Shown piece by piece: positions 1 through 64,000 of a DNA stretch of 64,000 nucleotides (its first letter is position 1; each line of letters begins with the position of its first letter). Origin of the DNA: Burkholderiales bacterium (GTDB taxonomy: Bacteria > Pseudomonadota > Gammaproteobacteria > Burkholderiales > Ga0077523); contig JALHMS010000006.1 of the NCBI GenBank assembly GCA_022843925.1, positions 1 through 64,000 on the forward strand, given 5' to 3'. Below the pieces are notes generated by a model, which worked only from the letters and a program-made list of their open reading frames with translations, did not search any database and was not told where the DNA came from. Position numbers and translations under genes: made by a program.

Positions 1-90
1 GCCCATCCCGGCACGACCACAATCGCTGCCTCGAGCGCTCTGGCGGCGAACGCTTCCTGTGCCACCTCCGTCGATCTGTGCCGGCGCGCA

Positions 91-3000
91 TCACGCGACC
101 AACACGGGAGAGCCGATTCGATGTCGGCTCGCGAGAAACGATTTGATCGCTGTTGCTGTGTACGAGCCACCCACGGCCCCGTCCAACGACCGTGGAGGCC
201 CGCTAGCAACGACGTCTCCGCCGCCCATACCACCCTCCGGACCCAGGTCCAGGATCCAGTCCGCCTCGCACATCACATCCAGATTGTGTTCGATCACGAT
301 GACCGTATTCCCTGCATCGACGAGTCTGTGCAGAACCACCACAAGCTTCTCGACGTCTGCCATGTGCAGCCCGACTGTCGGTTCGTCGAGCACGTACAAG
401 GTGCGACGCGCGACGCCGGCACGGCCCGCACGGGCGCCGGGTTCTTCGATATCCAGTCGTACCTTTGCAAGCTCAGCCACGAGCTTGACTCGCTGGGCCT
501 CCCCTCCGGAGAGTGTGGGACTTTGTTGTCCGAGCGTCAGGTACCCCAGCCCCACATCCTGCAACAGGCGAAGCGCGTGGTGTATGGTGCTGTGAGCTTC
601 GAAGAAATCCACGGCGTCGTCGACGCTTAGCGACAAGACATCGCCGATGGTCTTCCCCCGGTACTGCACCGCGAGCGTTTCTCTGTTGAATCGCTGTCCC
701 CCGCAGGCATCACAGAGCACCTTCACGTCCGGCAGAAAGCTCATCTCGATGGTCTTGACGCCTTGGCCGTCACATTCGGCGCAGCGACCGTTGCCGGTAT
801 TGAACGAAAACCGACTCGCTTCGTATCCACGCATGCGAGCCTCGTTGGTTCCCGCGTAGAGACGTCTTATGGCGTCCCAGAAGCCAACGTAGGTGGCTGG
901 GCACGACCGAGGGGTCTTGCCGATCGGAGACTGGTCGACTTCCAGAACTCTCCCGATCTCCCCGCCATCGGCGATTCCGGTGCATCCGACGGCTTCCGGC
1001 ACAGCCTTGCGGGCATTCCTCGCGCCCACGAGTGCAGCCATGTTGTCGCGAACTACGTTCCGGATCAGTGTCGACTTGCCAGATCCGGACACTCCGGTCA
1101 CGACCGTCAAGCGCCGAAGCGGGATCCGCACGTCGATGTGCCGGAGGTTATGAAGCGTAGCCCCATCCACCGTCAACCAGGTCGTCGACGCGTCCACCGG
1201 GCGCCGCGCCGTCGCGCTGTGCATCGACGGAGAGCGGAGCATTCGTCCCGTCACCGACGTCGCGCAGTTCATCAGTTCGATCGCGGTGCCCTCGGCCACG
1301 ACGAAGCCGCCACGGGTCCCTGCCCCGGGACCAAGATCCAGAACGTGGTCCGCGCGGCGAATCGTGTCTTCGTCGTGCTCGACCACGACCAGTGTGTTGC
1401 CCTTTGCCTGAAGCTTGGAAAGGGTGTCGAGAAGCACGTTGTTGTCGCGCGGATGAAGACCGATGGTCGGTTCATCCAGGATGTAGCAGACCCCCTGCAG
1501 ATTCGAGCCGAGCTGTGCCGCGAGACGCATGCGCTGCGACTCGCCACCGGACAGCGTTGGCGCCGACCGGTCGAGCGCCAGGTATCCGAGACCGACATCC
1601 TCGAGAAACGTGAGGCGTGTGCGCAACTCGGCAAGGATGTCCCGCGCGATCTCGAGATCGCGTCCGCGGAGCTCCATCTGTTCGAACAGTCGCGACACTT
1701 CATCCACAGGAAGGGCGGTCAGATCGGCGATGGAGCGGCCGTCGAACCTCACGTTCAGCGCCACCTTGTTGAGTCGCTTGCCGTCGCATGCAGGGCAGAC
1801 ACCAAGATCCGTTCCCTCTTCCACCCAGCTACCCTCTTCGCCGGTCTGCTCAGCATCGAAGCCAGCCAGTTCGCGACCAGTACCGAAACAGCTCGGGCAC
1901 CAGCCATGTTTCGAGTTGAACGAGAAGAGGCGGGGATCCAGTTCCGGATAGCTCGTTCCGCAGCTCGGGCAGGCGCGAAGCACCGAAAAGACGTGCTCAT
2001 GGACTGAGGCCGTGCCGTCCATCAGGCCATCCAGCGGTTCGATCATATGGACAACGCCCTTGCCGAAATTCAGCGCCGCGGCCAGGTGGGTGCGCAATGA
2101 AGTTTCCGTTTCCGGCGTCACCACGAAGTCGGCGACGGGAAGCTCGATCGTGTGTTCCCGGAATCGGTCGAGGCGCGGCCATGCCGCGGTCGGCAGAAAC
2201 TCACCGTTCACTCGCAGATGCGAAAACCCCTTCCCGAGCGCCCACTTGGCGAGGTCGGTATAGAGGCCCTTGCGCGCGATCACAAGGGGCGCCAGCAGGC
2301 CGATGTGCCGGCCACGATGCTCGCGCAGGATGCGGGCGACGATGCTTTCCGGGCTCTGGGGCTCGATGGGCGTACCGTCGCGCGGGCAGTGCTGCGTGCC
2401 CAACTTCATGTAGAGCAGACGTAGGAAGTGATAGAGCTCGGTCAAGGTTGCGACCGTGCTCTTCCTCCCGCCGCGACTCGTGCGCTGTTCGATCGCCACA
2501 GTCGGAGGAATGCCGAGGATGGCATCCACCTCCGGGCGGGACGCCGGTTGCACGAACTGTCGCGCATAGGCGTTCAACGACTCCAGATAGCGGCGCTGAC
2601 CTTCCGCGAAGATGATGTCGAACGCCAGGGTCGATTTCCCCGAACCCGAAACGCCCGTGATGACCGTGAACTTCTGATGGGGGATGCTCACGCTCACGCC
2701 TTTCAGGTTGTGCTCCCGGGCCCGATGCACTTCGATCGCCCGGGGGATCCGGCGCGTGGGCAGCGGCGTGTAGGTCGCGATCGGCTGCGCTACCATCGGC
2801 GCCCGCTCTCGAAGCACCACGTCGTAGTCGCGCAGCGCCTTGCCGGTGTGAGATGCGGCGCATGCCATGACGTCCTGCACCGTCCCGGCCACCACCAGTT
2901 CGCCACCGGCCTCGCCGCCCTCAGGGCCCAGGTCGATGACCCAGTCCGATGCGCGGATCACGTCGAGGTTGTGCTCGATCACGATCAGCGAATGGCCGGA

Positions 3001-5724
3001 CTCCACCAGCCGTCGGAAGGCGCGCAGCAGCTTCGCGGTGTCGTCGAAATGCAGCCCCGTCGTTGGCTCATCGAATAGGAAGAGCGTGGGCTCGGATGTG
3101 CCGCTCGCCGCGTCCCCCAGATGGCCAGCCAGTTTCAACCGCTGGGCTTCGCCACCCGACAGCGTCGGCACCGGTTGTCCGAGTCGCAAATACTCCAGCC
3201 CGACGTCGACCAGCGGCTGCAGCCGGACGATCACGTCCCGATGCTGCGCGAACACACCGATCGCCTCCGCCACCGTGAGCTCCAACACCGCGGCCATGTC
3301 CCGGCCATCGAGCTGGACCTCGAGTACTTCCGGACGGTAGCGCTTGCCGTCGCAGTCCGCGCATCGAAGATACACATCCGAGAGGAACTGCATCTCCACG
3401 TGCTCGAAGCCGTTGCCACCGCAGGTCGGGCAGCGTCCGTCGCCAGCATTGAAGCTGAACGTACCTGCCGTGTAGCCACGTTGCCGAGCCGTCGGCACCT
3501 CCGCGAAAAGCTTTCGGATCGCGTCGAATGCCCCGACATAGCTGGCTGGATTCGAACGCGTCGTCTTGCCGATGGGTGTCTGGTCGACGAACACCACAGC
3601 GCGGACCTGCTCGTGGCCCAACAGTGCGCGATGCGCGCCGGGGGTCTCGGTCACCTTGCCCTTGGCCTTGAGCAGCGCGGGATGCAGCACATCCTGAACG
3701 AGCGTCGATTTGCCGGATCCGGAGACACCCGTCACGCACGTGAGCCGGTTCAACGGGAACCGGACGTCGATGCCCTTCAGATTGTGTTCGGTCGCCCCCA
3801 GGATCGCTACCGCAGGCTGATCGGCCCGGGTCGGTAGCGGCGCAAGCCCTGCGTCGGCGCGCCTGCGGCCCGAGAGGTAGTCCGCCGTCAGCGAGTCCGT
3901 GCGCTGGCGCAGTTCGTCCGGTGTGCCAAAGAACACGATCTGGCCACCGCGTTCCCCGGGGCCGGGCCCGATGTCGAGGATGCGGTCCGCGGCCAGCATG
4001 ATCTGCGGATCGTGCTCCACGACCACCAGGGAGTTGCCCGCATCGCGAAGCCTCTGCATCACGCCGATGACGCGCGCCATGTCGCGGGGGTGCAGGCCGA
4101 TCGAGGGCTCGTCCAGCACGAAGAGTGTGTTCACCAGCGATGTCCCGAGTGCGGTCGTCAGATTGATCCGCTGGACTTCGCCGCCCGACAGCGTGCGGGA
4201 CTGCCGATCAAGCGTGAGATACCCCAGACCGACTTCGGCCAGGTACTTGAGGCGCGCGTCGATCTCCGTGAGCACCAATTGGACGGCCTCATCCTCGGCA
4301 CTCGTACCGGTGCGGTGTGCGCCATGAAGGGCGTCGAAGAACGTACGTACGCGGTCCACGGGCATCAGCATCAGGTCATGCACGCAAAGCCCTGGCAGAT
4401 CGGCCAGCGTCGCGCGACTCCAGTACGTGCCTTTAGGAAGGTGCCTCGCGTCGGGCGACAGGTTTGCGTCTGCCATGGCCCGGTCACCGACCCGCCACAG
4501 AAGCGCCGACGGCTTCAGGCGCGCACCGCCGCAGGCGTCGCAGCTCGTGTACGCGCGGTACTTCGAGAGCAGCACGCGGATGTGCATCTTATAGCTCTTG
4601 GTCTCGAGCCACGCGAAGAAATGACGCACGCCGTACCAGGTTCCCGGCCAGGAGGCATCCCAGCTTTGCCAGCCCGGCTCACCCTCCAGCACCCAGTGCC
4701 GATGCTCGGGTGGGAGATCTCGCCACGGGATGTCCATGGCGACGCCGCGCTTCAGCGCGAACTTCCGCAGATCATCCTGGCATTCCTTGAAGCTCTGGGT
4801 CTGCCACGGCTTGATGGCACCTTGCGCGAGGGTCTTCGACTCATCCGGCACGACGAGTCCGAAGTCGATGCCGATGATCCGCCCGAAACCGCGGCATGCT
4901 TCACACGCACCCACGGGCGAATTGAACGAGAACAGGCTGGGCGTCGGCGTGTCGTAGCGGATATCGCAGGTCGCGCAGTGGAGATCTGTCGAGTAGCGCC
5001 ACGGTGCAGGTTTCGGCTCGCCATCCTCGGCCCATGGATGCACGTCCACGCGGCCGGAACCCACTCGGAGGGCCGCTTCCAGCGCTTCGGCCACGCGGGC
5101 AGGCTCTGCGTTCGAGAGACGGAAACGATCCTGGACGATATCGACGCGGCCGGGCCCGCGATCGTGGATGCGCGTGTATCCCTGGGCTTCGAGGAGCTTC
5201 AGAACCTCCGCTTCTTCGAAGTTCTCGGGGATGGCCACCGGGAAGGTGACGACCAGCCGCGGATCGCCGGCCGACGTTGCCCGTTTCGCCATGTCGTCGG
5301 CAATGCTGGTCGGGTCATCGCGTCGCACGATCTGGCCGCACTGCCGGCAGTGGAGGTGCGCTGCGCGCGCGAACAGCAGCTTCAGGTGGTCGTTCAACTC
5401 CGTCATCGTGCCGACGGTCGAGCGCGAGGTGCGCACTGGATTCGTCTGATCGATCGCGATGGCCGGAGGGATGCCCTCTATGGCATCGACCTGCGGCTTG
5501 TCCATCCGGTCGAGGAACTGCCTTGCATAGGGCGAGAAGGTTTCCACGTAGCGCCGCTGTCCCTCGGCGTAGAGCGTGTCAAACACGAGCGAGGACTTGC
5601 CGGAGCCGGACACGCCGGTCACGACGATGAGTTCGTTGGTGGGAATGGACAGCGTCAGATTGCGCAGATTGTTCTGGCGTGCGCCGCGAATGACGATCGC
5701 GTCGACGTTGGGGCGTTCGTACAT
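91..5724 (-). CDS. uvrA: Double-length excinuclease ABC subunit A (tandem UvrA)
   Basis: DNA-damage recognition ATPase of the UvrABC nucleotide excision repair system, or a paralog of it. At 1877 residues it is about twice the usual length of about 940. Two complete UvrA-like halves follow each other, the second starting near residue 990. Each half has two ABC modules with Walker A (GVSGSGKS), signature (LSGGE) and DEPT-type Walker B motifs, giving four ATP sites. UvrA-type CxxC zinc-finger cysteines are visible, for example CDACGGARLKP and CPTCGGNGF. I chose the ATG at 5724 because MYERPNVDAIVIRGARQNNL matches a normal UvrA start; the frame stays open 27 codons further upstream. Double-length UvrA proteins are known in several proteobacteria. 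Whether this one replaces or supplements a normal UvrA cannot be judged here. No uvrB or uvrC is nearby. Confidence 0.93.
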   Translation of the reverse strand: MYERPNVDAIVIRGARQNNLRNLTLSIPTNELIVVTGVSGSGKSSLVFDTLYAEGQRRYVETFSPYARQFLDRMDKPQVDAIEGIPPAIAIDQTNPVRTSRSTVGTMTELNDHLKLLFARAAHLHCRQCGQIVRRDDPTSIADDMAKRATSAGDPRLVVTFPVAIPENFEEAEVLKLLEAQGYTRIHDRGPGRVDIVQDRFRLSNAEPARVAEALEAALRVGSGRVDVHPWAEDGEPKPAPWRYSTDLHCATCDIRYDTPTPSLFSFNSPVGACEACRGFGRIIGIDFGLVVPDESKTLAQGAIKPWQTQSFKECQDDLRKFALKRGVAMDIPWRDLPPEHRHWVLEGEPGWQSWDASWPGTWYGVRHFFAWLETKSYKMHIRVLLSKYRAYTSCDACGGARLKPSALLWRVGDRAMADANLSPDARHLPKGTYWSRATLADLPGLCVHDLMLMPVDRVRTFFDALHGAHRTGTSAEDEAVQLVLTEIDARLKYLAEVGLGYLTLDRQSRTLSGGEVQRINLTTALGTSLVNTLFVLDEPSIGLHPRDMARVIGVMQRLRDAGNSLVVVEHDPQIMLAADRILDIGPGPGERGGQIVFFGTPDELRQRTDSLTADYLSGRRRADAGLAPLPTRADQPAVAILGATEHNLKGIDVRFPLNRLTCVTGVSGSGKSTLVQDVLHPALLKAKGKVTETPGAHRALLGHEQVRAVVFVDQTPIGKTTRSNPASYVGAFDAIRKLFAEVPTARQRGYTAGTFSFNAGDGRCPTCGGNGFEHVEMQFLSDVYLRCADCDGKRYRPEVLEVQLDGRDMAAVLELTVAEAIGVFAQHRDVIVRLQPLVDVGLEYLRLGQPVPTLSGGEAQRLKLAGHLGDAASGTSEPTLFLFDEPTTGLHFDDTAKLLRAFRRLVESGHSLIVIEHNLDVIRASDWVIDLGPEGGEAGGELVVAGTVQDVMACAASHTGKALRDYDVVLRERAPMVAQPIATYTPLPTRRIPRAIEVHRAREHNLKGVSVSIPHQKFTVITGVSGSGKSTLAFDIIFAEGQRRYLESLNAYARQFVQPASRPEVDAILGIPPTVAIEQRTSRGGRKSTVATLTELYHFLRLLYMKLGTQHCPRDGTPIEPQSPESIVARILREHRGRHIGLLAPLVIARKGLYTDLAKWALGKGFSHLRVNGEFLPTAAWPRLDRFREHTIELPVADFVVTPETETSLRTHLAAALNFGKGVVHMIEPLDGLMDGTASVHEHVFSVLRACPSCGTSYPELDPRLFSFNSKHGWCPSCFGTGRELAGFDAEQTGEEGSWVEEGTDLGVCPACDGKRLNKVALNVRFDGRSIADLTALPVDEVSRLFEQMELRGRDLEIARDILAELRTRLTFLEDVGLGYLALDRSAPTLSGGESQRMRLAAQLGSNLQGVCYILDEPTIGLHPRDNNVLLDTLSKLQAKGNTLVVVEHDEDTIRRADHVLDLGPGAGTRGGFVVAEGTAIELMNCATSVTGRMLRSPSMHSATARRPVDASTTWLTVDGATLHNLRHIDVRIPLRRLTVVTGVSGSGKSTLIRNVVRDNMAALVGARNARKAVPEAVGCTGIADGGEIGRVLEVDQSPIGKTPRSCPATYVGFWDAIRRLYAGTNEARMRGYEASRFSFNTGNGRCAECDGQGVKTIEMSFLPDVKVLCDACGGQRFNRETLAVQYRGKTIGDVLSLSVDDAVDFFEAHSTIHHALRLLQDVGLGYLTLGQQSPTLSGGEAQRVKLVAELAKVRLDIEEPGARAGRAGVARRTLYVLDEPTVGLHMADVEKLVVVLHRLVDAGNTVIVIEHNLDVMCEADWILDLGPEGGMGGGDVVASGPPRSLDGAVGGSYTATAIKSFLASRHRIGSPVLVA

Positions 5725-5908
5725 GGAGTGCTCGGAGGGCTCGGAGGGCGTCGAGTGACGCGGGTTGGGCATGCGGGACCCAGGGCAGACACGGGACCCG
5801 GGCAATCGGTTCGCGCGGAATCGAATGGATGGTATTTCGGGTGGTGGGAACGCTCAATCCTGCCGATGCGTACCGGACGATTCGCCATGCGGAGAGCCGG
5901 ACGTGCTC

Positions 5909-7325
5909 CTAGATCGATTCGAGAAAGAAGTGCAGAGCGTCGCGGTCGGGCTTGGGCAACCGGCGAAAGAACTCGCGCGACGCGCTGGCCTCACCGCAGT
6001 GCCAGAGGATGGCTTCGGTCGCGTTACGGGCCCGGCCGTCGTGCAGCACTGCGGTACTGCCCGACACCGTCCGCGAGAGTCCAAGCGCCCAGAGCGGTGG
6101 CATTCTCCAATCGCGCGGGCCGGCCTGGAATTCGGGCCGGCCGTCGGCGAGCACATCGCCCATGTCGTGCAACAGGAGATCGGTACACGCGCGGACCTTC
6201 CGATTCGCAGCGATCGGGACATGGGGAACCTCGCGCGCGGTGACGAGTTCAGGCACGCGACAGACGGCGCACTTCGCCTAGGCGAACAAGCGCTCGCCGC
6301 GATCGAACCGGGGGTTCGTGACGTTGCGCCTTGCCGGAACCGCCAGCGCCTGCTCCCGGAAGGTGATCTCATGCCAGTCGCTGTCGATCAGTTCGGGTTG
6401 GTTGCCCGGTGGCTGGGCCGCACAGTCCGCCCGAACGGGCGGACAGTTCATGTCCGGGTACAACGCCGATGTGACGCCGAGATCGCTCGCATACGCCGCA
6501 GCGATCTGCTGTGCGAGACTTGGCTGGTTCGCCTTCCACCCGAATCGACCGAGAGACTACCCTTTCGCGACGTCGTCGCGAACGCGATTCATGCGTCCGT
6601 TGAACCCCGGGGTCTTCTGATGTGCGGCGATCGCAGCGATGTCGGCCTCCGGAACCGCTTCGAGGAGCCCAAGCCCGTGGATGGGTTGTGACACCCGTAA
6701 TGACGTCACCGTCGTGTCGTCCACGGGACCGAACCACAACCGGCCCCACCGCAGTCGGGGTTGGCGGAGTTCGACCTCCTCGCCATCCTCGGAGGCCACG
6801 GACGTCGTGTGCCAGTCGATGAACACCTCCGCTTCGGGCGGCACCCGATCTCCGAGGGAGGTGTCGTCGCGATCCTGGCCCATCAGAGCAGCATTCTGGA
6901 CCTGGTCTCCGTAGTGCGGATGCGGGAGCGGCGCGTCGTGCTGGCCGACGCCGGGCACGCTCAGTAGGACGATGAGCGACATAGGCTGCTCGTTCGGGGA
7001 CTCGGGTGGCCTCCCCCGACCGCCGCCGACGTGGCAGTTCACACACTTGTTCGTGATGAACGTAGGGCCCAGCCCCCAGTCCCCGCCGAGCGAAGGGAAC
7101 CGTACCCATCGGTGATTGAAGTGATGTCGGTCGCGCAGGAAGCGCTCGCGCTGCGCGTAGGTGAGGCCTGGTGCGGATTCCGACAGCGACGGCATCGATC
7201 CGCGCCACCGTGAACGTCCCGGCGGAGAGCGCCTTTTCGGGCAATGCCTCATCACCGACCGCCAGAACCCCGGCGGCGGTCAGGCTCATCAGCAGGAAAA
7301 CCATCGCCCGTCTGCGCGCTTCCAT
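5909..7325 (-). pseudogene. Decayed di-heme oxidoreductase (DUF1111 family) pseudogene
   Basis: Remnant of a periplasmic di-heme cytochrome c oxidoreductase of the DUF1111 family. The 5' end codes for a Sec signal peptide (MEARRRAMVFLLMSLTAAGV) in one frame. Near 7190 the family-like sequence (SAPGLTYAQRERFLRDRHHF) continues in another frame, implying a frameshift. That second frame then holds two in-frame amber codons, at 6557-6559 and 6278-6280, and the homology continues past both (LGRFGWKANQPSLAQQIAAA, then the CTDLLLHDMGD region). The first heme site CVNCH is intact. The second is CAVCR, having lost its axial histidine. Each amber is one substitution from a plausible sense codon (GAG or CAG). 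The combination argues for a true pseudogene rather than a single sequencing error. It ends about 185 bases from the uvrA start. Confidence 0.82.
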
Positions 7326-7416
7326 GGTCCCCGTGCTCCCCGAGTCGTTGTCGGGACGTTAGCGGATGCCATTCGCCATCGCAACAGCGCCGGTCGCGGG
7401 GTGGCCATGGCCTCCG

Positions 7417-8196
7417 CTATTGCGCGACCCAGCCGCCGTCGATCGAAAGAGTCGTTCCGGTGATGCCGGCAGCGGCGTTTCCGCAGAGGAACACCGCGAG
7501 TTCGGCCACGTCGTCGACCTTCACGAACGTCTTCGACGGCTGCCGCTCGAGGATGACCTTTTCGATCACGGCCTCCCGCGCAATACCGTGCACCTTGGCC
7601 TGATCGTCGATCTGTCGTTCCACCAGCGGCGTCAGAACGTAGCCTGGGCAGATCGCGTTGCAGGTGATCGGCAAGCGCGCGGTTTCGAGCGCCACCGACT
7701 TGGTCAGCCCGACGATGCCATGCTTCGCGGCGACGTAGGCAGACTTGTATGGAGACGCGACGAGGCCGTGTGCCGATGCGATGTTCACGATCCGTCCCCA
7801 ACCGCGGGCCTTCATCGACGGCAGGGCGATCCGTGTCGTGTGGAACGCCGAGGACAGGTTGATCGCCAGGATGCTGTCCCACTTGTCGACAGGGAACTCG
7901 TCGACGGGGGCGACATGCTGGATGCCGGCGTTGTTCACCAGGATGTCGACGCCGCCGAACCGGGCGATGGCCTCGTCGACCATGGCTTCGATCTCGTCCG
8001 GATTCGCCATGTTCGCGGCGGAGTACACGACGCGGACGCCGTGCTCTGCCGCCAGGGCATTGCACAGTGCGTGAATCTCCGTCGGGTCGCCGAATCCGTT
8101 CAGCACGACGTCGGCCCCCTGCCGCGCGAAGGCCCGGGCGATCCCCAGACCGATGCCGCTGGTGGAGCCGGTGACGATGGCGCACTTCCCGTTCAT
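7417..8196 (-). CDS. bdhA: 3-hydroxybutyrate dehydrogenase (SDR family)
   Basis: NAD-dependent oxidation of (R)-3-hydroxybutyrate to acetoacetate in the cytoplasm, a step in degradation of poly-3-hydroxybutyrate. The 259-residue length is typical for the family. Visible motifs are the Rossmann glycine loop TGSTSGIG near the N-terminus, NNAG, and the catalytic SDR set with S in NIASAHG and YVAAK. The C-terminal half (PGYVLTPLVERQIDDQAK, then IDGGWVAQ at the end) is characteristic of BdhA/HbdH. I chose the ATG at 8196 because GAGGAG lies just upstream at normal spacing; the upstream codons in frame look non-coding. It is monocistronic as far as can be seen. Other SDRs share the fold, so the substrate is inferred from the overall sequence pattern. 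Confidence 0.88.
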   Translation of the reverse strand: MNGKCAIVTGSTSGIGLGIARAFARQGADVVLNGFGDPTEIHALCNALAAEHGVRVVYSAANMANPDEIEAMVDEAIARFGGVDILVNNAGIQHVAPVDEFPVDKWDSILAINLSSAFHTTRIALPSMKARGWGRIVNIASAHGLVASPYKSAYVAAKHGIVGLTKSVALETARLPITCNAICPGYVLTPLVERQIDDQAKVHGIAREAVIEKVILERQPSKTFVKVDDVAELAVFLCGNAAAGITGTTLSIDGGWVAQ

Positions 8197-8575
8197 GGTG
8201 TTCTCCTCACGATGTTGCGATGCAAAAAAGTCTAGCAGACAGGGCAGCATCGCCGTGCGCGATGCGTAACCGATCCGTAAGCCCCGCCGTGCGACTCTGC
8301 CGCCAGGGACTTCATCTCCTCCCTCCGGGCCGCGCTTTCGTCACCAGAGTGCTTCCGGTTCGGGCGGCGCAGTCGCGTCCGACAGCGATCGCGTCGCCCC
8401 TTTTCTTGTCCGCCGTTCTTCTTGCCAGGTAAGCGATCGCTGCCGAGAATCCGTCGTCGATCCAGAACCGGTCGTTGACCCTGCCATCGCCAGCCATGCC
8501 GCCGTCCATCGAACCACCCGCTCCTCCTTCGCGCCCGAGGCGGCGCGGCCCGTATCGTCGTTCGATAGGTGCCCC
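8197..8575. other. Divergent intergenic region between bdhA and the sugar kinase
   Basis: About 380 bases between two divergently transcribed genes. Open frames cross it on both strands but none has recognisable protein features, and codon use is unlike the neighbours. It presumably holds the two promoters. I see no clear promoter consensus, hairpin terminator or RNA gene. Confidence 0.5.
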
Positions 8576-9505
8576 GTGAAGCTCGACATAGTGGGTCTCG
8601 GGGAGCCGATGGTCGAGTTCAGCGAGATCCCCGGCGAGTCCGGCCGCTACCTGCATGGTTTCGGCGGCGACACGATGAACGCCGTGATCGCGGCGGCCCG
8701 GCAGGGCGCCCGCACGGGCTACGTCACGCGGCTCGGGGCCGACGCGTTCGGGGAGCAACTCCTGGACTTGTGGCGCCGGGAAGGTGTGGACACCACGGGC
8801 GTGGCGATCGACGCCGAGGCACTGACGGCCATCTACTTCATCACCCACGGGCCCTCGGGACACGTCTTCAGCTATCGGCGGGCGGGTTCCGCGGCCAGTC
8901 GGCTCGCCCCCGCGGATCTTCCGCTCGAGGTCATCGCCGGCGCGCGGTTCCTGCACGTGTCCGGCATCAGCCAGGCCATCAGTCCGACTGCGTGCGACGC
9001 CGTCTTCGCGGGGATCGAACACGCACGCTCGAGCGGTGTAAGCATCTCGTACGACTCGAACCTGCGCTTGAAGCTCTGGCCGCTGGCCCGGGCCCGGGCG
9101 ATCGTCCAGGCGACGATTCCGCTTGCCGATTACTTTCTGCCAAGCTTGGACGACGTCCTCGTCCTGTCGGGATTGTCGGCGCCCGACGCGATCTTCGATT
9201 GGGCGCTGGCACTGGGTGCGCGGAACGTGGCGCTGAAGCTCGGCCCGGACGGAGTGCTGGTTGGAGATGCCTCGTATCGCGAGCACCTTCCGGGGTATCG
9301 AGTCGATGTCGTCGATGCCAGCGGTGCCGGGGACTGCTTCGCCGGCGCCTTGCTCGCCCGGCTCGCGGCGGGTGATCCGTTTTTGCAGGCTGCACGCTAT
9401 GCCAATGCGGCTGCTGCACTCAACTGCACGGGGTACGGCGCGGTCGCACCGCTGCCTCGCCCGGGAGCGGTACTGGCCCTGCTCGCCGGCTCAGAACCCG
9501 CGTGA
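8576..9505 (+). CDS. kdgK: PfkB-family carbohydrate kinase, probably 2-keto-3-deoxygluconate kinase
   Basis: Ribokinase/PfkB-fold sugar kinase of 309 residues that would phosphorylate a sugar or keto-sugar acid with ATP. The N-terminus MKLDIVGLGEPMVEFSEI and the GGDTMNAVIAAARQGA stretch are typical of KDG-kinase-like members. The PfkB signature with the catalytic Asp is DASGAGDCFAGALL near the C-terminus. The start is a GTG at 8576. The 3' end overlaps the convergent glycosyltransferase gene by 15 bases. No other Entner-Doudoroff or hexuronate genes are in view, so the exact substrate (KDG, fructose or another) rests on sequence impression only. Confidence 0.8.
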   Translation: MKLDIVGLGEPMVEFSEIPGESGRYLHGFGGDTMNAVIAAARQGARTGYVTRLGADAFGEQLLDLWRREGVDTTGVAIDAEALTAIYFITHGPSGHVFSYRRAGSAASRLAPADLPLEVIAGARFLHVSGISQAISPTACDAVFAGIEHARSSGVSISYDSNLRLKLWPLARARAIVQATIPLADYFLPSLDDVLVLSGLSAPDAIFDWALALGARNVALKLGPDGVLVGDASYREHLPGYRVDVVDASGAGDCFAGALLARLAAGDPFLQAARYANAAAALNCTGYGAVAPLPRPGAVLALLAGSEPA

Positions 9506-10744
9506 CGCGGTGCCGCCTTCGGCGATCTTGTCGAGTATTCCCGCCAGCTCGCTCGTGCGGCTCGACCGGGAATGCTCGGCCACGATCGTCCGGGACGGGG
9601 CTGCGATGGAGCCGTCGCGCAGACCGTCCAGGAACGCCATGAGCGTCGTCGCGATCCGATCCGGCGCGTCGAGCGGGGCAATGTGCCGTACGCCAGCCCG
9701 CGCCAGCAGATCGGCAGTGTCGCCCCTGGGGTCAGTGAGGCCGAGCAGCGGGCGCTGTGCCCGGAGGTATTCGTAGACCTTGGCTGGAATCTGCTCGTTG
9801 CAATTGGCCGCCTGCATCACGAGCAGCCCATCCGCGCGCATCATCTCGCCCAAGGCTTCACGGTACGGGATCGCTGGCAGGCATTCCACGAACGATGAAA
9901 CCCCGAGGCGATCGGCGATGCCCAGGACGAGCCTGTCGTGGGCCGGCGCTCGGAATCGGATCCGCAGGGTATCGGGGGAGATGCGGCCGGATTTCCAGAG
10001 CATCGCGAGCGTTTCGAAGAACTGGGTCGGATCGCGTTCGACCGGATAGATCACCCCGCTGTGGAGCAGCGTCGTCGCCCCGGGGACCAAGGGTTCGCCG
10101 CCGGCTATGCCGGTGAAGCTCTCCTCGTCGAAACCGTTCTCGATGACACGGATCCGTCCGGCGTTCTCTGGGTAGCGGGATCTATACATGTCGGCGGCTC
10201 CCCGGGTGGTGAAGACAGAACACGCTGCCTGTGCGACGGCGGAACGCTCGATACGCTCGAAAGCCGCCCAGGTCCTCGGGTCCTCGGGGTAGCCGTCCTG
10301 GGCCATGGGATCCCGGAAATCCGCGATCCACGGCAGACCGGAAAGCCTGTGCAACCGATCGGCCACGCGGTGTGCCGTGGCAATCGGGTAAGTGCTCCAG
10401 ATGACTGCAGGCCGGTGTTGCCGGATGAGGCGCAGGCCTGCCGGCACCGCGCCGAGGGCCCATGACTTCCATCGGTCGGGTCTCGCCAGAATGCCCGGGT
10501 ATCGTCCGCCGATCGCAAGGTGCCGGGCGGTATCCAGCGCGAACGCCCGTTCGACAACGACGCTCTCGGGGACGTCCTTCAGGAGATCCTGACTGGTCTT
10601 CTCGTAGGCTCGAGGATGGGCGGTCAGTACGATGGGTTCCCAGCCGAAGCGAGGCAGTTGCTGAACGAAGCGCAGCGTCCGCTGGACGCCACTGCTGCCC
10701 GCGAAGGGCGGGAAATGGAACGCGATCATCAGGATCGAAGGCAC
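9491..10744 (-). CDS. Glycosyltransferase (GT4-like) of the XrtA-associated operon
   Basis: Predicted cytoplasmic GT-B glycosyltransferase of 417 residues that transfers a sugar from a nucleotide donor, probably during exopolysaccharide repeat assembly. The N-terminal domain opens with PSILMIAFHFPPFAGSSGVQ, the typical GT4 start with a glycine-rich acceptor loop. The C-terminal part has the donor-site stretch EQIPAKVYEYLRAQRPLLGL, with the E-x7-E-like pattern of GT4 enzymes. I chose the GTG at 10744, which begins the homology and leaves 31 bases to the upstream hydrolase gene; longer starts would run into that gene. It is the last gene of the leftward operon acp-hydrolase 2-hydrolase 1-GT. 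Confidence 0.82.
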   Translation of the reverse strand: MPSILMIAFHFPPFAGSSGVQRTLRFVQQLPRFGWEPIVLTAHPRAYEKTSQDLLKDVPESVVVERAFALDTARHLAIGGRYPGILARPDRWKSWALGAVPAGLRLIRQHRPAVIWSTYPIATAHRVADRLHRLSGLPWIADFRDPMAQDGYPEDPRTWAAFERIERSAVAQAACSVFTTRGAADMYRSRYPENAGRIRVIENGFDEESFTGIAGGEPLVPGATTLLHSGVIYPVERDPTQFFETLAMLWKSGRISPDTLRIRFRAPAHDRLVLGIADRLGVSSFVECLPAIPYREALGEMMRADGLLVMQAANCNEQIPAKVYEYLRAQRPLLGLTDPRGDTADLLARAGVRHIAPLDAPDRIATTLMAFLDGLRDGSIAAPSRTIVAEHSRSSRTSELAGILDKIAEGGTASRGF

Positions 10745-10775
10745 GGGACCAGGATTTCCGGAAGTGTGGCGCGCC

Positions 10776-11666
10776 CTATTCGGCGCTGGGCATGGTCGAA
10801 CCGTCGTCGACCCCATCGATTGTCACCGCCCGCCGTACCCAGGCAACCGTCTCGGCGGCGACCCGGTCCCGCAGTGCGCGGGTCGAAAACGTGTGGTCCG
10901 CCTCCGGAATGTCCACGCGGCTGAGCTTGCTGGAAGAGAGTCGCTCTCGCCAAGAGTCCCGCGCGGCCGAATATTCGGCGAACTCGCGCGCGGTGAGGTC
11001 CCGCCCGCTCATCACCAGCAACGAGGGGCCCGGGAACTGGCGCCAGCCAGCCAGCATGCGGTCCTGGAAGCTGCGGTGATCGAGCGGTGCAGATCGCCGT
11101 CCGTCGAGCACCGCACGCGAGGTCCGCAGCAGGCTCCCGGCCGAAGCGCGCCATTGCACGCCACCCCGTAGAAGCTTGCGCCAGAACGCCCGTTCCATCA
11201 GGCGCTTCACGTAGTAGTGCTTCATCTGGGTCACCGCCTGGGTCTGCGCGTCCCGGACCCACGGATTCAGCAGCACTAGGCCTCTCACCCGGGAATCCGT
11301 CGGCGCATAGATCAGCGCTGCCGAAGCCGCATCGCAGAGCCCCCAGATGACGACTCCTCGAAGTCTGGGTTCCGCGGTCATGAAGACCGACACTGCAGCA
11401 CGGAGATCGTCGTCGACCGCATCGAAGGCCCGCCGATCGCCGCCCGCATCGCCCATGCCTCGGTAATCGAACCGGAATGCCGGTATGCCCTGACGCGCCA
11501 GGTGCCGGGCGAGCAGCGTGAACTGCCTGTGACTCCCGGCCCGATACTGCGGGCCGCCGACCACGATCACCACGCCGACGTTTCCGGGCGCCTCCGAGCG
11601 GCTCAGGATGCCGACCAGCGGATCATCCTGGCAGTGGAAGACCAGCGCTTCCTCGGATGGCGTCAT
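10776..11666 (-). CDS. Exosortase A system-associated hydrolase 1
   Basis: Alpha/beta-hydrolase of 296 residues in the family named hydrolase 1, exosortase A system-associated. The core GVVIVVGGPQYRAGSHRQF followed by FRFDYRGMGDAGG is diagnostic. WGLCDAASAALIY occupies the nucleophile elbow, where the usual G-x-S-x-G reads G-L-C-D-A; a cysteine stands in the nucleophile position, as I recall from this family. The C-terminal ADHTFSTRALRD could supply the catalytic histidine. The ATG at 11666 overlaps the stop of hydrolase 2 by four bases (ATGA), so the pair is probably translationally coupled. The substrate is unknown; an acyl-thioester or lipid intermediate made with the neighbouring ACP and ligase is an inference. 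Confidence 0.88.
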   Translation of the reverse strand: MTPSEEALVFHCQDDPLVGILSRSEAPGNVGVVIVVGGPQYRAGSHRQFTLLARHLARQGIPAFRFDYRGMGDAGGDRRAFDAVDDDLRAAVSVFMTAEPRLRGVVIWGLCDAASAALIYAPTDSRVRGLVLLNPWVRDAQTQAVTQMKHYYVKRLMERAFWRKLLRGGVQWRASAGSLLRTSRAVLDGRRSAPLDHRSFQDRMLAGWRQFPGPSLLVMSGRDLTAREFAEYSAARDSWRERLSSSKLSRVDIPEADHTFSTRALRDRVAAETVAWVRRAVTIDGVDDGSTMPSAE

Positions 11667-12484
11667 GCCGGCACGGCCTCGAGGGCGGTGGCCGACGCCT
11701 CCGCGATCGCCGTGTTCTCGGCGATCTCCTGGGTGAGCCAGAACTGCTCGCCGACGACATGCTGCAGGTCCACCGAGGTGCCGCGCGTGGCCCACGCCTC
11801 CGCGATCCGCAGGCTGGCGGGTGAGGGGGCACCGGCCGGATCCGGTCCGGTCTCCAACCAGTTGGTTGCTCGCGGCGGAGTCTGCCAATGCTGCAGATTG
11901 ACGGCGGCCATCGGCAGTACAAGGTCAGGATTCAACTCATAGCCGGCGATCTCGAGGGTTTGACCGGAGGCGAGTTGGGCGCGCAGACCTTTGGTCGTGG
12001 TGCCCTCGATCCCCGCGAAGGCATCCGCGGCGACCTTGAGTCGCAGAAGCTGTGTCAGGTGCGCGTCCCCCGAAGTCACCGGGTGCCAGAGCAGAAGATG
12101 GTCCGCGGGGCGATCGAGTGCCGGGAGCAGCAGAGCACCGGCCCGGAGCGCCCAGAGTGTCAGGGGGCAGGGGAACTTCTCGGCTGCGCGGGCGATCGCG
12201 AAGTTCGCGTCCGCCGTCCAGTGCGCCCAGGTGGCGTCGCCGAATTCGCCTTCGCTATCCCCGGTGCCAGCGGGATCGAATGTGTACACCGCGAACCCGC
12301 GGCTCGCGAAGCGCCGCGCAGCGATGGCGACTGTGCGTCGGGACTTGTTCATCTCCTCGCCGAACGGCGGAAGCAGCACCACCGCCCGGCGGGGCGCCAT
12401 GTCGACCGGCGCCCACTCGTTCGTGAAGCGGTGACCGTCCGGGAACTCCTCGAACCCAGCGCTGTAGCGTACGCCGCAGGCCAT
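11663..12484 (-). CDS. Exosortase A system-associated hydrolase 2
   Basis: Alpha/beta-hydrolase-like protein of 273 residues, matching the companion family named hydrolase 2, exosortase A system-associated. Typical parts are VVLLPPFGEEMNKSRR near residue 40, where the oxyanion region would be, then FDPAGTGDSEGEF and WALRAGALLL. The nucleophile-elbow position carries no serine (L-R-A-G-A), so classical hydrolase activity is doubtful. It starts three bases after the acyl carrier protein stop and overlaps hydrolase 1 by four bases. The fixed ACP-hydrolase pairing suggests a shared pathway that makes or removes an acyl group in the exopolysaccharide/exosortase system. Confidence 0.87.
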   Translation of the reverse strand: MACGVRYSAGFEEFPDGHRFTNEWAPVDMAPRRAVVLLPPFGEEMNKSRRTVAIAARRFASRGFAVYTFDPAGTGDSEGEFGDATWAHWTADANFAIARAAEKFPCPLTLWALRAGALLLPALDRPADHLLLWHPVTSGDAHLTQLLRLKVAADAFAGIEGTTTKGLRAQLASGQTLEIAGYELNPDLVLPMAAVNLQHWQTPPRATNWLETGPDPAGAPSPASLRIAEAWATRGTSVDLQHVVGEQFWLTQEIAENTAIAEASATALEAVPA

Positions 12485-12487
12485 GGT

Positions 12488-12751
12488 TCAGGCTTGCAAC
12501 TTGCTCTCCACGAACAGCGAGAGCGAGCCGAACGTCGCAAAGGTCTGTGCGTCGATTTCGTCGTCTTCCACAGTGAATCCGAACCGGTCTTCCAAGGCAG
12601 TGAGCACATTGATGACGGCCATGGAGTCCAATTCGGGGATGGCCCCGAGCAGCTTGGAATCCGGTGTCAACTGTGCTGCTCGCGGCCCGAGGGAAAGCGT
12701 CTGATCGAGAATGCCACGCAGGGCGTCGAGTGTGCTTTGTGAGGCGGTCAT
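12488..12751 (-). CDS. Acyl carrier protein of the XrtA-associated operon
   Basis: Small acidic carrier protein of 87 residues. The phosphopantetheine attachment site is Ser43 in ELDSMAVINVL, and the surrounding four-helix pattern with acidic helix II (LEDRFGFTVEDDEID) is normal for acyl carrier proteins. I chose the ATG at 12751 because the ACP homology begins there. It is the first gene of the leftward operon. A good sigma-54 type promoter lies about 40 bases upstream on the same strand. Its likely partner is the divergent acyl-CoA ligase/AMP-forming enzyme, which could load an acyl or aminoacyl group onto it; this is inferred from context. Confidence 0.88.
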   Translation of the reverse strand: MTASQSTLDALRGILDQTLSLGPRAAQLTPDSKLLGAIPELDSMAVINVLTALEDRFGFTVEDDEIDAQTFATFGSLSLFVESKLQA

Positions 12752-13459
12752 GGATTTTCTGGGTGGATGGTGAAGCCGAGTGTCGAACTCTCGCAAGTAT
12801 CTTACCAACCCCCTTGCATTCAACTTCGTTGCTTTGGCTGGCTCTGTCTGCCTGCGGCGGGTTGCCAACCGCCGCAACCTGTTCTTCTTTCGAACCGCCA
12901 TCTTTTCGTCCAGTCCTGCGACACCTCTGGCGATGTGCGCGAAGCTGCAGGCGCTTCCTATCGATTTCGGTGTTGCTGCCATGTCCGCATCCGCTGGGAG
13001 CCTGACTCTTCCTGAATCCTCCGGAAATGCGGTCGGTGTACGTCAGCACGAGCAAGCGGCGCACGGGAGACTCGTCCCGGAACCTGTGGGTAAGCCGTCG
13101 GGGCAACGCATCCTTGCGTCGCTCCGGGACCGCAGGCCGCAGGGATCCTTCTACAGATATGGAACCGTACAGGCGCCTGGAGTGCTGGATCCGCGTTCGC
13201 TGGACCATCCGCAGGGTCTCTTCGTCTGCAGTCGATTCGCGTCGACGTGATGCCCACACGCGAACGCAGGTTCTCGGAGCGATCGCTGAACCGTGCTTCG
13301 GGTGCGGGCACTTCAGTCTGTTCGCCCGGAAAACGTTAGTGGATGGTGGGGTCTCCCAGCGGAGCAGGCCCGTTTCTCGCGCAGAGGCTTCCCACCGTTG
13401 GCGTTCCTCCGAGCCATAAGGGCACTGGACGCCGATCAATTGACGGACAAGCGAACAAC
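12752..13459. other. Long divergent intergenic region of the XrtA operons
   Basis: About 700 bases separate the ACP operon from the ligase operon. Several open frames cross it on both strands (for example 12780-13250 rightward), but their products have no recognisable domain, are Arg/Ser-rich and look like non-coding reading. Apart from the sigma-54 type promoter at 12792-12807 I found no convincing regulatory element. The length suggests binding sites for an upstream activator such as PrsR. Confidence 0.5.
12792..12807 (-). promoter_or_regulatory. Sigma-54 type promoter for the ACP operon
   Basis: On the minus strand the sequence reads TGGTAAGATACTTGCG. GG and GC are separated by exactly 10 bases, and both TGG (-24) and TTGC (-12) match the RpoN consensus. 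Transcription would begin near 12781, about 30 bases before the ACP start codon. Confidence 0.6.
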
Positions 13460-15061
13460 ATGACAGCTATCGTAAGAACCCTGGTCAGCGATCTCGTCCG
13501 ACCGGACGGCAGGGAATCGCGAATCGCGCTCCGCTACGATGGGGCGGATGTCACTTACGGCGCGCTCCAGGCCACGTGCGAAGCCTATGCTCGGACACTG
13601 CTCGGGCTGGGGCTCGGGCGTGGGGAGCGAGTCGCCGTCTACCTCGACAAGCGGATCGAGACCGTGGTGGGGATGTTCGGTGCGTCCCTTGCCGGACTGG
13701 TGTTCGTGCCAGTGAACCCGCTGCTGAAAGGCGAGCAGGTCGGCCACATCCTTCGCGACTGCAATGTCCGGGTGCTGCTGACGTCCCCCGACCGATACGA
13801 GTTGACCCGCCCGGTGCTCGAGGCGTGCGAGGATCTCCGCCATGTCATCCTGGTCGATGCGGAGTCCGGCGGGGTGGCCAAGGGTCACGATGTCATCGGA
13901 TGGAGTGACGCCGCGGCACCTTCGGCGCAGGCCTTCTGTGCGCATCGGAGCATCGACGTCGATCTGGCTGCCATCTTCTACACGAGCGGGAGCACCGGCA
14001 AACCGAAGGGCGTGATGTTGTCGCACCGGAACATCGTGACTGGCGCGACGAGTGTTTCCAGCTACCTCGAGAATCACGACGAAGACCGGTTGCTGGCCGC
14101 TCTGCCCTTGTCCTTCGACGCAGGGTTCAGCCAGTTGACCACGAGTTTTCACGTGGGAGCGTGTGCGGTCCTCCACAACTACTTTCTGGCGCGCGACACC
14201 GTCAAGGCACTCGCCCGCGAGCGAATCACGGGCCTCACCGCGGTTCCGCCCCTCTGGTTTCAGTTGATCCAGCAGGTCTGGCCCGAGGCGATCGCGGACC
14301 ATCTCCGATACATCGCGAACACCGGTGGGCGCATGCCTCGCACGACGCTGGAAGCGCTTCGCGGCCGGCTGCCGCGGACCAGGGCGTTCCTGATGTACGG
14401 TCTGACGGAGGCTTTCCGCTCCACCTACCTTCCCCCCGAGGAGGTTGACCGCCGGCCAGACTCCATCGGCAAGGCCATCCCGAACGCCGAGATCCTGGTG
14501 CTTCGCGACGACGGCACGCGCTGCGAGCCCCGCGAGCATGGCGAACTGGTACATCGCGGCGCGCTGGTGGGAATGGGCTACTGGAACGACGTCGCCAAGA
14601 CCGCAGAGCGGTACAAGCCGTTGCCGGGCCGCGAGGCCGGCTTCGTGATTCCGGAGATGGCTGTGTTTTCCGGCGATACCGTCTACGCTGACGAAGAGGG
14701 CTATCTCTACTTCGTCGGGCGACGCGATGAGATGATCAAGACTTCGGGATACCGAGTGAGTCCGACCGAGATCGAGGAGGTCATCTACCGAACTGGACTG
14801 GTGGCGGAGGTGGCGGCCCTGGGTGTCCAGCACGATCAGTACGGGCAGGCGGTGGTGCTGGTGGCCGTGCCTGCCGACGGGAGTGGTATCGATGAGGTCG
14901 CCCTCCGGACCGCGTGCCAACAGTCCCTGCCCGCCTACATGGTGCCGAAGCACATCGACCTTCGGATCGGCTCCCTGCCCCGTAACCCGAACGGCAAGAT
15001 CGACCGGAAGCTCCTTGCCGACGAGTTTCGCGATCTTTTCGCCGAGACGGCAGCTCCATGA
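13460..15061 (+). CDS. Acyl-CoA ligase (AMP-forming), exosortase A system-associated
   Basis: Adenylate-forming enzyme of 533 residues that activates a carboxylate with ATP and passes it to CoA or, more likely here, to the divergent acyl carrier protein. The ATP-binding loop is YTSGSTGKPKGVMLSH, followed by YGLTEAFRSTYLP and, at the C-terminus, the catalytic-lysine motif RNPNGKIDRKLL. The ATG at 13460 begins the family-like sequence MTAIVRTLVSDL. It is first in a chain of overlapping genes, and its stop overlaps the decarboxylase start by four bases. Ligase, PLP decarboxylase, hydrolases and ACP recur together beside XrtA loci in many proteobacteria; the product is unknown. Confidence 0.9.
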   Translation: MTAIVRTLVSDLVRPDGRESRIALRYDGADVTYGALQATCEAYARTLLGLGLGRGERVAVYLDKRIETVVGMFGASLAGLVFVPVNPLLKGEQVGHILRDCNVRVLLTSPDRYELTRPVLEACEDLRHVILVDAESGGVAKGHDVIGWSDAAAPSAQAFCAHRSIDVDLAAIFYTSGSTGKPKGVMLSHRNIVTGATSVSSYLENHDEDRLLAALPLSFDAGFSQLTTSFHVGACAVLHNYFLARDTVKALARERITGLTAVPPLWFQLIQQVWPEAIADHLRYIANTGGRMPRTTLEALRGRLPRTRAFLMYGLTEAFRSTYLPPEEVDRRPDSIGKAIPNAEILVLRDDGTRCEPREHGELVHRGALVGMGYWNDVAKTAERYKPLPGREAGFVIPEMAVFSGDTVYADEEGYLYFVGRRDEMIKTSGYRVSPTEIEEVIYRTGLVAEVAALGVQHDQYGQAVVLVAVPADGSGIDEVALRTACQQSLPAYMVPKHIDLRIGSLPRNPNGKIDRKLLADEFRDLFAETAAP

Positions 15062-16305
15062 ACGCTCCCGTGAACGACTTGCTTGCGGCAGGCGTGTGTG
15101 TGAATCCCTTTCCTGTCGAGAACGGTGAACTCGTCGTCGGTGGCATGCCCCTCAGCCGTCTCGCCGCACGCGTGGGTCGTACGCCGTTCTATGCCTACGA
15201 CCGTGGGTTGCTTATCGCGCATGCGCGCGCACTCCGTGCGCTGCTTCCCCCCGCGATCCATCTGCACTACGCGATGAAGGCGAACCCGATGCCGGCCCTC
15301 GTGCAGACCATGGTCGGGTTGATGGACGGGCTGGACCTGGCTTCCGCGGGCGAGATGAAGGTCGCGCTCGATGCAGGTTGCGATCCCCGTGTGATGAGTT
15401 TCGCGGGTCCTGGGAAGCGGCCCGAGGAACTCTGGCAGGCCGTGGCAGCCGGGTGCACGATCAACATCGAGTCGGATGCCGAACTCCCCCACATCCGTGC
15501 GGCCGCGGATGGTTTGGGTGTGCGGCCGCGCGTTGCGGTCAGGGTGAATCCGGATTTCGAACTGAAATCTTCAGGGATGAAGATGGCGGGTGGACCGAAG
15601 CAGTTCGGCATCGACGCGGAGCGGGTGCCGACAACGCTTGGATCGATCGGTCGCGAAGGTTTCGAGTTCGTCGGATTTCATCTGTACAGCGGTTCGCAGA
15701 CTCTGCGGTCGGAAGCGATCTGCGACGCGCAGCGAAAGACGCTCGAGCTCGCCGTTCGACTGGCACAGGACGCGCCCGGGCCCGTCCAGGTACTCAACAT
15801 GGGTGGTGGATTCGGTGTTCCCTACTTCCCAGGCGATGTGCCACTCGACGTCGCGCCTGTTGCCGAGAATCTCCGCGTGCTCGCCGAGGAGGCCAGGACA
15901 ACTCTTCCGGGTGCCACCCTGGTCATCGAACTCGGTCGATATCTCGTGGCGCACTCGGGCATCTATGTCGCGAAGGTGCTCGATCGCAAGGTGTCGCGCG
16001 GGCAGGTCTTCCTGGTGACCGATGGCGGGCTGCACCACCATCTCGCCGCGTCCGGCAATTTCGGGCAGGTGATCCGGAAGAACTATCCCGTCGTCGTCGG
16101 GACACGGATGGATGCGACGGACACCGAGTCGTCCTCCATCGTGGGCCCGCTGTGCACCCCACTCGATCTGCTTGGCGACCGCATGGAGTTACCCCGGGCC
16201 GAGCCCGGAGACTTGGTCTGCGTGCTGATGTCCGGCGCCTATGGCTATACGTCGAGCCCCCACCTGTTTCTCAGCCACCCCGCGCCAGTCGAGGTCCTTG
16301 TATGA
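15058..16305 (+). CDS. PLP-dependent decarboxylase, exosortase A system-associated
   Basis: Fold-type III (alanine racemase-like) PLP enzyme of 415 residues, related to diaminopimelate and ornithine decarboxylases. Lys74 in HYAMKANPMPALV is the expected PLP lysine. The phosphate-binding glycine loop is NMGGGFGVPYF, and the C-terminal MSGAYGYTSSPHLFLSH stretch holds the second-subunit active-site region. It belongs to the group annotated as pyridoxal-dependent decarboxylase, exosortase A system-associated. It overlaps the ligase by ATGA and is probably translationally coupled. The substrate would be an amino acid giving an amine, possibly attached to the acyl group made by its neighbours; that is inference. 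Confidence 0.9.
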   Translation: MNAPVNDLLAAGVCVNPFPVENGELVVGGMPLSRLAARVGRTPFYAYDRGLLIAHARALRALLPPAIHLHYAMKANPMPALVQTMVGLMDGLDLASAGEMKVALDAGCDPRVMSFAGPGKRPEELWQAVAAGCTINIESDAELPHIRAAADGLGVRPRVAVRVNPDFELKSSGMKMAGGPKQFGIDAERVPTTLGSIGREGFEFVGFHLYSGSQTLRSEAICDAQRKTLELAVRLAQDAPGPVQVLNMGGGFGVPYFPGDVPLDVAPVAENLRVLAEEARTTLPGATLVIELGRYLVAHSGIYVAKVLDRKVSRGQVFLVTDGGLHHHLAASGNFGQVIRKNYPVVVGTRMDATDTESSSIVGPLCTPLDLLGDRMELPRAEPGDLVCVLMSGAYGYTSSPHLFLSHPAPVEVLV

Positions 16306-16358
16306 CCATCGTCGAGCCGACTCCGTCGATCCGGGAGTGTCCGTGGCGGCGCGTCTGA
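16302..16358 (+). CDS. Possible 18-codon coupling ORF before the deacetylase
   Basis: A tiny open frame (MTIVEPTPSIRECPWRRV) starts at an ATGA overlap with the decarboxylase stop, exactly as the other genes of this operon do, and ends inside the deacetylase start region. It may be a translational-coupling ORF that carries ribosomes to the GTG at 16343. Alternatively it is the original start of the deacetylase, separated by a frameshift near 16340. The sequence alone does not decide this. Confidence 0.3.
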   Translation: MTIVEPTPSIRECPWRRV

Positions 16359-17326
16359 GTCCGTACCGACTACTGTCGCCCGGCGGTGCAACGGCCAAGC
16401 TGGATATCTTCATTTTTCATCGGGTGTATCCGAGCATCGATCCGTTGGCTCCGGGCGAACCCGATGTGGCGCGCTTCGAGCGGTTGATCCGCTTCCTCTC
16501 CGTGGCATGCACCCTGCTGCCGCTCGCCGAGGCTGGCGATCGCCTCGCAGCAGGCACTCTGCCCGCCGCAGCTGCCTGCATCACATTCGACGATGGCTAT
16601 GCGGACAACCTGACGCTTGCCGCGCCGATCCTCGCGCGGTTCAATGCGCCCGCCACGATTTTCGTCGCCACGGGATACCTCGACGGGGGGCGGATGTGGA
16701 ACGACACGGTGATCGAGTCGATCCGCAGCACTTCGGCCGACAGGCTGGACCTCGGGGACCTCGGGCTGCCTGTCGTAGAGTTGACGACGATCGAACAGAG
16801 GCGCGAGGCGATCGGCATGCTGCTGCCCCTGATCAAGTACCGCTCCGTGGAGGAGCGAATCTTCCTGTCCGACGCAATCGCGCGCCGGGCCCGTGTGACC
16901 CCTCCTTCCGACCTGATGCTGACCACTCCCCGAATGCGCGAACTCGCGGCCGCCAGGAATATCACCATCGGAGCGCACACCAGGCGTCATCCGATCCTCG
17001 CCTCTGCTCCTTCCGATGAGGCCCAAGCAGAAATTTCGGGTTCTCGCACAGATCTCGAGGCCATACTGCAGAGGGGCGTGGATCTGTTTGCCTATCCCAA
17101 TGGGCGCCCCGACAAGGACTACCGGGCCGAGCATGTGGAAATGGTGCGGAAGGCAGGTTTCCGCTACGCCGTGAGTACGGCTCAGGGGGTGGCATCCGCA
17201 CCGGCGGATCCACTGCAGTTGCCACGGTTCACGCCGTGGGGCGAAACGCTTCCGAAGTTCAGCCTCCAGTTGGCGCGCGCCCTCTGGCGAGCCCCGGCAT
17301 CCCGGACGCTCCAGGTGGCTGCATGA
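16343..17326 (+). CDS. Polysaccharide deacetylase (NodB-type)
   Basis: Carbohydrate esterase family 4 protein of 327 residues that would remove N- or O-acetyl groups from the polysaccharide or a precursor. Visible NodB motifs are ITFDDGYADN (catalytic Asp and first metal Asp), GAHTRRHPIL (metal histidines) and FAYPNGRPDKDY. No signal peptide is evident, so it may act in the cytoplasm or at the membrane face. I placed the start at the GTG at 16343 because GGGAG lies five bases upstream; another GTG at 16337 is possible. Its stop overlaps the asparagine-synthase-like gene by ATGA. It differs from the usual XrtA deacetylase, which begins with an IDVED-type motif. Confidence 0.83.
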   Translation: MAARLSPYRLLSPGGATAKLDIFIFHRVYPSIDPLAPGEPDVARFERLIRFLSVACTLLPLAEAGDRLAAGTLPAAAACITFDDGYADNLTLAAPILARFNAPATIFVATGYLDGGRMWNDTVIESIRSTSADRLDLGDLGLPVVELTTIEQRREAIGMLLPLIKYRSVEERIFLSDAIARRARVTPPSDLMLTTPRMRELAAARNITIGAHTRRHPILASAPSDEAQAEISGSRTDLEAILQRGVDLFAYPNGRPDKDYRAEHVEMVRKAGFRYAVSTAQGVASAPADPLQLPRFTPWGETLPKFSLQLARALWRAPASRTLQVAA

Positions 17327-19164
17327 GCCGAGTCCGTCTGATCGGGATTGCGACCAGCGATCCATCGCTGTCCACGATGCTTCGGGAGGTTGCGGGTACT
17401 GGAGAGGCCCCTGCGGCGGGATGCGCGCATCGGATGTGCGCGTCCACTGCCTGGATGGATGCATCGTCGGCGCCTCAGCTGCAGGCCCACCAAGATGACG
17501 CAGGCTTCTGCGTGGCTATCGGCGTACCGCGCCTCCGCGGTGCAGCCCCCGGGATGCGTCTGACGGCCTCGGAACTGCTGTCCTCATACCATAGCGATGG
17601 CAGCGGAATGCTCCAACGGATGGCGGGAGGGTTCGCATTCGTTGCCCACGACGCGACGACCGGTCGGACGATCATGGCCGTGGATCGCTTCGGCATCTAT
17701 CCGCTTGCCTATCGACTTCTGGACAATGCCGTGGTGATTGGTCGATTTGCCGACGAAGTGGCGGGTCTGTTGCCGAACGGCAGCGCTCTGGATCTGCAGT
17801 CGCTCTTCGACTATCTGTACTTTCACGTGATTCCGGCGCCAGCCACCGTCTACAAGACCGTCCGGAGGCTCGAGGCAGCCCAGTACGGCGAATTTGCTGA
17901 CGGAAGGTTCGAAGTCAAGCGCTACTGGCAGCCCGATTACACCCAGCGGCTTGGGGAATCCAGGGAAAAGCTCATTGCCGAGTTCCGGGATCTGATGCGC
18001 GAGAGTGTGGCCCGCGAAGCCGATGCCGAGGGTACTGCGAGCTTCCTGAGTGGAGGGACTGACAGTTCCACCGTGACTGGTTGGCTGGGCAAGACCAGCG
18101 GAAAGCCTGCTCCCTGCTACTCCATCGGATTCGATGCCGAGGGCTACGACGAGATGGCCTATGCGCGTATCGCGGCGAAGCATTTCGGTGCCGATCACCA
18201 CGAGTACTACGTGACGCCCTCGGACATCGTGCGAGGGGTGCCGCTCGTGGCGCAACGGTATGACCAACCCTTCGGAAATTCTTCCGCACTGCCGGGTTTT
18301 TCCTGCGCCGGCATGGCTGCACAGGATGGCGTCCGGATCCTGCTGGCGGGTGACGGCGGAGACGAGATCTTCGGCGGAAACACCCGCTACGCGAAACAGA
18401 AGGTGTTCGAATGGTACGAGCGGGTGCCGGTGCCAGTGCGCCGGGCTTTCCTGGAGCCCATCCTTCTCGGACCGATGCGCAACCTGCCGTTGCTGCGCAA
18501 GGCTGCGAGCTATATCGAGCAGGCGAAGCTCGGACTGCCCGCGCGCCTCGAAACCTACAATCTCGTGCACCGACTCGGTGTGGAGAACATGCTGACCCCC
18601 ATGTTCGCAGGTGCGATTCTTCAGGGGGCGCCGGCGCTGCAGCAAAAGGAGGTCTACGATCGTTGCCGTGACCCAGCGATCGTGAATCAGCTGCTTGCTT
18701 ACGACCTCAAGTACACCTTGGCCGATACCGACCTTCCGAAGGTCGTCCACACCGCGGAGCTGGCAGGGTGTGAAGTCCGGTTCCCGATGTTGGCGGACGA
18801 ACTGGTCGATTTCGCCAATGCGCTCCCGCCGGACTACAAGGTGAAGGGGGTCGAGCTGAGGCATTTCTTCAAGGAGGCTTCCACTGGGTTTCTGCCGAAC
18901 GAGATTCTGACGAAGGCCAAGCACGGGTTCGGTCTACCCTTTGGTGCGTGGGTACTCAAGGATCCGGAACTGCAGCGCTTTTCGCGGGCAAGCCTGCTGT
19001 CGCTTGTCGAGAGAAAGATCATTCGCACCGAGTTCGCAGCCGATGTTTTCGCAACCAAGTTGCCTGCACATCCAGGCTTCTACGGGGAGGTCATCTGGAT
19101 CCTGATGCTCCTCGAACAATGGCTCCGTTCGCACGCCTCCGATTTCACCGTTGATGCGGTGTAG
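17323..19164 (+). CDS. Asparagine-synthase-like protein lacking the glutaminase cysteine
   Basis: Two-domain protein of 613 residues built like AsnB: an N-terminal class II amidotransferase-like domain (AVDRFGIYPLAYR recognisable) and a C-terminal ATP-pyrophosphatase synthetase domain with SFLSGGTDSSTV (about residues 240-250) and LLAGDGGDEIFGG. It begins MSRVRLIG, with no Cys2, so glutamine hydrolysis should be absent. In that it resembles lasso-peptide cyclases (McjC type) and some polysaccharide-locus homologs rather than true asparagine synthetase. It overlaps the deacetylase by four bases and is the last gene of that operon. The following PqqD/HprK-like/nucleotidyltransferase genes recall lasso clusters. 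Amidation of a uronic acid in the polysaccharide is the main alternative role. Confidence 0.85.
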   Translation: MSRVRLIGIATSDPSLSTMLREVAGTGEAPAAGCAHRMCASTAWMDASSAPQLQAHQDDAGFCVAIGVPRLRGAAPGMRLTASELLSSYHSDGSGMLQRMAGGFAFVAHDATTGRTIMAVDRFGIYPLAYRLLDNAVVIGRFADEVAGLLPNGSALDLQSLFDYLYFHVIPAPATVYKTVRRLEAAQYGEFADGRFEVKRYWQPDYTQRLGESREKLIAEFRDLMRESVAREADAEGTASFLSGGTDSSTVTGWLGKTSGKPAPCYSIGFDAEGYDEMAYARIAAKHFGADHHEYYVTPSDIVRGVPLVAQRYDQPFGNSSALPGFSCAGMAAQDGVRILLAGDGGDEIFGGNTRYAKQKVFEWYERVPVPVRRAFLEPILLGPMRNLPLLRKAASYIEQAKLGLPARLETYNLVHRLGVENMLTPMFAGAILQGAPALQQKEVYDRCRDPAIVNQLLAYDLKYTLADTDLPKVVHTAELAGCEVRFPMLADELVDFANALPPDYKVKGVELRHFFKEASTGFLPNEILTKAKHGFGLPFGAWVLKDPELQRFSRASLLSLVERKIIRTEFAADVFATKLPAHPGFYGEVIWILMLLEQWLRSHASDFTVDAV

Positions 19165-19328
19165 CGACGATCGATGCTTTTACCGACAGAGTGGGGGGCT
19201 GAACGATCTACGGCCCGGCCTCCGGTCACTTCCGCTTCTGTCGATTCGATTTACAGCTCTTCCAGAGAAGGCGTTTCAACCGCGACAGAATGTCAGAATT
19301 CTCAAGATGTTAGATATTCTCGAAGACT

Positions 19329-19344
19329 TGGTACTCGAATTGCT
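19329..19344 (+). promoter_or_regulatory. Sigma-54 type promoter upstream of the Tat-protein/HPr-rel-A genes
   Basis: TGGTACTCGAATTGCT: GG-N10-GC spacing is exact, with TGG-AC at -24 and TTGCT at -12. It lies about 50 bases before the ATG at 19395. It would drive the Tat-signal protein, the PqqD-like protein, the kinase and the nucleotidyltransferase. The AT-rich stretch just upstream (19295-19325) is unusual for this region. Confidence 0.62.
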
Positions 19345-19394
19345 CTCTCGGCAGTATCCTAGTGTTGTTGAAGTTCGTCCCGGGGTCCAAGTAC

Positions 19395-19877
19395 ATGAGT
19401 GATGAAACGAAATCCCGACGTAGGTTCCTGAGTGGCGGTGCCGCAGCGCCATTCATCATGACAGTTCATCCCGGGTCCGTACTTGCGGCTTCCAGCACCT
19501 CCTGCTTCGTGAATGGCGGCAAGCAACCCACCCCGGTGCTTTTCACCGAAGGGGTCGCGCCGGATACGGACGTATGGCAGAGGTACAGCGTTGAGTTGCT
19601 GACGATCAAGGACGGCACCACCGACCTGCCGGGGTCCTACTTCAAGCCGCTTCCTGGACATACGGGTGTCTACTGGAAGTTTGTTTCGAACGACGTTGCC
19701 CCCACCATCACGACCTACGCGGTAGATGGCGTCAATTTGACGGTCACGAGAACCAACGTGTTCAAGCAAGCCCTCGTTCTGGTGGACAGCTCAGGAGCAC
19801 TGGCGGGCTTCCATTGGGAATCCGGCATCGCTGGAAGCAAGATCACAAAGTCCTGCTACACATCATTCAAGCCCTGA
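19395..19877 (+). CDS. Small Tat-exported protein of unknown function
   Basis: A 160-residue protein I do not recognise. The N-terminus KSRRRFLSGGAAAPFIMTV is a twin-arginine signal with the SRRRFL core and an Ala-rich segment ending near VLAAS, so a mature exported domain of about 125 residues is likely. The mature part has two cysteines (SCFVNGG near its start and KSCYTSFKP at the very end) that could form a disulphide closing the domain, and it looks beta-rich. The ATG at 19395 was chosen because the Tat motif follows it directly; the frame is open 11 codons upstream. It stands first after a sigma-54 type promoter and before the PqqD-like gene, in the place where a RiPP precursor would be expected. 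Confidence 0.72.
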   Translation: MSDETKSRRRFLSGGAAAPFIMTVHPGSVLAASSTSCFVNGGKQPTPVLFTEGVAPDTDVWQRYSVELLTIKDGTTDLPGSYFKPLPGHTGVYWKFVSNDVAPTITTYAVDGVNLTVTRTNVFKQALVLVDSSGALAGFHWESGIAGSKITKSCYTSFKP

Positions 19878-19930
19878 ATTGGTTCCCAGAGATGGACTAG
19901 GCGGGTCGGCCAACGGCGACGCATACATCC

Positions 19931-20215
19931 GTGTCAGCTCGAGTTCGCGATGGCCTCTGGAACTCCGTTGACCCCCTCGGTCGACGGATTGCAAGATTTG
20001 GCGACCACTGCATGGTCTTCAACCCCGTTTCATGGGAGACGCACTTCGCTTCCGCCCATGCAGCTGATGTGCTTGAACTGATCGGCGAGAGAACGGTTAC
20101 CTTGGAAGACTTGGAACACGCGCTCCTCGGGGCCGGCGCCAACCCCGAGGAGTCGCGCGAGTTTGCTGCACTTCTGGTCAGTCTCGAGGAACTTGGCCTG
20201 ATCAGGGCGCTTTGA
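19931..20215 (+). CDS. HPr-rel-A system PqqD-family peptide chaperone
   Basis: Small protein of 94 residues with the PqqD/RRE-like fold pattern: a winged-helix N-terminal half (IARFGDHCMVFNPVSWETHF) and C-terminal helices ending LLVSLEELGLIRAL. PqqD-like domains bind leader peptides of ribosomally made, modified peptides. This one matches the subgroup named after its partner, HprK-related kinase A. The start is a GTG at 19931. It ends three bases before the kinase start, so the two are almost certainly co-translated. In lasso clusters the equivalent protein is B1. No peptide substrate is evident nearby except possibly the upstream Tat-signal protein. Confidence 0.8.
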   Translation: MSARVRDGLWNSVDPLGRRIARFGDHCMVFNPVSWETHFASAHAADVLELIGERTVTLEDLEHALLGAGANPEESREFAALLVSLEELGLIRAL

Positions 20216-20218
20216 GGC

Positions 20219-21163
20219 ATGACAGCCTTGGCAGTGGCGCCCGCTCCAGATATCGCCAGAGTGCTCCGTGAGGATGGTCTGGTACTGGATCTCGGAGCGG
20301 CCAGATTCAGGGTGCGGTCAGACGTCGATGAGCTCGTCGCGCCACTTGTTTCGGTTTACGGCTGCTTCCCATTCGAGTTCTCGCCGGGCTTCTGCGACGT
20401 GACCGCCAGCGTGCTAAGGGTGCGGGGACTGAGGCGCCACCTCAGGCCACAGGTGGAATTCGTCGTGGATGGTGAGTCTCCGTTCGAGCCCTTTCCGGCT
20501 TCAGTGCATCTGCCTCTGCTGGAATGGGGTCTCAACTTCTCCTTCACCGAGCGTTGCACCCACTATCTTTTGTTGCATTCAGGAACCGTGGAGCGCAACG
20601 GCGTGGGTATCGTCATGCCAGCGGTTCCAGGTTCTGGAAAGAGCACGCTGACCGCAGGAATGGTCGGTAGCGGGCGGTTCCGCCTGTTGTCCGACGAGTT
20701 CGGCGTTTTGTCCCTCGAGACGGGGTTGCTGAAGCCTCTGCCGAGGCCGATTGCCCTGAAAAATGCCTCCATCGACGTGATTCGCTCCCGCTTTCCGAAC
20801 GTGGCACTGGGTCCGGTGTTTCATGGGACCCGGAAAGGGGATGTCGCTCATATGGCGGCTGACCAAGCGACCGTCGCTGCCATCCATGCTGCCGTTCGGC
20901 CAGGCATTGTGTTGTTCCCGAAGTACCAGGCGGGCGCTGCTCTGTCCGTCGAAGCAATCGATCCAGCGCAGGCATTCAGTAAATTGACGGTGAATTCCTT
21001 CAACTACGAGTTGCTTGGTGCGGCCGCTTTCGATGCGATCCATGCCTTAGTCCGAAGTTGTGTCTGCAGACGTCTCGTCTTCGGAGACCTTGATCAGGCC
21101 ATCCGAGCCATCGAGATGTTGGTCGATGATATCGGTGCGGGCCGCGTCTCTGCCGGAGAGTGA
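20219..21163 (+). CDS. HprK-related kinase A
   Basis: Distant homolog of HPr kinase/phosphorylase, 314 residues. The P-loop is MPAVPGSGKSTLTAG, about residues 135-150, with LLSDEFGVLSLE about 25 residues further on, as in HprK. The N-terminal 100 residues lack the HprK N-terminal domain and are specific to this family. It follows the PqqD-like gene by three bases and is followed by a nucleotidyltransferase gene. In kinase-bearing lasso clusters such as the paeninodin type, an HprK-like enzyme phosphorylates the peptide C-terminus; for the XrtA-linked HPr-rel-A set no target has been established to my knowledge. The target here could be the Tat-signal protein or another peptide. Confidence 0.85.
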   Translation: MTALAVAPAPDIARVLREDGLVLDLGAARFRVRSDVDELVAPLVSVYGCFPFEFSPGFCDVTASVLRVRGLRRHLRPQVEFVVDGESPFEPFPASVHLPLLEWGLNFSFTERCTHYLLLHSGTVERNGVGIVMPAVPGSGKSTLTAGMVGSGRFRLLSDEFGVLSLETGLLKPLPRPIALKNASIDVIRSRFPNVALGPVFHGTRKGDVAHMAADQATVAAIHAAVRPGIVLFPKYQAGAALSVEAIDPAQAFSKLTVNSFNYELLGAAAFDAIHALVRSCVCRRLVFGDLDQAIRAIEMLVDDIGAGRVSAGE

Positions 21164-21227
21164 CCAGGGATCCCTCGGATTGACCGGTGGTGTACGGTCT
21201 TCGACGGCCCCGCCGATAGAATGGCGC

Positions 21228-22349
21228 ATGACCATCCTTCCGCCGCCTCCCCACCTCCAAAAACTGATCAGGCTCCTTGTCGAGCCCGACTCCGCCAATA
21301 ATCTCAACAGCGACGACTGGGACCTCGTGGTGCGGGTCGCTGGCCGAGCGAAACTTCTCGGCACGCTTCACGGCCGTCTTGCGCAAGCGGGTGTCCTTGG
21401 GGCTGTCCCGAAGGCACCCCGTCGGCACCTTGCGGGAGCCCATGCCTTCTATCTCCACCGGGCTCAGATGGCGAGGTACCTCCTGCTCGGTCTGACGCGT
21501 GCCTTCGATGCGATGCCTGAGAAACTCGTGCTGCTCAAGGGCGCTGCGTATGTCGCGCAGGGCATTCCTTTCTCCGTGGGGCGGATGTTCGATGACGTAG
21601 ACCTGATGGTGAGCCGGGGCGTCCTCGACGATGTGGAGTCCCGGCTCCACGAGGCCGGTTGGCTGAGCGAGAAGCCGGATGCCTACGATCAGCACTACTA
21701 CCGCGCGTGGGCGCACGAACTGCCCCCGATGCGGCATCCGCGGTTCCTGTTGCAACTGGACGTGCACCACACGATTCTGCCTGTGACCGGACGCCTCAGG
21801 CCCGACGCCGCCAAGCTGATGGAAGCCGCTGTTCCGATCCCTGGGGGGCCATGGTGTGCGTTGTCGCCGGCAGATCAGGTGCTCCATGTCGCCGTGCATT
21901 TGTTTCAGGATTCGGACTGCGTGGATCGTTTCAGAGAACTGGTGGATGTCGACGCGCTGATTCGAGCCTACGGGGGCAGAACACTCGATAACGCCCTTCC
22001 GAACCATGCCGCGATACATGGCCTGGGCCGGCCACTCTGGTACGCGCTGCGGTATGCGCGGGCATGGCTGGGCACCCCCGTGTCCCCGGAGTTGGCCCTT
22101 GCGGTCGATGCATTTGCCCCGCCTGTGATCGTCCAGCGCACCATGGACACACTGGTGCATCGGGCACTTTTCCCGCGGCATCCCGATGGCCGGCCTCCCC
22201 GGCGTTCGCCCGTCTCCCACCGCTTCCTTGCGGCGCGCGCTGTGTGGCTTCGAATGCCGCCCTGGCTTCTGGCGTACCACGCGACCATGAAGAGCCTTCG
22301 GAGCGCGCGTAGGCGCCCTGCCATTGAAGATCCTGGCGACCGACAATGA
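21228..22349 (+). CDS. Nucleotidyltransferase-family protein of the HPr-rel-A cluster
   Basis: A 373-residue member of the uncharacterised nucleotidyltransferase family (PF14907 type). The core is LVLLKGAAYVAQG followed by GRMFDDVDLMV, where the DDxD triad would bind metal, and LQLDVHHTI supplies a third acidic/histidine cluster. It starts 65 bases after the kinase stop, with ATG at 21228. The same family occurs beside HprK-like kinases in some lasso-peptide clusters and beside asparagine-synthase-like proteins in exopolysaccharide loci. It could transfer a nucleotide or sugar phosphate to the same substrate as the kinase; that is inference. Confidence 0.8.
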   Translation: MTILPPPPHLQKLIRLLVEPDSANNLNSDDWDLVVRVAGRAKLLGTLHGRLAQAGVLGAVPKAPRRHLAGAHAFYLHRAQMARYLLLGLTRAFDAMPEKLVLLKGAAYVAQGIPFSVGRMFDDVDLMVSRGVLDDVESRLHEAGWLSEKPDAYDQHYYRAWAHELPPMRHPRFLLQLDVHHTILPVTGRLRPDAAKLMEAAVPIPGGPWCALSPADQVLHVAVHLFQDSDCVDRFRELVDVDALIRAYGGRTLDNALPNHAAIHGLGRPLWYALRYARAWLGTPVSPELALAVDAFAPPVIVQRTMDTLVHRALFPRHPDGRPPRRSPVSHRFLAARAVWLRMPPWLLAYHATMKSLRSARRRPAIEDPGDRQ

Positions 22350-22745
22350 TGTCGTCGGCTTCTTCGGGTGGTGTCGCAGACGCGCCCAAATCCGTCCTCA
22401 AGTGCCGAACTCTGGAAGTCTTCGCCAAGGCCTCGCGGCGCCTCGAGGTATGGGCCGAAGCCGATCGGAATGACGTGAGACCCAACGGATTCCCGACCTA
22501 TCCCGGCTCTGATCGTTACACCAACTTGCTGGAGTCCGATCGGTTCCGAGCGTTGGTCCCAGGCGGGCAGTGGCGAGGCGCCTCTCCGAGGTCTGGACGG
22601 GCGGATAGCCCTTGTCGTGCCTTTCTCGTCATCGCTTGATCTCTCTTCACGCCAAACGTTGGCGGGCACTGTGCTCGCTTATGAGCCAACGGAGACATTC
22701 CGGCGGGCACTGACTCGCTGGTGGCGCTGAGCGAGGTGTGACGGC
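22350..22745 (+). other. Intergenic region before the sugar transferase
   Basis: About 400 bases. A rightward open frame (22346-22639, 97 codons) overlaps the nucleotidyltransferase stop as ATGA, but its product has no recognisable motif and reads like non-coding DNA. The clearest element is the sigma-54 type promoter at 22660-22675. I see nothing else. Confidence 0.45.
22660..22675 (+). promoter_or_regulatory. Sigma-54 type promoter upstream of the sugar transferase
   Basis: TGGCGGGCACTGTGCT has GG-N10-GC spacing, TGGC at -24 and TGC at -12. The predicted start is near 22686, about 60 bases before the sugar transferase ATG. Transcription could continue into prsK-prsR. Confidence 0.5.
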
Positions 22746-24131
22746 ATGGTTCTGCTTTTCAATCAGAGGGTTCCCCTGGTGGCCGTATTGGAGCTGGCGC
22801 TCGCTTGCCTAGTGTTCTGTGCGTCCTTCATGAGCGCAGTGGCCGGGCATTCCGCTTTTTCCCAGCAGGATGCATTCATGGTGGCTGCGGCCGTGGGCAT
22901 CTTCGCCCTCGGCCAGATTCTCTGCCTTGGAGCCTTCAGACTTCATCGCATGGACCGCAGCGTCTCAGCGACGGCGTTCGCTCTGAGAATTCTTGGAAGT
23001 CTGGCGGCCGGCAGCCTGCTGGTCTATGGCGTCTTTGCGATGTTTCCAGACGGTGCCGAGTACCGTGCGGCGCTCCCCGAAGCACTCCTGTTGTCCGCCG
23101 CAGGACTTCTTCTGGTGAGGCTGGTGCTGGTGTTCGGCGTTGAGATGGACTGGCTGACGCACAGAATGCTGGTGCTCGGGACAGGGCCGGAGGCGCTTGC
23201 CGTCGAGCGGGCTCTGCAGGGGGCTTCCAAGTCGGGGGTCAACCTCATTGGGTTCTTTCCAATCAGTGCCAGCACCGTTTGCGCCGTCTCGCCCGATCGG
23301 GTGATTCGGTCATCGGCCTCCCTCGAGGACACCATACGAAAGCTCGAAGTGAACGAGGTCGTGGTGGCGTTGCAGGAGCAGCGAGGCGGCCTGCTGCCGG
23401 TGAGTCAGCTGCTGACCTGCAGGCTGCGGGGCGTCAGGATCACCGACCTGTCCGGCTTCTTCGAGCGTGTCACCGGTGAGGTCCCAGTGGATTCGCTGAA
23501 GGCAAGTTGGTTGATCTACGGGGACGGGTTTCGACAGAACTGGTCAAGGCGCTTCGTCAAGCGTGCGCTTGACGTGGTGGCCGCGGCGATCCTGCTGGTC
23601 TTCGCTGCGCCCATCATGCTTGTCGCGGCGCTCGTCATCTTTCTAGAGAGCGGGCGTCCGATCATCTTTCGCCAGGAGCGCGTGGGACTGGGCGGTCGGT
23701 CATTCATGTTGCTCAAGTTCCGCAGCATGCGCACCGACGCCGAGAAAGACGGCGTTCCGCGTTGGGCGAGCACGGGTGATCCGCGCGTGACCCAGTTCGG
23801 ACGTTTCATGCGACGCACGCGGATCGACGAGCTTCCCCAGATCTTCAACGTGCTGAAGGGAGAGATGAGTTTCGTCGGTCCCCGACCCGAGCGACCCTTC
23901 TTCGTGTCTCAGCTCACCGAGCAGGTTCCCTTCTACGGGGCTCGTCATACCGTCAAACCCGGACTGACTGGTTGGGCCCAGGTCAAGTACAGCTACGGTG
24001 CATCTGTGGAGGATGCTGTTCGCAAGTTGCAGTACGACCTCTACTACGTGAAGAATCATACGATCCTGCTGGACATCGTGATTCTGCTGGGCACAGTGCG
24101 AGTCGTGCTGTCAGGCGACGGCGCCCGTTAG
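22746..24131 (+). CDS. XrtA/PEP-CTERM system polyprenyl-phosphate sugar transferase
   Basis: Membrane enzyme of 461 residues that starts polysaccharide assembly by transferring a sugar phosphate to undecaprenyl phosphate (WbaP/EpsB-like, the TIGR03013 type). The N-terminal part has several membrane segments (for example LVAVLELALACLVFCASFM). A Rossmann-like stretch (MLVLGTGPEALAVERAL) follows. The C-terminal bacterial sugar transferase domain has RRFVKRALDVVAAAILLVF, RQERVGLGGRSFMLLKFRSM and FVGPRPERPFF, with VKPGLTGWAQVKYSYG further on. These are the normal catalytic regions. It lies between the HPr-rel-A genes and prsK, as in many XrtA loci, and probably commits the repeat unit to the exopolysaccharide pathway. 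Confidence 0.92.
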   Translation: MVLLFNQRVPLVAVLELALACLVFCASFMSAVAGHSAFSQQDAFMVAAAVGIFALGQILCLGAFRLHRMDRSVSATAFALRILGSLAAGSLLVYGVFAMFPDGAEYRAALPEALLLSAAGLLLVRLVLVFGVEMDWLTHRMLVLGTGPEALAVERALQGASKSGVNLIGFFPISASTVCAVSPDRVIRSSASLEDTIRKLEVNEVVVALQEQRGGLLPVSQLLTCRLRGVRITDLSGFFERVTGEVPVDSLKASWLIYGDGFRQNWSRRFVKRALDVVAAAILLVFAAPIMLVAALVIFLESGRPIIFRQERVGLGGRSFMLLKFRSMRTDAEKDGVPRWASTGDPRVTQFGRFMRRTRIDELPQIFNVLKGEMSFVGPRPERPFFVSQLTEQVPFYGARHTVKPGLTGWAQVKYSYGASVEDAVRKLQYDLYYVKNHTILLDIVILLGTVRVVLSGDGAR

Positions 24132-24325
24132 CGAGGCGCAACGCGGGACGCAGCCAGAAGCCCGGGCGTTGCCGAGCACGATTCTTGGTTGTGCTCTGAG
24201 CTCGTCGATCTGCCCGATGCCATCGATGCCCGGGATCCGCCGTTCGCGGTGATCACTGCTTGCACTGGCTGGAGGCGGAGAATTTCCGCGAATCAACTCA
24301 GGGCCCACAGGAACTCGCGCCACCC

Positions 24326-26440
24326 ATGACGGCTTCCACTGCCGCAATTGCCGTTGCCAGCTATGGATTCGGAGCTGCGGCCTATGCCGTGCTTGCCATT
24401 CAGATCGGTATCCGGCGCGGCTGGACCGGACGCTCAGGCGTAATGCTGTTCGCGGCACTGTCTTCGCTACTGTGGCAGGTTTCCGGCGTCGTCGTGGCGG
24501 TTGCACCGAGCGATGCCTCATGGTTGCTTCATCTATTGGCCGACGGTCTGCGATTCGGTGCCTGGTTCGGCTTCGTCCTCGCGTTGCTGCAGTCCGTGCA
24601 GGTCCCCGGCTTCACCCTCGCCTTGTCCGGCCGGCTGCGGTTCGTCCTCACATCGTCCCTCGTGCTCGGGCACTGGATCGCAACCGTCGCGGGCGGCTTC
24701 GATCTGTTCGCCGGTGTCGCCAGACCCATGCAACGGCTGATGCCGAGTTTCGGCGTTTCCGCTATCGCGGCGGTAATCGGGCTCAGCCTCTGTGAGCAGC
24801 TGTATCGCGGAACCAAGGAAGCTGCCCGGTGGGGCATCAAGCCGCTGGTGCTGGGGCTGGGCGCAATGCTCGGCTACGATCTCTTCATGTTTTCCGATGC
24901 GCTCCTGCTGCGTGGTGTCGACGAACAGGTCTGGACGGTACGCGGCGCGGTTCACGCACTCGCGATCCCGTTGATCCTCGTGGCGACGGCGCGCAATCGA
25001 GACTGGACCATCGATATCGCTGTTTCGCGGAACATCGTATTCGGTTCCACGGCCCTGCTGTTGTCCGGACTCTACATGCTGGCCGTGGCCGGTGCTGGTT
25101 ACTACGTCCGGATCTTCGGTGGTGACTGGGGGCGAGCCATCCAGTCGATCTTTCTCTTCATCGCCCTGCTGGTCCTTGCGCTCCTGTTTTTTTCCGGATC
25201 CGTACGAGCGCGCATCCGCGTTTTCATCAACAAGAACTTCTTCTCCTATCGGTACGATTACCGGGAGGAGTGGCTCCGATTCACCAAGATGCTCGCTACG
25301 AACTCGAACGCGGAGAGCATCGTTGAACGGTCCATCCAGGCATTGGGAGACCTGGTGGAGAGCCCTGGAGGCCTCCAGTGGTGGCGCGATGGCGACGGGG
25401 CCTATCGGCCTGCGGGGCGTTGGAATGCGCCGGCCATGGCCAGTTCGATCACGGCCGAGGCATCCTTGGTTCGTTTCCTCGCTGCAACCTCGTGGGTGAT
25501 CGATCTGGAAGAGTTCCGCACGAATCCGGAGCGGTATCCGGATCTGGAATTGCCGCTCTGGTTGCAGGAGTGGTCGGAAGCATGGCTCATCATTCCGATG
25601 CCTGAGGGTGACGGACTGGGCGGGTTCGTCGTGCTTCAGTTGCCCAGGGCGAAAGTGGAGATCGACTGGGAGGTGCTGGATCTCCTCAAGACAGCTGCCC
25701 GACAGGCCGCTACTGTCATCGGGCAAGTACGGGCAACCGAGGCCTTGGTGGAAGCGCAGCAATTCAGCGCCTTCAACCGCATGTCGGCATTCGTTGTGCA
25801 TGATCTGAAGAATCTCGTCGCGCAGTTGTCCCTCATGCTGAAGAACGCGGAGCGCCACAGTGCGAATCCCGAGTTTCAGAAGGACATGCGATCCACGATC
25901 GAGCATGTGGTGGATCGCATGAACCGCCTGCTTCTGCAGCTGCGTTCCGGAGCGGCTCCCATTGGAAGTCCAACCCCCGTGGACATCGGCGCGGTGATGA
26001 CGCGGATCAAGACCGCGTACGCCCGTCAGGGCAGGAGCGTCGTGCTGGAGGTTTCGGACGGGGTCTGGGCGATGGCGCACGACGAGAGGATCGAGCGCGT
26101 GCTCGGGCACCTGGTGCAGAACGCGTTCGATGCGATGGAGGGTCGCGGTGAAGTGATCGTCCGGGTTTCGAAGGATGGATCGCATGCCGTCGCCGAGGTG
26201 GAGGACAAGGGAAAGGGCATGTCGAGCGAGTTCATCCGTGAGCAGCTCTTCAAGCCGTTCCGGTCGACCAAGTCGACGGGCATGGGCATAGGTGCCTACG
26301 AGAGCCAACAGTACGTGAGCGAGCTCGGAGGCCGCATTGCCGTGGAAAGCACGGTAGGGGTGGGCACTCGGATGAAGGTGATCCTGCCCGCACGTTCCAG
26401 GGATATTGCATCGGACGAGAGCCGCGCGGAAGCCGCATGA
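24326..26440 (+). CDS. prsK: XrtA/PEP-CTERM system sensor histidine kinase PrsK
   Basis: Membrane histidine kinase of 704 residues. About eight hydrophobic segments occupy the first 300 residues, a GAF-like sensor region follows, and then the kinase core: FVVHDLKNLVAQL with the phosphorylated His near residue 492, the N-box LVQNAFDAMEGRG, and the G-boxes DKGKGMSSEFI and STGMGIGAYESQQ. The architecture and HDLKNL motif fit PrsK of exosortase A systems. The ATG at 24326 was preferred to the frame start 22 codons upstream because MTASTAAIAVASYGFG begins the first membrane segment. The stop overlaps prsR by four bases (ATGA). It probably controls surface-protein and polysaccharide genes through PrsR. 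Confidence 0.94.
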   Translation: MTASTAAIAVASYGFGAAAYAVLAIQIGIRRGWTGRSGVMLFAALSSLLWQVSGVVVAVAPSDASWLLHLLADGLRFGAWFGFVLALLQSVQVPGFTLALSGRLRFVLTSSLVLGHWIATVAGGFDLFAGVARPMQRLMPSFGVSAIAAVIGLSLCEQLYRGTKEAARWGIKPLVLGLGAMLGYDLFMFSDALLLRGVDEQVWTVRGAVHALAIPLILVATARNRDWTIDIAVSRNIVFGSTALLLSGLYMLAVAGAGYYVRIFGGDWGRAIQSIFLFIALLVLALLFFSGSVRARIRVFINKNFFSYRYDYREEWLRFTKMLATNSNAESIVERSIQALGDLVESPGGLQWWRDGDGAYRPAGRWNAPAMASSITAEASLVRFLAATSWVIDLEEFRTNPERYPDLELPLWLQEWSEAWLIIPMPEGDGLGGFVVLQLPRAKVEIDWEVLDLLKTAARQAATVIGQVRATEALVEAQQFSAFNRMSAFVVHDLKNLVAQLSLMLKNAERHSANPEFQKDMRSTIEHVVDRMNRLLLQLRSGAAPIGSPTPVDIGAVMTRIKTAYARQGRSVVLEVSDGVWAMAHDERIERVLGHLVQNAFDAMEGRGEVIVRVSKDGSHAVAEVEDKGKGMSSEFIREQLFKPFRSTKSTGMGIGAYESQQYVSELGGRIAVESTVGVGTRMKVILPARSRDIASDESRAEAA

Positions 26441-27792
26441 CAGAAAAGCGCAAGCCATTGCTGGTAGTCGAGGACGATCCCGCGCTGCAGAAGCAGATGC
26501 AGTGGGCACTCGATCAATACGAGGTCCTCGTTGCCGATGATCGCGATTCGGCCATCGCACAGTTGCGGCGATTCGAACCTGCCGTCATCACCATGGACCT
26601 CGGTCTGCCGCCGCATCCGGACGACACGACGACGGGCTTCAAGCTGCTCCAGGAGATGATGTCCCTGTCGCCGGATTCGAAGGTGATCGTCATCACGGGC
26701 CAGCACGATCGCGACAACGCCGTACGCTCCATCGCACTGGGCGCCTACGATTTCTGCGAGAAGCCGTTCCAGCCGGAAGTTCTCTCTCTGATCATCGAAC
26801 GCGCGTTTCGGTTGTACGAACTGCAGGCGGAGAACCGGCGCCTGCAAAACGCCCAGTCGGCGCCAGGCGTCTCGGGCATCATCTCCCGGGATCCGGAGAT
26901 GCAGCGGCTCTGCAGGACGATCGAGAAGGTGGCAAGCACCAATGCCACAATCCTTCTGCTCGGCGAGTCGGGGACCGGCAAGGAGGTACTCGCGCGCGCT
27001 CTGCACTCGCATTCCCCGCGGAAGGGCAACCGGTTCGTCGCCATCAACTGCGCCGCGATTCCGGAGAACCTGCTCGAGAGCGAGCTGTTCGGTTACGAGA
27101 AGGGGGCATTCACCGGTGCCGCGAAGCAGACGCCGGGCAAGATCGAAGTGGCCAATGGTGGCACCCTCTTCCTGGACGAAACGGGCGACCTGCCGCTTTC
27201 GCTGCAGGCGAAGCTGCTGCGATTCCTGCAAGAGCGGGTGATCGAGCGGATCGGCGGTCGCGAAGAGATCCCGGTGGACGTCAGGATCGTCTGCGCGACG
27301 CATCAGGATCTGAAAAACCTGATCGCCAACGGCAAGTTCCGTGAGGACCTCTTCTACCGGCTCGCCGAGATCGTTCTGGAGATCCCCCCGCTTCGGCAAC
27401 GGAAGGGCGACGCGAGTCTCCTGGCGCATGCGTTCGTTCGCCGATTCGCCGACGAACAGAAAGCCGGAACGCTCACGATGTTGCCGGACGCTGTCGACGC
27501 CATCGAAGCCTATGACTGGCCGGGCAACGTCCGAGAGCTCGAGAACCGGACGAAGCGCGCCGTGATCATGGCAGAGGGTTCCACCCTCCGGGTCGAGGAC
27601 TTCGGATTGCAGGCCGTGGCGCCCGAGCCCGAGATGTTCAACCTCCGACGTGCGCGCGACGAGGCAGAGCGAGAGGCGATCGTGCGCGTTCTCGGCCGGG
27701 TCAACGGCAACATCAGCAAAGCCGCAGAGCTCCTCGGGGTCAGTCGTCCGACGTTGTACGACCTCATGTCGAAGTACAGCCTGCGTTCTTAG
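26437..27792 (+). CDS. prsR: PEP-CTERM-box response regulator PrsR (sigma-54 activator)
   Basis: NtrC-class activator of 451 residues. Receiver domain: LLVVEDDPALQ with the phosphorylated Asp in TMDLGLPPHPDD, and K in CEKPF. AAA+ domain: Walker A GESGTGKEVLAR, the GAFTGA loop that contacts sigma-54, and TLFLDETGDL Walker B. The C-terminal Fis-type helix-turn-helix is ISKAAELLGVSRPTLYDLM. It overlaps prsK, its likely kinase. It would activate RpoN-dependent promoters; six sites of that form are seen in this window upstream of XrtA genes, PEP-CTERM genes and a FeeM gene. In flocculating betaproteobacteria PrsK/PrsR with RpoN is reported to control PEP-CTERM genes. Confidence 0.95.
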   Translation: MTEKRKPLLVVEDDPALQKQMQWALDQYEVLVADDRDSAIAQLRRFEPAVITMDLGLPPHPDDTTTGFKLLQEMMSLSPDSKVIVITGQHDRDNAVRSIALGAYDFCEKPFQPEVLSLIIERAFRLYELQAENRRLQNAQSAPGVSGIISRDPEMQRLCRTIEKVASTNATILLLGESGTGKEVLARALHSHSPRKGNRFVAINCAAIPENLLESELFGYEKGAFTGAAKQTPGKIEVANGGTLFLDETGDLPLSLQAKLLRFLQERVIERIGGREEIPVDVRIVCATHQDLKNLIANGKFREDLFYRLAEIVLEIPPLRQRKGDASLLAHAFVRRFADEQKAGTLTMLPDAVDAIEAYDWPGNVRELENRTKRAVIMAEGSTLRVEDFGLQAVAPEPEMFNLRRARDEAEREAIVRVLGRVNGNISKAAELLGVSRPTLYDLMSKYSLRS

Positions 27793-27837
27793 GATGGGCA
27801 CCGTCCCCTCGCCGAGCCGAATTCGAAGACAGCCCCC

Positions 27838-30660
27838 ATGCTCAACAGCTCGTATCCGAGTAGCGCAATGAGGTCGATGAAGATGCTGGCTCAGCGTGTC
27901 GGGTCCTTCCGCCTGCGCGATCTGGTCGTACTGGCGGTTCTCGCCGGCTGTAGCGGGGGCGAGTCTTCCGAGGATTTCGCTGCGTCCGGCAGGAAGCTGC
28001 TCGATGCCGGCGATACCGCAGGGGCCGTCATCCAGTTCAAGAACGCCCTGCAGAAGCAGCCCGACAGCGGTGAGATCCGGTACCTCCTGGGATCGGCACT
28101 CCAGCGTTCGGGCAGTCCCCAGCAAGCAGTTGTCGAGTACCGGAAGGCGATCGATCTGGGGTACGACGCCGCGAAACTGCGTCCGGATCTGCTGGCGGCG
28201 CTCTTGGCAAGTGGTGAGTTCGCAGCCGTGGTGATCGATGCCGTGACAGACGGCATCTCGGATCCCTCCGCGAAAGCCCAGGTGCTGGCACTTGCCGGTG
28301 ATGCGCTCATCGCGCTTGGTCGCCGAGACGAGGCAATCGCCAGCTACGGCGAGGCTGCGGAGCTTGATCCGAGCAGCGAGGGCGCCGGCATCGGCCAGGT
28401 GACCCTGGCGCTCACTTCGGGGGACGTTCCCAGGGCGAAGGCGCTGCTCGAGGAACTCGTCGCGGCGCATCCTGCCTCGACAAGAGGACAGCTGCTTCTC
28501 GGAGGACTGCTCGTACAGACGGGGGATGTTCCAGGGGCAACCAAGGTCTTCGATGCGGTGATTGCCCTCCACCCCACCGATGCGCGTGCTTACCTTGCCG
28601 TGATCCCCGCCCTGATTGGCGTTCATGACATTGCCGGTGCAACAGCGCGATTGGCAAAGCTGGAGGCATCTTCTCCGAACGCGATCGCGACAACCTATCT
28701 GAAAGCCTTGATCGCGTACTCGGAGGGCAGGAGGGAGGCGGCGCGCGACCTTGTTCGACTTGTCGTTAAGGTGGCGCCGGACGACATGCGTAGCCTGTTG
28801 CTGGCCGGCTCCGTGGAGTTCGATCTCGGGAACTACGTTCTTGCAGAGCAGCGCCTTTCCAAGCTCGTGGCGCAGAGTTCCGCCAGCCCCTATGCGCGTC
28901 GACTGCTTGCCACAACTCGGATGCGGCTTGGTCAGACAGACAAGGCGTGGGAGGCGATCGCTCCTGTGGTGGAGCTCAGGGATGCCGATGCGCCGTCCCT
29001 TCTGATTGCAGGGCAGATAGCCGAGGCGCGGTCCGATCGGAAGGCTGCGCTCGATTTCGCCAGGCGTGCAGTGGAACTCGAACCGAAGTCCGCCACGTAT
29101 CGAACGGCCCTTGGTCAGATGCAGCTCCGCGCCGGTGACCGCGAGGCGGGCATCGCGTCGCTCAAGGCCGCGATCTCGGCAGACCCGCAGCAGGCCTCGG
29201 GGGACACGGCACTGATTGCGTATCTACTGCAGACCGACCGTAAGCGTGAAGCCATGGACGTGGCTGAAGCTCTCGTGAGGCGATTGCCGGACAGCGCGGC
29301 GGCCCATGGTGCACTCGGCGGTGCGCTTCTCGTTGGCGGCGCAGAAGCCAAGGCGCGGCAAGAGTTCGAAAAGGCACTCGCGATAGACCCGGCGTTCGAG
29401 GATGCTGCCAGGAACTTGGCGCAGTTGAAGGCTCGGGACGGGGATCTGGATGCTGCGCAGCGTCTCCTCGAAGGGGTGCTCTCGAAGCAACCGGCATCAG
29501 AGCTTTCCGCTCTTCTACTGGCGGTTCTTCAAGCACGTTCAGGCGCAAAATCCGAGGTTGTCTTGGCGACTCTCGACAAATTGATCGCCGCAGCGCCCGC
29601 GTCCGAACGTGCCCGCATTGCGAAGCTGCAGTACCTGCTCGAGCAGAAGCGCGTGCGCGAGGCATCCGAGTTCGTCCGCGGCGCGTTGGCAGATATGCCC
29701 GAAAGCAACGCAATGCTCCAGTGGTTGGCCCGTGTCCAGTTGATCGCCAACGAGCCTGCTCAGGCCGTGACGACCTACGGGAAGCTGAGTCAACGCATGC
29801 CGCAGTCGGCAGCCCCGCTTCTCGGACTCGTGGCAGCGCACACCAAGGAGAAGAACTGGACGGCCGCATTGGACGCGGCCAGAAGGGCCGTGGCCATCGC
29901 CCCCGATAGTCCCGAGGTACACCTGGTTCTTGCATCGGTCTATACCGACGCAGGGAAGTCTGTCGAAGCGCGCGCCGCCACGAAGGAACTCCAGAGAAGA
30001 TGGCCGAAGCGCCCCGACGGTTACGCTGCAGAGGCGAGAGTCCTGATCACCGAGAAGAACAGTGCAGAGGCCGAGCGGATTCTGCGTGCGGGCGTCAGCG
30101 CCACAGGTGACGACTCTCTCGTTGATGCGCTGTACGAAGTGATCGCGCAGTCCGGCAGGATCCAGGAAGCCGAAAGCTTTGGACAAGGTTGGCTTGCGTC
30201 GCATCCGAAGGCAGCGAGGGTTGCGCTCCGGATTGCAGATTCCCGGCTGCGCGTTGCCGATCACGCGCGCGCGGAGGCCTGGTACCGGAAAGCCGCTGCC
30301 ATCGAGCCCGACAACGCGGTCGTCCTGAACAATTGGGCGTGGGTGCTGGGAAAGCTGAAGGACGATCGCGCTCTCGATGTGGGTCGACGTGCAATCGAGA
30401 AGGCGCCCAACAACGCGGCGGTGCTGGATACGGTCGGCATGCTCTATGCTGAACACGGCGACCCCGTCAAAGGGATCGAGTATCTGCAGAAGGCATTGAG
30501 GCTCGGCGGGCCGTCGCACGGGCTCCGCCTGAACATGGCGCGCGCCTTTTCACTTGCCGGCAAGAAGGACGAAGCCCGCGCCGAGCTGGATGCGGCAGCT
30601 AAGGACGCGAAGACGGATGCCGAGAAGCGGGAGATCGATGAATTGCGCCGAACGATATAG
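27838..30660 (+). CDS. prsT: XrtA/PEP-CTERM system TPR-repeat lipoprotein PrsT
   Basis: Large TPR protein of up to 940 residues. The N-terminus is a lipoprotein signal (LVVLAVLAGC with the lipid-modified Cys), and the rest is a continuous run of 34-residue tetratricopeptide repeats such as AGAVIQFKNALQKQPDSGEI and ASGDTALIAYLLQTDRKREA. The length and the start pattern (FAASGRKLLDAGDTAGAVIQ) fit PrsT. Three starts are possible (27838, 27868, 27877); none has a strong ribosome site, and I give the longest. It follows prsR by 45 bases. It probably scaffolds polysaccharide export or surface-protein assembly on the periplasmic face of a membrane. Two more proteins of this kind occur in the window. 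Confidence 0.92.
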   Translation: MLNSSYPSSAMRSMKMLAQRVGSFRLRDLVVLAVLAGCSGGESSEDFAASGRKLLDAGDTAGAVIQFKNALQKQPDSGEIRYLLGSALQRSGSPQQAVVEYRKAIDLGYDAAKLRPDLLAALLASGEFAAVVIDAVTDGISDPSAKAQVLALAGDALIALGRRDEAIASYGEAAELDPSSEGAGIGQVTLALTSGDVPRAKALLEELVAAHPASTRGQLLLGGLLVQTGDVPGATKVFDAVIALHPTDARAYLAVIPALIGVHDIAGATARLAKLEASSPNAIATTYLKALIAYSEGRREAARDLVRLVVKVAPDDMRSLLLAGSVEFDLGNYVLAEQRLSKLVAQSSASPYARRLLATTRMRLGQTDKAWEAIAPVVELRDADAPSLLIAGQIAEARSDRKAALDFARRAVELEPKSATYRTALGQMQLRAGDREAGIASLKAAISADPQQASGDTALIAYLLQTDRKREAMDVAEALVRRLPDSAAAHGALGGALLVGGAEAKARQEFEKALAIDPAFEDAARNLAQLKARDGDLDAAQRLLEGVLSKQPASELSALLLAVLQARSGAKSEVVLATLDKLIAAAPASERARIAKLQYLLEQKRVREASEFVRGALADMPESNAMLQWLARVQLIANEPAQAVTTYGKLSQRMPQSAAPLLGLVAAHTKEKNWTAALDAARRAVAIAPDSPEVHLVLASVYTDAGKSVEARAATKELQRRWPKRPDGYAAEARVLITEKNSAEAERILRAGVSATGDDSLVDALYEVIAQSGRIQEAESFGQGWLASHPKAARVALRIADSRLRVADHARAEAWYRKAAAIEPDNAVVLNNWAWVLGKLKDDRALDVGRRAIEKAPNNAAVLDTVGMLYAEHGDPVKGIEYLQKALRLGGPSHGLRLNMARAFSLAGKKDEARAELDAAAKDAKTDAEKREIDELRRTI

Positions 30661-30873
30661 AGGGGTTGCGCGTGTCGTTCGCCCAACGGTGGTTTCGCGC
30701 AGGCCTGTTCGATGCCCTGCACCCTGCCTGCCGCGAGGGTGATCAGGTGGTGTGACAGGGCAACCCGCTAGCGCTGGCGGTCGGTCCTGTGGGGTCGCCG
30801 GCGGCCCCGCATTCAGCGGGAAGGCATGTTTGGTCGCAGGAAAAATGTTCCGAAAAATGAGGCTCGAGAGTTC

Positions 30874-32154
30874 ATGCATTCAATCGCTGTGGTGGGACTG
30901 GGATACGTGGGGCTGCCCCTCGCTGTGGAGTTCGGCAAGAAGGTGCCTACCGTGGGTTTCGACCTGTCCGAGGAAAAGGTGCGCGCGTACCGGGCGCATG
31001 TGGATCCGACCGGCGAGGTGAGCACCGAGGATCTCGCGGCGGCCAGGCATTTCACCGCGACGACGGATCCCAAGGCGCTGGCCGAGGCCGACTTCATCAT
31101 CGTCGCCGTGCCCACTCCAGTGGACGATGCGCACAACCCCGACTTCAGCCCGCTTATCGGCGCCAGTCAATCCGTCGGCAAGCACATGAAGCGAGGCGCG
31201 ACTGTGGTGTTCGAATCCACGGTGTATCCCGGCGCGACCGAGGAAGTCTGCGTGCCGATCATGGAGCGCGTCTCGGGCATGAAGTGGAAGACCGACTTCT
31301 TCGTCGGGTACTCCCCCGAGCGGATCAACCCCGGCGACAAGGAGCGCACGGTCACCAAGATCGTCAAGGTGGTGTCGGGTGACACCCCCGAAACGCTGGA
31401 GCGCGTAGCGCAGGTCTACGAGAGCGTGATCACTGCCGGGGTGCATCGCGCATCGAGTATCAAGGTGGCCGAGGCTGCGAAGGTCATCGAGAACACGCAG
31501 CGCGACCTGAACATCGCGCTCATGAACGAGTTGGCGCTCATCTTCCACCGTCTGGGCATCGACACACTCGAAGTGCTGAAGGCGGCCGGTACGAAGTGGA
31601 ACTTCCTGCCATTCCGTCCGGGCCTGGTGGGAGGCCACTGCATCGGTGTGGACCCGTACTACCTCACGCACAAGGCGGAGAAGGTGGGCTATCACCCGCA
31701 GGTGATTCTCGCCGGGCGACGCATCAACGACGGGATGGGCAAGTACGTCGCTGAGCAGACGGTGAAGGAGATGATCCGGGCAGGGTTCAGCATCCGCGGC
31801 GACGACGTTGTCGTGCTCGGGCTGACCTTCAAGGAGAACTGCCCGGATACGCGCAACACCCGCGTGATCGATGTCATCCAGGAACTGCGATCCTACGGCG
31901 CGAATGTGCATGTGCATGACCCGGTGGCGAACGCCGAGGAAGCGATGCACGAGTACGGCGTCACCCTGACTGCGTGGGACGATCTTCCGAAGGCTGCGGC
32001 GGTGGTCTATGCGGTGGCGCACTCGGAGTTCGTCAATCGTCCGATCCCCGAGTTCGTGGCGAAGATGCGCCCTGGTGCCGTGCTGACGGACGTTAAGTGT
32101 CAGGCGGATGCCGCGGCCTTCCAGAAGCACGGCGTGACGGTCTGGCGGCTTTGA
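30874..32154 (+). CDS. tviB: UDP-N-acetylglucosamine/UDP-sugar 6-dehydrogenase (TviB type)
   Basis: NAD-dependent nucleotide-sugar dehydrogenase of 426 residues that oxidises C6 of UDP-HexNAc to the uronic acid. Rossmann motif: [18 protein letters not shown]. Catalytic Cys: [16 protein letters not shown]. The C-terminal [13 protein letters not shown] stretch is typical of the TviB/WbpO/WbpA group. I chose the ATG at 30874, 16 codons inside the open frame, because [10 protein letters not shown] follows at normal distance. The downstream epimerase starts at a TTG that overlaps the stop (TTGA). The pair would supply UDP-GalNAcA or UDP-GlcNAcA for the exopolysaccharide, a sugar that the asparagine-synthase-like protein could amidate. 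Confidence 0.9.
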
Positions 32155-33197
32155 CCGAACTCGCCAAAGCAACGGTCGCTGCGCGACTCCCTCCGGAGTT
32201 GCTTGGGGTCCGTGCCCGCTGGTTGGTGACCGGAGGCGCAGGATTCATCGGGTCGCATCTCGTCGAGACCCTCCTGAGCGCCGGTCAGGAGGTAGTGACG
32301 CTCGACAATTTCGCCACCGGTCGACGCCGAAACCTCGACCTGGTTCGCGCTTCGGTGGGCGAGGACAACTGGGCTCGGCATCGGCTGATCGAGGCTGACA
32401 TTCGCGAACTGGCGGTATGCGTGGGTGCGTGCGAGGGTGTGCGGTACGTGCTGCATCAGGCAGCGCTGGGGTCGGTGCCGCGGTCCATCGCCGATCCGTT
32501 GCTGTCGCATGCAGCCAACGTGAATGGCACCCTCAACATGTTGGTGGCAGCCCGCGACGCGAAGGTGCGGCGATTTGTCTTTGCGTCGTCCAGTTCAGTG
32601 TACGGAGATCACCCGGCCCTTCCCAAGGTCGAGGATGTCATCGGGCGGCAGCTTTCTCCGTACGCCGTGACGAAGTACGTCGCCGAGCTCTATGCCTCGG
32701 TGTTCGCGAGAAGCTACGGCCTCCAATCGGTGGGCTTGCGCTACTTCAACGTCTTCGGTGCCCGGCAGGATCCTGCCGGGCCGTACGCGGCAGTGATTCC
32801 CCGATGGGTGAAAGCAATGCTGGCGGGAGAGCCCGTGCAGATCTTCGGCGATGGAGAGACATCCCGTGACTTCTGCTATGTCAAGAATGTTGTGCAGATG
32901 AATCTTCTGGCCGCGCTCAGCGAATCGCCGGATGCTGTGAACCGTGTCTACAACGTGGCTGTGCACCACAGGACATCTCTCAACATGCTGTTCGGCATGC
33001 TGCGCGACCTGATGGGCGTCGAGGCCGAAGCGGAGTACCACGACTTTCGCCCGGGTGATGTGCGCCATTCCCTGGCGGATGTGGGTCTCGCCCAGGATCT
33101 TCTCGGGTACGAGCCGACGCACGATCTCGAGCAAGGACTGCGGGAGGCGTTGCCATGGTACTTGACGGAGTATGGGGAAGCGGGGCGCGACGCGTGA
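32151..33197 (+). CDS. tviC: NAD-dependent UDP-sugar 4-epimerase (TviC/WbpP type)
   Basis: Extended SDR of 348 residues that interconverts UDP-GlcNAc(A) and UDP-GalNAc(A) by C4 epimerisation. Cofactor motif: [19 protein letters not shown] after an N-terminal extension of about 20 residues, as in TviC. Catalytic set: [18 protein letters not shown] and [13 protein letters not shown] (YxxxK). [20 protein letters not shown] is typical of the family's C-terminus. No ATG precedes the fold. I chose the TTG at 32151, whose last bases overlap the dehydrogenase stop; a GTG at 32097 is the alternative. The protease gene downstream overlaps its stop by GTGA, so three genes appear coupled. Confidence 0.88.
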
Positions 33198-33979
33198 ATT
33201 CCGGCGCCGGGCTCATCCGAGCGATCTGGACGCTCGTGCCCTGGCTTATGCTGACGTTGGCGGTTGGCGCACATGCCGAGCCGATGGATACCATCGAGCG
33301 CGTGAAGGCTTCGGTGGTGGCAATAGGCACCTACGAGCGCACACGAAATCCCGCCTTTGCTTTCCGCGGGACCGGATTCGCCATCGGAGACGGGTCGTGG
33401 ATCGCCACCAATGCCCACGTCCTTCCCCCGGCCCTGGACGGCGAGCGTCGGGAGTCCCTTGTGGCAGTGCTGCCCGGGATCAACATCACGACCGGGCAGG
33501 CCCGCCCCGCCCGTGTGCTGGCCGTGGACCGCGCGAACGATCTGGCGGTTCTTGCGATCGAAGGCGCCAGGATTCCGCCGCTACGGCTCACGGAGACTTT
33601 TCGCGTCCGCGAGGGCCAGACGCTCTACTTCACCGGTTTTCCCATCGGGGCGGTCCTGGGCCTCATCCCCGTCACGCATCGGGGGATGGTGGCAGCACTC
33701 ACACCGATATCGATACCGACGAGTGATGCGGCGCAGCTCGATGCACAGGCCATCCGGCGTTTGTCGAGCGGGGCTGCGGCAGTGATGCAACTCGACGCCA
33801 CTGCCTATCCGGGCAACAGTGGCAGTCCCCTTTACGATCCGGAATCCGGTGGGGTGGTCGGAATCCTGAACAGTGTTTTCGTGAAGGCTTCCAGGGAGAC
33901 GCTCCTGTCGCAGCCGAGCGGTATCGCCTACGCTCTTCCGGTTCAGTGGCTGCTGGATTTGATGAAGACCATCAAGTGA
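33194..33979 (+). CDS. Exported trypsin-like serine protease
   Basis: Serine protease of 261 residues with a Sec signal peptide ([19 protein letters not shown]) and the S1C/DegP-type catalytic set: His in [11 protein letters not shown], Asp in [10 protein letters not shown] and Ser in [12 protein letters not shown]. No PDZ domain follows, so it is a single-domain trypsin-like protein of the periplasm or surface. The start is a GTG at 33194 that overlaps the epimerase stop (GTGA), so it belongs to the dehydrogenase/epimerase operon. A processing role for exported proteins of the PEP-CTERM system is possible but unproved. Confidence 0.87.
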
Positions 33980-34015
33980 CGGGCAACTCGGCGGTTCGCA
34001 TGGGCCGCCCGTAAG

Positions 34016-36001
34016 TCAGGGGAGCAGGGGTGCGCTGTCGGGATCTCCCGCGCGCATGTCGAAGGGAAACACTTCGCGCACCGTCATCAGTTCGACCAGT
34101 ACTTCCTCGGCGCGCTCGAAGGCGCGATTGCGCCCTGTGCCCAGGAGCCCATCGAGGCAGGGCCGAAGGGCGGCGAGTTCCTCGGGCAGCCGCAGCGATG
34201 CTGTCAGGCCGCCATCGGGTTGCCCTCCGCTCCTTGTCTGGCTGTCTCCGCGGAGAAGTGCGCTGAGGATGAGCCCAAGCGCGCGAAAATCCGCCCGTCG
34301 ACCATTCTGCAGATACGCATCCCGTTCGGATGGCGAAACGTTCTCGCGACGCGCTGTCCGCAGCGCGCGCTCGGTGGCGTTGAAGTCCGCCAACACCACG
34401 ACGCGCTCCTTCCGAAACAGGAAATGCTCGGCACCGAGCGAGCCGTGGAAGAGATCCAACCCGTGCAGGGCATCAAGCGCGAAACTCATCTGCGCAAGAT
34501 AGTTCAGCGAGAGGCCGATCGGGACACGCTTCCGGATCGCGGCCTCAAGATTGCCCCCGGGTAGGAACTCCGTGGCCACGAATGCGATGTCGTCGGTCCG
34601 GCCGATCTCGAAGACCGACAGGATGTTGCGCTGGTCGAGATCCGCGATCCGGCGGTAGTCGTCAAGGTATTGCTCGATAAAGCCATCCGGGACCTCGCGG
34701 ACCGGGATCACCTTCAGGAACTCGTCCCTACCGGTATGTTCGTGCACCGCCTGATAGGCGGTGACGCTCGATCCCTGTCCGGCGCGCTTCACGATCTTCC
34801 GATGCGGGACGCCGACGTCGTGCTCCTCGGGCGGACGCAACGACCCACCCACCACGATTGTCCTGTCGGCCTCGTCGGGCTCGGCGTCCCCGGGCAGGCA
34901 GGCAAGGATCCCATTCGAAAGGATGGCCTCGCGGGTCTCGGTCATCATGATCAGTTCGCCGGGTCGGGCAGTACCGGGATTGAACCCGGTGACTTCGACG
35001 ATCGGGATGGTGCCGTGATCGGAATCCGTGACGGTTGCCCGACGGCCCAATTGAAAGCGATTTCCGGCAAGCAGTGCGCTGGCTTCCGACACCGCGATGC
35101 TCCAACCGAGCCCCTTGGAGCGTCCATCCAGCCGACTCGCCACGTCGACGGCGGGACCAGCGACGCTCGGGACCAGGGTGCCTCCGAGCGCCAGGCGCGC
35201 CACGATCACCTCTCCCGAGTCGATGCCGCAGCCGATCGAGATCTGGGGTATGAATGCGTCCGAGAGCGTGGCGTGCGCCCATGTCTTCACGCGTCTGGCG
35301 GTGAGCATGGCAGCCATCGCTGCCTCGAAGGCACGGGTCGAATGCGTCCGGTCGGTGTTCGGCCCGTCCTCGAAGATTGCCAGCAGTCCGGTGGCGTCGG
35401 CGCGAACTACCCAGCCCCCCTGGCTGAGGATGGCGTCGCGAGAGTCGGTGACGAACTTCTGCAGCAGGGATTCCAGTGTTCTGCCGCGCAACGACCGCGC
35501 GAGGGTCACGAGATTCCGCAGCGAGACGAAGAGCACGCTTGCACTGCGGGACTCCACCAACATCCCGGGCGATGCAAGCGGGCTGGTACCCCACGCCGAA
35601 AGCGCTGGCGTCTCCGTTCCGCTCCCGCCGTGCATCTCCGTACCCAGGCGTGCGCGAACGGCTTCCCGCAGGACAGGCCATCCGAACGGCTTGCTGAGGA
35701 CGCCGCCGGGAGCGATGGTCAGCGCACGGGCGTAAGTTTCCGGCTCATCCCCGGGGACCAGGAAGAGCAGCGGGATCATGGCGGTCCGTGCGTCGGAGCG
35801 CAGGGTGGCTGCCAGCACGAATGCGTTGCTGCCGGGCAGATCGGTCGAGATGATCGCCAGGTCGGATCGTTCACTGCGAGCGGCGTCCAGCATCTGGCCG
35901 AGGTGGTCCCCTGCGGTAACCTGGTACCCATTGGCGTTGAGATGAAGTCGGCACCATTCCCTGAGGGTGGCGTTGCTCTCTACGAGGAGTATGCGTTCCA
36001 T
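34016..36001 (-). CDS. Regulator with degenerate receiver, cyclase-like and kinase-like domains
   Basis: Protein of 661 residues with three signalling domains in a row. Residues 1-125 look like a receiver (RILLVESNATLREW, LSKPFGWP), but the phosphoacceptor position reads IISTDLPG, with Ser where Asp is expected, and the acidic pair is E-S. About residues 150-340 look like a class III nucleotide cyclase (FVSLRNLVTLARSL, GCGIDSGEVIVARLALGG), but both metal-binding Asp positions are changed (to Ser and Thr). About residues 390-610 look like a protein kinase: Lys in FLKVIP is kept, but the catalytic HRD loop reads LFHGSLGAEHF and DFG reads DFN. It is probably a binding or scaffold regulator rather than an enzyme. 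It is convergent with the protease gene. Confidence 0.83.
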   Translation of the reverse strand: MERILLVESNATLREWCRLHLNANGYQVTAGDHLGQMLDAARSERSDLAIISTDLPGSNAFVLAATLRSDARTAMIPLLFLVPGDEPETYARALTIAPGGVLSKPFGWPVLREAVRARLGTEMHGGSGTETPALSAWGTSPLASPGMLVESRSASVLFVSLRNLVTLARSLRGRTLESLLQKFVTDSRDAILSQGGWVVRADATGLLAIFEDGPNTDRTHSTRAFEAAMAAMLTARRVKTWAHATLSDAFIPQISIGCGIDSGEVIVARLALGGTLVPSVAGPAVDVASRLDGRSKGLGWSIAVSEASALLAGNRFQLGRRATVTDSDHGTIPIVEVTGFNPGTARPGELIMMTETREAILSNGILACLPGDAEPDEADRTIVVGGSLRPPEEHDVGVPHRKIVKRAGQGSSVTAYQAVHEHTGRDEFLKVIPVREVPDGFIEQYLDDYRRIADLDQRNILSVFEIGRTDDIAFVATEFLPGGNLEAAIRKRVPIGLSLNYLAQMSFALDALHGLDLFHGSLGAEHFLFRKERVVVLADFNATERALRTARRENVSPSERDAYLQNGRRADFRALGLILSALLRGDSQTRSGGQPDGGLTASLRLPEELAALRPCLDGLLGTGRNRAFERAEEVLVELMTVREVFPFDMRAGDPDSAPLLP

Positions 36002-36628
36002 GCTGGGTGGGCGGCTCGCTGACGGTTCCGGGTGCTGCGCCTGGCGGTGGGGTAAGGGAGTCGGGCGCCGGGCGGCGTCCTGCCCAGCATCTGGTTGGGC
36101 GATCGGATCTCAGGAAGCGCCTGCCCTCGCAGTCCGCCGCGGGCCGCTCGTAGCCCTGCCGGCGTCCTGTTTGGTGGTCAAGGCGGTCGATGCATGTGCG
36201 TTCTGGCGGTTCTGCGCTCTTTGCACGGTGTCCTGCTGCGTCTGACGAAGCGGACTCGCTGCCCGCGGTGTGTGGGCAACCGTGACCCGAAGGTCCAGCA
36301 GCCGACGGCAGTCTTTCGCTGGCCCGCTCTGGCACCAAGGAGCGGCCCGAAGACAAGGAGCTCCCTTGCGCGAGGATGGTATCGCGAGTCCGCACGCCAG
36401 TGCATGATTCTCGAGGTGCTTGCCTGGCTCGCCATCGGTGCATCGATCGTCTATAATTTTCGTTCGGTTGCGAACGGGTTGGTCTGCGGAGAGCCTGCCG
36501 CCAAACGGTGGGTGGAAAGCGGCCGGCCTAGTTTCTCGACCAGAACGTTTCGGCGCCTCACACGGATTCAACAGCTCCAGGTGTTTGCTTGAGGGCGGTT
36601 CTGGGTGAGGGGTCGACTGTGTGACGAC
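36002..36628. other. Region upstream of tRNA-Phe without a recognisable gene
   Basis: About 630 bases between the divergently oriented regulator and the tRNA. Open frames occur on both strands (36095-36592 rightward, 36110-36634 leftward) but their products are low-complexity and unrecognised. The only element I can support is a sigma-70 type promoter near 36429-36457. Confidence 0.45.
36429..36457 (+). promoter_or_regulatory. Sigma-70 type promoter, probably for tRNA-Phe and hemA
   Basis: A perfect TATAAT (36452-36457) sits 17 bases after TCGCCA, which matches the -35 consensus at four of six positions. The start would be near 36464, giving a 165-base leader before the tRNA. Confidence 0.42.
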
Positions 36629-36704
36629 GGCCAAGTAGCTCAGTCGGTAGAGCAGAGGATTGAAAATCCTTGTGTCGGTGGTTCGATTCCGCCCTTGGCC
36701 ACCA
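36629..36704 (+). tRNA. tRNA-Phe (GAA)
   Basis: A 76-base cloverleaf. The acceptor stem GGCCAAG pairs with CTTGGCC, the CCA end is encoded, the D-arm is AGCTCAGTCGGTAGAGC, the anticodon loop TTGAAAA carries GAA at 36662-36664, and the T-arm GTTCGATTC lies in a G/C stem. The overall sequence is close to the Escherichia coli tRNA-Phe pattern. It lies 145 bases before hemA on the same strand. Confidence 0.97.
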
Positions 36705-36849
36705 CCTCCACTGTCTTCCGGGGCGATTCCTTCGCGCCGAGGGGTCCCGGCATGGAGACCGCCGCCTCCCGGCAGACCGTGGTGTGCGATTCCGGAGGCA
36801 GCATCGAACTTCGCGAATTTCCGCTATGCCGCGTCCGGACCGATAGCCG

Positions 36850-38103
36850 ATGGAACTGGTCGCGCTAGGCGTCAACCACCAGACGGCGCCGCTTGCGTTG
36901 CGCGAACAGGTGGCCTTCGCGGCGGATGGCCTTCAGCCCGCGCTCGTCGATCTTGTGAAAAATCAGCAAGTCGACGAAGCAGCGATCATATCGACGTGCA
37001 ACCGCACGGAAGTCTTCTGCGCGACAGCGGAGCCCTCGCGGATCATCGAGTGGTTTGCGAAGTACCACGGACTCGGCGCTGACAAGCTCGCCCCCTATCT
37101 GTACGAGTTTCCCCGCGAGCAGGCGGTCACGCACGCTTTCCGTGTGGCGAGCGGGCTCGAGTCGATGGTCATCGGTGAGGCGCAGATCCTGGGGCAGATG
37201 AAGCAGGCGGTGCGTTTCGCGGAGGAAGCCGGGACGCTTGGTACCGTCCTCCACAAGCTCTTTCAGCGGACGTTCTCGGTCGCCAAGGAAGTCAGGACCC
37301 GAACGGATATCGGCGCGAGCTCGGTTTCGTTGGCTGCGGCGGGCGTCCGGGTTGCGGAGCGGATCTACCCATCGATCTCGGAGCAGGCCGTTCTGTTCAT
37401 CGGTGCCGGCGAGATGATCGACCTCTGCGCAGCGCATTTCTGTGCTCGAAAGCCGCGGCGGGTTGTGTTCACCAATCGGACGCTGGAGCGCGCAGAGGCG
37501 CTCGCCGGCAAGTATTCCGGCCAGGCCATCCCGCTTTCTGCGCTTCCGGATGCCGTGGCGCAGTTCGATATCGTCGTGACGTGTACCGCGAGCCCCTTGC
37601 CGATCCTCGGCAAGGGGCTGATCGAGCGGGCGCTGAAGGCGAGGCGGCACCGTCCGATGCTTCTCGTGGATCTCGCGGTGCCGCGGGACATCGAGCCGGA
37701 GGTTTCGAGGCTTGGCGATGTTTTCCTCTACACGGTGGACGATCTGGGCACGATCGTCCGTGAGGGGCTCGACCATCGTCACGCCGCTGTCGCCGAGGCG
37801 GAGTCGATCATCGCCACGGGCGTATCGGATTTCATGCGGTGGTTGCGGTCCCGCGAGTTGGTTCCGGCCATCCGCGAGATCCGCGGGCGCGCCGAGATCG
37901 TGAGGCAGCATGAAGTCGATCGTGCGCTGAAAGCGATCGCGCGCGGCGACGACCCGAAGGTTGTGCTCGAAGCCCTTTCCCACGGGCTCACGAACAAGTT
38001 CCTGCACGGACCGACTCAGGCACTGCAGGGGGCGGAGGGCGATGACCGCGATCGGATCCTCGGTGTGCTTTCGGGCCTCTTCGCGGGTGACAGGCGGGCA
38101 TGA
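36850..38103 (+). CDS. hemA: Glutamyl-tRNA reductase
   Basis: First enzyme of C5 haem biosynthesis: reduces glutamyl-tRNA to glutamate-1-semialdehyde with NADPH. The 417-residue length is typical. The N-terminus [20 protein letters not shown] and the catalytic Cys50 in [11 protein letters not shown] are diagnostic, followed by [17 protein letters not shown] and the NADPH domain ([14 protein letters not shown]). The C-terminal dimerisation helix ends before ATGA, which overlaps prfA by four bases. The order hemA-prfA-prmC is common in beta- and gammaproteobacteria. Confidence 0.98.
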
Positions 38104-39182
38104 AGGCATCGCTCTCATCGCGGCTCCTGAGACTCTCGGCGCGTATCGAGGAGATCGACCACCTGCTGGCCCAGGAAGAGGTGACCCGCGACCTCGACAC
38201 CTACAGGAAGCTTGTTCGCGAGCATGCGGGACTCCGCCCGGTGGTGGACCTCTACCGTGCCTATCGCGAGGGCGAGCATGACTTGGCAGCCGCACAGCAG
38301 ATGGCGAACGAGCCCGGCATGCGTGAGTTCGCCGAAGAAGAGACGCGGGCCACGCGCCGGCGTCTGGAGGACCTAGAGATCGCCCTGCAGCGGGAGCTTC
38401 TGCCCCGCGACCCCAACGATGAGCGCGATATCTTTCTCGAGATTCGAGCAGGTGCCGGTGGCGATGAATCCGCGTTGTTTGCAGGGGATTTGTTCCGCAT
38501 GTACTCGCGATTCGCCGAGCGGAACGGATGGAGGGTGGAACTCGTCGCCGAGAGTCCGAGCGAACTGGGTGGCTTCAAGGAAATAATTGCGAAGATCGCC
38601 GGGCAAGGGGCCTATTCAAAGCTCAAGTTCGAATCGGGCGGTCATCGTGTCCAGCGCGTCCCGGCGACGGAAGCCCAGGGACGGATCCACACGTCGGCGT
38701 GCACGGTGGCTGTCCTGCCCGAGGTCGACGACGTGACCGATGTCATCCTGAATCCCGCCGAACTTCGGATAGACACCTTTCGCGCCTCCGGCGCGGGCGG
38801 GCAGCACATCAACAAGACCGACTCCGCCGTGCGCATCACCCATCTGCCCACAGGCATCGTGGTGGAGTGTCAGGACGATCGATCCCAGCACAAGAACAAG
38901 GCGCAGGCGATGTCGATCCTCGCTGCGCGTATCCGTGACAAGCAAGTCCGAGAACAGGCCGCGAAGACGGCAGCAGACCGTAAGTCCATGATCGGTAGTG
39001 GGGATCGTTCCGAGCGCATCCGAACCTACAACTTTCCCCAGGGGCGGGTGACGGATCACCGAATCAACATCACCCTTCACAAGATTGCCCAGATCATGGA
39101 TGGCGACATCGAGGAACTCTGTGCTGCGCTGATGGCGGAGCATCAGGCGGAGCAACTGGCTTCACTAGCGGAGGAGCAATGA
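38100..39182 (+). CDS. prfA: Peptide chain release factor 1
   Basis: Ribosomal release factor of 360 residues that reads UAA and UAG. The PAT anticodon-like tripeptide lies in [20 protein letters not shown], and the peptidyl-tRNA hydrolysis motif GGQ lies in [15 protein letters not shown]. Both are in the normal order and the length is normal. It overlaps hemA upstream and prmC downstream by four bases each. The downstream methyltransferase modifies the GGQ glutamine of this protein. Confidence 0.98.
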
Positions 39183-40078
39183 GTCTGTTTACTTTGGGTG
39201 CGCGTCTGGCGGCAGATGCCCGGCGCTTGGCCGCGACGGTCAAGATATCCCGGGGCGACGCCATGCGCGAGATTCGACGGCTCGCCACGCATGCACTGCA
39301 ACTGACGCCGGCGCAACTGATCGTCCGGGAGCGGGAGTCCCCTGGCCGCTTCGATCTCTCTGCCTACGGTATCGTCTTCGATCGCCGCCTGCGAGGTGAG
39401 CCTCTCCCGTACGTGCTCGGGGAATGGCCGTTCAGGGACCACGTGTTCAAAGTAACGCAGGATGTCCTGATCCCTCGTCCCGATACCGAAGTGCTGGTGG
39501 AGGCGGCACTGGGCGCTTGCCCGGAGGGCCGTGCCACACGGGTGCTTGATCTCGGTACCGGCAGTGGTTGTATCGCCATCTCGATCGCGATTGCCCGCCC
39601 GGAGGCGGTCGTGACCGGTGTGGATGCGAGCGAGGAGGCGCTTGCGGTGGCACGCGAGAATGCTGAACGTCTGGGCGCTGTCAACGCGCGCCTGTTGGAG
39701 TCCGACTGGTACGCCGCGCTTTCAGGGCAGACGTTCGAGGTCATCGTGGCGAATCCTCCCTATGTTGCAGAGGGAGATCCGCATCTGGATGCGCTGAAGT
39801 TCGAGCCCTTGCGCGCACTGGTCGGAGGGTCGGACGGTCTCGAGGCGTTGCGTGTCATCATTTCAGCGGCTCCTGGCCATCTCGATCCGGGCGGCACGCT
39901 TGTCGTCGAGCACGGGTACGATCAACGAGACGCAGTCTGCCAACTATTCAGTGCGGCTGGCTTTCAGTCGGTGGAAACCGCGAACGACCTCAGTGGTGTT
40001 CCCCGTATCGTCGTCGGCCGCATGGCGAGAAAGACACCGGACAAGACCCGTCGGAAGAGCGCTGCGGTGAGTGCGTAA
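39179..40078 (+). CDS. prmC: Release factor glutamine methyltransferase
   Basis: S-adenosylmethionine-dependent N5-glutamine methyltransferase of 299 residues for the GGQ motif of RF1 and RF2. The SAM site is [16 protein letters not shown], and the substrate motif NPPY lies in [13 protein letters not shown]. The start ATG overlaps the prfA stop (ATGA). An internal Met (about residue 29, [14 protein letters not shown]) is a less likely start. The C-terminal tail is short and basic. Confidence 0.96.
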
Positions 40079-40187
40079 CGATCGGACCGGCGCCTTGGTT
40101 GTTGCGTCGGGAGGGACCCGTTACCATCGGTTTCGGCATGGGGTCGCCGGCTTTGGATACCCCCAAAATGAATGGAGCAGCATTCCC

Positions 40188-40511
40188 ATGGACAAGAAAG
40201 AAGCGATTCGCAAGCAGGTGTCCGAGAACCCCGTCGTCCTTTACATGAAGGGCACTCCCGACGCTCCGATGTGTGGGTTCTCGGCAGCCGCGATACAGAT
40301 TCTCGAAGCGTGTGGCGTCGACGAAGTGGCCACGGTGAATGTGCTGGACGACCCAGACATTCGTCAAGGAATCAAAGAGTTTTCGAGCTGGCCGACGATT
40401 CCGCAACTGTATGTCCGGGGCGAATTCGTTGGCGGTGCGGACATCATGCGCGAGATGTATCAGAGCGGTGAATTGCAGAAGCTCATTGGTTCGGGAGCGG
40501 TCCAGTCCTGA
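40188..40511 (+). CDS. grxD: Monothiol glutaredoxin, Grx4 family
   Basis: Monothiol glutaredoxin of 107 residues involved in iron-sulfur cluster delivery. The active site is CGFS in DAPMCGFSAAAIQIL (Cys29), with WPTIPQLYVRGEFVGGADIM supplying the cis-Pro and glutathione-binding GG. The ATG at 40188 has a GGAG about 12 bases upstream; the frame is open back to 40071 but overlaps prmC there. It follows prmC closely and completes the housekeeping block. Confidence 0.97.
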   Translation: MDKKEAIRKQVSENPVVLYMKGTPDAPMCGFSAAAIQILEACGVDEVATVNVLDDPDIRQGIKEFSSWPTIPQLYVRGEFVGGADIMREMYQSGELQKLIGSGAVQS

Positions 40512-40870
40512 TTGGTCGACCGGGGTGGGTGGTCCGACCGCCTCCTTTCGGATTGTCAAGTCGGCAGAGTTCTTCGCAGCAACAACGCCGAAGACTCCGC
40601 GCCTGTTGTTCGCTGTCGCTCATGTCGAGTGGTTCGATCTTTGGGGCCACTCGCGTTTCCGCGAGGCGACAGTTCATGCATCTGCTATGCCGGGCTATCG
40701 TCAGCCAATCTCGTCCACAGGCAAGGAAGCTGCTCTCGTCCGGTCAGCGAATTGTGCGCGTTTGCAAGTACTGCGGCATCGCTGACCCGCTGTATCGGGG
40801 AATTTCGACTGGGGCACGATGGGTCGTCGCGACGTCGGCACATCAGGGAGAACGGGGGGGGGACCATCCG
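40512..40870 (+). other. Intergenic region before the first FeeM gene
   Basis: About 360 bases. The FeeM frame stays open back to 40529, but the upstream codons encode an Arg/Ser-rich stretch without homology, so I treat them as non-coding. A nine-G run lies just before the FeeM start. No promoter or terminator of clear form was found. Confidence 0.45.
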
Positions 40871-41668
40871 ATGACAACAAGAGAGGCTTCGAAGACGCCG
40901 ATTGGGTTCACGACAGCCGGAGACGAGTTGAGCGACGTCTTCTCGTCGCTGTCATTCGATCACAGTGCGGACTCCGATATCGCTACGATCTTCAGTACGG
41001 ACGCTCGTACGTTCGGTATCCGCCCCGCTGATTCGGAGGGAAAGCGGTTCGGTGCGACACTGCTGCTGAACAAGATGTACTCGTGGCGAGGGTATGGTGC
41101 CGGGCAGCAAGTGGTGGGTCGTCCGGACCAGATAACCCTGGTGGCAGCCGACTACCATGACGGTAATGCGCTCGGAACACTGACCGTGGGTCTGGATCGG
41201 GGAATTCCCTTGCTCGTGGACGCGCTCTACCGCGACGAAGCCGATGCGTTGCGCGCCAATGGCGGTCAGCTTTGCGAAATGATCAAGTTCGCTGTGGACC
41301 GCGGCGTCAATTCGAAGCACCTACTCGCAGCCTTGTTCCACGTGGCGTTCATCTACGCCTACCACCTCAACCACTGCACCGATCTCTTGATCGAGGTCAC
41401 GCCCAAGCACGCGCTCTTCTACAAGCATCTCCTGGGATTCGAGCGCTGCGGGGAAGTGCGGCTGAACCCGAGGGTGAACACCATGGGTGTTCTTCTGCGA
41501 CTCGACCTCGAGTACGCCGCCGAGCAGATCCGAATTCACGGTGGTGGTGGCAAGAACTCGAAAAACATGACCCTCTACCCGTACGCATTCTCGGAAAAGG
41601 AAGAGCGTGGTGTCGTCGAGAGGCTGAAGCGCATCGAGCTGCTTCCAGAGTCGGCTGGCGAGGCGTAG
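40871..41668 (+). CDS. FeeM-type N-acyl amino acid synthase (first copy)
   Basis: GNAT-like protein of 265 residues resembling N-acyl amino acid synthase FeeM and the PEP-CTERM/exosortase system-associated acyltransferases. These transfer a fatty acyl group from acyl-ACP to an amino acid. Typical parts are GALCEMIKF-like QLCEMIKFAVDRGV, LIEVTPKHALFYKHLLGF and LNPRVNTMGVLLRLDL. The ATG at 40871 begins the family-like region after a G-rich stretch. The next gene is a diverged paralog with the same three blocks in the same order, so this is a tandem duplication. No signal peptide is present. Confidence 0.85.
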   Translation: MTTREASKTPIGFTTAGDELSDVFSSLSFDHSADSDIATIFSTDARTFGIRPADSEGKRFGATLLLNKMYSWRGYGAGQQVVGRPDQITLVAADYHDGNALGTLTVGLDRGIPLLVDALYRDEADALRANGGQLCEMIKFAVDRGVNSKHLLAALFHVAFIYAYHLNHCTDLLIEVTPKHALFYKHLLGFERCGEVRLNPRVNTMGVLLRLDLEYAAEQIRIHGGGGKNSKNMTLYPYAFSEKEERGVVERLKRIELLPESAGEA

Positions 41669-41974
41669 CGCGGTCAGGCAAACACCATCTTGGCCTTCTC
41701 AACGGAAGTCGCTGTCTCTTTCGGCCGACATCAAACGCGCAGTCTGGCGTTGCGGCAGTATATTGTATTGATTTAAAAAGAAGAATAATCCTGGCCTGGG
41801 TTCTGCTATGGCAGTTCATCAAGCGCAAGACGTCAGTGATGCATCGGTTGGGAATAGTCCCCCCGCCCGCGCGTATTCAGGCTGACAGTCTTTCGGACCC
41901 GTTCCAACGACGGGGTTCACTGCCAAAAGTGTGGGGAAAGGCCCAATGCCTATCCCCGAACCAGGAGACCTGCC
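41669..41974 (+). other. Intergenic region between the two FeeM genes
   Basis: About 305 bases, with an AT-rich patch near 41757-41790 that stands out from the GC-rich surroundings. It contains the sigma-54 type promoter at 41792-41807 and, just before the second gene, a strong ribosome site. No further gene was seen. Confidence 0.5.
41792..41807 (+). promoter_or_regulatory. Sigma-54 type promoter upstream of the second FeeM gene
   Basis: TGGCCTGGGTTCTGCT keeps GG-N10-GC spacing, TGGC at -24 and TGCT at -12. It follows an AT-rich stretch. The predicted start is near 41818, leaving a leader of about 155 bases. Confidence 0.5.
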
Positions 41975-42736
41975 GTGACTCACGTTTACTCGAGGACATC
42001 TGCGCCTGCGCAAACGGTCGCTGAGATTTCTGGTTTTCAGCCGGAATTGACATGCGCTCCGGGGGTAGGGCTCAGACCTGAACACTTAGGGAACGAGTTT
42101 GGATTTGCGCGCATCGACGTCGTGATTGCCGAGACGGTCGGCGACTACTCCGCGGCGACGCAACTACTTGCCCAACGGTACGTCCCGAAGGGCTACTCCT
42201 TCGAGGGGGGGCTCCAAGGCTCGGTCTCCTGCGTCGATCCAGTCCTGATTGCAAAGAATCGATTGGACGGTTCGGCGCTGGCGACCTTGACCTTGCGGGT
42301 TGACGGCCCGCGCGGCCTGATGGCCGAGCATCTCTACACGGAGGAGGTCGCCAGACTTCGCTCGGATGGGTGCCGACTATGCGAGGTCGTCCGGTTCGCA
42401 TCCTTGCCGTCCATCCGATCTTTCGAATTGCTGCGTCGTTTGTTTGATCGGGCATTCGACCTCGGCCGGCAACTGGATCGTTCGGACGTGCTGATCGAAG
42501 TGACGCCGAGACATGCTGCCTTCTACAAGCGCGTTCTGGGATTCCGAGCTGTTGGAAGCCCGTGCCACAACCCCCGCGTCAACACGGTCGGGACATTGTT
42601 GCATGTGAAGATGGACGAGCTTGGCGAGCGGGTGGAGCGCGTTGCGCCGAGGGAATTGGACTTGTTGCCTCGCAACGACGGATCGATCTTCCCCAGCGCT
42701 GGCCGACTCGATCACGCGGCGCAATTTGCGGGCTGA
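41975..42736 (+). CDS. FeeM-type N-acyl amino acid synthase (second copy)
   Basis: Acyltransferase-like protein of 253 residues, paralogous to the preceding gene: RLCEVVRFASLPSI, LIEVTPRHAAFYKRVLGF and HNPRVNTVGTLLHVKM correspond block for block. The N-terminal 35 residues differ. The start is a GTG at 41975 preceded by AGGAGA at six bases, the clearest ribosome site in this area. The ThiF-like gene follows after 81 bases. The two copies might use different amino acids or acyl chains, or act as a heterodimer; neither can be read from the sequence. Confidence 0.85.
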   Translation: MTHVYSRTSAPAQTVAEISGFQPELTCAPGVGLRPEHLGNEFGFARIDVVIAETVGDYSAATQLLAQRYVPKGYSFEGGLQGSVSCVDPVLIAKNRLDGSALATLTLRVDGPRGLMAEHLYTEEVARLRSDGCRLCEVVRFASLPSIRSFELLRRLFDRAFDLGRQLDRSDVLIEVTPRHAAFYKRVLGFRAVGSPCHNPRVNTVGTLLHVKMDELGERVERVAPRELDLLPRNDGSIFPSAGRLDHAAQFAG

Positions 42737-42817
42737 ACCCATCCCGATCGAATCTGCGCCCCGGAATCGCGCGTCAGGTCATAAGATAGGCGTCATGCAT
42801 CACTTCAGAGACTGCCG

Positions 42818-43690
42818 ATGTTTTCTTATGACGAAGCGTTTTCGCGCAATCTGGGTTGGGTGACCGCAGAAGAGCAGGGCAACCTTCGGAAGAAGCGAAT
42901 CGCCATCGCCGGCCTTGGCGGAACCGGCGGGGTTCACCTGCTCACGCTTGCCCGATTGGGTATCGGCGCCTTCAACGTTGCCGATTTCGACACCTTCGCA
43001 CTGGCCAACTTCAATCGTCAGGCGGGTGCCATGATGTCCACGCTCGGACGGCCGAAAGCAGCGGTCCTTGCCGAGATGGCGCGGGACATCAATCCCGACC
43101 TGGACATCAAGACCTTCGCCGGAGGTGTCACCGAGGAGAACGTCGAACAGTTCTTCAGCGGAGTCGATCTCTACGTCGATGCGCTGGATTACTTCGCGTT
43201 CGATGCACGGGAGATCGTTTATCGCCATCTGGAGAAGCGCCGGATCCCGGCGATCATCGCAGCACCACTCGGCATGGGGGCGGCGGTTGTCAATTTCCTG
43301 CCAGGGAAGATGGGTTTTGATCAGTACTTTCAGCTACGAGGGCTCCCACCCAGGGAAAAGGCCCTGCGTTTCTTGATCGGTCTGTCTCCAGGAGTGTTGC
43401 AGCGCACCTATCTTGTGGATCCGGAACGCGTGAAGTTCGGGGAAAAGGCAGGGCCTTCCACCGGGATGGCCTGCCAGATTTGCGCAGGCGTTGCCGGTGT
43501 CGAAGCGCTGAAGATTCTCCTGGGCCGCGGTGGGGTCCTCGCGGCGCCTTGGGGGTTCCAGTTCGACGCCTACCGGAACAAGTTCATCAAGACGTGGCGG
43601 CCCGGCGGGATGAGCAACCCGTTGATGAAGCTGATGCTGGCTCTGGTGCGAATGAAACTGGGCCTACCTTCGTTCCCTAAGCAATCCTGA
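42818..43690 (+). CDS. ThiF/MoeB-family E1-like adenylyltransferase
   Basis: E1-like protein of 290 residues. The nucleotide-binding loop is IAGLGGTGGVHLLTLARLG, followed by VADFDTFALANFNRQAG (the D-x-D...NxxR motif that contacts ATP and metal), and CxxC in MACQICAGVAG near residue 220. Such proteins adenylate a carboxylate, usually the C-terminus of a ubiquitin-like protein, but no ThiS/MoaD-like partner is nearby. It follows two acyl amino acid synthase genes, so activation of an acyl amino acid carboxylate is a possible role. A nitroreductase-fold gene lies 1.5 kb downstream. ThiF and nitroreductase domains occur fused in mycobacterial MoeY-like proteins, to my recollection. Confidence 0.86.
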   Translation: MFSYDEAFSRNLGWVTAEEQGNLRKKRIAIAGLGGTGGVHLLTLARLGIGAFNVADFDTFALANFNRQAGAMMSTLGRPKAAVLAEMARDINPDLDIKTFAGGVTEENVEQFFSGVDLYVDALDYFAFDAREIVYRHLEKRRIPAIIAAPLGMGAAVVNFLPGKMGFDQYFQLRGLPPREKALRFLIGLSPGVLQRTYLVDPERVKFGEKAGPSTGMACQICAGVAGVEALKILLGRGGVLAAPWGFQFDAYRNKFIKTWRPGGMSNPLMKLMLALVRMKLGLPSFPKQS

Positions 43691-43903
43691 CCGGCGAACT
43701 CGTGACCACCACCAGGACGCTTCGACATGGCGCTGCACCGGGGCCCTGTGCCGGCGCACTTCCTGGGGATCAATCGCACGATGCGTCCCATGAGGGGCAT
43801 AGCGTCGCGTTTCCTTACAACGCCTTGCGGACGTGACCTCGACGCATCTCGAGGACGATTTTTAATTCATATAAAACAGTCACATGAGGTGGCGCTGCGG
43901 GCC

Positions 43904-43919
43904 TGGTACGGCAAATGCT
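43904..43919 (+). promoter_or_regulatory. Sigma-54 type promoter of the first PEP-CTERM gene
   Basis: TGGTACGGCAAATGCT: GG-N10-GC exact, TGG-ACG at -24 and TGCT at -12. The start would be near 43930, some 45 bases before the ATG. An AT-rich block (43859-43880) just upstream may hold activator sites. Confidence 0.65.
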
Positions 43920-43974
43920 GATAGAAGCCCGCGACGGAGGGCCGTCATTCTTAACTCGAGTCAGGAGACGTACC

Positions 43975-44904
43975 ATGAAATTTGTGAAGAGCTTGAAAGC
44001 AGTGGCGGCCGGCGTGATTGCCGCATTCGGTTTGAGTGCTGGCAGCGCCAACGCTTTTTTCTTGTATTCGAGCGCCGTCCTTGAAGACGACGATATCGAG
44101 CAGATCCTTGATCGCGACGGGAACGTGAAGACCACCGGCGCCCTCGTGGTCGGTGACCGGCTCCGCGCGATCATCGAGATCAACAAGATCGTCGATAAGT
44201 TTGGTGTCGTGCCCGAACAGACCCTTAGTACGGGTGGGCAGCCTGAGCTCACGGGCCTTTCCGAGATTCAGATTGTTGACATTCAGGCGCTCGGCCCCAC
44301 GCAATCGAGGATCATCTTCGCGCCGTCTTCCGCTTTCGCCACCGAATTGGCGGGTATCGCGGGTGGTGTGGCGGCGGATTACGCCGGTGCCATGGTGGCT
44401 CTCTGGACGGATCCTTCGAACAATCTGGTACTGAGCGATCAGGTCGTGAGCTGCAACAATTTCGACACCACGTGTACGGCGAACGCGACAGACGGAAGCC
44501 TTTGGGCAGTGGCTGGTTTCGGTGCCGACCCCGACCGCTTCTGGTTTGCGGACGTAAGCAATGCGGTGTTGAACAACATTGGGCTGCTGCCTCTCGCTGA
44601 TCCGTCAAGCAAGCTTGCCAGCTACAACTACATGATGGAAGTTCTGGTCAACAACACCGGTTACCAGTTCGGGCCGCTCCTGAACGTTCTCTGCGATCCG
44701 GCGGTTTGCACGGGTGATTTCGCCAACCAGATCGTGGGCTCCGGTGACGTGCTGGGTGGTCTTGGGCTTACCAACGGTGCGATCGCTCGCAGCGACTTCG
44801 ACTTCTCTGTCAATGCGATTCCTGAGCCGGCCTCCTTGGCGCTGGTCGGCGGTGCCTTCATCGGTGCTGGACTGGTGGCTCGCCGTCGCAGCAAGAAGGT
44901 TTGA
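43975..44904 (+). CDS. PEP-CTERM sorting-domain protein (first)
   Basis: Exported protein of 309 residues. A Sec signal peptide (KAVAAGVIAAFGLSAGSANA) precedes a secreted domain I do not recognise, which has two CxnC-like pairs (VVSCNNFDTTC and VLCDPAVC). The C-terminus is a classic PEP-CTERM signal: IPEPASLALVGG, a hydrophobic segment, then ARRRSKKV. An exosortase would cut after this motif and the protein would reach the surface or matrix. The ATG at 43975 has AGGAGA at six bases. A good sigma-54 type promoter precedes it and a strong terminator follows, so it is a single-gene unit inside the FeeM/ThiF/nitroreductase group. Confidence 0.92.
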   Translation: MKFVKSLKAVAAGVIAAFGLSAGSANAFFLYSSAVLEDDDIEQILDRDGNVKTTGALVVGDRLRAIIEINKIVDKFGVVPEQTLSTGGQPELTGLSEIQIVDIQALGPTQSRIIFAPSSAFATELAGIAGGVAADYAGAMVALWTDPSNNLVLSDQVVSCNNFDTTCTANATDGSLWAVAGFGADPDRFWFADVSNAVLNNIGLLPLADPSSKLASYNYMMEVLVNNTGYQFGPLLNVLCDPAVCTGDFANQIVGSGDVLGGLGLTNGAIARSDFDFSVNAIPEPASLALVGGAFIGAGLVARRRSKKV

Positions 44905-44962
44905 ATGTTTTCCGGCGACCAAGCCTAGGTTGACGCCTGGAGTAGTTAGCAGGAGCTTCAAG

Positions 44963-44999
44963 AAAAGACAGCCACCTTCCGAGGTGGCTGTTTTCTTTT
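44963..44999 (+). terminator. Rho-independent terminator after the PEP-CTERM gene
   Basis: Perfect 9-bp stem CAGCCACCT / AGGTGGCTG around a TCCG loop, followed by TTTTCTTTT and preceded by AAAAG, so it can also stop the convergent nitroreductase transcript. Confidence 0.9.
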
Positions 45000-45156
45000 G
45001 CGAATCACGGATCGCCATGCTGAACCCGGCGCGCCAACGCCGGCAGGAGCCCCGCGGACACATCTACCCGAGACGTCCCACGGTCTCACGCGGCTAGCCG
45101 TGGCACTGCAACTTCGTTTCCGAGCGCCATCGCTCCAGCGCAACTGTTCGTGCAGG

Positions 45157-46203
45157 TTACTCGAGGATATGGTCAATCAGAGGAGGCCGAGAAGCTCGCA
45201 CCATGGGCGGTTTCGCGAATCCAGTGCGAAACACGATGACGGGAGTCGCTTCCCCTGTCACGCGGCGCCAGCCGTCGCGCGCGCGCGCGCGGAACTCCGG
45301 CTCCACAGCGTCATTGGCTCGGAGTCCAAATAACGCGGACGCTGCGAAGGGCTGGAACGCACGCCCCATGGAGGTTAGCTTCAGCCACGCACGCTGAAAC
45401 ATCCGACCAGCCTCCAGAAGGGATGCGGGTGAGTCGTCAGGCGCCAGGACGACGGCAACGTCTGGCGCTAGCGCACACGGCAGTTGCCCAGCCCGCACGC
45501 CCATCAGGCTATGCCCACCCAACAGATTGAGCGTCCGCATGACTGGCCAGTTGGAAAGTGCACGAAAGGGGAGTCGAAGAAACGGTTCAACGCCGAGCGC
45601 GCCAGGAGGTAGCCCTTCCGCGCAGGTGCGTTTCCAGCCGACGTCGAACCTAACCGAACTGAACAGCTCCGCATGCTGATTGCGGACTCTGAAGCGCTCA
45701 GCCTCCGCAACACGAACTAGTCTGAGCACTTGGCTGCGATCAATGTCGACTCCGCACCACGCGAGCCGACATCCGGGAAGATCGGCCGTGACGACAGCGC
45801 TGATCTCGGCGCGCTCCATTGCGCTCAGTTCCGGTCCGCGAAAAGCGAGCGCCCGATTGGTATGCCTTTCGGGAATCCATGCGGCGAGATCGGCGTGGGA
45901 TCCCGCGCCCTCGCTGAACAAGAGTCCCAGCAGGGGCCTTGATGGATCAGATTCCAGGTTCAGGCGGATATGGACGGACCGCTGAATGGCAGCCGCTTGG
46001 ATAGATATGTTCTCTACCACGGCGCCGAGCGAGACATGGGCGAGGGCCCTCCGCTGGTAGCTTGCAGTGTGGTAGTCGGAAGTTCCCCATAGGGAAACTT
46101 CTCGATCCGAGATGACCTGGAAACGGATCGTGTGGCGATTGTCGGCCGACGGGGCAGCCAAGCCTGCAGTCAGGATGCGGGTCATGTGCTCGTGCAGACT
46201 CAA
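45157..46203 (-). CDS. Nitroreductase-fold protein of the FeeM/ThiF group
   Basis: Flavin-dependent nitroreductase-like protein of 348 residues. The N-terminus ILTAGLAAPSADNRHTIRFQ is the typical FMN-site opening, and LNLLGGHSLMGVRAGQLP with a further block at ASLLEAGRMFQRAWLKLTSM fits the C-terminal half. I chose the TTG at 46203 because AAGGAG lies six bases upstream and the homology begins 11 codons later; the frame is open much further, to 46536, without homology. It is convergent with the PEP-CTERM gene. Proximity to a ThiF-like gene recalls MoeY-like and SagB-like proteins, which oxidise or dehydrogenate small molecules or peptides. The function here is unknown. Confidence 0.75.
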   Translation of the reverse strand: MSLHEHMTRILTAGLAAPSADNRHTIRFQVISDREVSLWGTSDYHTASYQRRALAHVSLGAVVENISIQAAAIQRSVHIRLNLESDPSRPLLGLLFSEGAGSHADLAAWIPERHTNRALAFRGPELSAMERAEISAVVTADLPGCRLAWCGVDIDRSQVLRLVRVAEAERFRVRNQHAELFSSVRFDVGWKRTCAEGLPPGALGVEPFLRLPFRALSNWPVMRTLNLLGGHSLMGVRAGQLPCALAPDVAVVLAPDDSPASLLEAGRMFQRAWLKLTSMGRAFQPFAASALFGLRANDAVEPEFRARARDGWRRVTGEATPVIVFRTGFAKPPMVRASRPPLIDHILE

Positions 46204-47059
46204 TCGAATCTCCTTGAAAGCCAAAGTTGCTTGCCATTGGACGAGCCCGCTGGCCGGACCCATCTCGAACGTGTGACCCAGACGCACAAGCCCCGCCGTC
46301 CCCATATCAAATGCTGACATGGCGCGCTTGGCGCGTACACAGACGCGCGTCCGTGAGCCGGAACCCAGGAGATTTCCATAAGACACCTGGACTAGGCCTG
46401 TGCCAGAACTCGTCATCTGCCGCCACGCGTTTGCCGCGCCGTGGCATCGGGCCATCGTTCCGATCTGCCGGATTTTCAGCGACGGCTTTGGTCTGAGCCG
46501 GGCGAGAAGCGGCACGCTGACACCTTGGCGTGCCATTGGGCGATCGGCGTTCGCATCCGTAGCTCACGTTTTGGCCGATGAAAGTAGCGGTCTGGGAATC
46601 CCTTCCTGCTACGTCGGCGTAGCCAGATCGGCAGACGGTGTGGTGGAGGCGTCGATGGCGTGCCTATTGCTGGCCCCTCGTGGTCGTTGGTTGAGGCTGG
46701 TGTCGGTGGTGACCGGTGGGTCCATGCGTGGGAGGGTGTTAGACCCGCAGCTGGAGTCCACGTCTCCCGCAGACGCCAATCGTTGGTGTGGGTGAATCGT
46801 GGGGCATCCACTCGGATAAGTACCGCCCGGCCAGTCTTGTGAACACATACCCGCTCGAAGGCGAAAGGCTTCGTGCGGCGCGCAATCGATCGGTCTGGCC
46901 ATCGTGCTGTTTCAAGAGCCCGTCGTCGAGTAGTCGGCCGGACAACTTCTGGTCTCCTCTGATCTGCTGGCCCATGCGTCTCAGGACCTGGCCTTGTCAT
47001 GCGCCAATTGCCGAGGAGCCTGCAGGCCCTCAGGAACGTCCGAACAGGAGTTGAACATC
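46204..47059. other. Region without a recognisable gene between nitroreductase and TPR lipoprotein
   Basis: About 850 bases between two divergent genes. Several open frames of 60-210 codons cross it in both directions (for example 46400-46795 rightward and 46476-47105 leftward), none with recognisable domains or consistent codon use. It could hold a degraded insertion or gene, but I could not identify one. I found no clear promoter. Confidence 0.4.
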
Positions 47060-49843
47060 TTGTCGAATAGAACGCTTCGCAGGCACTGGATTTCGTTGCT
47101 CGCATCGCTGATGCTCATCACAGCGGGCTGCGGAAGCAAGGAAGAGGACTTCATTCGCTCCGGCATCGACTATCTCGAAAAGAACGACCGCTCCGCAGCG
47201 CTGGTCCAGTTCAAAAATGCCCTGCAGGCGAATCCCGATCGTGCGGAGGCCCGCTATTACCTGGGTGTTGCCCTCTATCGCACAGGCGATCCCTTGTCGG
47301 CGGTGGCGGAGTTGCGGAAAGCCAAGGCCCTCGGCATGGCGGACGATCTCGTTCTCCCGGAACTAGCGACTGCGCTGGTGGCAAGCGGTGAGAACGCCGC
47401 AGCGATCGAAGAGCTCCGTAACCCCGGCGTTTCGTCTGGAGCCCTGGCGGGGCGCCTTCTCGCGATTCAAGGCGACGCGTATCTGATTCGAAACGACAAC
47501 GAGAAAGCGCGTCGTTCGTATGAGGCAGCCCTTGCGGCTGATCCTTCGACATCGCTTGCCAAGGTCGGGCTCGCGCGCTTGGCTTCGAACGCCAGACTGA
47601 ACGACGAAAGTACCCGTCTCGTGAACGAGGCACTTGCCGTCGACGAGCGCTCGTTCGACGCATGGCTGTACAAGGGAGTCCTCCTGTCCCGTGAGGGGAA
47701 GCATAAGGAGTCCGTCGCAGCTCTCGAGCGTGCAGCTTCGATTCAACCCTGGGATATGCGACCGCTGGCGCTCGCCGTGTCGCAGAAGATCGCCTTGAAG
47801 GATGTCGCCGGCGCAGAAGCGACTCTGGCGGCGCTGCGCAAGAGTGCTGCCGGGCCCACGACTATTCTCTATGCCGAGGCGCAGGTGGCCTACGAAAAGG
47901 GGAATCGTGATCTCGCCCGTGAACAGATCCGGCGCGCGCTCAGTGGGCGTCCTGACGACCCGTTCATGCTTCTGCTTGCCGGCAGGATCGAGCACGACCT
48001 GGGCAACTTCCTGGTGGCGGATAAGCACCTGGGCAAGGCTCTTCGGGCCCTTCCTGGAGAGGTCTCTGTCAGAGTTCTTCTGGCGTCCTCTCAGATGCGG
48101 ATGGGGCAGACCGAGAAGGCCAAGGCCGGCGTCGCAGAGCTGCTTCGCACCCATCCCGAAGACGTGAACGTACTGCGTCTTGCCGGCGACATTGCGATGG
48201 CGGACGGAGATGCCCGACGCGCAATTGCCAGCTATGACAAGGTCGCCCAGATTGATGGCGGGCTCTCATCGACGCTTCTGCGAAGCGGGCGGGCACGGCT
48301 CGCAGCGGGTGATTCTGCCAAGGGCATGTCCGACCTGCTTGCTGCCTTGAAGGCGAATCCAACGAACATCGAGGCCGAGGAGGCGCTGATTGCGCAACTA
48401 GTCCGCACGAAGGATCTCGCAGGCGCCAAGGCACGTGCTGAAGCTTTCGAGAAGCGACTGCCGGACCGTCCGGAGCCGCTCCAGTTCAGCGGACTCGTAT
48501 CCATGGCGGAAGGCGATCGTGCCGGTGCGCGCGCCAAGTTCGAAAAATCACTGCTGATCGCTCCGAACTATCTGCCTGCTGCCCGTGGCCTAGCGAAATT
48601 GGATGCAGACGACAATCGGTTCGACGCCGCTAAGAAGCGCTATCAGGACCTCATCAAGGCCGATCCGAGGCAGCCAGCAGCAACGCTACTGCTGGCGCAG
48701 GTGCTCGAACAGGCCGGTGCCCCGAAGTCAGAGATCCTGGGGGCCCTGGACTCGGCGATTGCAGCCAATGCGAGCACGCCGCAGCTACGGATAAAGAAGA
48801 TCGAGTATCTGCTTAGGATCGGCGATCGAAAGGCAGCACTCGACGCGGCTCAGGAATCACAGGCAGTGTTTCCGGATGACACGGCGATACTTGCCCTTAC
48901 CGCGCGCATGCAGGCGCTCACCAAGGACAACAGCAAGGCGATCGCGAGCTACTCGAAGCTCGCGAGTGTTGCGCGTGGCTCTCCAGAGGCGCTCCTCGGT
49001 CGTGCCAACGTCTACGCGTCCGAGAAGGACTGGTCCCGCGCGACCGAGTCCATCAAACAGGCGATCGCTGCCTTCCCCGAACACATTCCTGCCTATGTTG
49101 CCCTTGTCGATGTCCACATCAAGGCGAAGCAGTTTGATCAGGCACTCGCCAGCGCGGCTGCCCTGACCAAGCGCTGGCCGGACGGAGACGCAGGTTACCT
49201 CTCCACCGCGAGGGTCTACGCGGCTATGAAGCGTCCAGAAGCGGCCGAGAAAACGCTCCGCGACGGCTTGGCGAGGACCAAGAACCCGACAGCGTTCGGT
49301 GTTCTTTACGTTTTCCTGAGCGGCCAAGGCCGCATCGACGAGGCCGACAAGGAGTTGGCGAAATGGGTCGCCGAGCATCCGAAGGACGTTGACGCCATGC
49401 TGCTCGGATTCAATGCCAGGCTTGCCAAGCGTCAGTATGTGGAGGCCGCAGGTTGGCTCCGGAGGGCTTCGGAAGCCAAACCGGAAAGTGCGCAGCTAAT
49501 GAACAACCTCGCAGCGACCCTGGGCCTGGCCGGAGACCCCGCTGCCCTGCCTATTGCCAAGCGTGCCTTGGAACGGTTGCCGACGAGCATCGCGATTCGA
49601 GATACGGTCGGCACGCTTCAGATTCAGTTCGGTGAGACCGAGGCCGGCATCGAGCATCTACGGGCAGTCGTCGCCGCGCTCCCTAAGGCCACCGCGCCGA
49701 GAATCGCCTTGGCGCGAGGGCTTGGAAAAGTCGGCAAGTTCGCCGATGCGCTGGCGCTGTTGGATGAGGCCGAGAAGCTGGGGACGACGGATGCACAGCG
49801 CAGAGAGATCGCCGAACTGCGAAAGTCGGCGAAGGGCAGTTGA
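47060..49843 (+). CDS. PrsT-like TPR-repeat lipoprotein (second copy)
   Basis: TPR protein of 927 residues, closely similar in plan to PrsT. The lipoprotein signal ends LASLMLITAGC, followed by SKEEDFIRSGIDYLEKNDRS and continuous tetratricopeptide repeats to the end. The start is probably the TTG at 47060, nine bases after AGGAG; the frame is open to 46994. The third TPR protein (55785-58598) shares the plan but not the lipobox. It stands alone next to the FeeM group and opposite the ABC permease gene at its 3' side. A role beside PrsT in exopolysaccharide or PEP-CTERM protein export is inferred from similarity. Confidence 0.9.
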   Translation: MSNRTLRRHWISLLASLMLITAGCGSKEEDFIRSGIDYLEKNDRSAALVQFKNALQANPDRAEARYYLGVALYRTGDPLSAVAELRKAKALGMADDLVLPELATALVASGENAAAIEELRNPGVSSGALAGRLLAIQGDAYLIRNDNEKARRSYEAALAADPSTSLAKVGLARLASNARLNDESTRLVNEALAVDERSFDAWLYKGVLLSREGKHKESVAALERAASIQPWDMRPLALAVSQKIALKDVAGAEATLAALRKSAAGPTTILYAEAQVAYEKGNRDLAREQIRRALSGRPDDPFMLLLAGRIEHDLGNFLVADKHLGKALRALPGEVSVRVLLASSQMRMGQTEKAKAGVAELLRTHPEDVNVLRLAGDIAMADGDARRAIASYDKVAQIDGGLSSTLLRSGRARLAAGDSAKGMSDLLAALKANPTNIEAEEALIAQLVRTKDLAGAKARAEAFEKRLPDRPEPLQFSGLVSMAEGDRAGARAKFEKSLLIAPNYLPAARGLAKLDADDNRFDAAKKRYQDLIKADPRQPAATLLLAQVLEQAGAPKSEILGALDSAIAANASTPQLRIKKIEYLLRIGDRKAALDAAQESQAVFPDDTAILALTARMQALTKDNSKAIASYSKLASVARGSPEALLGRANVYASEKDWSRATESIKQAIAAFPEHIPAYVALVDVHIKAKQFDQALASAAALTKRWPDGDAGYLSTARVYAAMKRPEAAEKTLRDGLARTKNPTAFGVLYVFLSGQGRIDEADKELAKWVAEHPKDVDAMLLGFNARLAKRQYVEAAGWLRRASEAKPESAQLMNNLAATLGLAGDPAALPIAKRALERLPTSIAIRDTVGTLQIQFGETEAGIEHLRAVVAALPKATAPRIALARGLGKVGKFADALALLDEAEKLGTTDAQRREIAELRKSAKGS

Positions 49844-49904
49844 CGAACGATCTACCGGACCGTTGCCGAGCCATGCTGGCCGAAGCGCACTCGTAAACGC
49901 AATC

Positions 49905-51173
49905 TCAAATCGCCTTCCTCAGTGCCGCGGCAATGTCCATCCGCGCCATCTTCACTGCCGGGAAGATCGACGCAACGAATGTGGCGGTGAATCCGATGGC
50001 TGACGCCGTGATGATCGCGTTCCAGCTCACCCGCACGAGCGCGACGTAGGGGAGGTCGGAGTTGGGCGGCGGCGGCATCGGAATGCCGACGTGGGAGACT
50101 GCCTTCGCCACGCCGACACCGATGCCGACGCCGGCGGCGACGCCCAGCAGACCGAGCAGCGAGTTCTCGATCAGGATGATCTCGAGGATGTTGCGTCTAC
50201 GATTGCCGAGGGCGCGCGCCGTTCCGAACTCGGCTGTCCGCTCGAACACGCCCGTGTTCACGGCGTTCACCACGCTGAGAAGCACCATCAGCAGGATCAC
50301 CATCCTCAGCCCCCCGAACTGCTTCCCGTAGAGCGCGACTGTCTTCGGATAGAAGTCGTTGATCTGGTCCCACATCTTCACTTCCTGATCCCGCCAGACG
50401 TTCCGTTCCGTCAAGGTGCTCGCCACTTTCCGGGTGTCGGCGGTCTGCTTCAGCGACACTACAAGCGTATTCGCCGTCTTCGTGTTCATGAGCTCCTGCG
50501 CGGCCGAGAGCGGCAGCTTCACGGCCCGGTTGTCGTACTCCTTCGAGAAGCTCTGGAAAGTGCCCACGACCTCGACGTCCAACGTGTTGGTGGCGCCGTC
50601 CTTGGTGCTGACCATCAGCACCGCGCGGTCGCCCGTCTTCAGACGGAGGGACTTCGCGACGCCATCGCCCAGCAGCGCGTGGAAGTGGTCATCGGCCTTG
50701 AGCCGGCGCCCCGACGAGATCTTCACGAACGAGCCCAACTTCTCCTCCTTGGCGGGCTCGATCCCTTCTCCGAGGATGGGCAGATCCGCGCGGCCATTGC
50801 TGAGGAGGCCTGGGAAACCGAGCCGCGCCATGACATCTTCCACTTCCGGCATCGTGGCGATACGCGCCTTGTCTCCCTCTGGATCCGCAACCAGGTAGCC
50901 ATCGGGCTTGTGCGCGCCATGGACGAAGTACCCTTCGTGCGCCAGCTGTATGTGGCCGGTCTGCGAATGGATGATCGCCTCGCCCAACTGGACGAAGATA
51001 TCCTCGACGAAGCCCTGGCTGAGGATGAGCGTCGCCACGCCAAAGGCCACGGCGCCGAGTGTCGTGAAGGCGCGTCCGCGATGCCTCAACACATTTCTCA
51101 CCGCGAGCGTGAACTTGGCCCGGAAGGCCAGCCGGGTCGGGCGGCGTCGCTTAGCGGGCGTGTCTGAGAGCAT
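49905..51173 (-). CDS. ABC transporter permease, MacB/FtsX type (second)
   Basis: Inner-membrane permease of 422 residues. One membrane segment at the N-terminus (RAFTTLGAVAFGVATLILSQ), a periplasmic MacB-like domain of about 230 residues, then three segments in an FtsX domain (MVILLMVLLSVVNAVNTGVF; NSLLGLLGVAAGVGIGVG; ASAIGFTATFVASIFPAVK). This is the LolC/E and MacB topology. It is the last gene of a leftward operon: ATPase, DUF1302 protein, permease, permease. Its start overlaps the preceding gene by 23 bases. The set probably moves lipoproteins or another hydrophobic cargo out of the inner membrane, given the divergent LolA-like gene. Confidence 0.88.
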   Translation of the reverse strand: MLSDTPAKRRRPTRLAFRAKFTLAVRNVLRHRGRAFTTLGAVAFGVATLILSQGFVEDIFVQLGEAIIHSQTGHIQLAHEGYFVHGAHKPDGYLVADPEGDKARIATMPEVEDVMARLGFPGLLSNGRADLPILGEGIEPAKEEKLGSFVKISSGRRLKADDHFHALLGDGVAKSLRLKTGDRAVLMVSTKDGATNTLDVEVVGTFQSFSKEYDNRAVKLPLSAAQELMNTKTANTLVVSLKQTADTRKVASTLTERNVWRDQEVKMWDQINDFYPKTVALYGKQFGGLRMVILLMVLLSVVNAVNTGVFERTAEFGTARALGNRRRNILEIILIENSLLGLLGVAAGVGIGVGVAKAVSHVGIPMPPPPNSDLPYVALVRVSWNAIITASAIGFTATFVASIFPAVKMARMDIAAALRKAI

Positions 51174-52446
51174 CGACGATGTTGAGTCTGGAGGCTTTCC
51201 ACGCCGGGTACAGACCGGCCAGGACCGCCGTGGTGACGGAGAGGAAGATCGCTTCGAAAACGAGGCCCGGCGTGACCATGATGCCGGCGACGAAGCTGTT
51301 CGCCATCCCTGGCGGAGGGGGCATGGGAATCCCTACCCAGCTGATGAACCGGGCGGCACCCACGCCCACGATGCTGCCGATGACGCCTCCGGCGAATCCG
51401 AGGACGGCGCCTTCCGCAAGGAAGCGACGCAGCACCTTGGCCCGGGTGTCTCCGAGGGCCATGAGCGTGCCGATCTCGCCATAGCGTTCCCTGACGTTCG
51501 TCATCATCGTGTTCGAGATGCTCAGCACGATGATGAACGCGATCATCAACTTCACGACGAGCACCTGCTTCGAGAACAGCGAGACCGTCTTGTTGTAGAA
51601 GTCTGCCGCGGCGGTCTCGTACCAGGGGACGATGCTGAGGCCCGGGGTCTTCAGCAACGGTCTCAGCTTGTCCAGGAAGCTGTCAGTCTGACCCGTCCGC
51701 TCGAGCAGGACCAGCCAGGTGTGCACGCCCGTCACCCGCAGGAGGCGCTGGCTCGTCTTCAAAGGAATCCGCAGCGCGAAATCGTCGTAGGCCTTGGTGA
51801 TGGTGGCGAAGATGCCTGCCACCTTCACCTCGATGGCGTTGATGCCGCCACTGCCCGTGTTGGCGAGCAGCACCACCGTCTGACCCACCTGAAGCTTGAG
51901 GTTGTCGGCAAGACCCTGGCCGACCGTGATCTCGTTGGCGTCGATGCCGGAAAGGTCCTGGCCCGACAGGATGGTGAGAGCGCCACTCGCTTTCTTCTCG
52001 CGCTCGGGGTCGACCCCTTCACCCGCGAACGAAGTTGTGGAGTCGCCGATGCTGATGAGGCCCGTGAACGACAGCCGCGGTGCCAGCGTGTCCACCTGAG
52101 GGAATGCCTCGATCAGCTTGCGGTCCTCGGAGGTCTCCGCCATCAGGTAGCGGAGCGGGTCGGCTGTGCCGCCTTCCGCGAAGCCCTCCCGGGTGATCTG
52201 CACATGGCCGATGCGGGCCCGGATGGCACCCTCGCGCATCGTGTCGTAGTTCCACTCGAAGAATCCGGAGGCGAGCAGCATGGCCGCAACGCCGCCGATG
52301 ATCGCGATGAGACTCACGCTGGTGCGACGCCGCTGGCGGAACACGTTCCGGCTGGCCAGCATGAGATCCTGACGCGCGAGGAACCACGCATGCTCCAGTT
52401 GTTCCCGGCGATGTACCGGGATCAGCCGTTCCAGGAAGCTCAACAC
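51151..52446 (-). CDS. ABC transporter permease, MacB/FtsX type (first)
   Basis: Permease of 431 residues, paralogous in layout to the next gene: an N-terminal segment (TSVSLIAIIGGVAAMLLASG), a periplasmic MacB-like domain, then three C-terminal segments (VVKLMIAFIIVLSISNTMM; AVLGFAGGVIGSIVGVG; FLSVTTAVLAGLYPAWKASR). Two different permeases with one ATPase resemble the LolCDE arrangement. It begins 40 bases after the DUF1302 gene stop. Confidence 0.88.
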   Translation of the reverse strand: MLSFLERLIPVHRREQLEHAWFLARQDLMLASRNVFRQRRRTSVSLIAIIGGVAAMLLASGFFEWNYDTMREGAIRARIGHVQITREGFAEGGTADPLRYLMAETSEDRKLIEAFPQVDTLAPRLSFTGLISIGDSTTSFAGEGVDPEREKKASGALTILSGQDLSGIDANEITVGQGLADNLKLQVGQTVVLLANTGSGGINAIEVKVAGIFATITKAYDDFALRIPLKTSQRLLRVTGVHTWLVLLERTGQTDSFLDKLRPLLKTPGLSIVPWYETAAADFYNKTVSLFSKQVLVVKLMIAFIIVLSISNTMMTNVRERYGEIGTLMALGDTRAKVLRRFLAEGAVLGFAGGVIGSIVGVGAARFISWVGIPMPPPPGMANSFVAGIMVTPGLVFEAIFLSVTTAVLAGLYPAWKASRLNIVDALRHAR

Positions 52447-52485
52447 GACGGGCGCCTGCCCGCTTCGAAGGCGCCGACGTGCCGC

Positions 52486-54021
52486 TCAGAAGTCATAGCG
52501 GGTTTCGACGTAGATCCGGTCGCGGTTCGCGTAGCGGCCGAGCACGCCTGTGACCGGACCATTGAACACATCCAGGCCGAACGCGACCCTCAGGTTCTGC
52601 TCGACCCGCCAGATGATGCGTGGCCGGATGAGGTTCTCCCAGCGATTCAGGCTCTGTATCCAGAGGAACTCGCCCTCGACCTTCTGCCGCAGTTTGCGGT
52701 TGTACAGGAAGGTGACGCCGGACTCGTAGCGCTCCTGGAGCATGTCCTGATCGTGGCCGAAATACACGCGCTGGAACGCCTGGATGTTCATCCGTGCCTC
52801 TTCGGGCAGCGTGTAGTCGAGCCCCACGGCGTAGTCGATGGTGTCTTTCTGGACCACCCCGTTCGCCTGGGTGATCCGGGTCACGTTGAAGCTCCGGCCC
52901 GAGGTGTATACCAGTTCCCCCTTGAGGATCCCCGCCTCGCCGAGGTCCTTGGAGAACGTGCCGCCCATCTGGGAAATGCGATCGTGCCGCGGGGTATAGA
53001 TGATCGTGCCAGACGTCGGACCGGTCGGCACGATGTCGCGGTAGAACGTCGCCGCGCTGTCCATGCTGCTGTAGAAGAACGCCGAGAGATCCCAGCCCTT
53101 CGCCAACGTCGAGACCCTGGCGCCGTAGTTGGAGTTGGAAAGGCTCCGTGACGGCAGCAAGTCATCGCGGAAAGCGTTGGTGAAGCCGGCGGGTGCCGGC
53201 GCCTGGAAGGGATAGAACTCCGAACCGGCCCTGCCGATCCGGTCGAAGCTCGTATACGGGATCCAGAGGAGTTCGATGTGCGAGTCCCCGAGAAAGTACT
53301 CGCCTCTCGCGGCCCACTGGGGAATCCGGATGACGTCGAACGAAGGGAGGATGAAGTGCCGCAGGTCCTTCGCTGTCACGACATCGGCGAAGAACAGACC
53401 GACCATCTCCCCCCACACCACGTTCTGCCGACCGAGGCGGAGATCCCAACCCTTGTAGGACGTATCGATGTAGGTCTCACCGATGATCCCGTAGAAACGC
53501 TGATCGTTTCTGACGCTGTCGGGGTAGAAGTTCGACCAGGCATAGACCGGGTCGAACTCGCCGATGAGCGATGCCTTCCACTTGAGGTTGCTCGACCACT
53601 GACCCGACGATCCGACGCGCGCACGGATCACTGCGGTGGAGAAGTGCGTGGGCGACGCATAGGTGTATGCCGTTTCCTGCTGGAGGAACCCGCGGAGTTT
53701 CGGCGCCTCGGATTCCTTGGGGCTGAGGGAGCGCAGTCCGTCCTCCCCGCTGAGCGATGGCAGCGCGTCGTCATCCGACGGCACCAGCGACGGCAGTCCA
53801 TCGGACAGGGAGGGAGGCGCGTCATCGTCGTCGGCGGGGATGAGATCCTTCAGGTCATTCGCGGCCAGCATGCGGGCCGGGGGCCGGAGACAGGCCGCTT
53901 CCCCTGAACGGCACGCCCCATCGGGTGCAGCCTGGCTGTCCAACTGTATGTACGCAACTGCAGCCACGATGGCCTGCACGATGTGGCGCTTTGGCGGGAA
54001 CAGCTGAGGGAGGCTTGCCAT
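52486..54021 (-). CDS. DUF1302-type outer-membrane beta-barrel protein
   Basis: Predicted outer-membrane protein of 511 residues. A hydrophobic N-terminal segment (HIVQAIVAAVAYIQLDSQAA) suggests export. About residues 55-105 are Asp/Ser/Leu-rich with a repeated unit (DDDDAPPSLSDGLPSLVPS and SDDDALPSLSGEDGLRSL). Many alternating strands follow to a terminal ETRYDF, the aromatic end typical of beta-barrels. LRLGRQNVVWGEMVGLFFAD is a recognisable DUF1302 block. It lies 12 bases after the ATPase gene and before the two permease genes, so it may be the outer-membrane part of that ABC system. Confidence 0.82.
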   Translation of the reverse strand: MASLPQLFPPKRHIVQAIVAAVAYIQLDSQAAPDGACRSGEAACLRPPARMLAANDLKDLIPADDDDAPPSLSDGLPSLVPSDDDALPSLSGEDGLRSLSPKESEAPKLRGFLQQETAYTYASPTHFSTAVIRARVGSSGQWSSNLKWKASLIGEFDPVYAWSNFYPDSVRNDQRFYGIIGETYIDTSYKGWDLRLGRQNVVWGEMVGLFFADVVTAKDLRHFILPSFDVIRIPQWAARGEYFLGDSHIELLWIPYTSFDRIGRAGSEFYPFQAPAPAGFTNAFRDDLLPSRSLSNSNYGARVSTLAKGWDLSAFFYSSMDSAATFYRDIVPTGPTSGTIIYTPRHDRISQMGGTFSKDLGEAGILKGELVYTSGRSFNVTRITQANGVVQKDTIDYAVGLDYTLPEEARMNIQAFQRVYFGHDQDMLQERYESGVTFLYNRKLRQKVEGEFLWIQSLNRWENLIRPRIIWRVEQNLRVAFGLDVFNGPVTGVLGRYANRDRIYVETRYDF

Positions 54022-54033
54022 GGCTTTCCGGTG

Positions 54034-54801
54034 TCAGCGTTTCGGGGCTGCTGCTTCGGTGTCGGTCGTGGCGGCTGCCCGGCGGGCCACATTCGTGATC
54101 GCCCACTGGCCTTCTTTGCGAACGCCGAGGATTCTCACCGTGCCGTCTTCTATGCCGACGAGGCGGTCGGCAGCGTCGATGACTTTCTTGTCGTGGGTCG
54201 AGAAGATGAAGGTCGTCTTGTAGCGGCGGTTGATGTCCCGCATGAGCGCAAGAATGCCTTCACCCGTCTTGTGATCGAGGTTCGCGGTCGGTTCGTCTGC
54301 GAGGACGAGTTCCGGTCGGGTCACGAGGGCCCGCGCGATGGCGACGCGCTGCCGCTGACCGCCACTCAACTGCGATGGCCGATGCTTCGCGAACTTCCCG
54401 AGCTGAACCAGCTCCAGCATCTCCTTCACGCGCTCCCGGCGGTCGACCTTGTCGAGCTCTTCCATCTGGAGCAGCGGATACTCGACATTCTCTTCGGCCG
54501 TGAGGACCGGAAACAGATTGAAGGTCTGGAACACGAAGCCGATAGTCCTGGCGCGCAGGCTTGCGAGCTGGTCGGGCGTCTGGCCGCTGATGTCGTGGCC
54601 GGCGATGACGACGCGGCCGCTCGAGGGCATGTCGATGCAGCCGATCACGTTCAGGAGCGTCGATTTTCCACTGCCGGAGGGCCCGGCGATCGCGAGGAAG
54701 ACGCCGCTCTCGAAGGACAACGTCACGTCGTCGAGTGCCCGGACCATGTGATCCCCAAGCCGGTACTCCTTGCTCACGTGCTCCAACACTACAATCGACA
54801 T
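54034..54801 (-). CDS. ABC transporter ATP-binding protein, LolD/MacB type
   Basis: ATPase of 255 residues for the two downstream permeases. Walker A GPSGSGKSTLLNVIG, signature LSGGQRQRVAIARAL, Walker B LVLADEPTANLDHKTG, and His in FIFSTHDKKV. It groups by eye with LolD/MacB ATPases. It is the first gene of the leftward operon and is divergent from the LolA-like gene, 75 bases away. Confidence 0.93.
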   Translation of the reverse strand: MSIVVLEHVSKEYRLGDHMVRALDDVTLSFESGVFLAIAGPSGSGKSTLLNVIGCIDMPSSGRVVIAGHDISGQTPDQLASLRARTIGFVFQTFNLFPVLTAEENVEYPLLQMEELDKVDRRERVKEMLELVQLGKFAKHRPSQLSGGQRQRVAIARALVTRPELVLADEPTANLDHKTGEGILALMRDINRRYKTTFIFSTHDKKVIDAADRLVGIEDGTVRILGVRKEGQWAITNVARRAAATTDTEAAAPKR

Positions 54802-54876
54802 GTGTGCGAAACCCAGCCCGGTTCGGTTCGAGCGCGGGCATATGATAAGGTCGTACGAGGTTCAAGACGAGGGCTC

Positions 54877-55662
54877 ATGCGCTATATCCAATCTCCGTTC
54901 CAAGGTCGACGCCGTGCGTTGCTGTGCGCAGCGGCAACTTTACTCGCGACGTCTCTGCCGGCGTTCGGTGCCGACGAGGACGCCGGCGATGCTCAGGCCA
55001 AGGCAATCCTCCAGAAGGCCGACGAGATCCGGTTCCCCGTCCAGGGATTCGAGGTCGCCGTCCGAATCCGGTCGGTCGAAGGCGGGGGGGCACCCGAGGA
55101 GCGCGAGTTTCGCGTGTACTCCAAGGGGAACGAAAACGCCATCGTTCAGACCACCAAGCCGGCGGCGGAGCGTGGACAGATCCTTCTCATGAAGGCTCGC
55201 GACCTGTGGCTCTTCGTGCCCAACGTCTCGCAGCCGGTGCGGCTGTCGCTCGCGCAGCGGTTGACGGGGGTGGTCTCCAATGGCGACATCGCGCGGGCGA
55301 ACTTCAGTGGTGATTACACCGCCAAGATCGTCGGGAGCGAGAAGATCGGTGACGAGACCTACCACGTGCTGGAGCTCACGGCCGTCGATCGCAGCGTCAC
55401 CTACCAGAAGGTCAAGTACTGGGTCCGCCAATCCGGGAGCGCGCCGTACAAGGCCGAGTTCTACTCCATTTCCGACCGCCTGCTGAAGACCTGCAGTTAC
55501 GAGAACTACCGGCAGCTGGGCGGCAGGATCAGACCCACTCGTCTGGTGATGGTGGATGGCGTCAAGACCGATACGAAGTCGGTCATGGATTACGACGACA
55601 TGCGCCTGGTCGACCTGCCCGACAAGATGTTCACCAAGGAGTACCTCAAGAAGGTCCAGTAG
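54877..55662 (+). CDS. Outer membrane lipoprotein-sorting protein (LolA-like)
   Basis: Periplasmic protein of 261 residues with a Sec signal peptide (RRRALLCAAATLLATSLPAF ending at GADED) and the LolA-like half-barrel pattern: EREFRVYSKGNENAIVQTTK, LWLFVPNVSQPVRLS and VKYWVRQSGSAPYKAEFYS. It fits the family annotated as outer membrane lipoprotein-sorting protein (LolA-like, PF17131 type). The ATG at 54877 follows GAGGG. The frame extends far upstream over the opposite-strand genes, but the signal peptide fixes the start. With the divergent ABC genes it forms a Lol-like set, and it is followed after 122 bases by the third large TPR protein. Confidence 0.87.
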   Translation: MRYIQSPFQGRRRALLCAAATLLATSLPAFGADEDAGDAQAKAILQKADEIRFPVQGFEVAVRIRSVEGGGAPEEREFRVYSKGNENAIVQTTKPAAERGQILLMKARDLWLFVPNVSQPVRLSLAQRLTGVVSNGDIARANFSGDYTAKIVGSEKIGDETYHVLELTAVDRSVTYQKVKYWVRQSGSAPYKAEFYSISDRLLKTCSYENYRQLGGRIRPTRLVMVDGVKTDTKSVMDYDDMRLVDLPDKMFTKEYLKKVQ

Positions 55663-55784
55663 AACCCGCAGATGGTCCTGCGTCCGTCTCCATGCCCCCG
55701 ACGGACGCTGGGCTGGGTTCCCTGCAGGGTGCCTGCGCTCGACCGGTGATTCGGCGTGGGGCCCTGTCGGAAAGAGAACATCCA

Positions 55785-58598
55785 ATGTCGCAAAGCAGAA
55801 CCGTGGCCAGCTTGGTGATGGCCGCGATGGTTGTGCTGTACGCCGGCGCGTATGCCGCCGGAGACGACCGGACCACCCGCTTCTACGAAGACGCGCGCAC
55901 CCGGCTCTCCAAGGGCGACACGGCAGGCGCGATCATCCAGCTGAAGAATGCTCTCCAGCAGGACGCCAATCTGCTCGCGGCCCATGCGCTGCTGGGCGAA
56001 GCGTTCCTCAAGAACCAGCAGCCTGACCAGGCCCAGGAAGCGTTGGAGCGCGCGCTTCGCCTGGGCATCGACAAGTCCGAGATCGCGCTCCTGCTTGCCG
56101 AAGTGTTTCTGGCGCAGGGGAAGGCGCAGGACCTGCTCGACCGCCTGCCGCCCGATCTGCTGCTGGGGCCTGCGAAGGCAAACCTGCTCGTGTTCCGCGG
56201 TCACGCCTACAAGGTATTGGGTGAATTCGGCTCGGCCGAGCGGGCTTTCGAAGAAGCACGCGTCCTCGATCCCCGCTCCGTGCCGGCGATGCTGTCATTG
56301 GCAGAGCTGACGGCGCAGAAGGGCTTGCGGACCGAGGCGCTGGCGCTCGTGGAGCGAGCCGCCGCCGAGGCGCCCGCAGATCCGAAGGTCTGGTACATGA
56401 AGGGCGTGATCGTTCAGCAGGGTGGCGATCGGAAGGGTGCCATCGATGCCTACTCGAGGGCACTCGAGCTGCAGCCGAACTATGCGGACGCGCGGATCGC
56501 CCGACTCTCGCTCACGATCGGGAGCCGAGACAACGCGGCTCCCGCGATGGATCTCGAGTACTTCGCGCGCGAGCAGCCCGGAGAGCCGCGCAGCAACTAC
56601 CTGAGGGCGGTGTACCTGGGTCAGAAGGGCGACAACGAGGGTGCCCGTGAGGCGCTCGCGGCGGCGGCCCGGGTGCTTTCCCCTGTACCGCCCGAGGTTT
56701 TGAAACGCCGTGCCCCCGAACTCCTGATGCTCACCGCCCTGGTGTTCCACGGGCTCGACGAGCACGAGCGCGCGCGCGCCTATCTCGAAGCCGTCCTGAC
56801 CGTGACCCCGGGCGACCTGACGGCGCACAAGCTTCTCGGATCGATCCACCTGGGGAAGCGGGATTTCGTCTCAGCGATCAAGATTCTCGAGCCTGCGCAG
56901 CGCAGGGCGCCGAACGATCCGCAGATCCTGCTGCTGCTGGGCGAGGCCTACATCGGCAAGGGTCGTAACCTCGCCGGCGCGGAACTGCTCGAGCGCGCTT
57001 TCCAGCTTCGCGGGGACAACCTCGATATCCAGACTGCCTACGGCGTCAGTCTGCTGCGCGGTGGCCGGCGGGACGCGGGCATCCAGCAGTTGCGCGCGGC
57101 GTTCGAGAAGGAACCCGGCCAGCCCCGGGTCGGGCTGGCGCTTGCGGCTGCCTATCTGGCGGCCGGTGATGCGAAGCGCGCGGTGGCGATCATGGAGCGG
57201 GTGGTGCAAAAGGTACCCGGTATTCCTGGCTACCTGAACACGCTCGGCGTGGTGCGCCTGTCGTCGGGAGATTTCAAGGGGGCCCGCGCAGCCTTCGAAC
57301 AGGCCTTGGTGGCTTCACCGGGGTTCGCGCCGGCGCAACTCAATCTGGGGAAGCTCGACCTCCGGGACGGTCGATTCGAGGAAGCAGCCGCCAGATACTC
57401 GGCCGTTCTCAAGGCGGACTCGAAGTCCGTCCAGGCCATGCACGAACTGGCCAAGCTCGAACAGCGGCGTGGCGCCACAGCGATGTCCGTTCAGTGGTTG
57501 GAGAAAGCCCGTGGCGCCGACCCAGCGTTTCTGCCGGTGGCATTCGATCTGATCGACGCCTACATCGTCGCGAAGGAACCTGGGAAAGCCGTCGATGTTG
57601 CGCGGGAACTCGAAAGTCGCACGGCCGACAACCATGACGTGATGGCGCGGGGTGTTCGCGCCCGGCTCGCCGCCGGGGACAACGTCGGTGCGCAGTCCGT
57701 GCTGCAGCGGATGACCCGACTGGCCCAGTTCGACGCCATCCGGCAGTATGAGATTGCTAGATTGTATGTGGCTTCCGGCAACCCGTCGGCTGCTGCGTAC
57801 AGTCTGGACAAGGCGTTGTCCGAACGCCCCAACCACGTGCCTTCCCGGGCGCTTCTGGCCGAGATCGAGATGGCGAAGGGGCAGGTCGATGCAGCGGAGC
57901 GGCGCGCGCGTGCGCTCATCGCTGACATCCCCTCCGCAGCGGACGGTTATCGCGTCCTCGGGGACTTGCACCTCCAAGCCGGCCGATTCTCCGATGCCAT
58001 CGCCCAGTATCGTCTCGCCTTTGCCAGGGCTGCCGACACGGACCATGCGCTGCGGATCTTCGCTGCCCACATCCGCTCGGGGGCCCCAGCGCAGGCGGTC
58101 GCGTTTCTCGAACCGTGGGTGGCGAAGCACCCCGAGGATGTTGTCTCCGCGCGCGCGCTGGCAGAGGGCTACATCAAGGTCCGAAACTACCCGGCAGCCG
58201 CAAGCCGCCTGGAGGGGCTGCTGAAATCGCGTCCCAAGGATCCGATCGTGTTGAACAACCTCGCCAACGTGCTGGCGCTGCAGGGCAACTCGGCCAGGGC
58301 GATCACGTACGCCCAGATGGCCGTCCAGGTTGCCCCCGAGGATGCCGCCGCGCGGGATACGCTGGGTTGGCTGCTCTTCAAGTCGGGTACGGTCGAAGGC
58401 GGATTGCGTCATCTGCGGGAGGCGCGACTCCGCGATCCAAGAAACCCCGAGATCCGGTTTCATCTTGCCGCCGTCCTGGCCGACGCCGGTCAGACGGAGG
58501 AAGCGCGCACCGAGTTGAAGGAGGTGCTCAGCAAACCGCTGACGTTTCCCGAGGCCGCGGAGGCCGAAGCGCTCGGACGGAAGCTCGGCCTCCGGTGA
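55785..58598 (+). CDS. Large TPR-repeat protein, PrsT-like without lipobox (third copy)
   Basis: TPR protein of 937 residues. The N-terminus is a plain Sec signal (MAAMVVLYAGAYAAGDD) with no cysteine, so unlike the other two large TPR proteins here it would be soluble in the periplasm or released. Repeats such as RLSKGDTAGAIIQLKNALQQ are nearly superimposable on PrsT. The ATG at 55785 is supported by the signal peptide, although the frame is open to 55692. It follows the LolA-like gene and precedes a PEP-CTERM gene with its own promoter. It is probably part of the same export or scaffold function as PrsT. Confidence 0.9.
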   Translation: MSQSRTVASLVMAAMVVLYAGAYAAGDDRTTRFYEDARTRLSKGDTAGAIIQLKNALQQDANLLAAHALLGEAFLKNQQPDQAQEALERALRLGIDKSEIALLLAEVFLAQGKAQDLLDRLPPDLLLGPAKANLLVFRGHAYKVLGEFGSAERAFEEARVLDPRSVPAMLSLAELTAQKGLRTEALALVERAAAEAPADPKVWYMKGVIVQQGGDRKGAIDAYSRALELQPNYADARIARLSLTIGSRDNAAPAMDLEYFAREQPGEPRSNYLRAVYLGQKGDNEGAREALAAAARVLSPVPPEVLKRRAPELLMLTALVFHGLDEHERARAYLEAVLTVTPGDLTAHKLLGSIHLGKRDFVSAIKILEPAQRRAPNDPQILLLLGEAYIGKGRNLAGAELLERAFQLRGDNLDIQTAYGVSLLRGGRRDAGIQQLRAAFEKEPGQPRVGLALAAAYLAAGDAKRAVAIMERVVQKVPGIPGYLNTLGVVRLSSGDFKGARAAFEQALVASPGFAPAQLNLGKLDLRDGRFEEAAARYSAVLKADSKSVQAMHELAKLEQRRGATAMSVQWLEKARGADPAFLPVAFDLIDAYIVAKEPGKAVDVARELESRTADNHDVMARGVRARLAAGDNVGAQSVLQRMTRLAQFDAIRQYEIARLYVASGNPSAAAYSLDKALSERPNHVPSRALLAEIEMAKGQVDAAERRARALIADIPSAADGYRVLGDLHLQAGRFSDAIAQYRLAFARAADTDHALRIFAAHIRSGAPAQAVAFLEPWVAKHPEDVVSARALAEGYIKVRNYPAAASRLEGLLKSRPKDPIVLNNLANVLALQGNSARAITYAQMAVQVAPEDAAARDTLGWLLFKSGTVEGGLRHLREARLRDPRNPEIRFHLAAVLADAGQTEEARTELKEVLSKPLTFPEAAEAEALGRKLGLR

Positions 58599-58682
58599 GC
58601 CGTGTCGAGCGTATTGACGTTCCGACGGGGGCGCGCCGGGCGCGAGCGCGCAACGAGCTGATTAGAAGAGAATAAACCTGCC

Positions 58683-58698
58683 TGGTCCGACTGTTGCT
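58683..58698 (+). promoter_or_regulatory. Sigma-54 type promoter of the second PEP-CTERM gene
   Basis: TGGTCCGACTGTTGCT: GG-N10-GC exact, with TGG at -24 and TTGCT at -12. The start would be near 58709, about 45 bases before the TTG start codon, almost the same geometry as the first PEP-CTERM gene. Confidence 0.65.
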
Positions 58699-58755
58699 GT
58701 GTGGCGACACCAACGGCTGAAAAGCCCATGCAGACTGGACATCAGGGGATACGAA

Positions 58756-59670
58756 TTGAAAAAGCAAATGCTTTGGTTCGCCTTGGCGGCGATTGGTAGC
58801 GGCGCAGGGCTCTCCGCCCAGGCGGCCACGACTTGGACCTTCGATGTGCCGCCGCCGGCGAACGCGCCGTGCACGAGTTCGGGGACCAGTGCCGGCAATT
58901 TCGTCCAGTGCACGCCGAATGGCGGTGGCGCGCCGAAAGTGGTGGCCACCGCCTGGGCGAACACGACCGGTCTGCAGACCTGGACCACCGACACGACGGG
59001 TGCAGCGCTTCAGACGGGGACGGTGATGGTGTACGCCAATTCTGACGGCAGCACCGTCGGACTTGGCGTTCGCAACCAGTCGGCGGCGGACTCCGGTGAG
59101 GGCACCTCCCCCGAGCACGCCTTCGACAACAATTTCCGGAACAGGTCGGACACCAACAACACGATCGCCTCTTCGGCCGCCGTCTACGACTCGATCCTGT
59201 TGTCTTTCGACACTGCGGTGGCACTCACGGGCATCACCGTCGGCTGGATCAGGTACGACGCCGATATCACGGTCTCCGCCTACCTGGGCGTCGGGACCCC
59301 GACGTTGGCCGGTCGGACCTACGGTCAGCTGACTGGTGACGGTTGGTCTTACGTCGAGCATGAGGCCAATCTGACGTCGGGCACGCAGCGGCTGATCAAT
59401 GGGGCCACCGGTTCGGCGGACGGCGTGAGTGCTGCCACCGTGACGTCCAGGCACTGGATGATCAGTGCTTACAACCCGATCCGCGGTGGTGACACGAGCA
59501 TTTCGGGGCTCAACGTCGGCAACGATTATTTCAAGCTGATGTCCGTTGCCGCCGCCAGTTCCAGCCCGCCGGCGCCCGGTGGAGTTCCGGAACCCGCAGC
59601 GATTTCTCTGATTGGCGTTGCTGTGCTGGGTGCGGCTGCGACGCGTCGCCGCAAGGGTTCTGCCGGCTGA
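58756..59670 (+). CDS. PEP-CTERM sorting-domain surface protein (second)
   Basis: Exported protein of 304 residues. Signal peptide: MLWFALAAIGSGAGLSAQA, cut before ATTWTF. The mature domain is Thr/Ser/Gly-rich and probably beta-sandwich (VYDSILLSFDTAVALTGITV); it resembles exosortase-dependent surface proteins of the XDP1 kind, which I cannot confirm. The C-terminus is GVPEPAAISLIGVAVLG, then ATRRRKG, a standard PEP-CTERM signal. I chose the TTG at 58756 because AGGGGA lies six bases upstream. It has its own sigma-54 type promoter and a terminator follows. Confidence 0.88.
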   Translation: MKKQMLWFALAAIGSGAGLSAQAATTWTFDVPPPANAPCTSSGTSAGNFVQCTPNGGGAPKVVATAWANTTGLQTWTTDTTGAALQTGTVMVYANSDGSTVGLGVRNQSAADSGEGTSPEHAFDNNFRNRSDTNNTIASSAAVYDSILLSFDTAVALTGITVGWIRYDADITVSAYLGVGTPTLAGRTYGQLTGDGWSYVEHEANLTSGTQRLINGATGSADGVSAATVTSRHWMISAYNPIRGGDTSISGLNVGNDYFKLMSVAAASSSPPAPGGVPEPAAISLIGVAVLGAAATRRRKGSAG

Positions 59671-59732
59671 GAGTAGTCGGGATGCAGGTGGCCGAGCGCG
59701 AGCTCGAATGCTGCTGAGCGTTGCCCGTGTGG

Positions 59733-59768
59733 AAAGCCCCGTTCGACTGAGCGGGGCTTTTTCTTTCT
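59733..59768 (+). terminator. Rho-independent terminator after the second PEP-CTERM gene
   Basis: Stem AAAGCCCCG / CGGGGCTTT around a 10-base loop, followed by TTCTTTCT. Confidence 0.85.
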
Positions 59769-59872
59769 GGGCGTTGATGACCTGCTCCCGGTGGCTGCAG
59801 ACCCGGACAGATCGCGTGCTGTTCCAGCGACCGACCGGGCGCGTGGGGTTGGCTGATGTTGTCGGAAGGCGC

Positions 59873-59903
59873 GAAAAAAACCCCGCGAAACGCCGCGGGG
59901 TCT
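59873..59903 (-). terminator. Rho-independent terminator of actP
   Basis: Read on the minus strand: CCCCGCG, a short loop, CGCGGGG, then seven T residues. It lies about 50 bases after the actP stop. Confidence 0.85.
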
Positions 59904-59953
59904 TCAGAGGGCTGGGATGCCTCGGCCAGCCAGCCCTCGTCGCATCGGGCATC

Positions 59954-61855
59954 TCAGTGCGCGGTGGCACCCTCTGCATTGATTCCCGTGTTCTGTCGGA
60001 CATACAGCTCGTCCCACATGTCGTCGGCCCGCTTGTCGCGGTAGAGGAGCGAACCGATGATGACCGCTAGGAAGCCGAGCGGGATCGAGATGAGCCCCGG
60101 GTTCTTCAGTTCGAAGAGTGGCTTCTCCAGACCGACGAGGCTGGTCGTGTCGTCTCCCAGCTTTGCGATGGTGTCCTGCGCCACCTTGCGCGTCTTTTCC
60201 TGGGCCGCGAGTGCGGTTTCGAGCTTCGCACGTTCCTCGGCCCCTGCCGCCGAAAGCTCGCTGTTCAGCACCGCGATCTTCTCATCGGCGGCCTTGATGA
60301 TCTTCTCCTGAGCGGGGCGCACGATCGACGGGTAGGTCATGTTGGGCGAGACGAGCACGAGGCCGATCGCCGTGAGCGAGCCGATGATCATCCCGGCGAC
60401 GATGCCCCCGGTGTTGCACTTGCGCCAATAAAGGGTCATGAGGACGCAGGGTAGATTGCCGGACGCCGCGACCGCGAAGGCGAGCGCCACGAGGTGCGCC
60501 ACGTTCTGCCCCTTGGCCAGGATGCCGATCGCGATCGCGAGAACGCCGACCAGGATCGACGAGATCCGCGCCGCACGCACTTCTTCGTCCTGGGTGGCTT
60601 TCTCGCCCCGGACCACGCCGACCCAGATGTCGTGGGACATCGCGGATGCCGATGCGAGGACAAGTCCGGCCACGACGGCGACGATCGTGGCGAACGCGAC
60701 CGCGGCGACGAAGGCGAGGAACAGGTTGCCGAGCATGCTCTCCGGCCCGCCACCGAGGAACTGGGCGAGCAGAGGGCCGGCCATGTTGCCGCCCTTGTCG
60801 ATCCGGGTGATCTCGGCCTGACCCACGTTGATCGCAGACCCGAGACCCAGGAAGAGGGTCAGGACGTAGAAACCGCCGATGATGCCCATGGCCCAGATCA
60901 CGGAGACCCGCGCATCCTTGGCCGTCGGCACCGTGAAGAACCGCATGAGGATGTGCGGCATGCCGGCGGTGCCGAGCACGAGGGCCATTCCCAGGGAAAT
61001 CTGATCGATGGGATTCTTCAGGAAGAGGCCGGGCTCGAGAAAGCGCTGCCCGAGTTCCTGCGGCGTCATGTTCTTGGCGGCATCCCCGACCAGCTTCGTG
61101 ACCTGCCCCTGGATGTTCACGGAATCCACGGCAGCCTGAAGGAACCCGGGTAGGGAGAACCCGTACGGCGCCCATGTGAACACGACGAGCAGGATCGACG
61201 CCGTCACCAACAGCACGGCTTTGATGATCTGCACCCAGGTCGTCGCGACCATCCCGCCGAACAGCACATACGCGAGCATCAGCACACCGACGACCATCAC
61301 CGAGATCTCGTAGTCGATACCGACAAGTGTCTTCACGAGCACGCCGCCACCGACCATCTGGGCCGTCAGATAGAAGATCGACACGGTGATGGTGGAAATC
61401 GCGGCCACGGTCTTGGCGGACTTCGGATCGTTCCGGAAGGCGAGGATGTCGCCGAGGGTGTACTTCCCGATGTTGCGGCACGGTTCCGCGATGACGAGCA
61501 GGACCGTGATGTACGCGACCAGCCAGCCGACGGAGTACATGAAGCCGTCGTACCCGTACAGCGAGATCAGGCCCGCGATACCGAGGAATGACGCCGCCGA
61601 CAGATAGTCGCCGGCGATCGCCCACCCGTTCTGGATGCCGGTGACGGAGCGACCGGCCGCGTAGAACTGGCTCGCGCTCTTCACCCGGCGTGCCGCGAGG
61701 TAGGTGACGTACATCGTGAGGCCGATGATCACGCCGAAGACGACGAAGGTGAGCCAGCGGAACTTGTCGGACACGGCGCTCGTGTCGGCGGCGACCGCGG
61801 TGGTGCTGGCAAGCGCCAGCGCAATGAAGGGGGAGATCCGGCGGGCGACGTTCAC
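59954..61855 (-). CDS. actP: Cation/acetate symporter ActP
   Basis: Sodium:solute symporter of 633 residues with about 13 membrane segments, for uptake of acetate and related short acids. Typical stretches are GRSVTGIQNGWAIAGDYLSA, PCRNIGKYTLGDILAFR and SVIWAMGIIGGFYVLTLFLG. It is longer than standard ActP (about 550): a charged, helical insertion (about residues 535-600, with EKIIKAADEKIAVLNSELSA and AKLETALAAQEKTRKVAQ) precedes the last membrane segment. The GTG at 61855 overlaps the DUF485 gene stop (GTGA). The two genes form the usual yjcH-actP pair. Confidence 0.92.
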   Translation of the reverse strand: MNVARRISPFIALALASTTAVAADTSAVSDKFRWLTFVVFGVIIGLTMYVTYLAARRVKSASQFYAAGRSVTGIQNGWAIAGDYLSAASFLGIAGLISLYGYDGFMYSVGWLVAYITVLLVIAEPCRNIGKYTLGDILAFRNDPKSAKTVAAISTITVSIFYLTAQMVGGGVLVKTLVGIDYEISVMVVGVLMLAYVLFGGMVATTWVQIIKAVLLVTASILLVVFTWAPYGFSLPGFLQAAVDSVNIQGQVTKLVGDAAKNMTPQELGQRFLEPGLFLKNPIDQISLGMALVLGTAGMPHILMRFFTVPTAKDARVSVIWAMGIIGGFYVLTLFLGLGSAINVGQAEITRIDKGGNMAGPLLAQFLGGGPESMLGNLFLAFVAAVAFATIVAVVAGLVLASASAMSHDIWVGVVRGEKATQDEEVRAARISSILVGVLAIAIGILAKGQNVAHLVALAFAVAASGNLPCVLMTLYWRKCNTGGIVAGMIIGSLTAIGLVLVSPNMTYPSIVRPAQEKIIKAADEKIAVLNSELSAAGAEERAKLETALAAQEKTRKVAQDTIAKLGDDTTSLVGLEKPLFELKNPGLISIPLGFLAVIIGSLLYRDKRADDMWDELYVRQNTGINAEGATAH

Positions 61856-62178
61856 TTGGAGCCTCCGAGGGTGTGGGCGACGCGGTTCAGTTCTGATGCC
61901 ATGGCGTCGAACTCGGAATTGGCGCGGCGGGCGTAGATCCAGGCGATGCCCCAGGCGACCACGAACTCGGAAAGGGCGAACAGGATGCCGACGTTGATGG
62001 GCCCCCAGACCTTGATCTTGAAGACATCGGTGAAGTAGGCCGCGCCGATCGGCAGTGCGAAGTAGTAGATGATCGAGAAGATCATCAGGCCCCACAGGAA
62101 GCGGGACTTCTTCGCATGCAATGCCTGGAATCTCGGGTCCTGGTCGATTGCGATCCAGTCCATTGGCTTGGCAGCCAT
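61852..62178 (-). CDS. DUF485 membrane protein (YjcH type)
   Basis: Small inner-membrane protein of 108 residues with two membrane segments (FLWGLMIFSIIYYFALPIG and VGILFALSEFVVAWGIAWIY), the usual partner of ActP. I chose the ATG at 62178 because GAGGAGG lies six bases upstream; an ATG at 62184 sits directly on that site. It is the first gene of the acetate-uptake pair, 237 bases after the exonuclease gene on the same strand. Confidence 0.9.
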   Translation of the reverse strand: MAAKPMDWIAIDQDPRFQALHAKKSRFLWGLMIFSIIYYFALPIGAAYFTDVFKIKVWGPINVGILFALSEFVVAWGIAWIYARRANSEFDAMASELNRVAHTLGGSK

Positions 62179-62415
62179 CGGCATCCTCCTCTGTCTGATC
62201 TTGTAGGTTGAGCGGCTCTTCGTGGCCGGCAGGCACCGCGACAAGGACGCCATCGCAATGCCGTGATCCGGCCGTAGCAGACGTACCCGAAACCGCCCTG
62301 CGAAACACTCCCGGATGGCTCGCTAACCACTGCGTCAGCACCACCCAAGGCCCCTCCCGAAGGGCCCGGCGAGGATATTAGGGGGCAGTGCAAAAGTCAA
62401 AGAACGCTCTGAAAA

Positions 62416-63147
62416 TCAGGCGCCTGTGCCACCACCCGCCTGGTTCGCGAGCCTGCTCAGCAGATCCTGCTGAAGTCTGCGCAAGCCACGCAGATCCCTA
62501 ACTCCGCGCGCCTGTGCCCGGTGGAGAACCAGAAGCAGCAGCTGGGCGGTGGCGTAGGCGTCAGCCGCGGCGCCGTGCCGGCCGGGTGCCGCGATTTCGA
62601 AGAGCTGAAGCCAGTCGTCGAGCGGGCGCACTTCCTGGTGCGACGCCGGTTCCGCCATGAGTGCGGGCAGCAGCAGCGCAATGTCGAGCCACTCGAGCGG
62701 CAGACGGACGTCGAGCGATTCGCGCGCGGCGCGCGCCAGGACGGTGGCGTCGAACAGCGCGTGGTAACCCACCAGGACGCCCGGGGTCGCTGCGAGCAGC
62801 CAGGTTCCCAGCGCTTCGGCCTGCCCGTCGCCCGCTGCCTGCTGCGCGTGACCGATGCCGTGCACGAGCACATTCTCGTGACCGCTGGGCGCACGGGGCC
62901 GGACGGCGATCTCCAGGCTTTCGGTCAGCACGATGGCGCTGCGCTCGACCCGGCAGGTGCCGATCGCGAGCAGTTCCGCCTCATGCGGGTCCAGGCCCGT
63001 CGTCTCGGTATCCACCACCGAGAACCGAAGCGCACTGAAAGGTGCGCGCTCGTCCGGCCTGGCGATGTGCCGCCAGTGGTCCCGTGCGGCCCGCACCACC
63101 TCCGAATCGGTGCCCGTCTTCCGCGACCACCACCGGGTAAAGCTCAC
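62416..63147 (-). CDS. DnaQ-like 3'-5' exonuclease
   Basis: Exonuclease of the DnaQ/DEDDh superfamily, 243 residues. ExoI motif: SVVDTETTGLDPHEAE. ExoII: VGYHALFDATVLARAA. ExoIII: RHGAAADAYATAQLLL, with His and Asp in the DEDDh positions. It is not a DNA polymerase III epsilon of full type, being preceded by a basic stretch without a polymerase-binding tail. The GTG at 63147 overlaps the stop of the DUF294 gene (GTGA). This exonuclease/DUF294 pair is often found beside actP/acs genes. Confidence 0.87.
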   Translation of the reverse strand: MSFTRWWSRKTGTDSEVVRAARDHWRHIARPDERAPFSALRFSVVDTETTGLDPHEAELLAIGTCRVERSAIVLTESLEIAVRPRAPSGHENVLVHGIGHAQQAAGDGQAEALGTWLLAATPGVLVGYHALFDATVLARAARESLDVRLPLEWLDIALLLPALMAEPASHQEVRPLDDWLQLFEIAAPGRHGAAADAYATAQLLLLVLHRAQARGVRDLRGLRRLQQDLLSRLANQAGGGTGA

Positions 63148-64000
63148 AGGCGGAAGTCGAGCCGCAGGCGTTCCTGGAGCTTGCGTGCCTGGCGCAGCGC
63201 TTCCTTCAGGATGCGGCGATCGAGAGCATTGAGGGTGTCGGGTGACACGTAGTTGTCCGCCGGACGACCTTCCGAGATGCAGCGCATCTGGTGATCGAGG
63301 CGCACGTGCTGCACGAAGTGGAAGGCGTCCAGCCAGCCTTCGATCTCGGCTGCAGCGGCGGGTCGTCGCCGGGCGACCCCACGCAGCCGCTCTGCCGTGC
63401 CCGCGGCGGCTTCGCCACCGGCCAGGCTCAACACCCGCGCGGCGTCCACGAAGAGCGTTGCGCCGTTCACCTTGATGTCCAGCGTGTCGGCACGGCCGTC
63501 GTGATCCCCGACCACGAAATCGCGGATCACGCCCAGCGGCGGTTCGTTCCGCAGCGCGGTTTCCGCCAGCAGACGCAGGAAGACGGGCTCGCCCGCCGCG
63601 ACCGCGAACAGCCAGTGGGAGAGCTCGGCGCCGAGTTCGGTGTTGCCGCAGAGCGGCCGAAGGTCGAAGAAGATCGACGCGTTCAGCAGCGCCGGGCCGT
63701 CGGGCGTGTGCATCCATCCGCCGAAGGCGGCCTGCCATTCCGAGAACGAGAGGCACCACCGAGGGTTGCTCGCCATGACCTGTCCCTTGCAAAGCGGGAA
63801 GCCGCAGGCGGCAAGTGCGTCGTTGACCTGGCGGGCAAACGCCAGCAGTGACGCGCGATGCGCCTCGCGATGGGTGGGATCGACGTCCCGGAACAGCAGG
63901 CCGTTGTCCTGGTCGGTCACGAACGTCTGTTCATGACGTCCCTCGGACCCGAAGGCGAGCCAGCAGAAGTCGTCGAGGTCCACGCCGCATCCCGCTGCCG
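63144..64000 (-). CDS. DUF294 nucleotidyltransferase-like protein (5' end outside window)
   Basis: C-terminal part, about 285 residues, of a protein with a GlnD-like nucleotidyltransferase domain. The motif GSEGRHEQTFVTDQDN (about 15 residues from the window edge) is diagnostic, and the following helical region (RVLSLAGGEAAAGTAERLRG, LDHQMRCISEGRPADNYVSP) is the DUF294 C-terminal domain. The frame is open to the window end, so the gene begins beyond 64000; family members usually carry CBS and cyclic-nucleotide-binding domains there. It is coupled to the exonuclease gene. A regulatory role in acetate metabolism is inferred from the neighbours. Confidence 0.88.
   Translation of the reverse strand, partial: AAGCGVDLDDFCWLAFGSEGRHEQTFVTDQDNGLLFRDVDPTHREAHRASLLAFARQVNDALAACGFPLCKGQVMASNPRWCLSFSEWQAAFGGWMHTPDGPALLNASIFFDLRPLCGNTELGAELSHWLFAVAAGEPVFLRLLAETALRNEPPLGVIRDFVVGDHDGRADTLDIKVNGATLFVDAARVLSLAGGEAAAGTAERLRGVARRRPAAAAEIEGWLDAFHFVQHVRLDHQMRCISEGRPADNYVSPDTLNALDRRILKEALRQARKLQERLRLDFRL

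Follow-up and report, generated by a model that had tools for sequence, protein, structure and literature searches.

A twin-arginine-leader protein as candidate substrate of an HPr-kinase-like cassette in an exosortase-associated locus

The locus

Our subject is a small group of genes in a window of 64,000 nucleotides (the whole stretch of DNA analysed) from a Burkholderiales bacterium. At its centre is a 160-residue protein, which we call EXP, encoded after an asparagine-synthase-like gene and before the gene for a PqqD-like protein. The genes and sites around it are as follows.

17323..19164, forward strand: asparagine-synthase-like protein, 613 aa (PF00733, 225 bits, cut-off 21)
19239..19255, forward strand: PEP-CTERM-box motif 1, predicted PrsR site (TGTCGATTCGATTTACA; 10 of 10 specified bases)
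19329..19343, forward strand: sigma-54 -24/-12 site (TGGTACTCGAATTGC; 9 of 10 specified bases)
19395-19877, forward strand: EXP, 160 aa, class B, with a twin-arginine leader; proposed kinase substrate
19410..19493, forward strand: twin-arginine leader of EXP (KSRRRFLSGGAAAPFIMTVHPGSVLA...; leader-model match E 2.4e-6)
19854..19868, forward strand: C-Y-T-S-F motif of EXP (KSCYTSFKP end), its Ser the proposed phospho-acceptor
19931-20215, forward strand: PqqD-like protein (TIGR04353, 45.5 bits, cut-off 35), proposed binder of the EXP leader
20219-21163, forward strand: HprK-related kinase A (TIGR04352, 333 bits, cut-off 200)
21228-22349 (about; start codon uncertain), forward strand: PF14907 nucleotidyltransferase-like protein, NTP5 (165 bits, cut-off 31.2)

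The sequence-only reading of this DNA had placed four families, the synthase, the PqqD-like protein, the kinase and the PF14907 protein, in a row. All four are present, but they are not contiguous: 230 nucleotides of intergenic DNA, carrying two paired promoter-like sites, and then EXP itself, come between the synthase and the other three. The setting had also been called an exosortase A locus. XrtA-associated genes are certainly here (TIGR03098, TIGR03099, EpsB_2, PrsK, PrsR, PrsT and XDP1), but the exosortase A model TIGR03109 has no match in the window, which lies on contig C6; its two matches in the genome are on C20 (over cut-off) and C21 (under it).

The window holds, all over curated cut-offs, the three families of the HPr-rel-A set, which is TIGR04352 and TIGR04353 together with PF14907 (the PF14907 link is taken from the earlier reading). 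Our literature search found no paper naming this set and no substrate for it. Among the 369 genomes of our class sample the kinase family TIGR04352 occurs in 41, with a TIGR04353 protein adjoining it in 40 (over cut-off in 32). As is known for the set, these are XrtA-linked genomes: XrtA exceeds its cut-off in 35 of the 41 kinase genomes and in 38 of the 328 others. A PF14907 homolog is present in 42 of the 43 loci L033-L075, the exception, L047, being a 4.9-kb contig.

The kinase itself carries a recognizable signature. Residues H120, the P-loop K141, D159, E160 and K181 are invariant across 37 aligned kinases, and the top structure matches of the kinase profile are HPr kinase/phosphatases (E 3e-4 to 6e-4, over the P-loop region). 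Lasso kinases are reported to use His-Lys-Asp-Asp residues; of the candidate counterparts here, H120, K141 and D159 are invariant in the 37 kinases, and a fourth acidic residue is E160 rather than Asp.

A companion protein upstream of the kinase

To the HPr-rel-A set our loci add a fourth component that is almost always there, a protein with a leader. All 43 loci of our first set (the window, 39 class-sample loci and three named ones, with one truncated locus left out) have an EXP gene upstream of the kinase. The same holds for 48 of 56 phylum-sample loci, none being seen upstream in the other eight, and for 23 of 27 order-sample loci, where the prediction was fixed in advance and four loci had none upstream; 16 of those 23 proteins match either class A or the class B motif in its strict form.

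The two classes are types of mature protein. Class A has the signature "SGN...C.G.SPGYWK...LNA", while class B, the type found in the window, often ends in [ST]-C-[WFY]-x-S-[FLI] and is barely conserved in its middle portion. Lengths range from 74 to 287 residues across loci, and the two classes have no obvious acceptor residue in common. Profile scans matched the window's EXP to no Pfam or NCBIfam family, and the class A and class B proteins scanned gave only weak single matches and no family.

EXP and kinase have diverged together. On a tree of 84 kinases, one change is enough to separate the EXP classes (support 97/87; about 27 changes on average after shuffling), and in these sequences each EXP type goes with one of the kinase family's two main branches. 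Operon inheritance alone could explain both the adjacency and this co-divergence. Dependence on the kinase was examined for class A, the only class covered. In 38 XrtA-positive, kinase-negative genomes the class A model picks up nothing full-length, its sole match being marginal and partial (E 7e-4). All 12 positive genomes, each of which contributed to the model, have the protein at the kinase locus, and G296 has a second copy away from that locus.

Leader and C terminus

The EXP leader shows the pattern of a Tat substrate, a twin-arginine followed by a weakly hydrophobic stretch. RR is present in 13 of 13 class B members and (R/K)R in 29 of 29 aligned class A members; Pfam TAT_signal matches one class B member (E 0.002) and the NCBIfam Tat models match that member weakly. 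From the RR motif we infer that EXP would use the Tat pathway.

Run on the window's genome, a leader model built from 20 class A proteins only scores the class B leader of EXP highest (E 2.4e-6, the next at 0.013). Of 12 other class B genomes, it recovers EXP in eight (E 9e-7 to 0.036) and misses it in four; in G286 a different small Tat-like open frame outscores EXP. The leader, as judged from these model searches, is common to both classes while the mature parts are dissimilar.

At the other end of the protein, 15 of 18 phylum-sample genera have C..S[FLIV] within 30 residues of the terminus, against a shuffle mean of 0.29, although the motif was refined after that sample had been inspected. 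The strict form is absent from 5 of 13 class B proteins in the first set. A tail expression derived from the first set fits its own 12 of 12 tails (shuffles 1.4); in the phylum sample it fits just 6 of 18 genera.

A predicted PEP-CTERM-type promoter

The regulon controlled by PrsK, PrsR and sigma-54 is marked by the PEP-CTERM box, described as a 17-nt motif 1 ending TTTACA, a spacer of 32-92 nt, a sigma-54 site, and a start codon 23-221 nt further on (Haft 2006, PMC1569441). Motif 1, spacer and motif 2 are placed alike before EXP. The window has these further parts of the system.

24260..26440, forward strand: PrsK histidine kinase (TIGR02916), presumed regulator of the EXP promoter
26437..27792, forward strand: PrsR, PEP-CTERM-box response regulator (TIGR02915)
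27838..30660, forward strand: PrsT TPR protein (TIGR02917)
43803..43918, forward strand: second, weaker paired box, preceding a protein with a PEP-CTERM tail by eye
43975 (likely start) to 44904, forward strand: that protein
58603..58697, forward strand: third, weaker paired box, directly before the XDP1 open frame
58699-59670 (open frame; true start probably slightly downstream), forward strand: XDP1, exosortase-dependent surface protein, over cut-off

Motif 1 before EXP is the window's only match, on either strand, with at least 9 specified bases. A 73-nt spacer follows it and the sigma-54 site ends 51 nt before the EXP ATG, which places this predicted promoter within the published layout of the box. 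The paired box precedes EXP in 32 of 43 first-set loci and in 18 of 23 order-sample EXP genes; among background segments it occurs in 14 of 2460. Outside the window's taxonomic class it was not found before any of the 39 phylum-sample EXP genes. EXP differs from the known proteins of the regulon in having no PEP-CTERM tail: by eye its end, ...KITKSCYTSFKP, has no PEP motif, membrane helix or basic terminus.

EXP as a proposed substrate

Kinase adjacency, the match of EXP class to kinase branch and the PEP-CTERM-type promoter together make EXP a probable target of the kinase. We judge it rather likely, on this comparative evidence, that EXP is the substrate of the PqqD-like, HprK_rel_A and PF14907 proteins, modified and then exported by Tat within the PEP-CTERM/EPS programme. 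The best reading has a cassette of EXP and these three proteins, with the synthase outside it as a neighbour. The earlier proposal of an exported protein that is chaperoned, phosphorylated and nucleotidylated within the PEP-CTERM/polysaccharide system thereby gains a candidate protein and a putative regulatory link.

The sequence of events might run as follows. A sigma-54 promoter under PrsK/PrsR control would have EXP made together with the PEP-CTERM proteins, and the PqqD-like protein would hold its conserved twin-arginine leader in the cytoplasm. In class B the kinase would phosphorylate the Ser of the C-terminal [ST]-C-[WFY]-x-S-[FLI]; in class A the acceptor is possibly the invariant Ser of 'C-T-x-S-G-x-x-S-G-N', a stretch that follows the leader. 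To the phosphate the PF14907 protein would attach either a sugar (a hexose) or a nucleotidyl group; published accounts of pseudomycoidin offer a precedent in PsmN, acting after PsmK to modify the phosphate (PMC9266682, PMC8498205). Tat would then export the modified protein, signal peptidase would cut off the leader, and the product would enter the PEP-CTERM/EPS matrix or serve as a signal. Our literature search found no paper reporting modification, export or binding of EXP.

EXP might instead be the enzymes' partner or regulator, with the kinase and PF14907 protein acting on an EPS sugar nucleotide or lipid-linked sugar whose product EXP delivers or senses. The strong XrtA tie of the kinase genomes (35 of 41), the EPS-type genes nearby and the nucleotidyltransferase-like nature of PF14907 are all in keeping with this. 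Yet a PqqD-family protein beside a protein of conserved leader and variable mature part resembles a precursor system, and the Ser motif near the C terminus has a parallel in phosphorylated lasso precursors; we consider the partner role unlikely. Another reading makes the kinase an HPr-type regulator that phosphorylates a phosphocarrier to control EPS, with EXP an unrelated hitch-hiker. It would suit the kinase's nearest solved structures, HPr kinase/phosphatases, but is improbable given EXP adjacency in three samples, the one-change co-divergence and the lack of full-length class A EXP in the 38 XrtA-positive, kinase-negative genomes.

The synthase and the lasso question

The earlier reading saw here a lasso-like cassette: a peptide would be cyclised or amidated by the synthase and then decorated by the kinase and the PF14907 protein. 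On the precursor side, the window has a leader-bearing protein, EXP, of 160 residues. The synthase falls under the cut-offs of all six NCBIfam models it touches, among them TIGR03108 (XrtA/PEP-CTERM amidotransferase; 229 of 816.9 bits) and the lasso cyclase model NF033535 (96.8 of 525 bits). It and ten orthologs with a readable start are missing the MCG(I/L) glutaminase start, which lasso cyclases are not known to carry either. A homolog adjoins EXP in the window, in L033 and in same-genus L191 (58%), lies within about 6 kb of EXP in same-genus L190 (61%), and is downstream of PF14907 in L054 (43%) and L201 (48%). Same-genus L189 has none within about 6 kb, and only 4 of the 43 loci L033-L075 have one. 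More distant synthases (27-34% identity) stand beside the set in 20 of 56 phylum-sample loci (flanks of about 4 kb), and 17 of those 20 have the MCG(I/L) start.

Synthase orthologs track XrtA (49 of 54 ortholog genomes), though among XrtA-positive genomes they are commoner with the kinase (30 of 35) than without it (19 of 38). A B2-type protease (PF13471, E 0.001) is found in 10 of 69 kinase genomes, over cut-off in seven, and not at this threshold in the window's own genome; in none of the 69 does it lie close to the kinase, and the shortest distance on a shared contig is about 317 kb. There is a conserved precursor-like protein, but its tie is to the kinase and not to the synthase. Lasso cyclisation is very improbable despite the missing glutaminase start and the homologs near some cassettes: the 69 genomes show no B2 protease by the kinase, only 4 of 43 loci have a synthase there, and in the window the EXP promoter-like sites come between synthase and cassette. 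The synthase is probably an XrtA-associated neighbour.

Relation to known systems and significance

The paeninodin and pseudomycoidin clusters (PadeK/PsmK, PsmN, B1) are among the closest known counterparts of the EXP cassette. In these clusters HPr-kinase-like, nucleotidyltransferase-like and PqqD-like proteins act on a precursor with a C-terminal Ser (PMC9266682, PMC8498205, PMC7533575), and the cassette has the same three kinds of protein. Unlike those clusters it has no nearby B2 protease and no constant cyclase; EXP has a Tat-type rather than a RiPP leader, is 74-287 residues long, and has its Ser a few residues ahead of the end.

Some Tat substrates have dedicated signal-binding chaperones of the DmsD/TorD type. 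Here too a cytoplasmic protein is proposed to sit on a Tat leader until maturation is done, but EXP would mature by being phosphorylated and given a sugar, with a PqqD-family protein as its binder. Tentatively, and with somewhat more doubt than belief, we suggest a new kind of protein modification route, where a Tat signal doubles as a RiPP-type leader: PqqD would hold it, an HPr-like kinase would phosphorylate a Ser of a 74-287-residue protein, PF14907 would glycosylate the phosphate, and Tat would export the phosphoglycoprotein on the command of the PEP-CTERM sigma-54 system. It would then be a second class of partner, as yet without a name, that exosortase biofilm systems export.

The HPr-rel-A set now has a named candidate substrate with a putative acceptor serine, and a PEP-CTERM-box promoter (in the window's taxonomic class) and co-occurrence tie EXP to PEP-CTERM/exosortase biofilm and floc formation. 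If the proposal is true, lasso-type phosphorylation and phosphate glycosylation would extend from small peptides to exported proteins, and the presence of a RiPP-type PqqD protein in polysaccharide loci would be accounted for.

A small protein upstream of the kinase

The sequence-only reading of this DNA placed four protein families in a row at 17323..22349 and took them for a lasso-like modification cassette. All four are encoded where it put them, as judged by NCBIfam and Pfam profile matches. The row itself did not hold, since an extra open reading frame splits the asparagine-synthase-like gene from the PqqD-like gene:

19395-19877, plus strand: EXP, a small protein of 160 residues with a twin-arginine leader, starting MSDETKSRRRFLSGGAAAPFIMTVHPGSVLA and ending KITKSCYTSFKP; the proposed substrate of the kinase

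EXP of the window has no family match in Pfam and NCBIfam profile searches. The three proteins encoded after it all pass their curated cut-offs: the PqqD-like protein (TIGR04353, 45.5 bits, cut-off 35), the HprK-related kinase (TIGR04352, 333 bits, cut-off 200) and the PF14907 protein (165 bits, cut-off 31.2). Together with EXP they make up what we call the cassette, the neighbours being 53, 3 and about 64 nt apart as one passes from EXP through the PqqD-like gene and the kinase to the PF14907 gene. A near relative, the betaproteobacterial MAG Ga0077532 (locus L033), keeps EXP, at 68% identity to the window's, and an unchanged gene order. A 97-residue open reading frame 3' of the PF14907 gene (22346-22639) may be no gene, because its match to L033 is limited to the first 30 residues.

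We read the surroundings of the kinase in three samples of loci. The first set comprised the window, 40 other kinase loci from a class sample (kinase in 41 of 369 genomes) and three named loci; all 43 loci having upstream sequence carry an open reading frame with a twin-arginine leader ahead of the kinase, L046 being excluded because its contig starts about 600 nt before the kinase. Of the 41 class-sample genomes with the kinase, 40 have TIGR04353 adjoining it, 32 of them above cut-off. A phylum sample (kinase in 62 of 398 genomes) gave 56 new loci, with G524, in two fragments, and G400, below cut-off, left unfetched. EXP precedes the kinase in 48 of these, L162 being scored as a miss though its kinase sits at a contig end, and L140 though its opposite strand carries an EXP-like gene. 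That gene, in a frame that opens at about 5103 on the reverse strand and not upstream of the kinase, encodes a protein with a leader and an SCWTSF end. For an order sample (kinase in 32 of 200 genomes, 27 new loci) predictions were written before reading, and EXP was upstream of the kinase in 23 loci (20 by script; L191, L202 and L208 by reading).

EXP was found via hand-picked strings in eleven first-set loci and in L126, L146, L154, L165 and L174, and script picks in L140, L149 and L180 were thrown out as not EXP. Under a crude Tat-like rule, 28 of the 43 first-set EXP pass, compared with 17 of 582 other long open reading frames in these loci.

Two mature classes, one leader

EXP comes in two mature types. 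Class A accounts for 30 of the 43 first-set proteins, of which 29 were aligned, L052 being a near copy of L051. The consensus reads C-T-x-S-G-x-x-S-G-N-x-S ... C-x-G-x-[ST]-P-G-Y-W-K ... L-x-x-H-x-V-A-A-x-L-N-A, and the mature part has three residues invariant across the 29 rows, a Cys, a Ser and an Asn. The structure predicted from these sequences has a helical C-terminal domain (mean pLDDT 74, pTM 0.65); residues 56-64 have pLDDT below 50, and the invariant Ser is the first of them. The stretch beginning at this Ser is, to go by the model, probably flexible.

The other 13 first-set proteins, the window's included, form class B, variable in the middle and alike at the C-terminal end. Phylum-sample class B proteins mostly end in [ST]-C-[WFY]-x-S-[FLI]. 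The motif C..S[FLIV], defined after the phylum sample had been seen, occurs in the last 30 residues of 39 of its 42 non-class-A proteins (shuffles 0.65), in 15 of 18 when one protein per genus is taken (shuffles 0.29), and in 8 of the 13 first-set class B proteins. It replaced a first expression, [CGAS].[TNA]S[FILA], which matched 12/12 on its own first set and 6/18 phylum-sample genera and was too narrow. The smallest class B protein, from L067, has 74 residues, so leader and motif leave little else.

Class A or the strict class B motif fits 16 of the 23 order-sample EXP: 12 are class A, two of them assigned by reading, and 4 are class B, including one assigned that way. Outside this fit, L198, L203 and L214 have Cys-less variants, L204, L210 and L213 resemble class A variants, and L199 fits neither class, with a long Ser/Asp/Ala-rich end and the class B motif absent.

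Despite dissimilar mature parts, the leaders of both classes are alike when compared by leader model. Built from 20 class A leaders, the model ranked the window's class B leader top of the whole genome (E 2.4e-6; next 0.013). In 8 of 12 further class B genomes the model found EXP, as top match in 7, some of the matches being weak (E up to 0.036); against the PDB it gave no match.

A predicted PEP-CTERM-box promoter

Haft and co-workers describe a box before proteobacterial PEP-CTERM genes, in which a 17-nt motif ending TTTACA is followed by a 32-92 nt spacer, a sigma-54 site and, 23-221 nt on, the start codon, and they name PrsR as likely activator there (PMC1569441). A later study reports an RpoN-dependent PEP-CTERM gene (PMC9850573). 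In the window the predicted promoter sites of EXP stand between the synthase and the cassette, with prs genes further on:

19239, plus strand: predicted motif 1, TGTCGATTCGATTTACA, the only match of at least 9/10 on both strands of the 64 kb
19329, plus strand: predicted sigma-54 site, TGGTACTCGAATTGC, 73 nt after motif 1, with the EXP ATG 51 nt further
Downstream in the window: PrsK, PrsR and PrsT, by profile matches

The window also has two weaker paired boxes, one before XDP1 and one before a protein with a PEP-CTERM tail as judged by eye. By count alone the sigma-54 site is not significant (1 match with at most one mismatch in the window versus 4.66 expected), so the weight of the EXP promoter lies in its pairing with motif 1, spacing and position only. 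Paired boxes lie upstream of 32 of the 43 first-set EXP (random segments from these loci: 14 of 2460) and of 18 of the 23 in the order sample (15 by script; L191, L202 and L208 by reading), where L215 falls outside with a spacer of 96. The phylum sample has 7 of 48 (background 18/2708): 7 of the 9 EXP of the window's class and 0 of the 39 outside that class. In the related loci L038, L040 and L041 a palindrome-like TGTAA(A/G)G...CTTTACA replaces the usual PrsR motif 5' of the sigma-54 site.

The tie between EXP and the kinase

A class A model search of 38 XrtA-positive, kinase-negative genomes found no full-length class A protein, with one marginal partial match (E 7e-4). The same model, in 12 positive genomes that had all contributed to it, found a class A protein at the kinase locus in each, and a second elsewhere in G296. 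This second class A-like stretch (contig C20, about 42075-42596) lies within a 401-residue open frame at a distance from the kinase. A tree of 84 kinases excludes the order sample, and the class A labels of L125, L141 and L168 in it were set by hand; along this tree EXP class switches once (support 97/87, the bootstrap not fully settled; shuffled mean about 27). Inheritance of the operon as a single unit could yield the same pattern of class and kinase.

His120, P-loop Lys141, Asp159 and Glu160 of the kinase are kept in 37/37 aligned rows. Its profile ranks HPr kinase/phosphatases first in the PDB (E 3e-4 to 6e-4) over about 50 residues around the P-loop; PDB sequence searches with single kinase and single PF14907 proteins gave no useful match. 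In L137, L147 and L155 the kinase and the PF14907 gene are separated by an inserted frame of 574-595 codons that looks TPR-like by eye, and a gene resembling, by eye, a trypsin-type serine protease lies upstream of EXP in L043, L070, L071, L075 and L165. Extracytoplasmic processing of the product is a possible role for the latter.

The synthase and the XrtA system

The synthase (17323-19164, plus strand) is an Asn_synthase-domain protein below the cut-off of all six NCBIfam models it touched, scoring 229 bits for TIGR03108 (cut-off 816.9) and 96.8 for the lasso cyclase model (cut-off 525). Lasso cyclisation, as the sequence-only reading had it, finds no support, and we reject it because a B2 protease is missing near the kinase and the synthase is not constant. 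PF13471, the B2-type protease family, occurs in 10 of the 69 kinase genomes that the search covered (of 97), never near the kinase.

Of 369 genomes, 54 carry a synthase ortholog (34-47% identity, E 1e-90), and 49 of these 54 have XrtA above cut-off; in kinase genomes most of the orthologs sit away from the kinase. For most genomes we reject the synthase as a cassette member; at the genome level it goes mainly with the XrtA system. Inside XrtA-positive genomes kinase and ortholog are associated (30/35 versus 19/38, p 0.0013, kinship ignored). A homolog adjoins EXP in the window, L033 and the same-genus L191 and lies about 6 kb away in the same-genus L190; the same-genus L189 has none within about 6 kb. 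Homologs stand downstream of the PF14907 gene in L054 and L201, as does a more distant synthase (27-34% identity) in 20 of the 56 phylum-sample loci.

The MCG(I/L) glutaminase start is absent from the window's synthase and from all 10 of the 19 fetched orthologs whose N-termini are readable, six of which start MSGICGW or MGGICGW; glutamine therefore need not be the nitrogen donor. Among solved structures, a hydroxyamidotransferase (7ylz) and CarA come closest to the window's synthase in sequence.

A proposed pathway

Among 5.39 million open papers, a collection with most subscription papers outside its coverage, searches found no paper on the HPr-rel-A set, HprK-related kinase A, TIGR04352 or PF14907, on any two of HprK-related kinase, PqqD and exosortase together, or on HprK with PEP-CTERM. 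The genetic and sequence parts of the pathway are observed; to them we add modification, leader binding and Tat export of EXP as proposals. PrsK/PrsR and sigma-54 would switch on EXP, and read-through would supply the three enzymes. The PqqD-like protein would hold the EXP leader. In class A the kinase would phosphorylate the invariant Ser after the leader, at the start of the low-confidence model stretch, and in class B a Ser of the C-terminal region. For pseudomycoidin, PsmK and PsmN are reported to act in phosphorylation and then phosphate extension (PMC9266682, PMC8498205), the account in PMC9266682 leaving undecided if PsmN itself transfers hexose. By analogy with PsmK/PsmN, the PF14907 protein may extend the phosphate with a sugar or nucleotide, and Tat export of EXP would be the last step.
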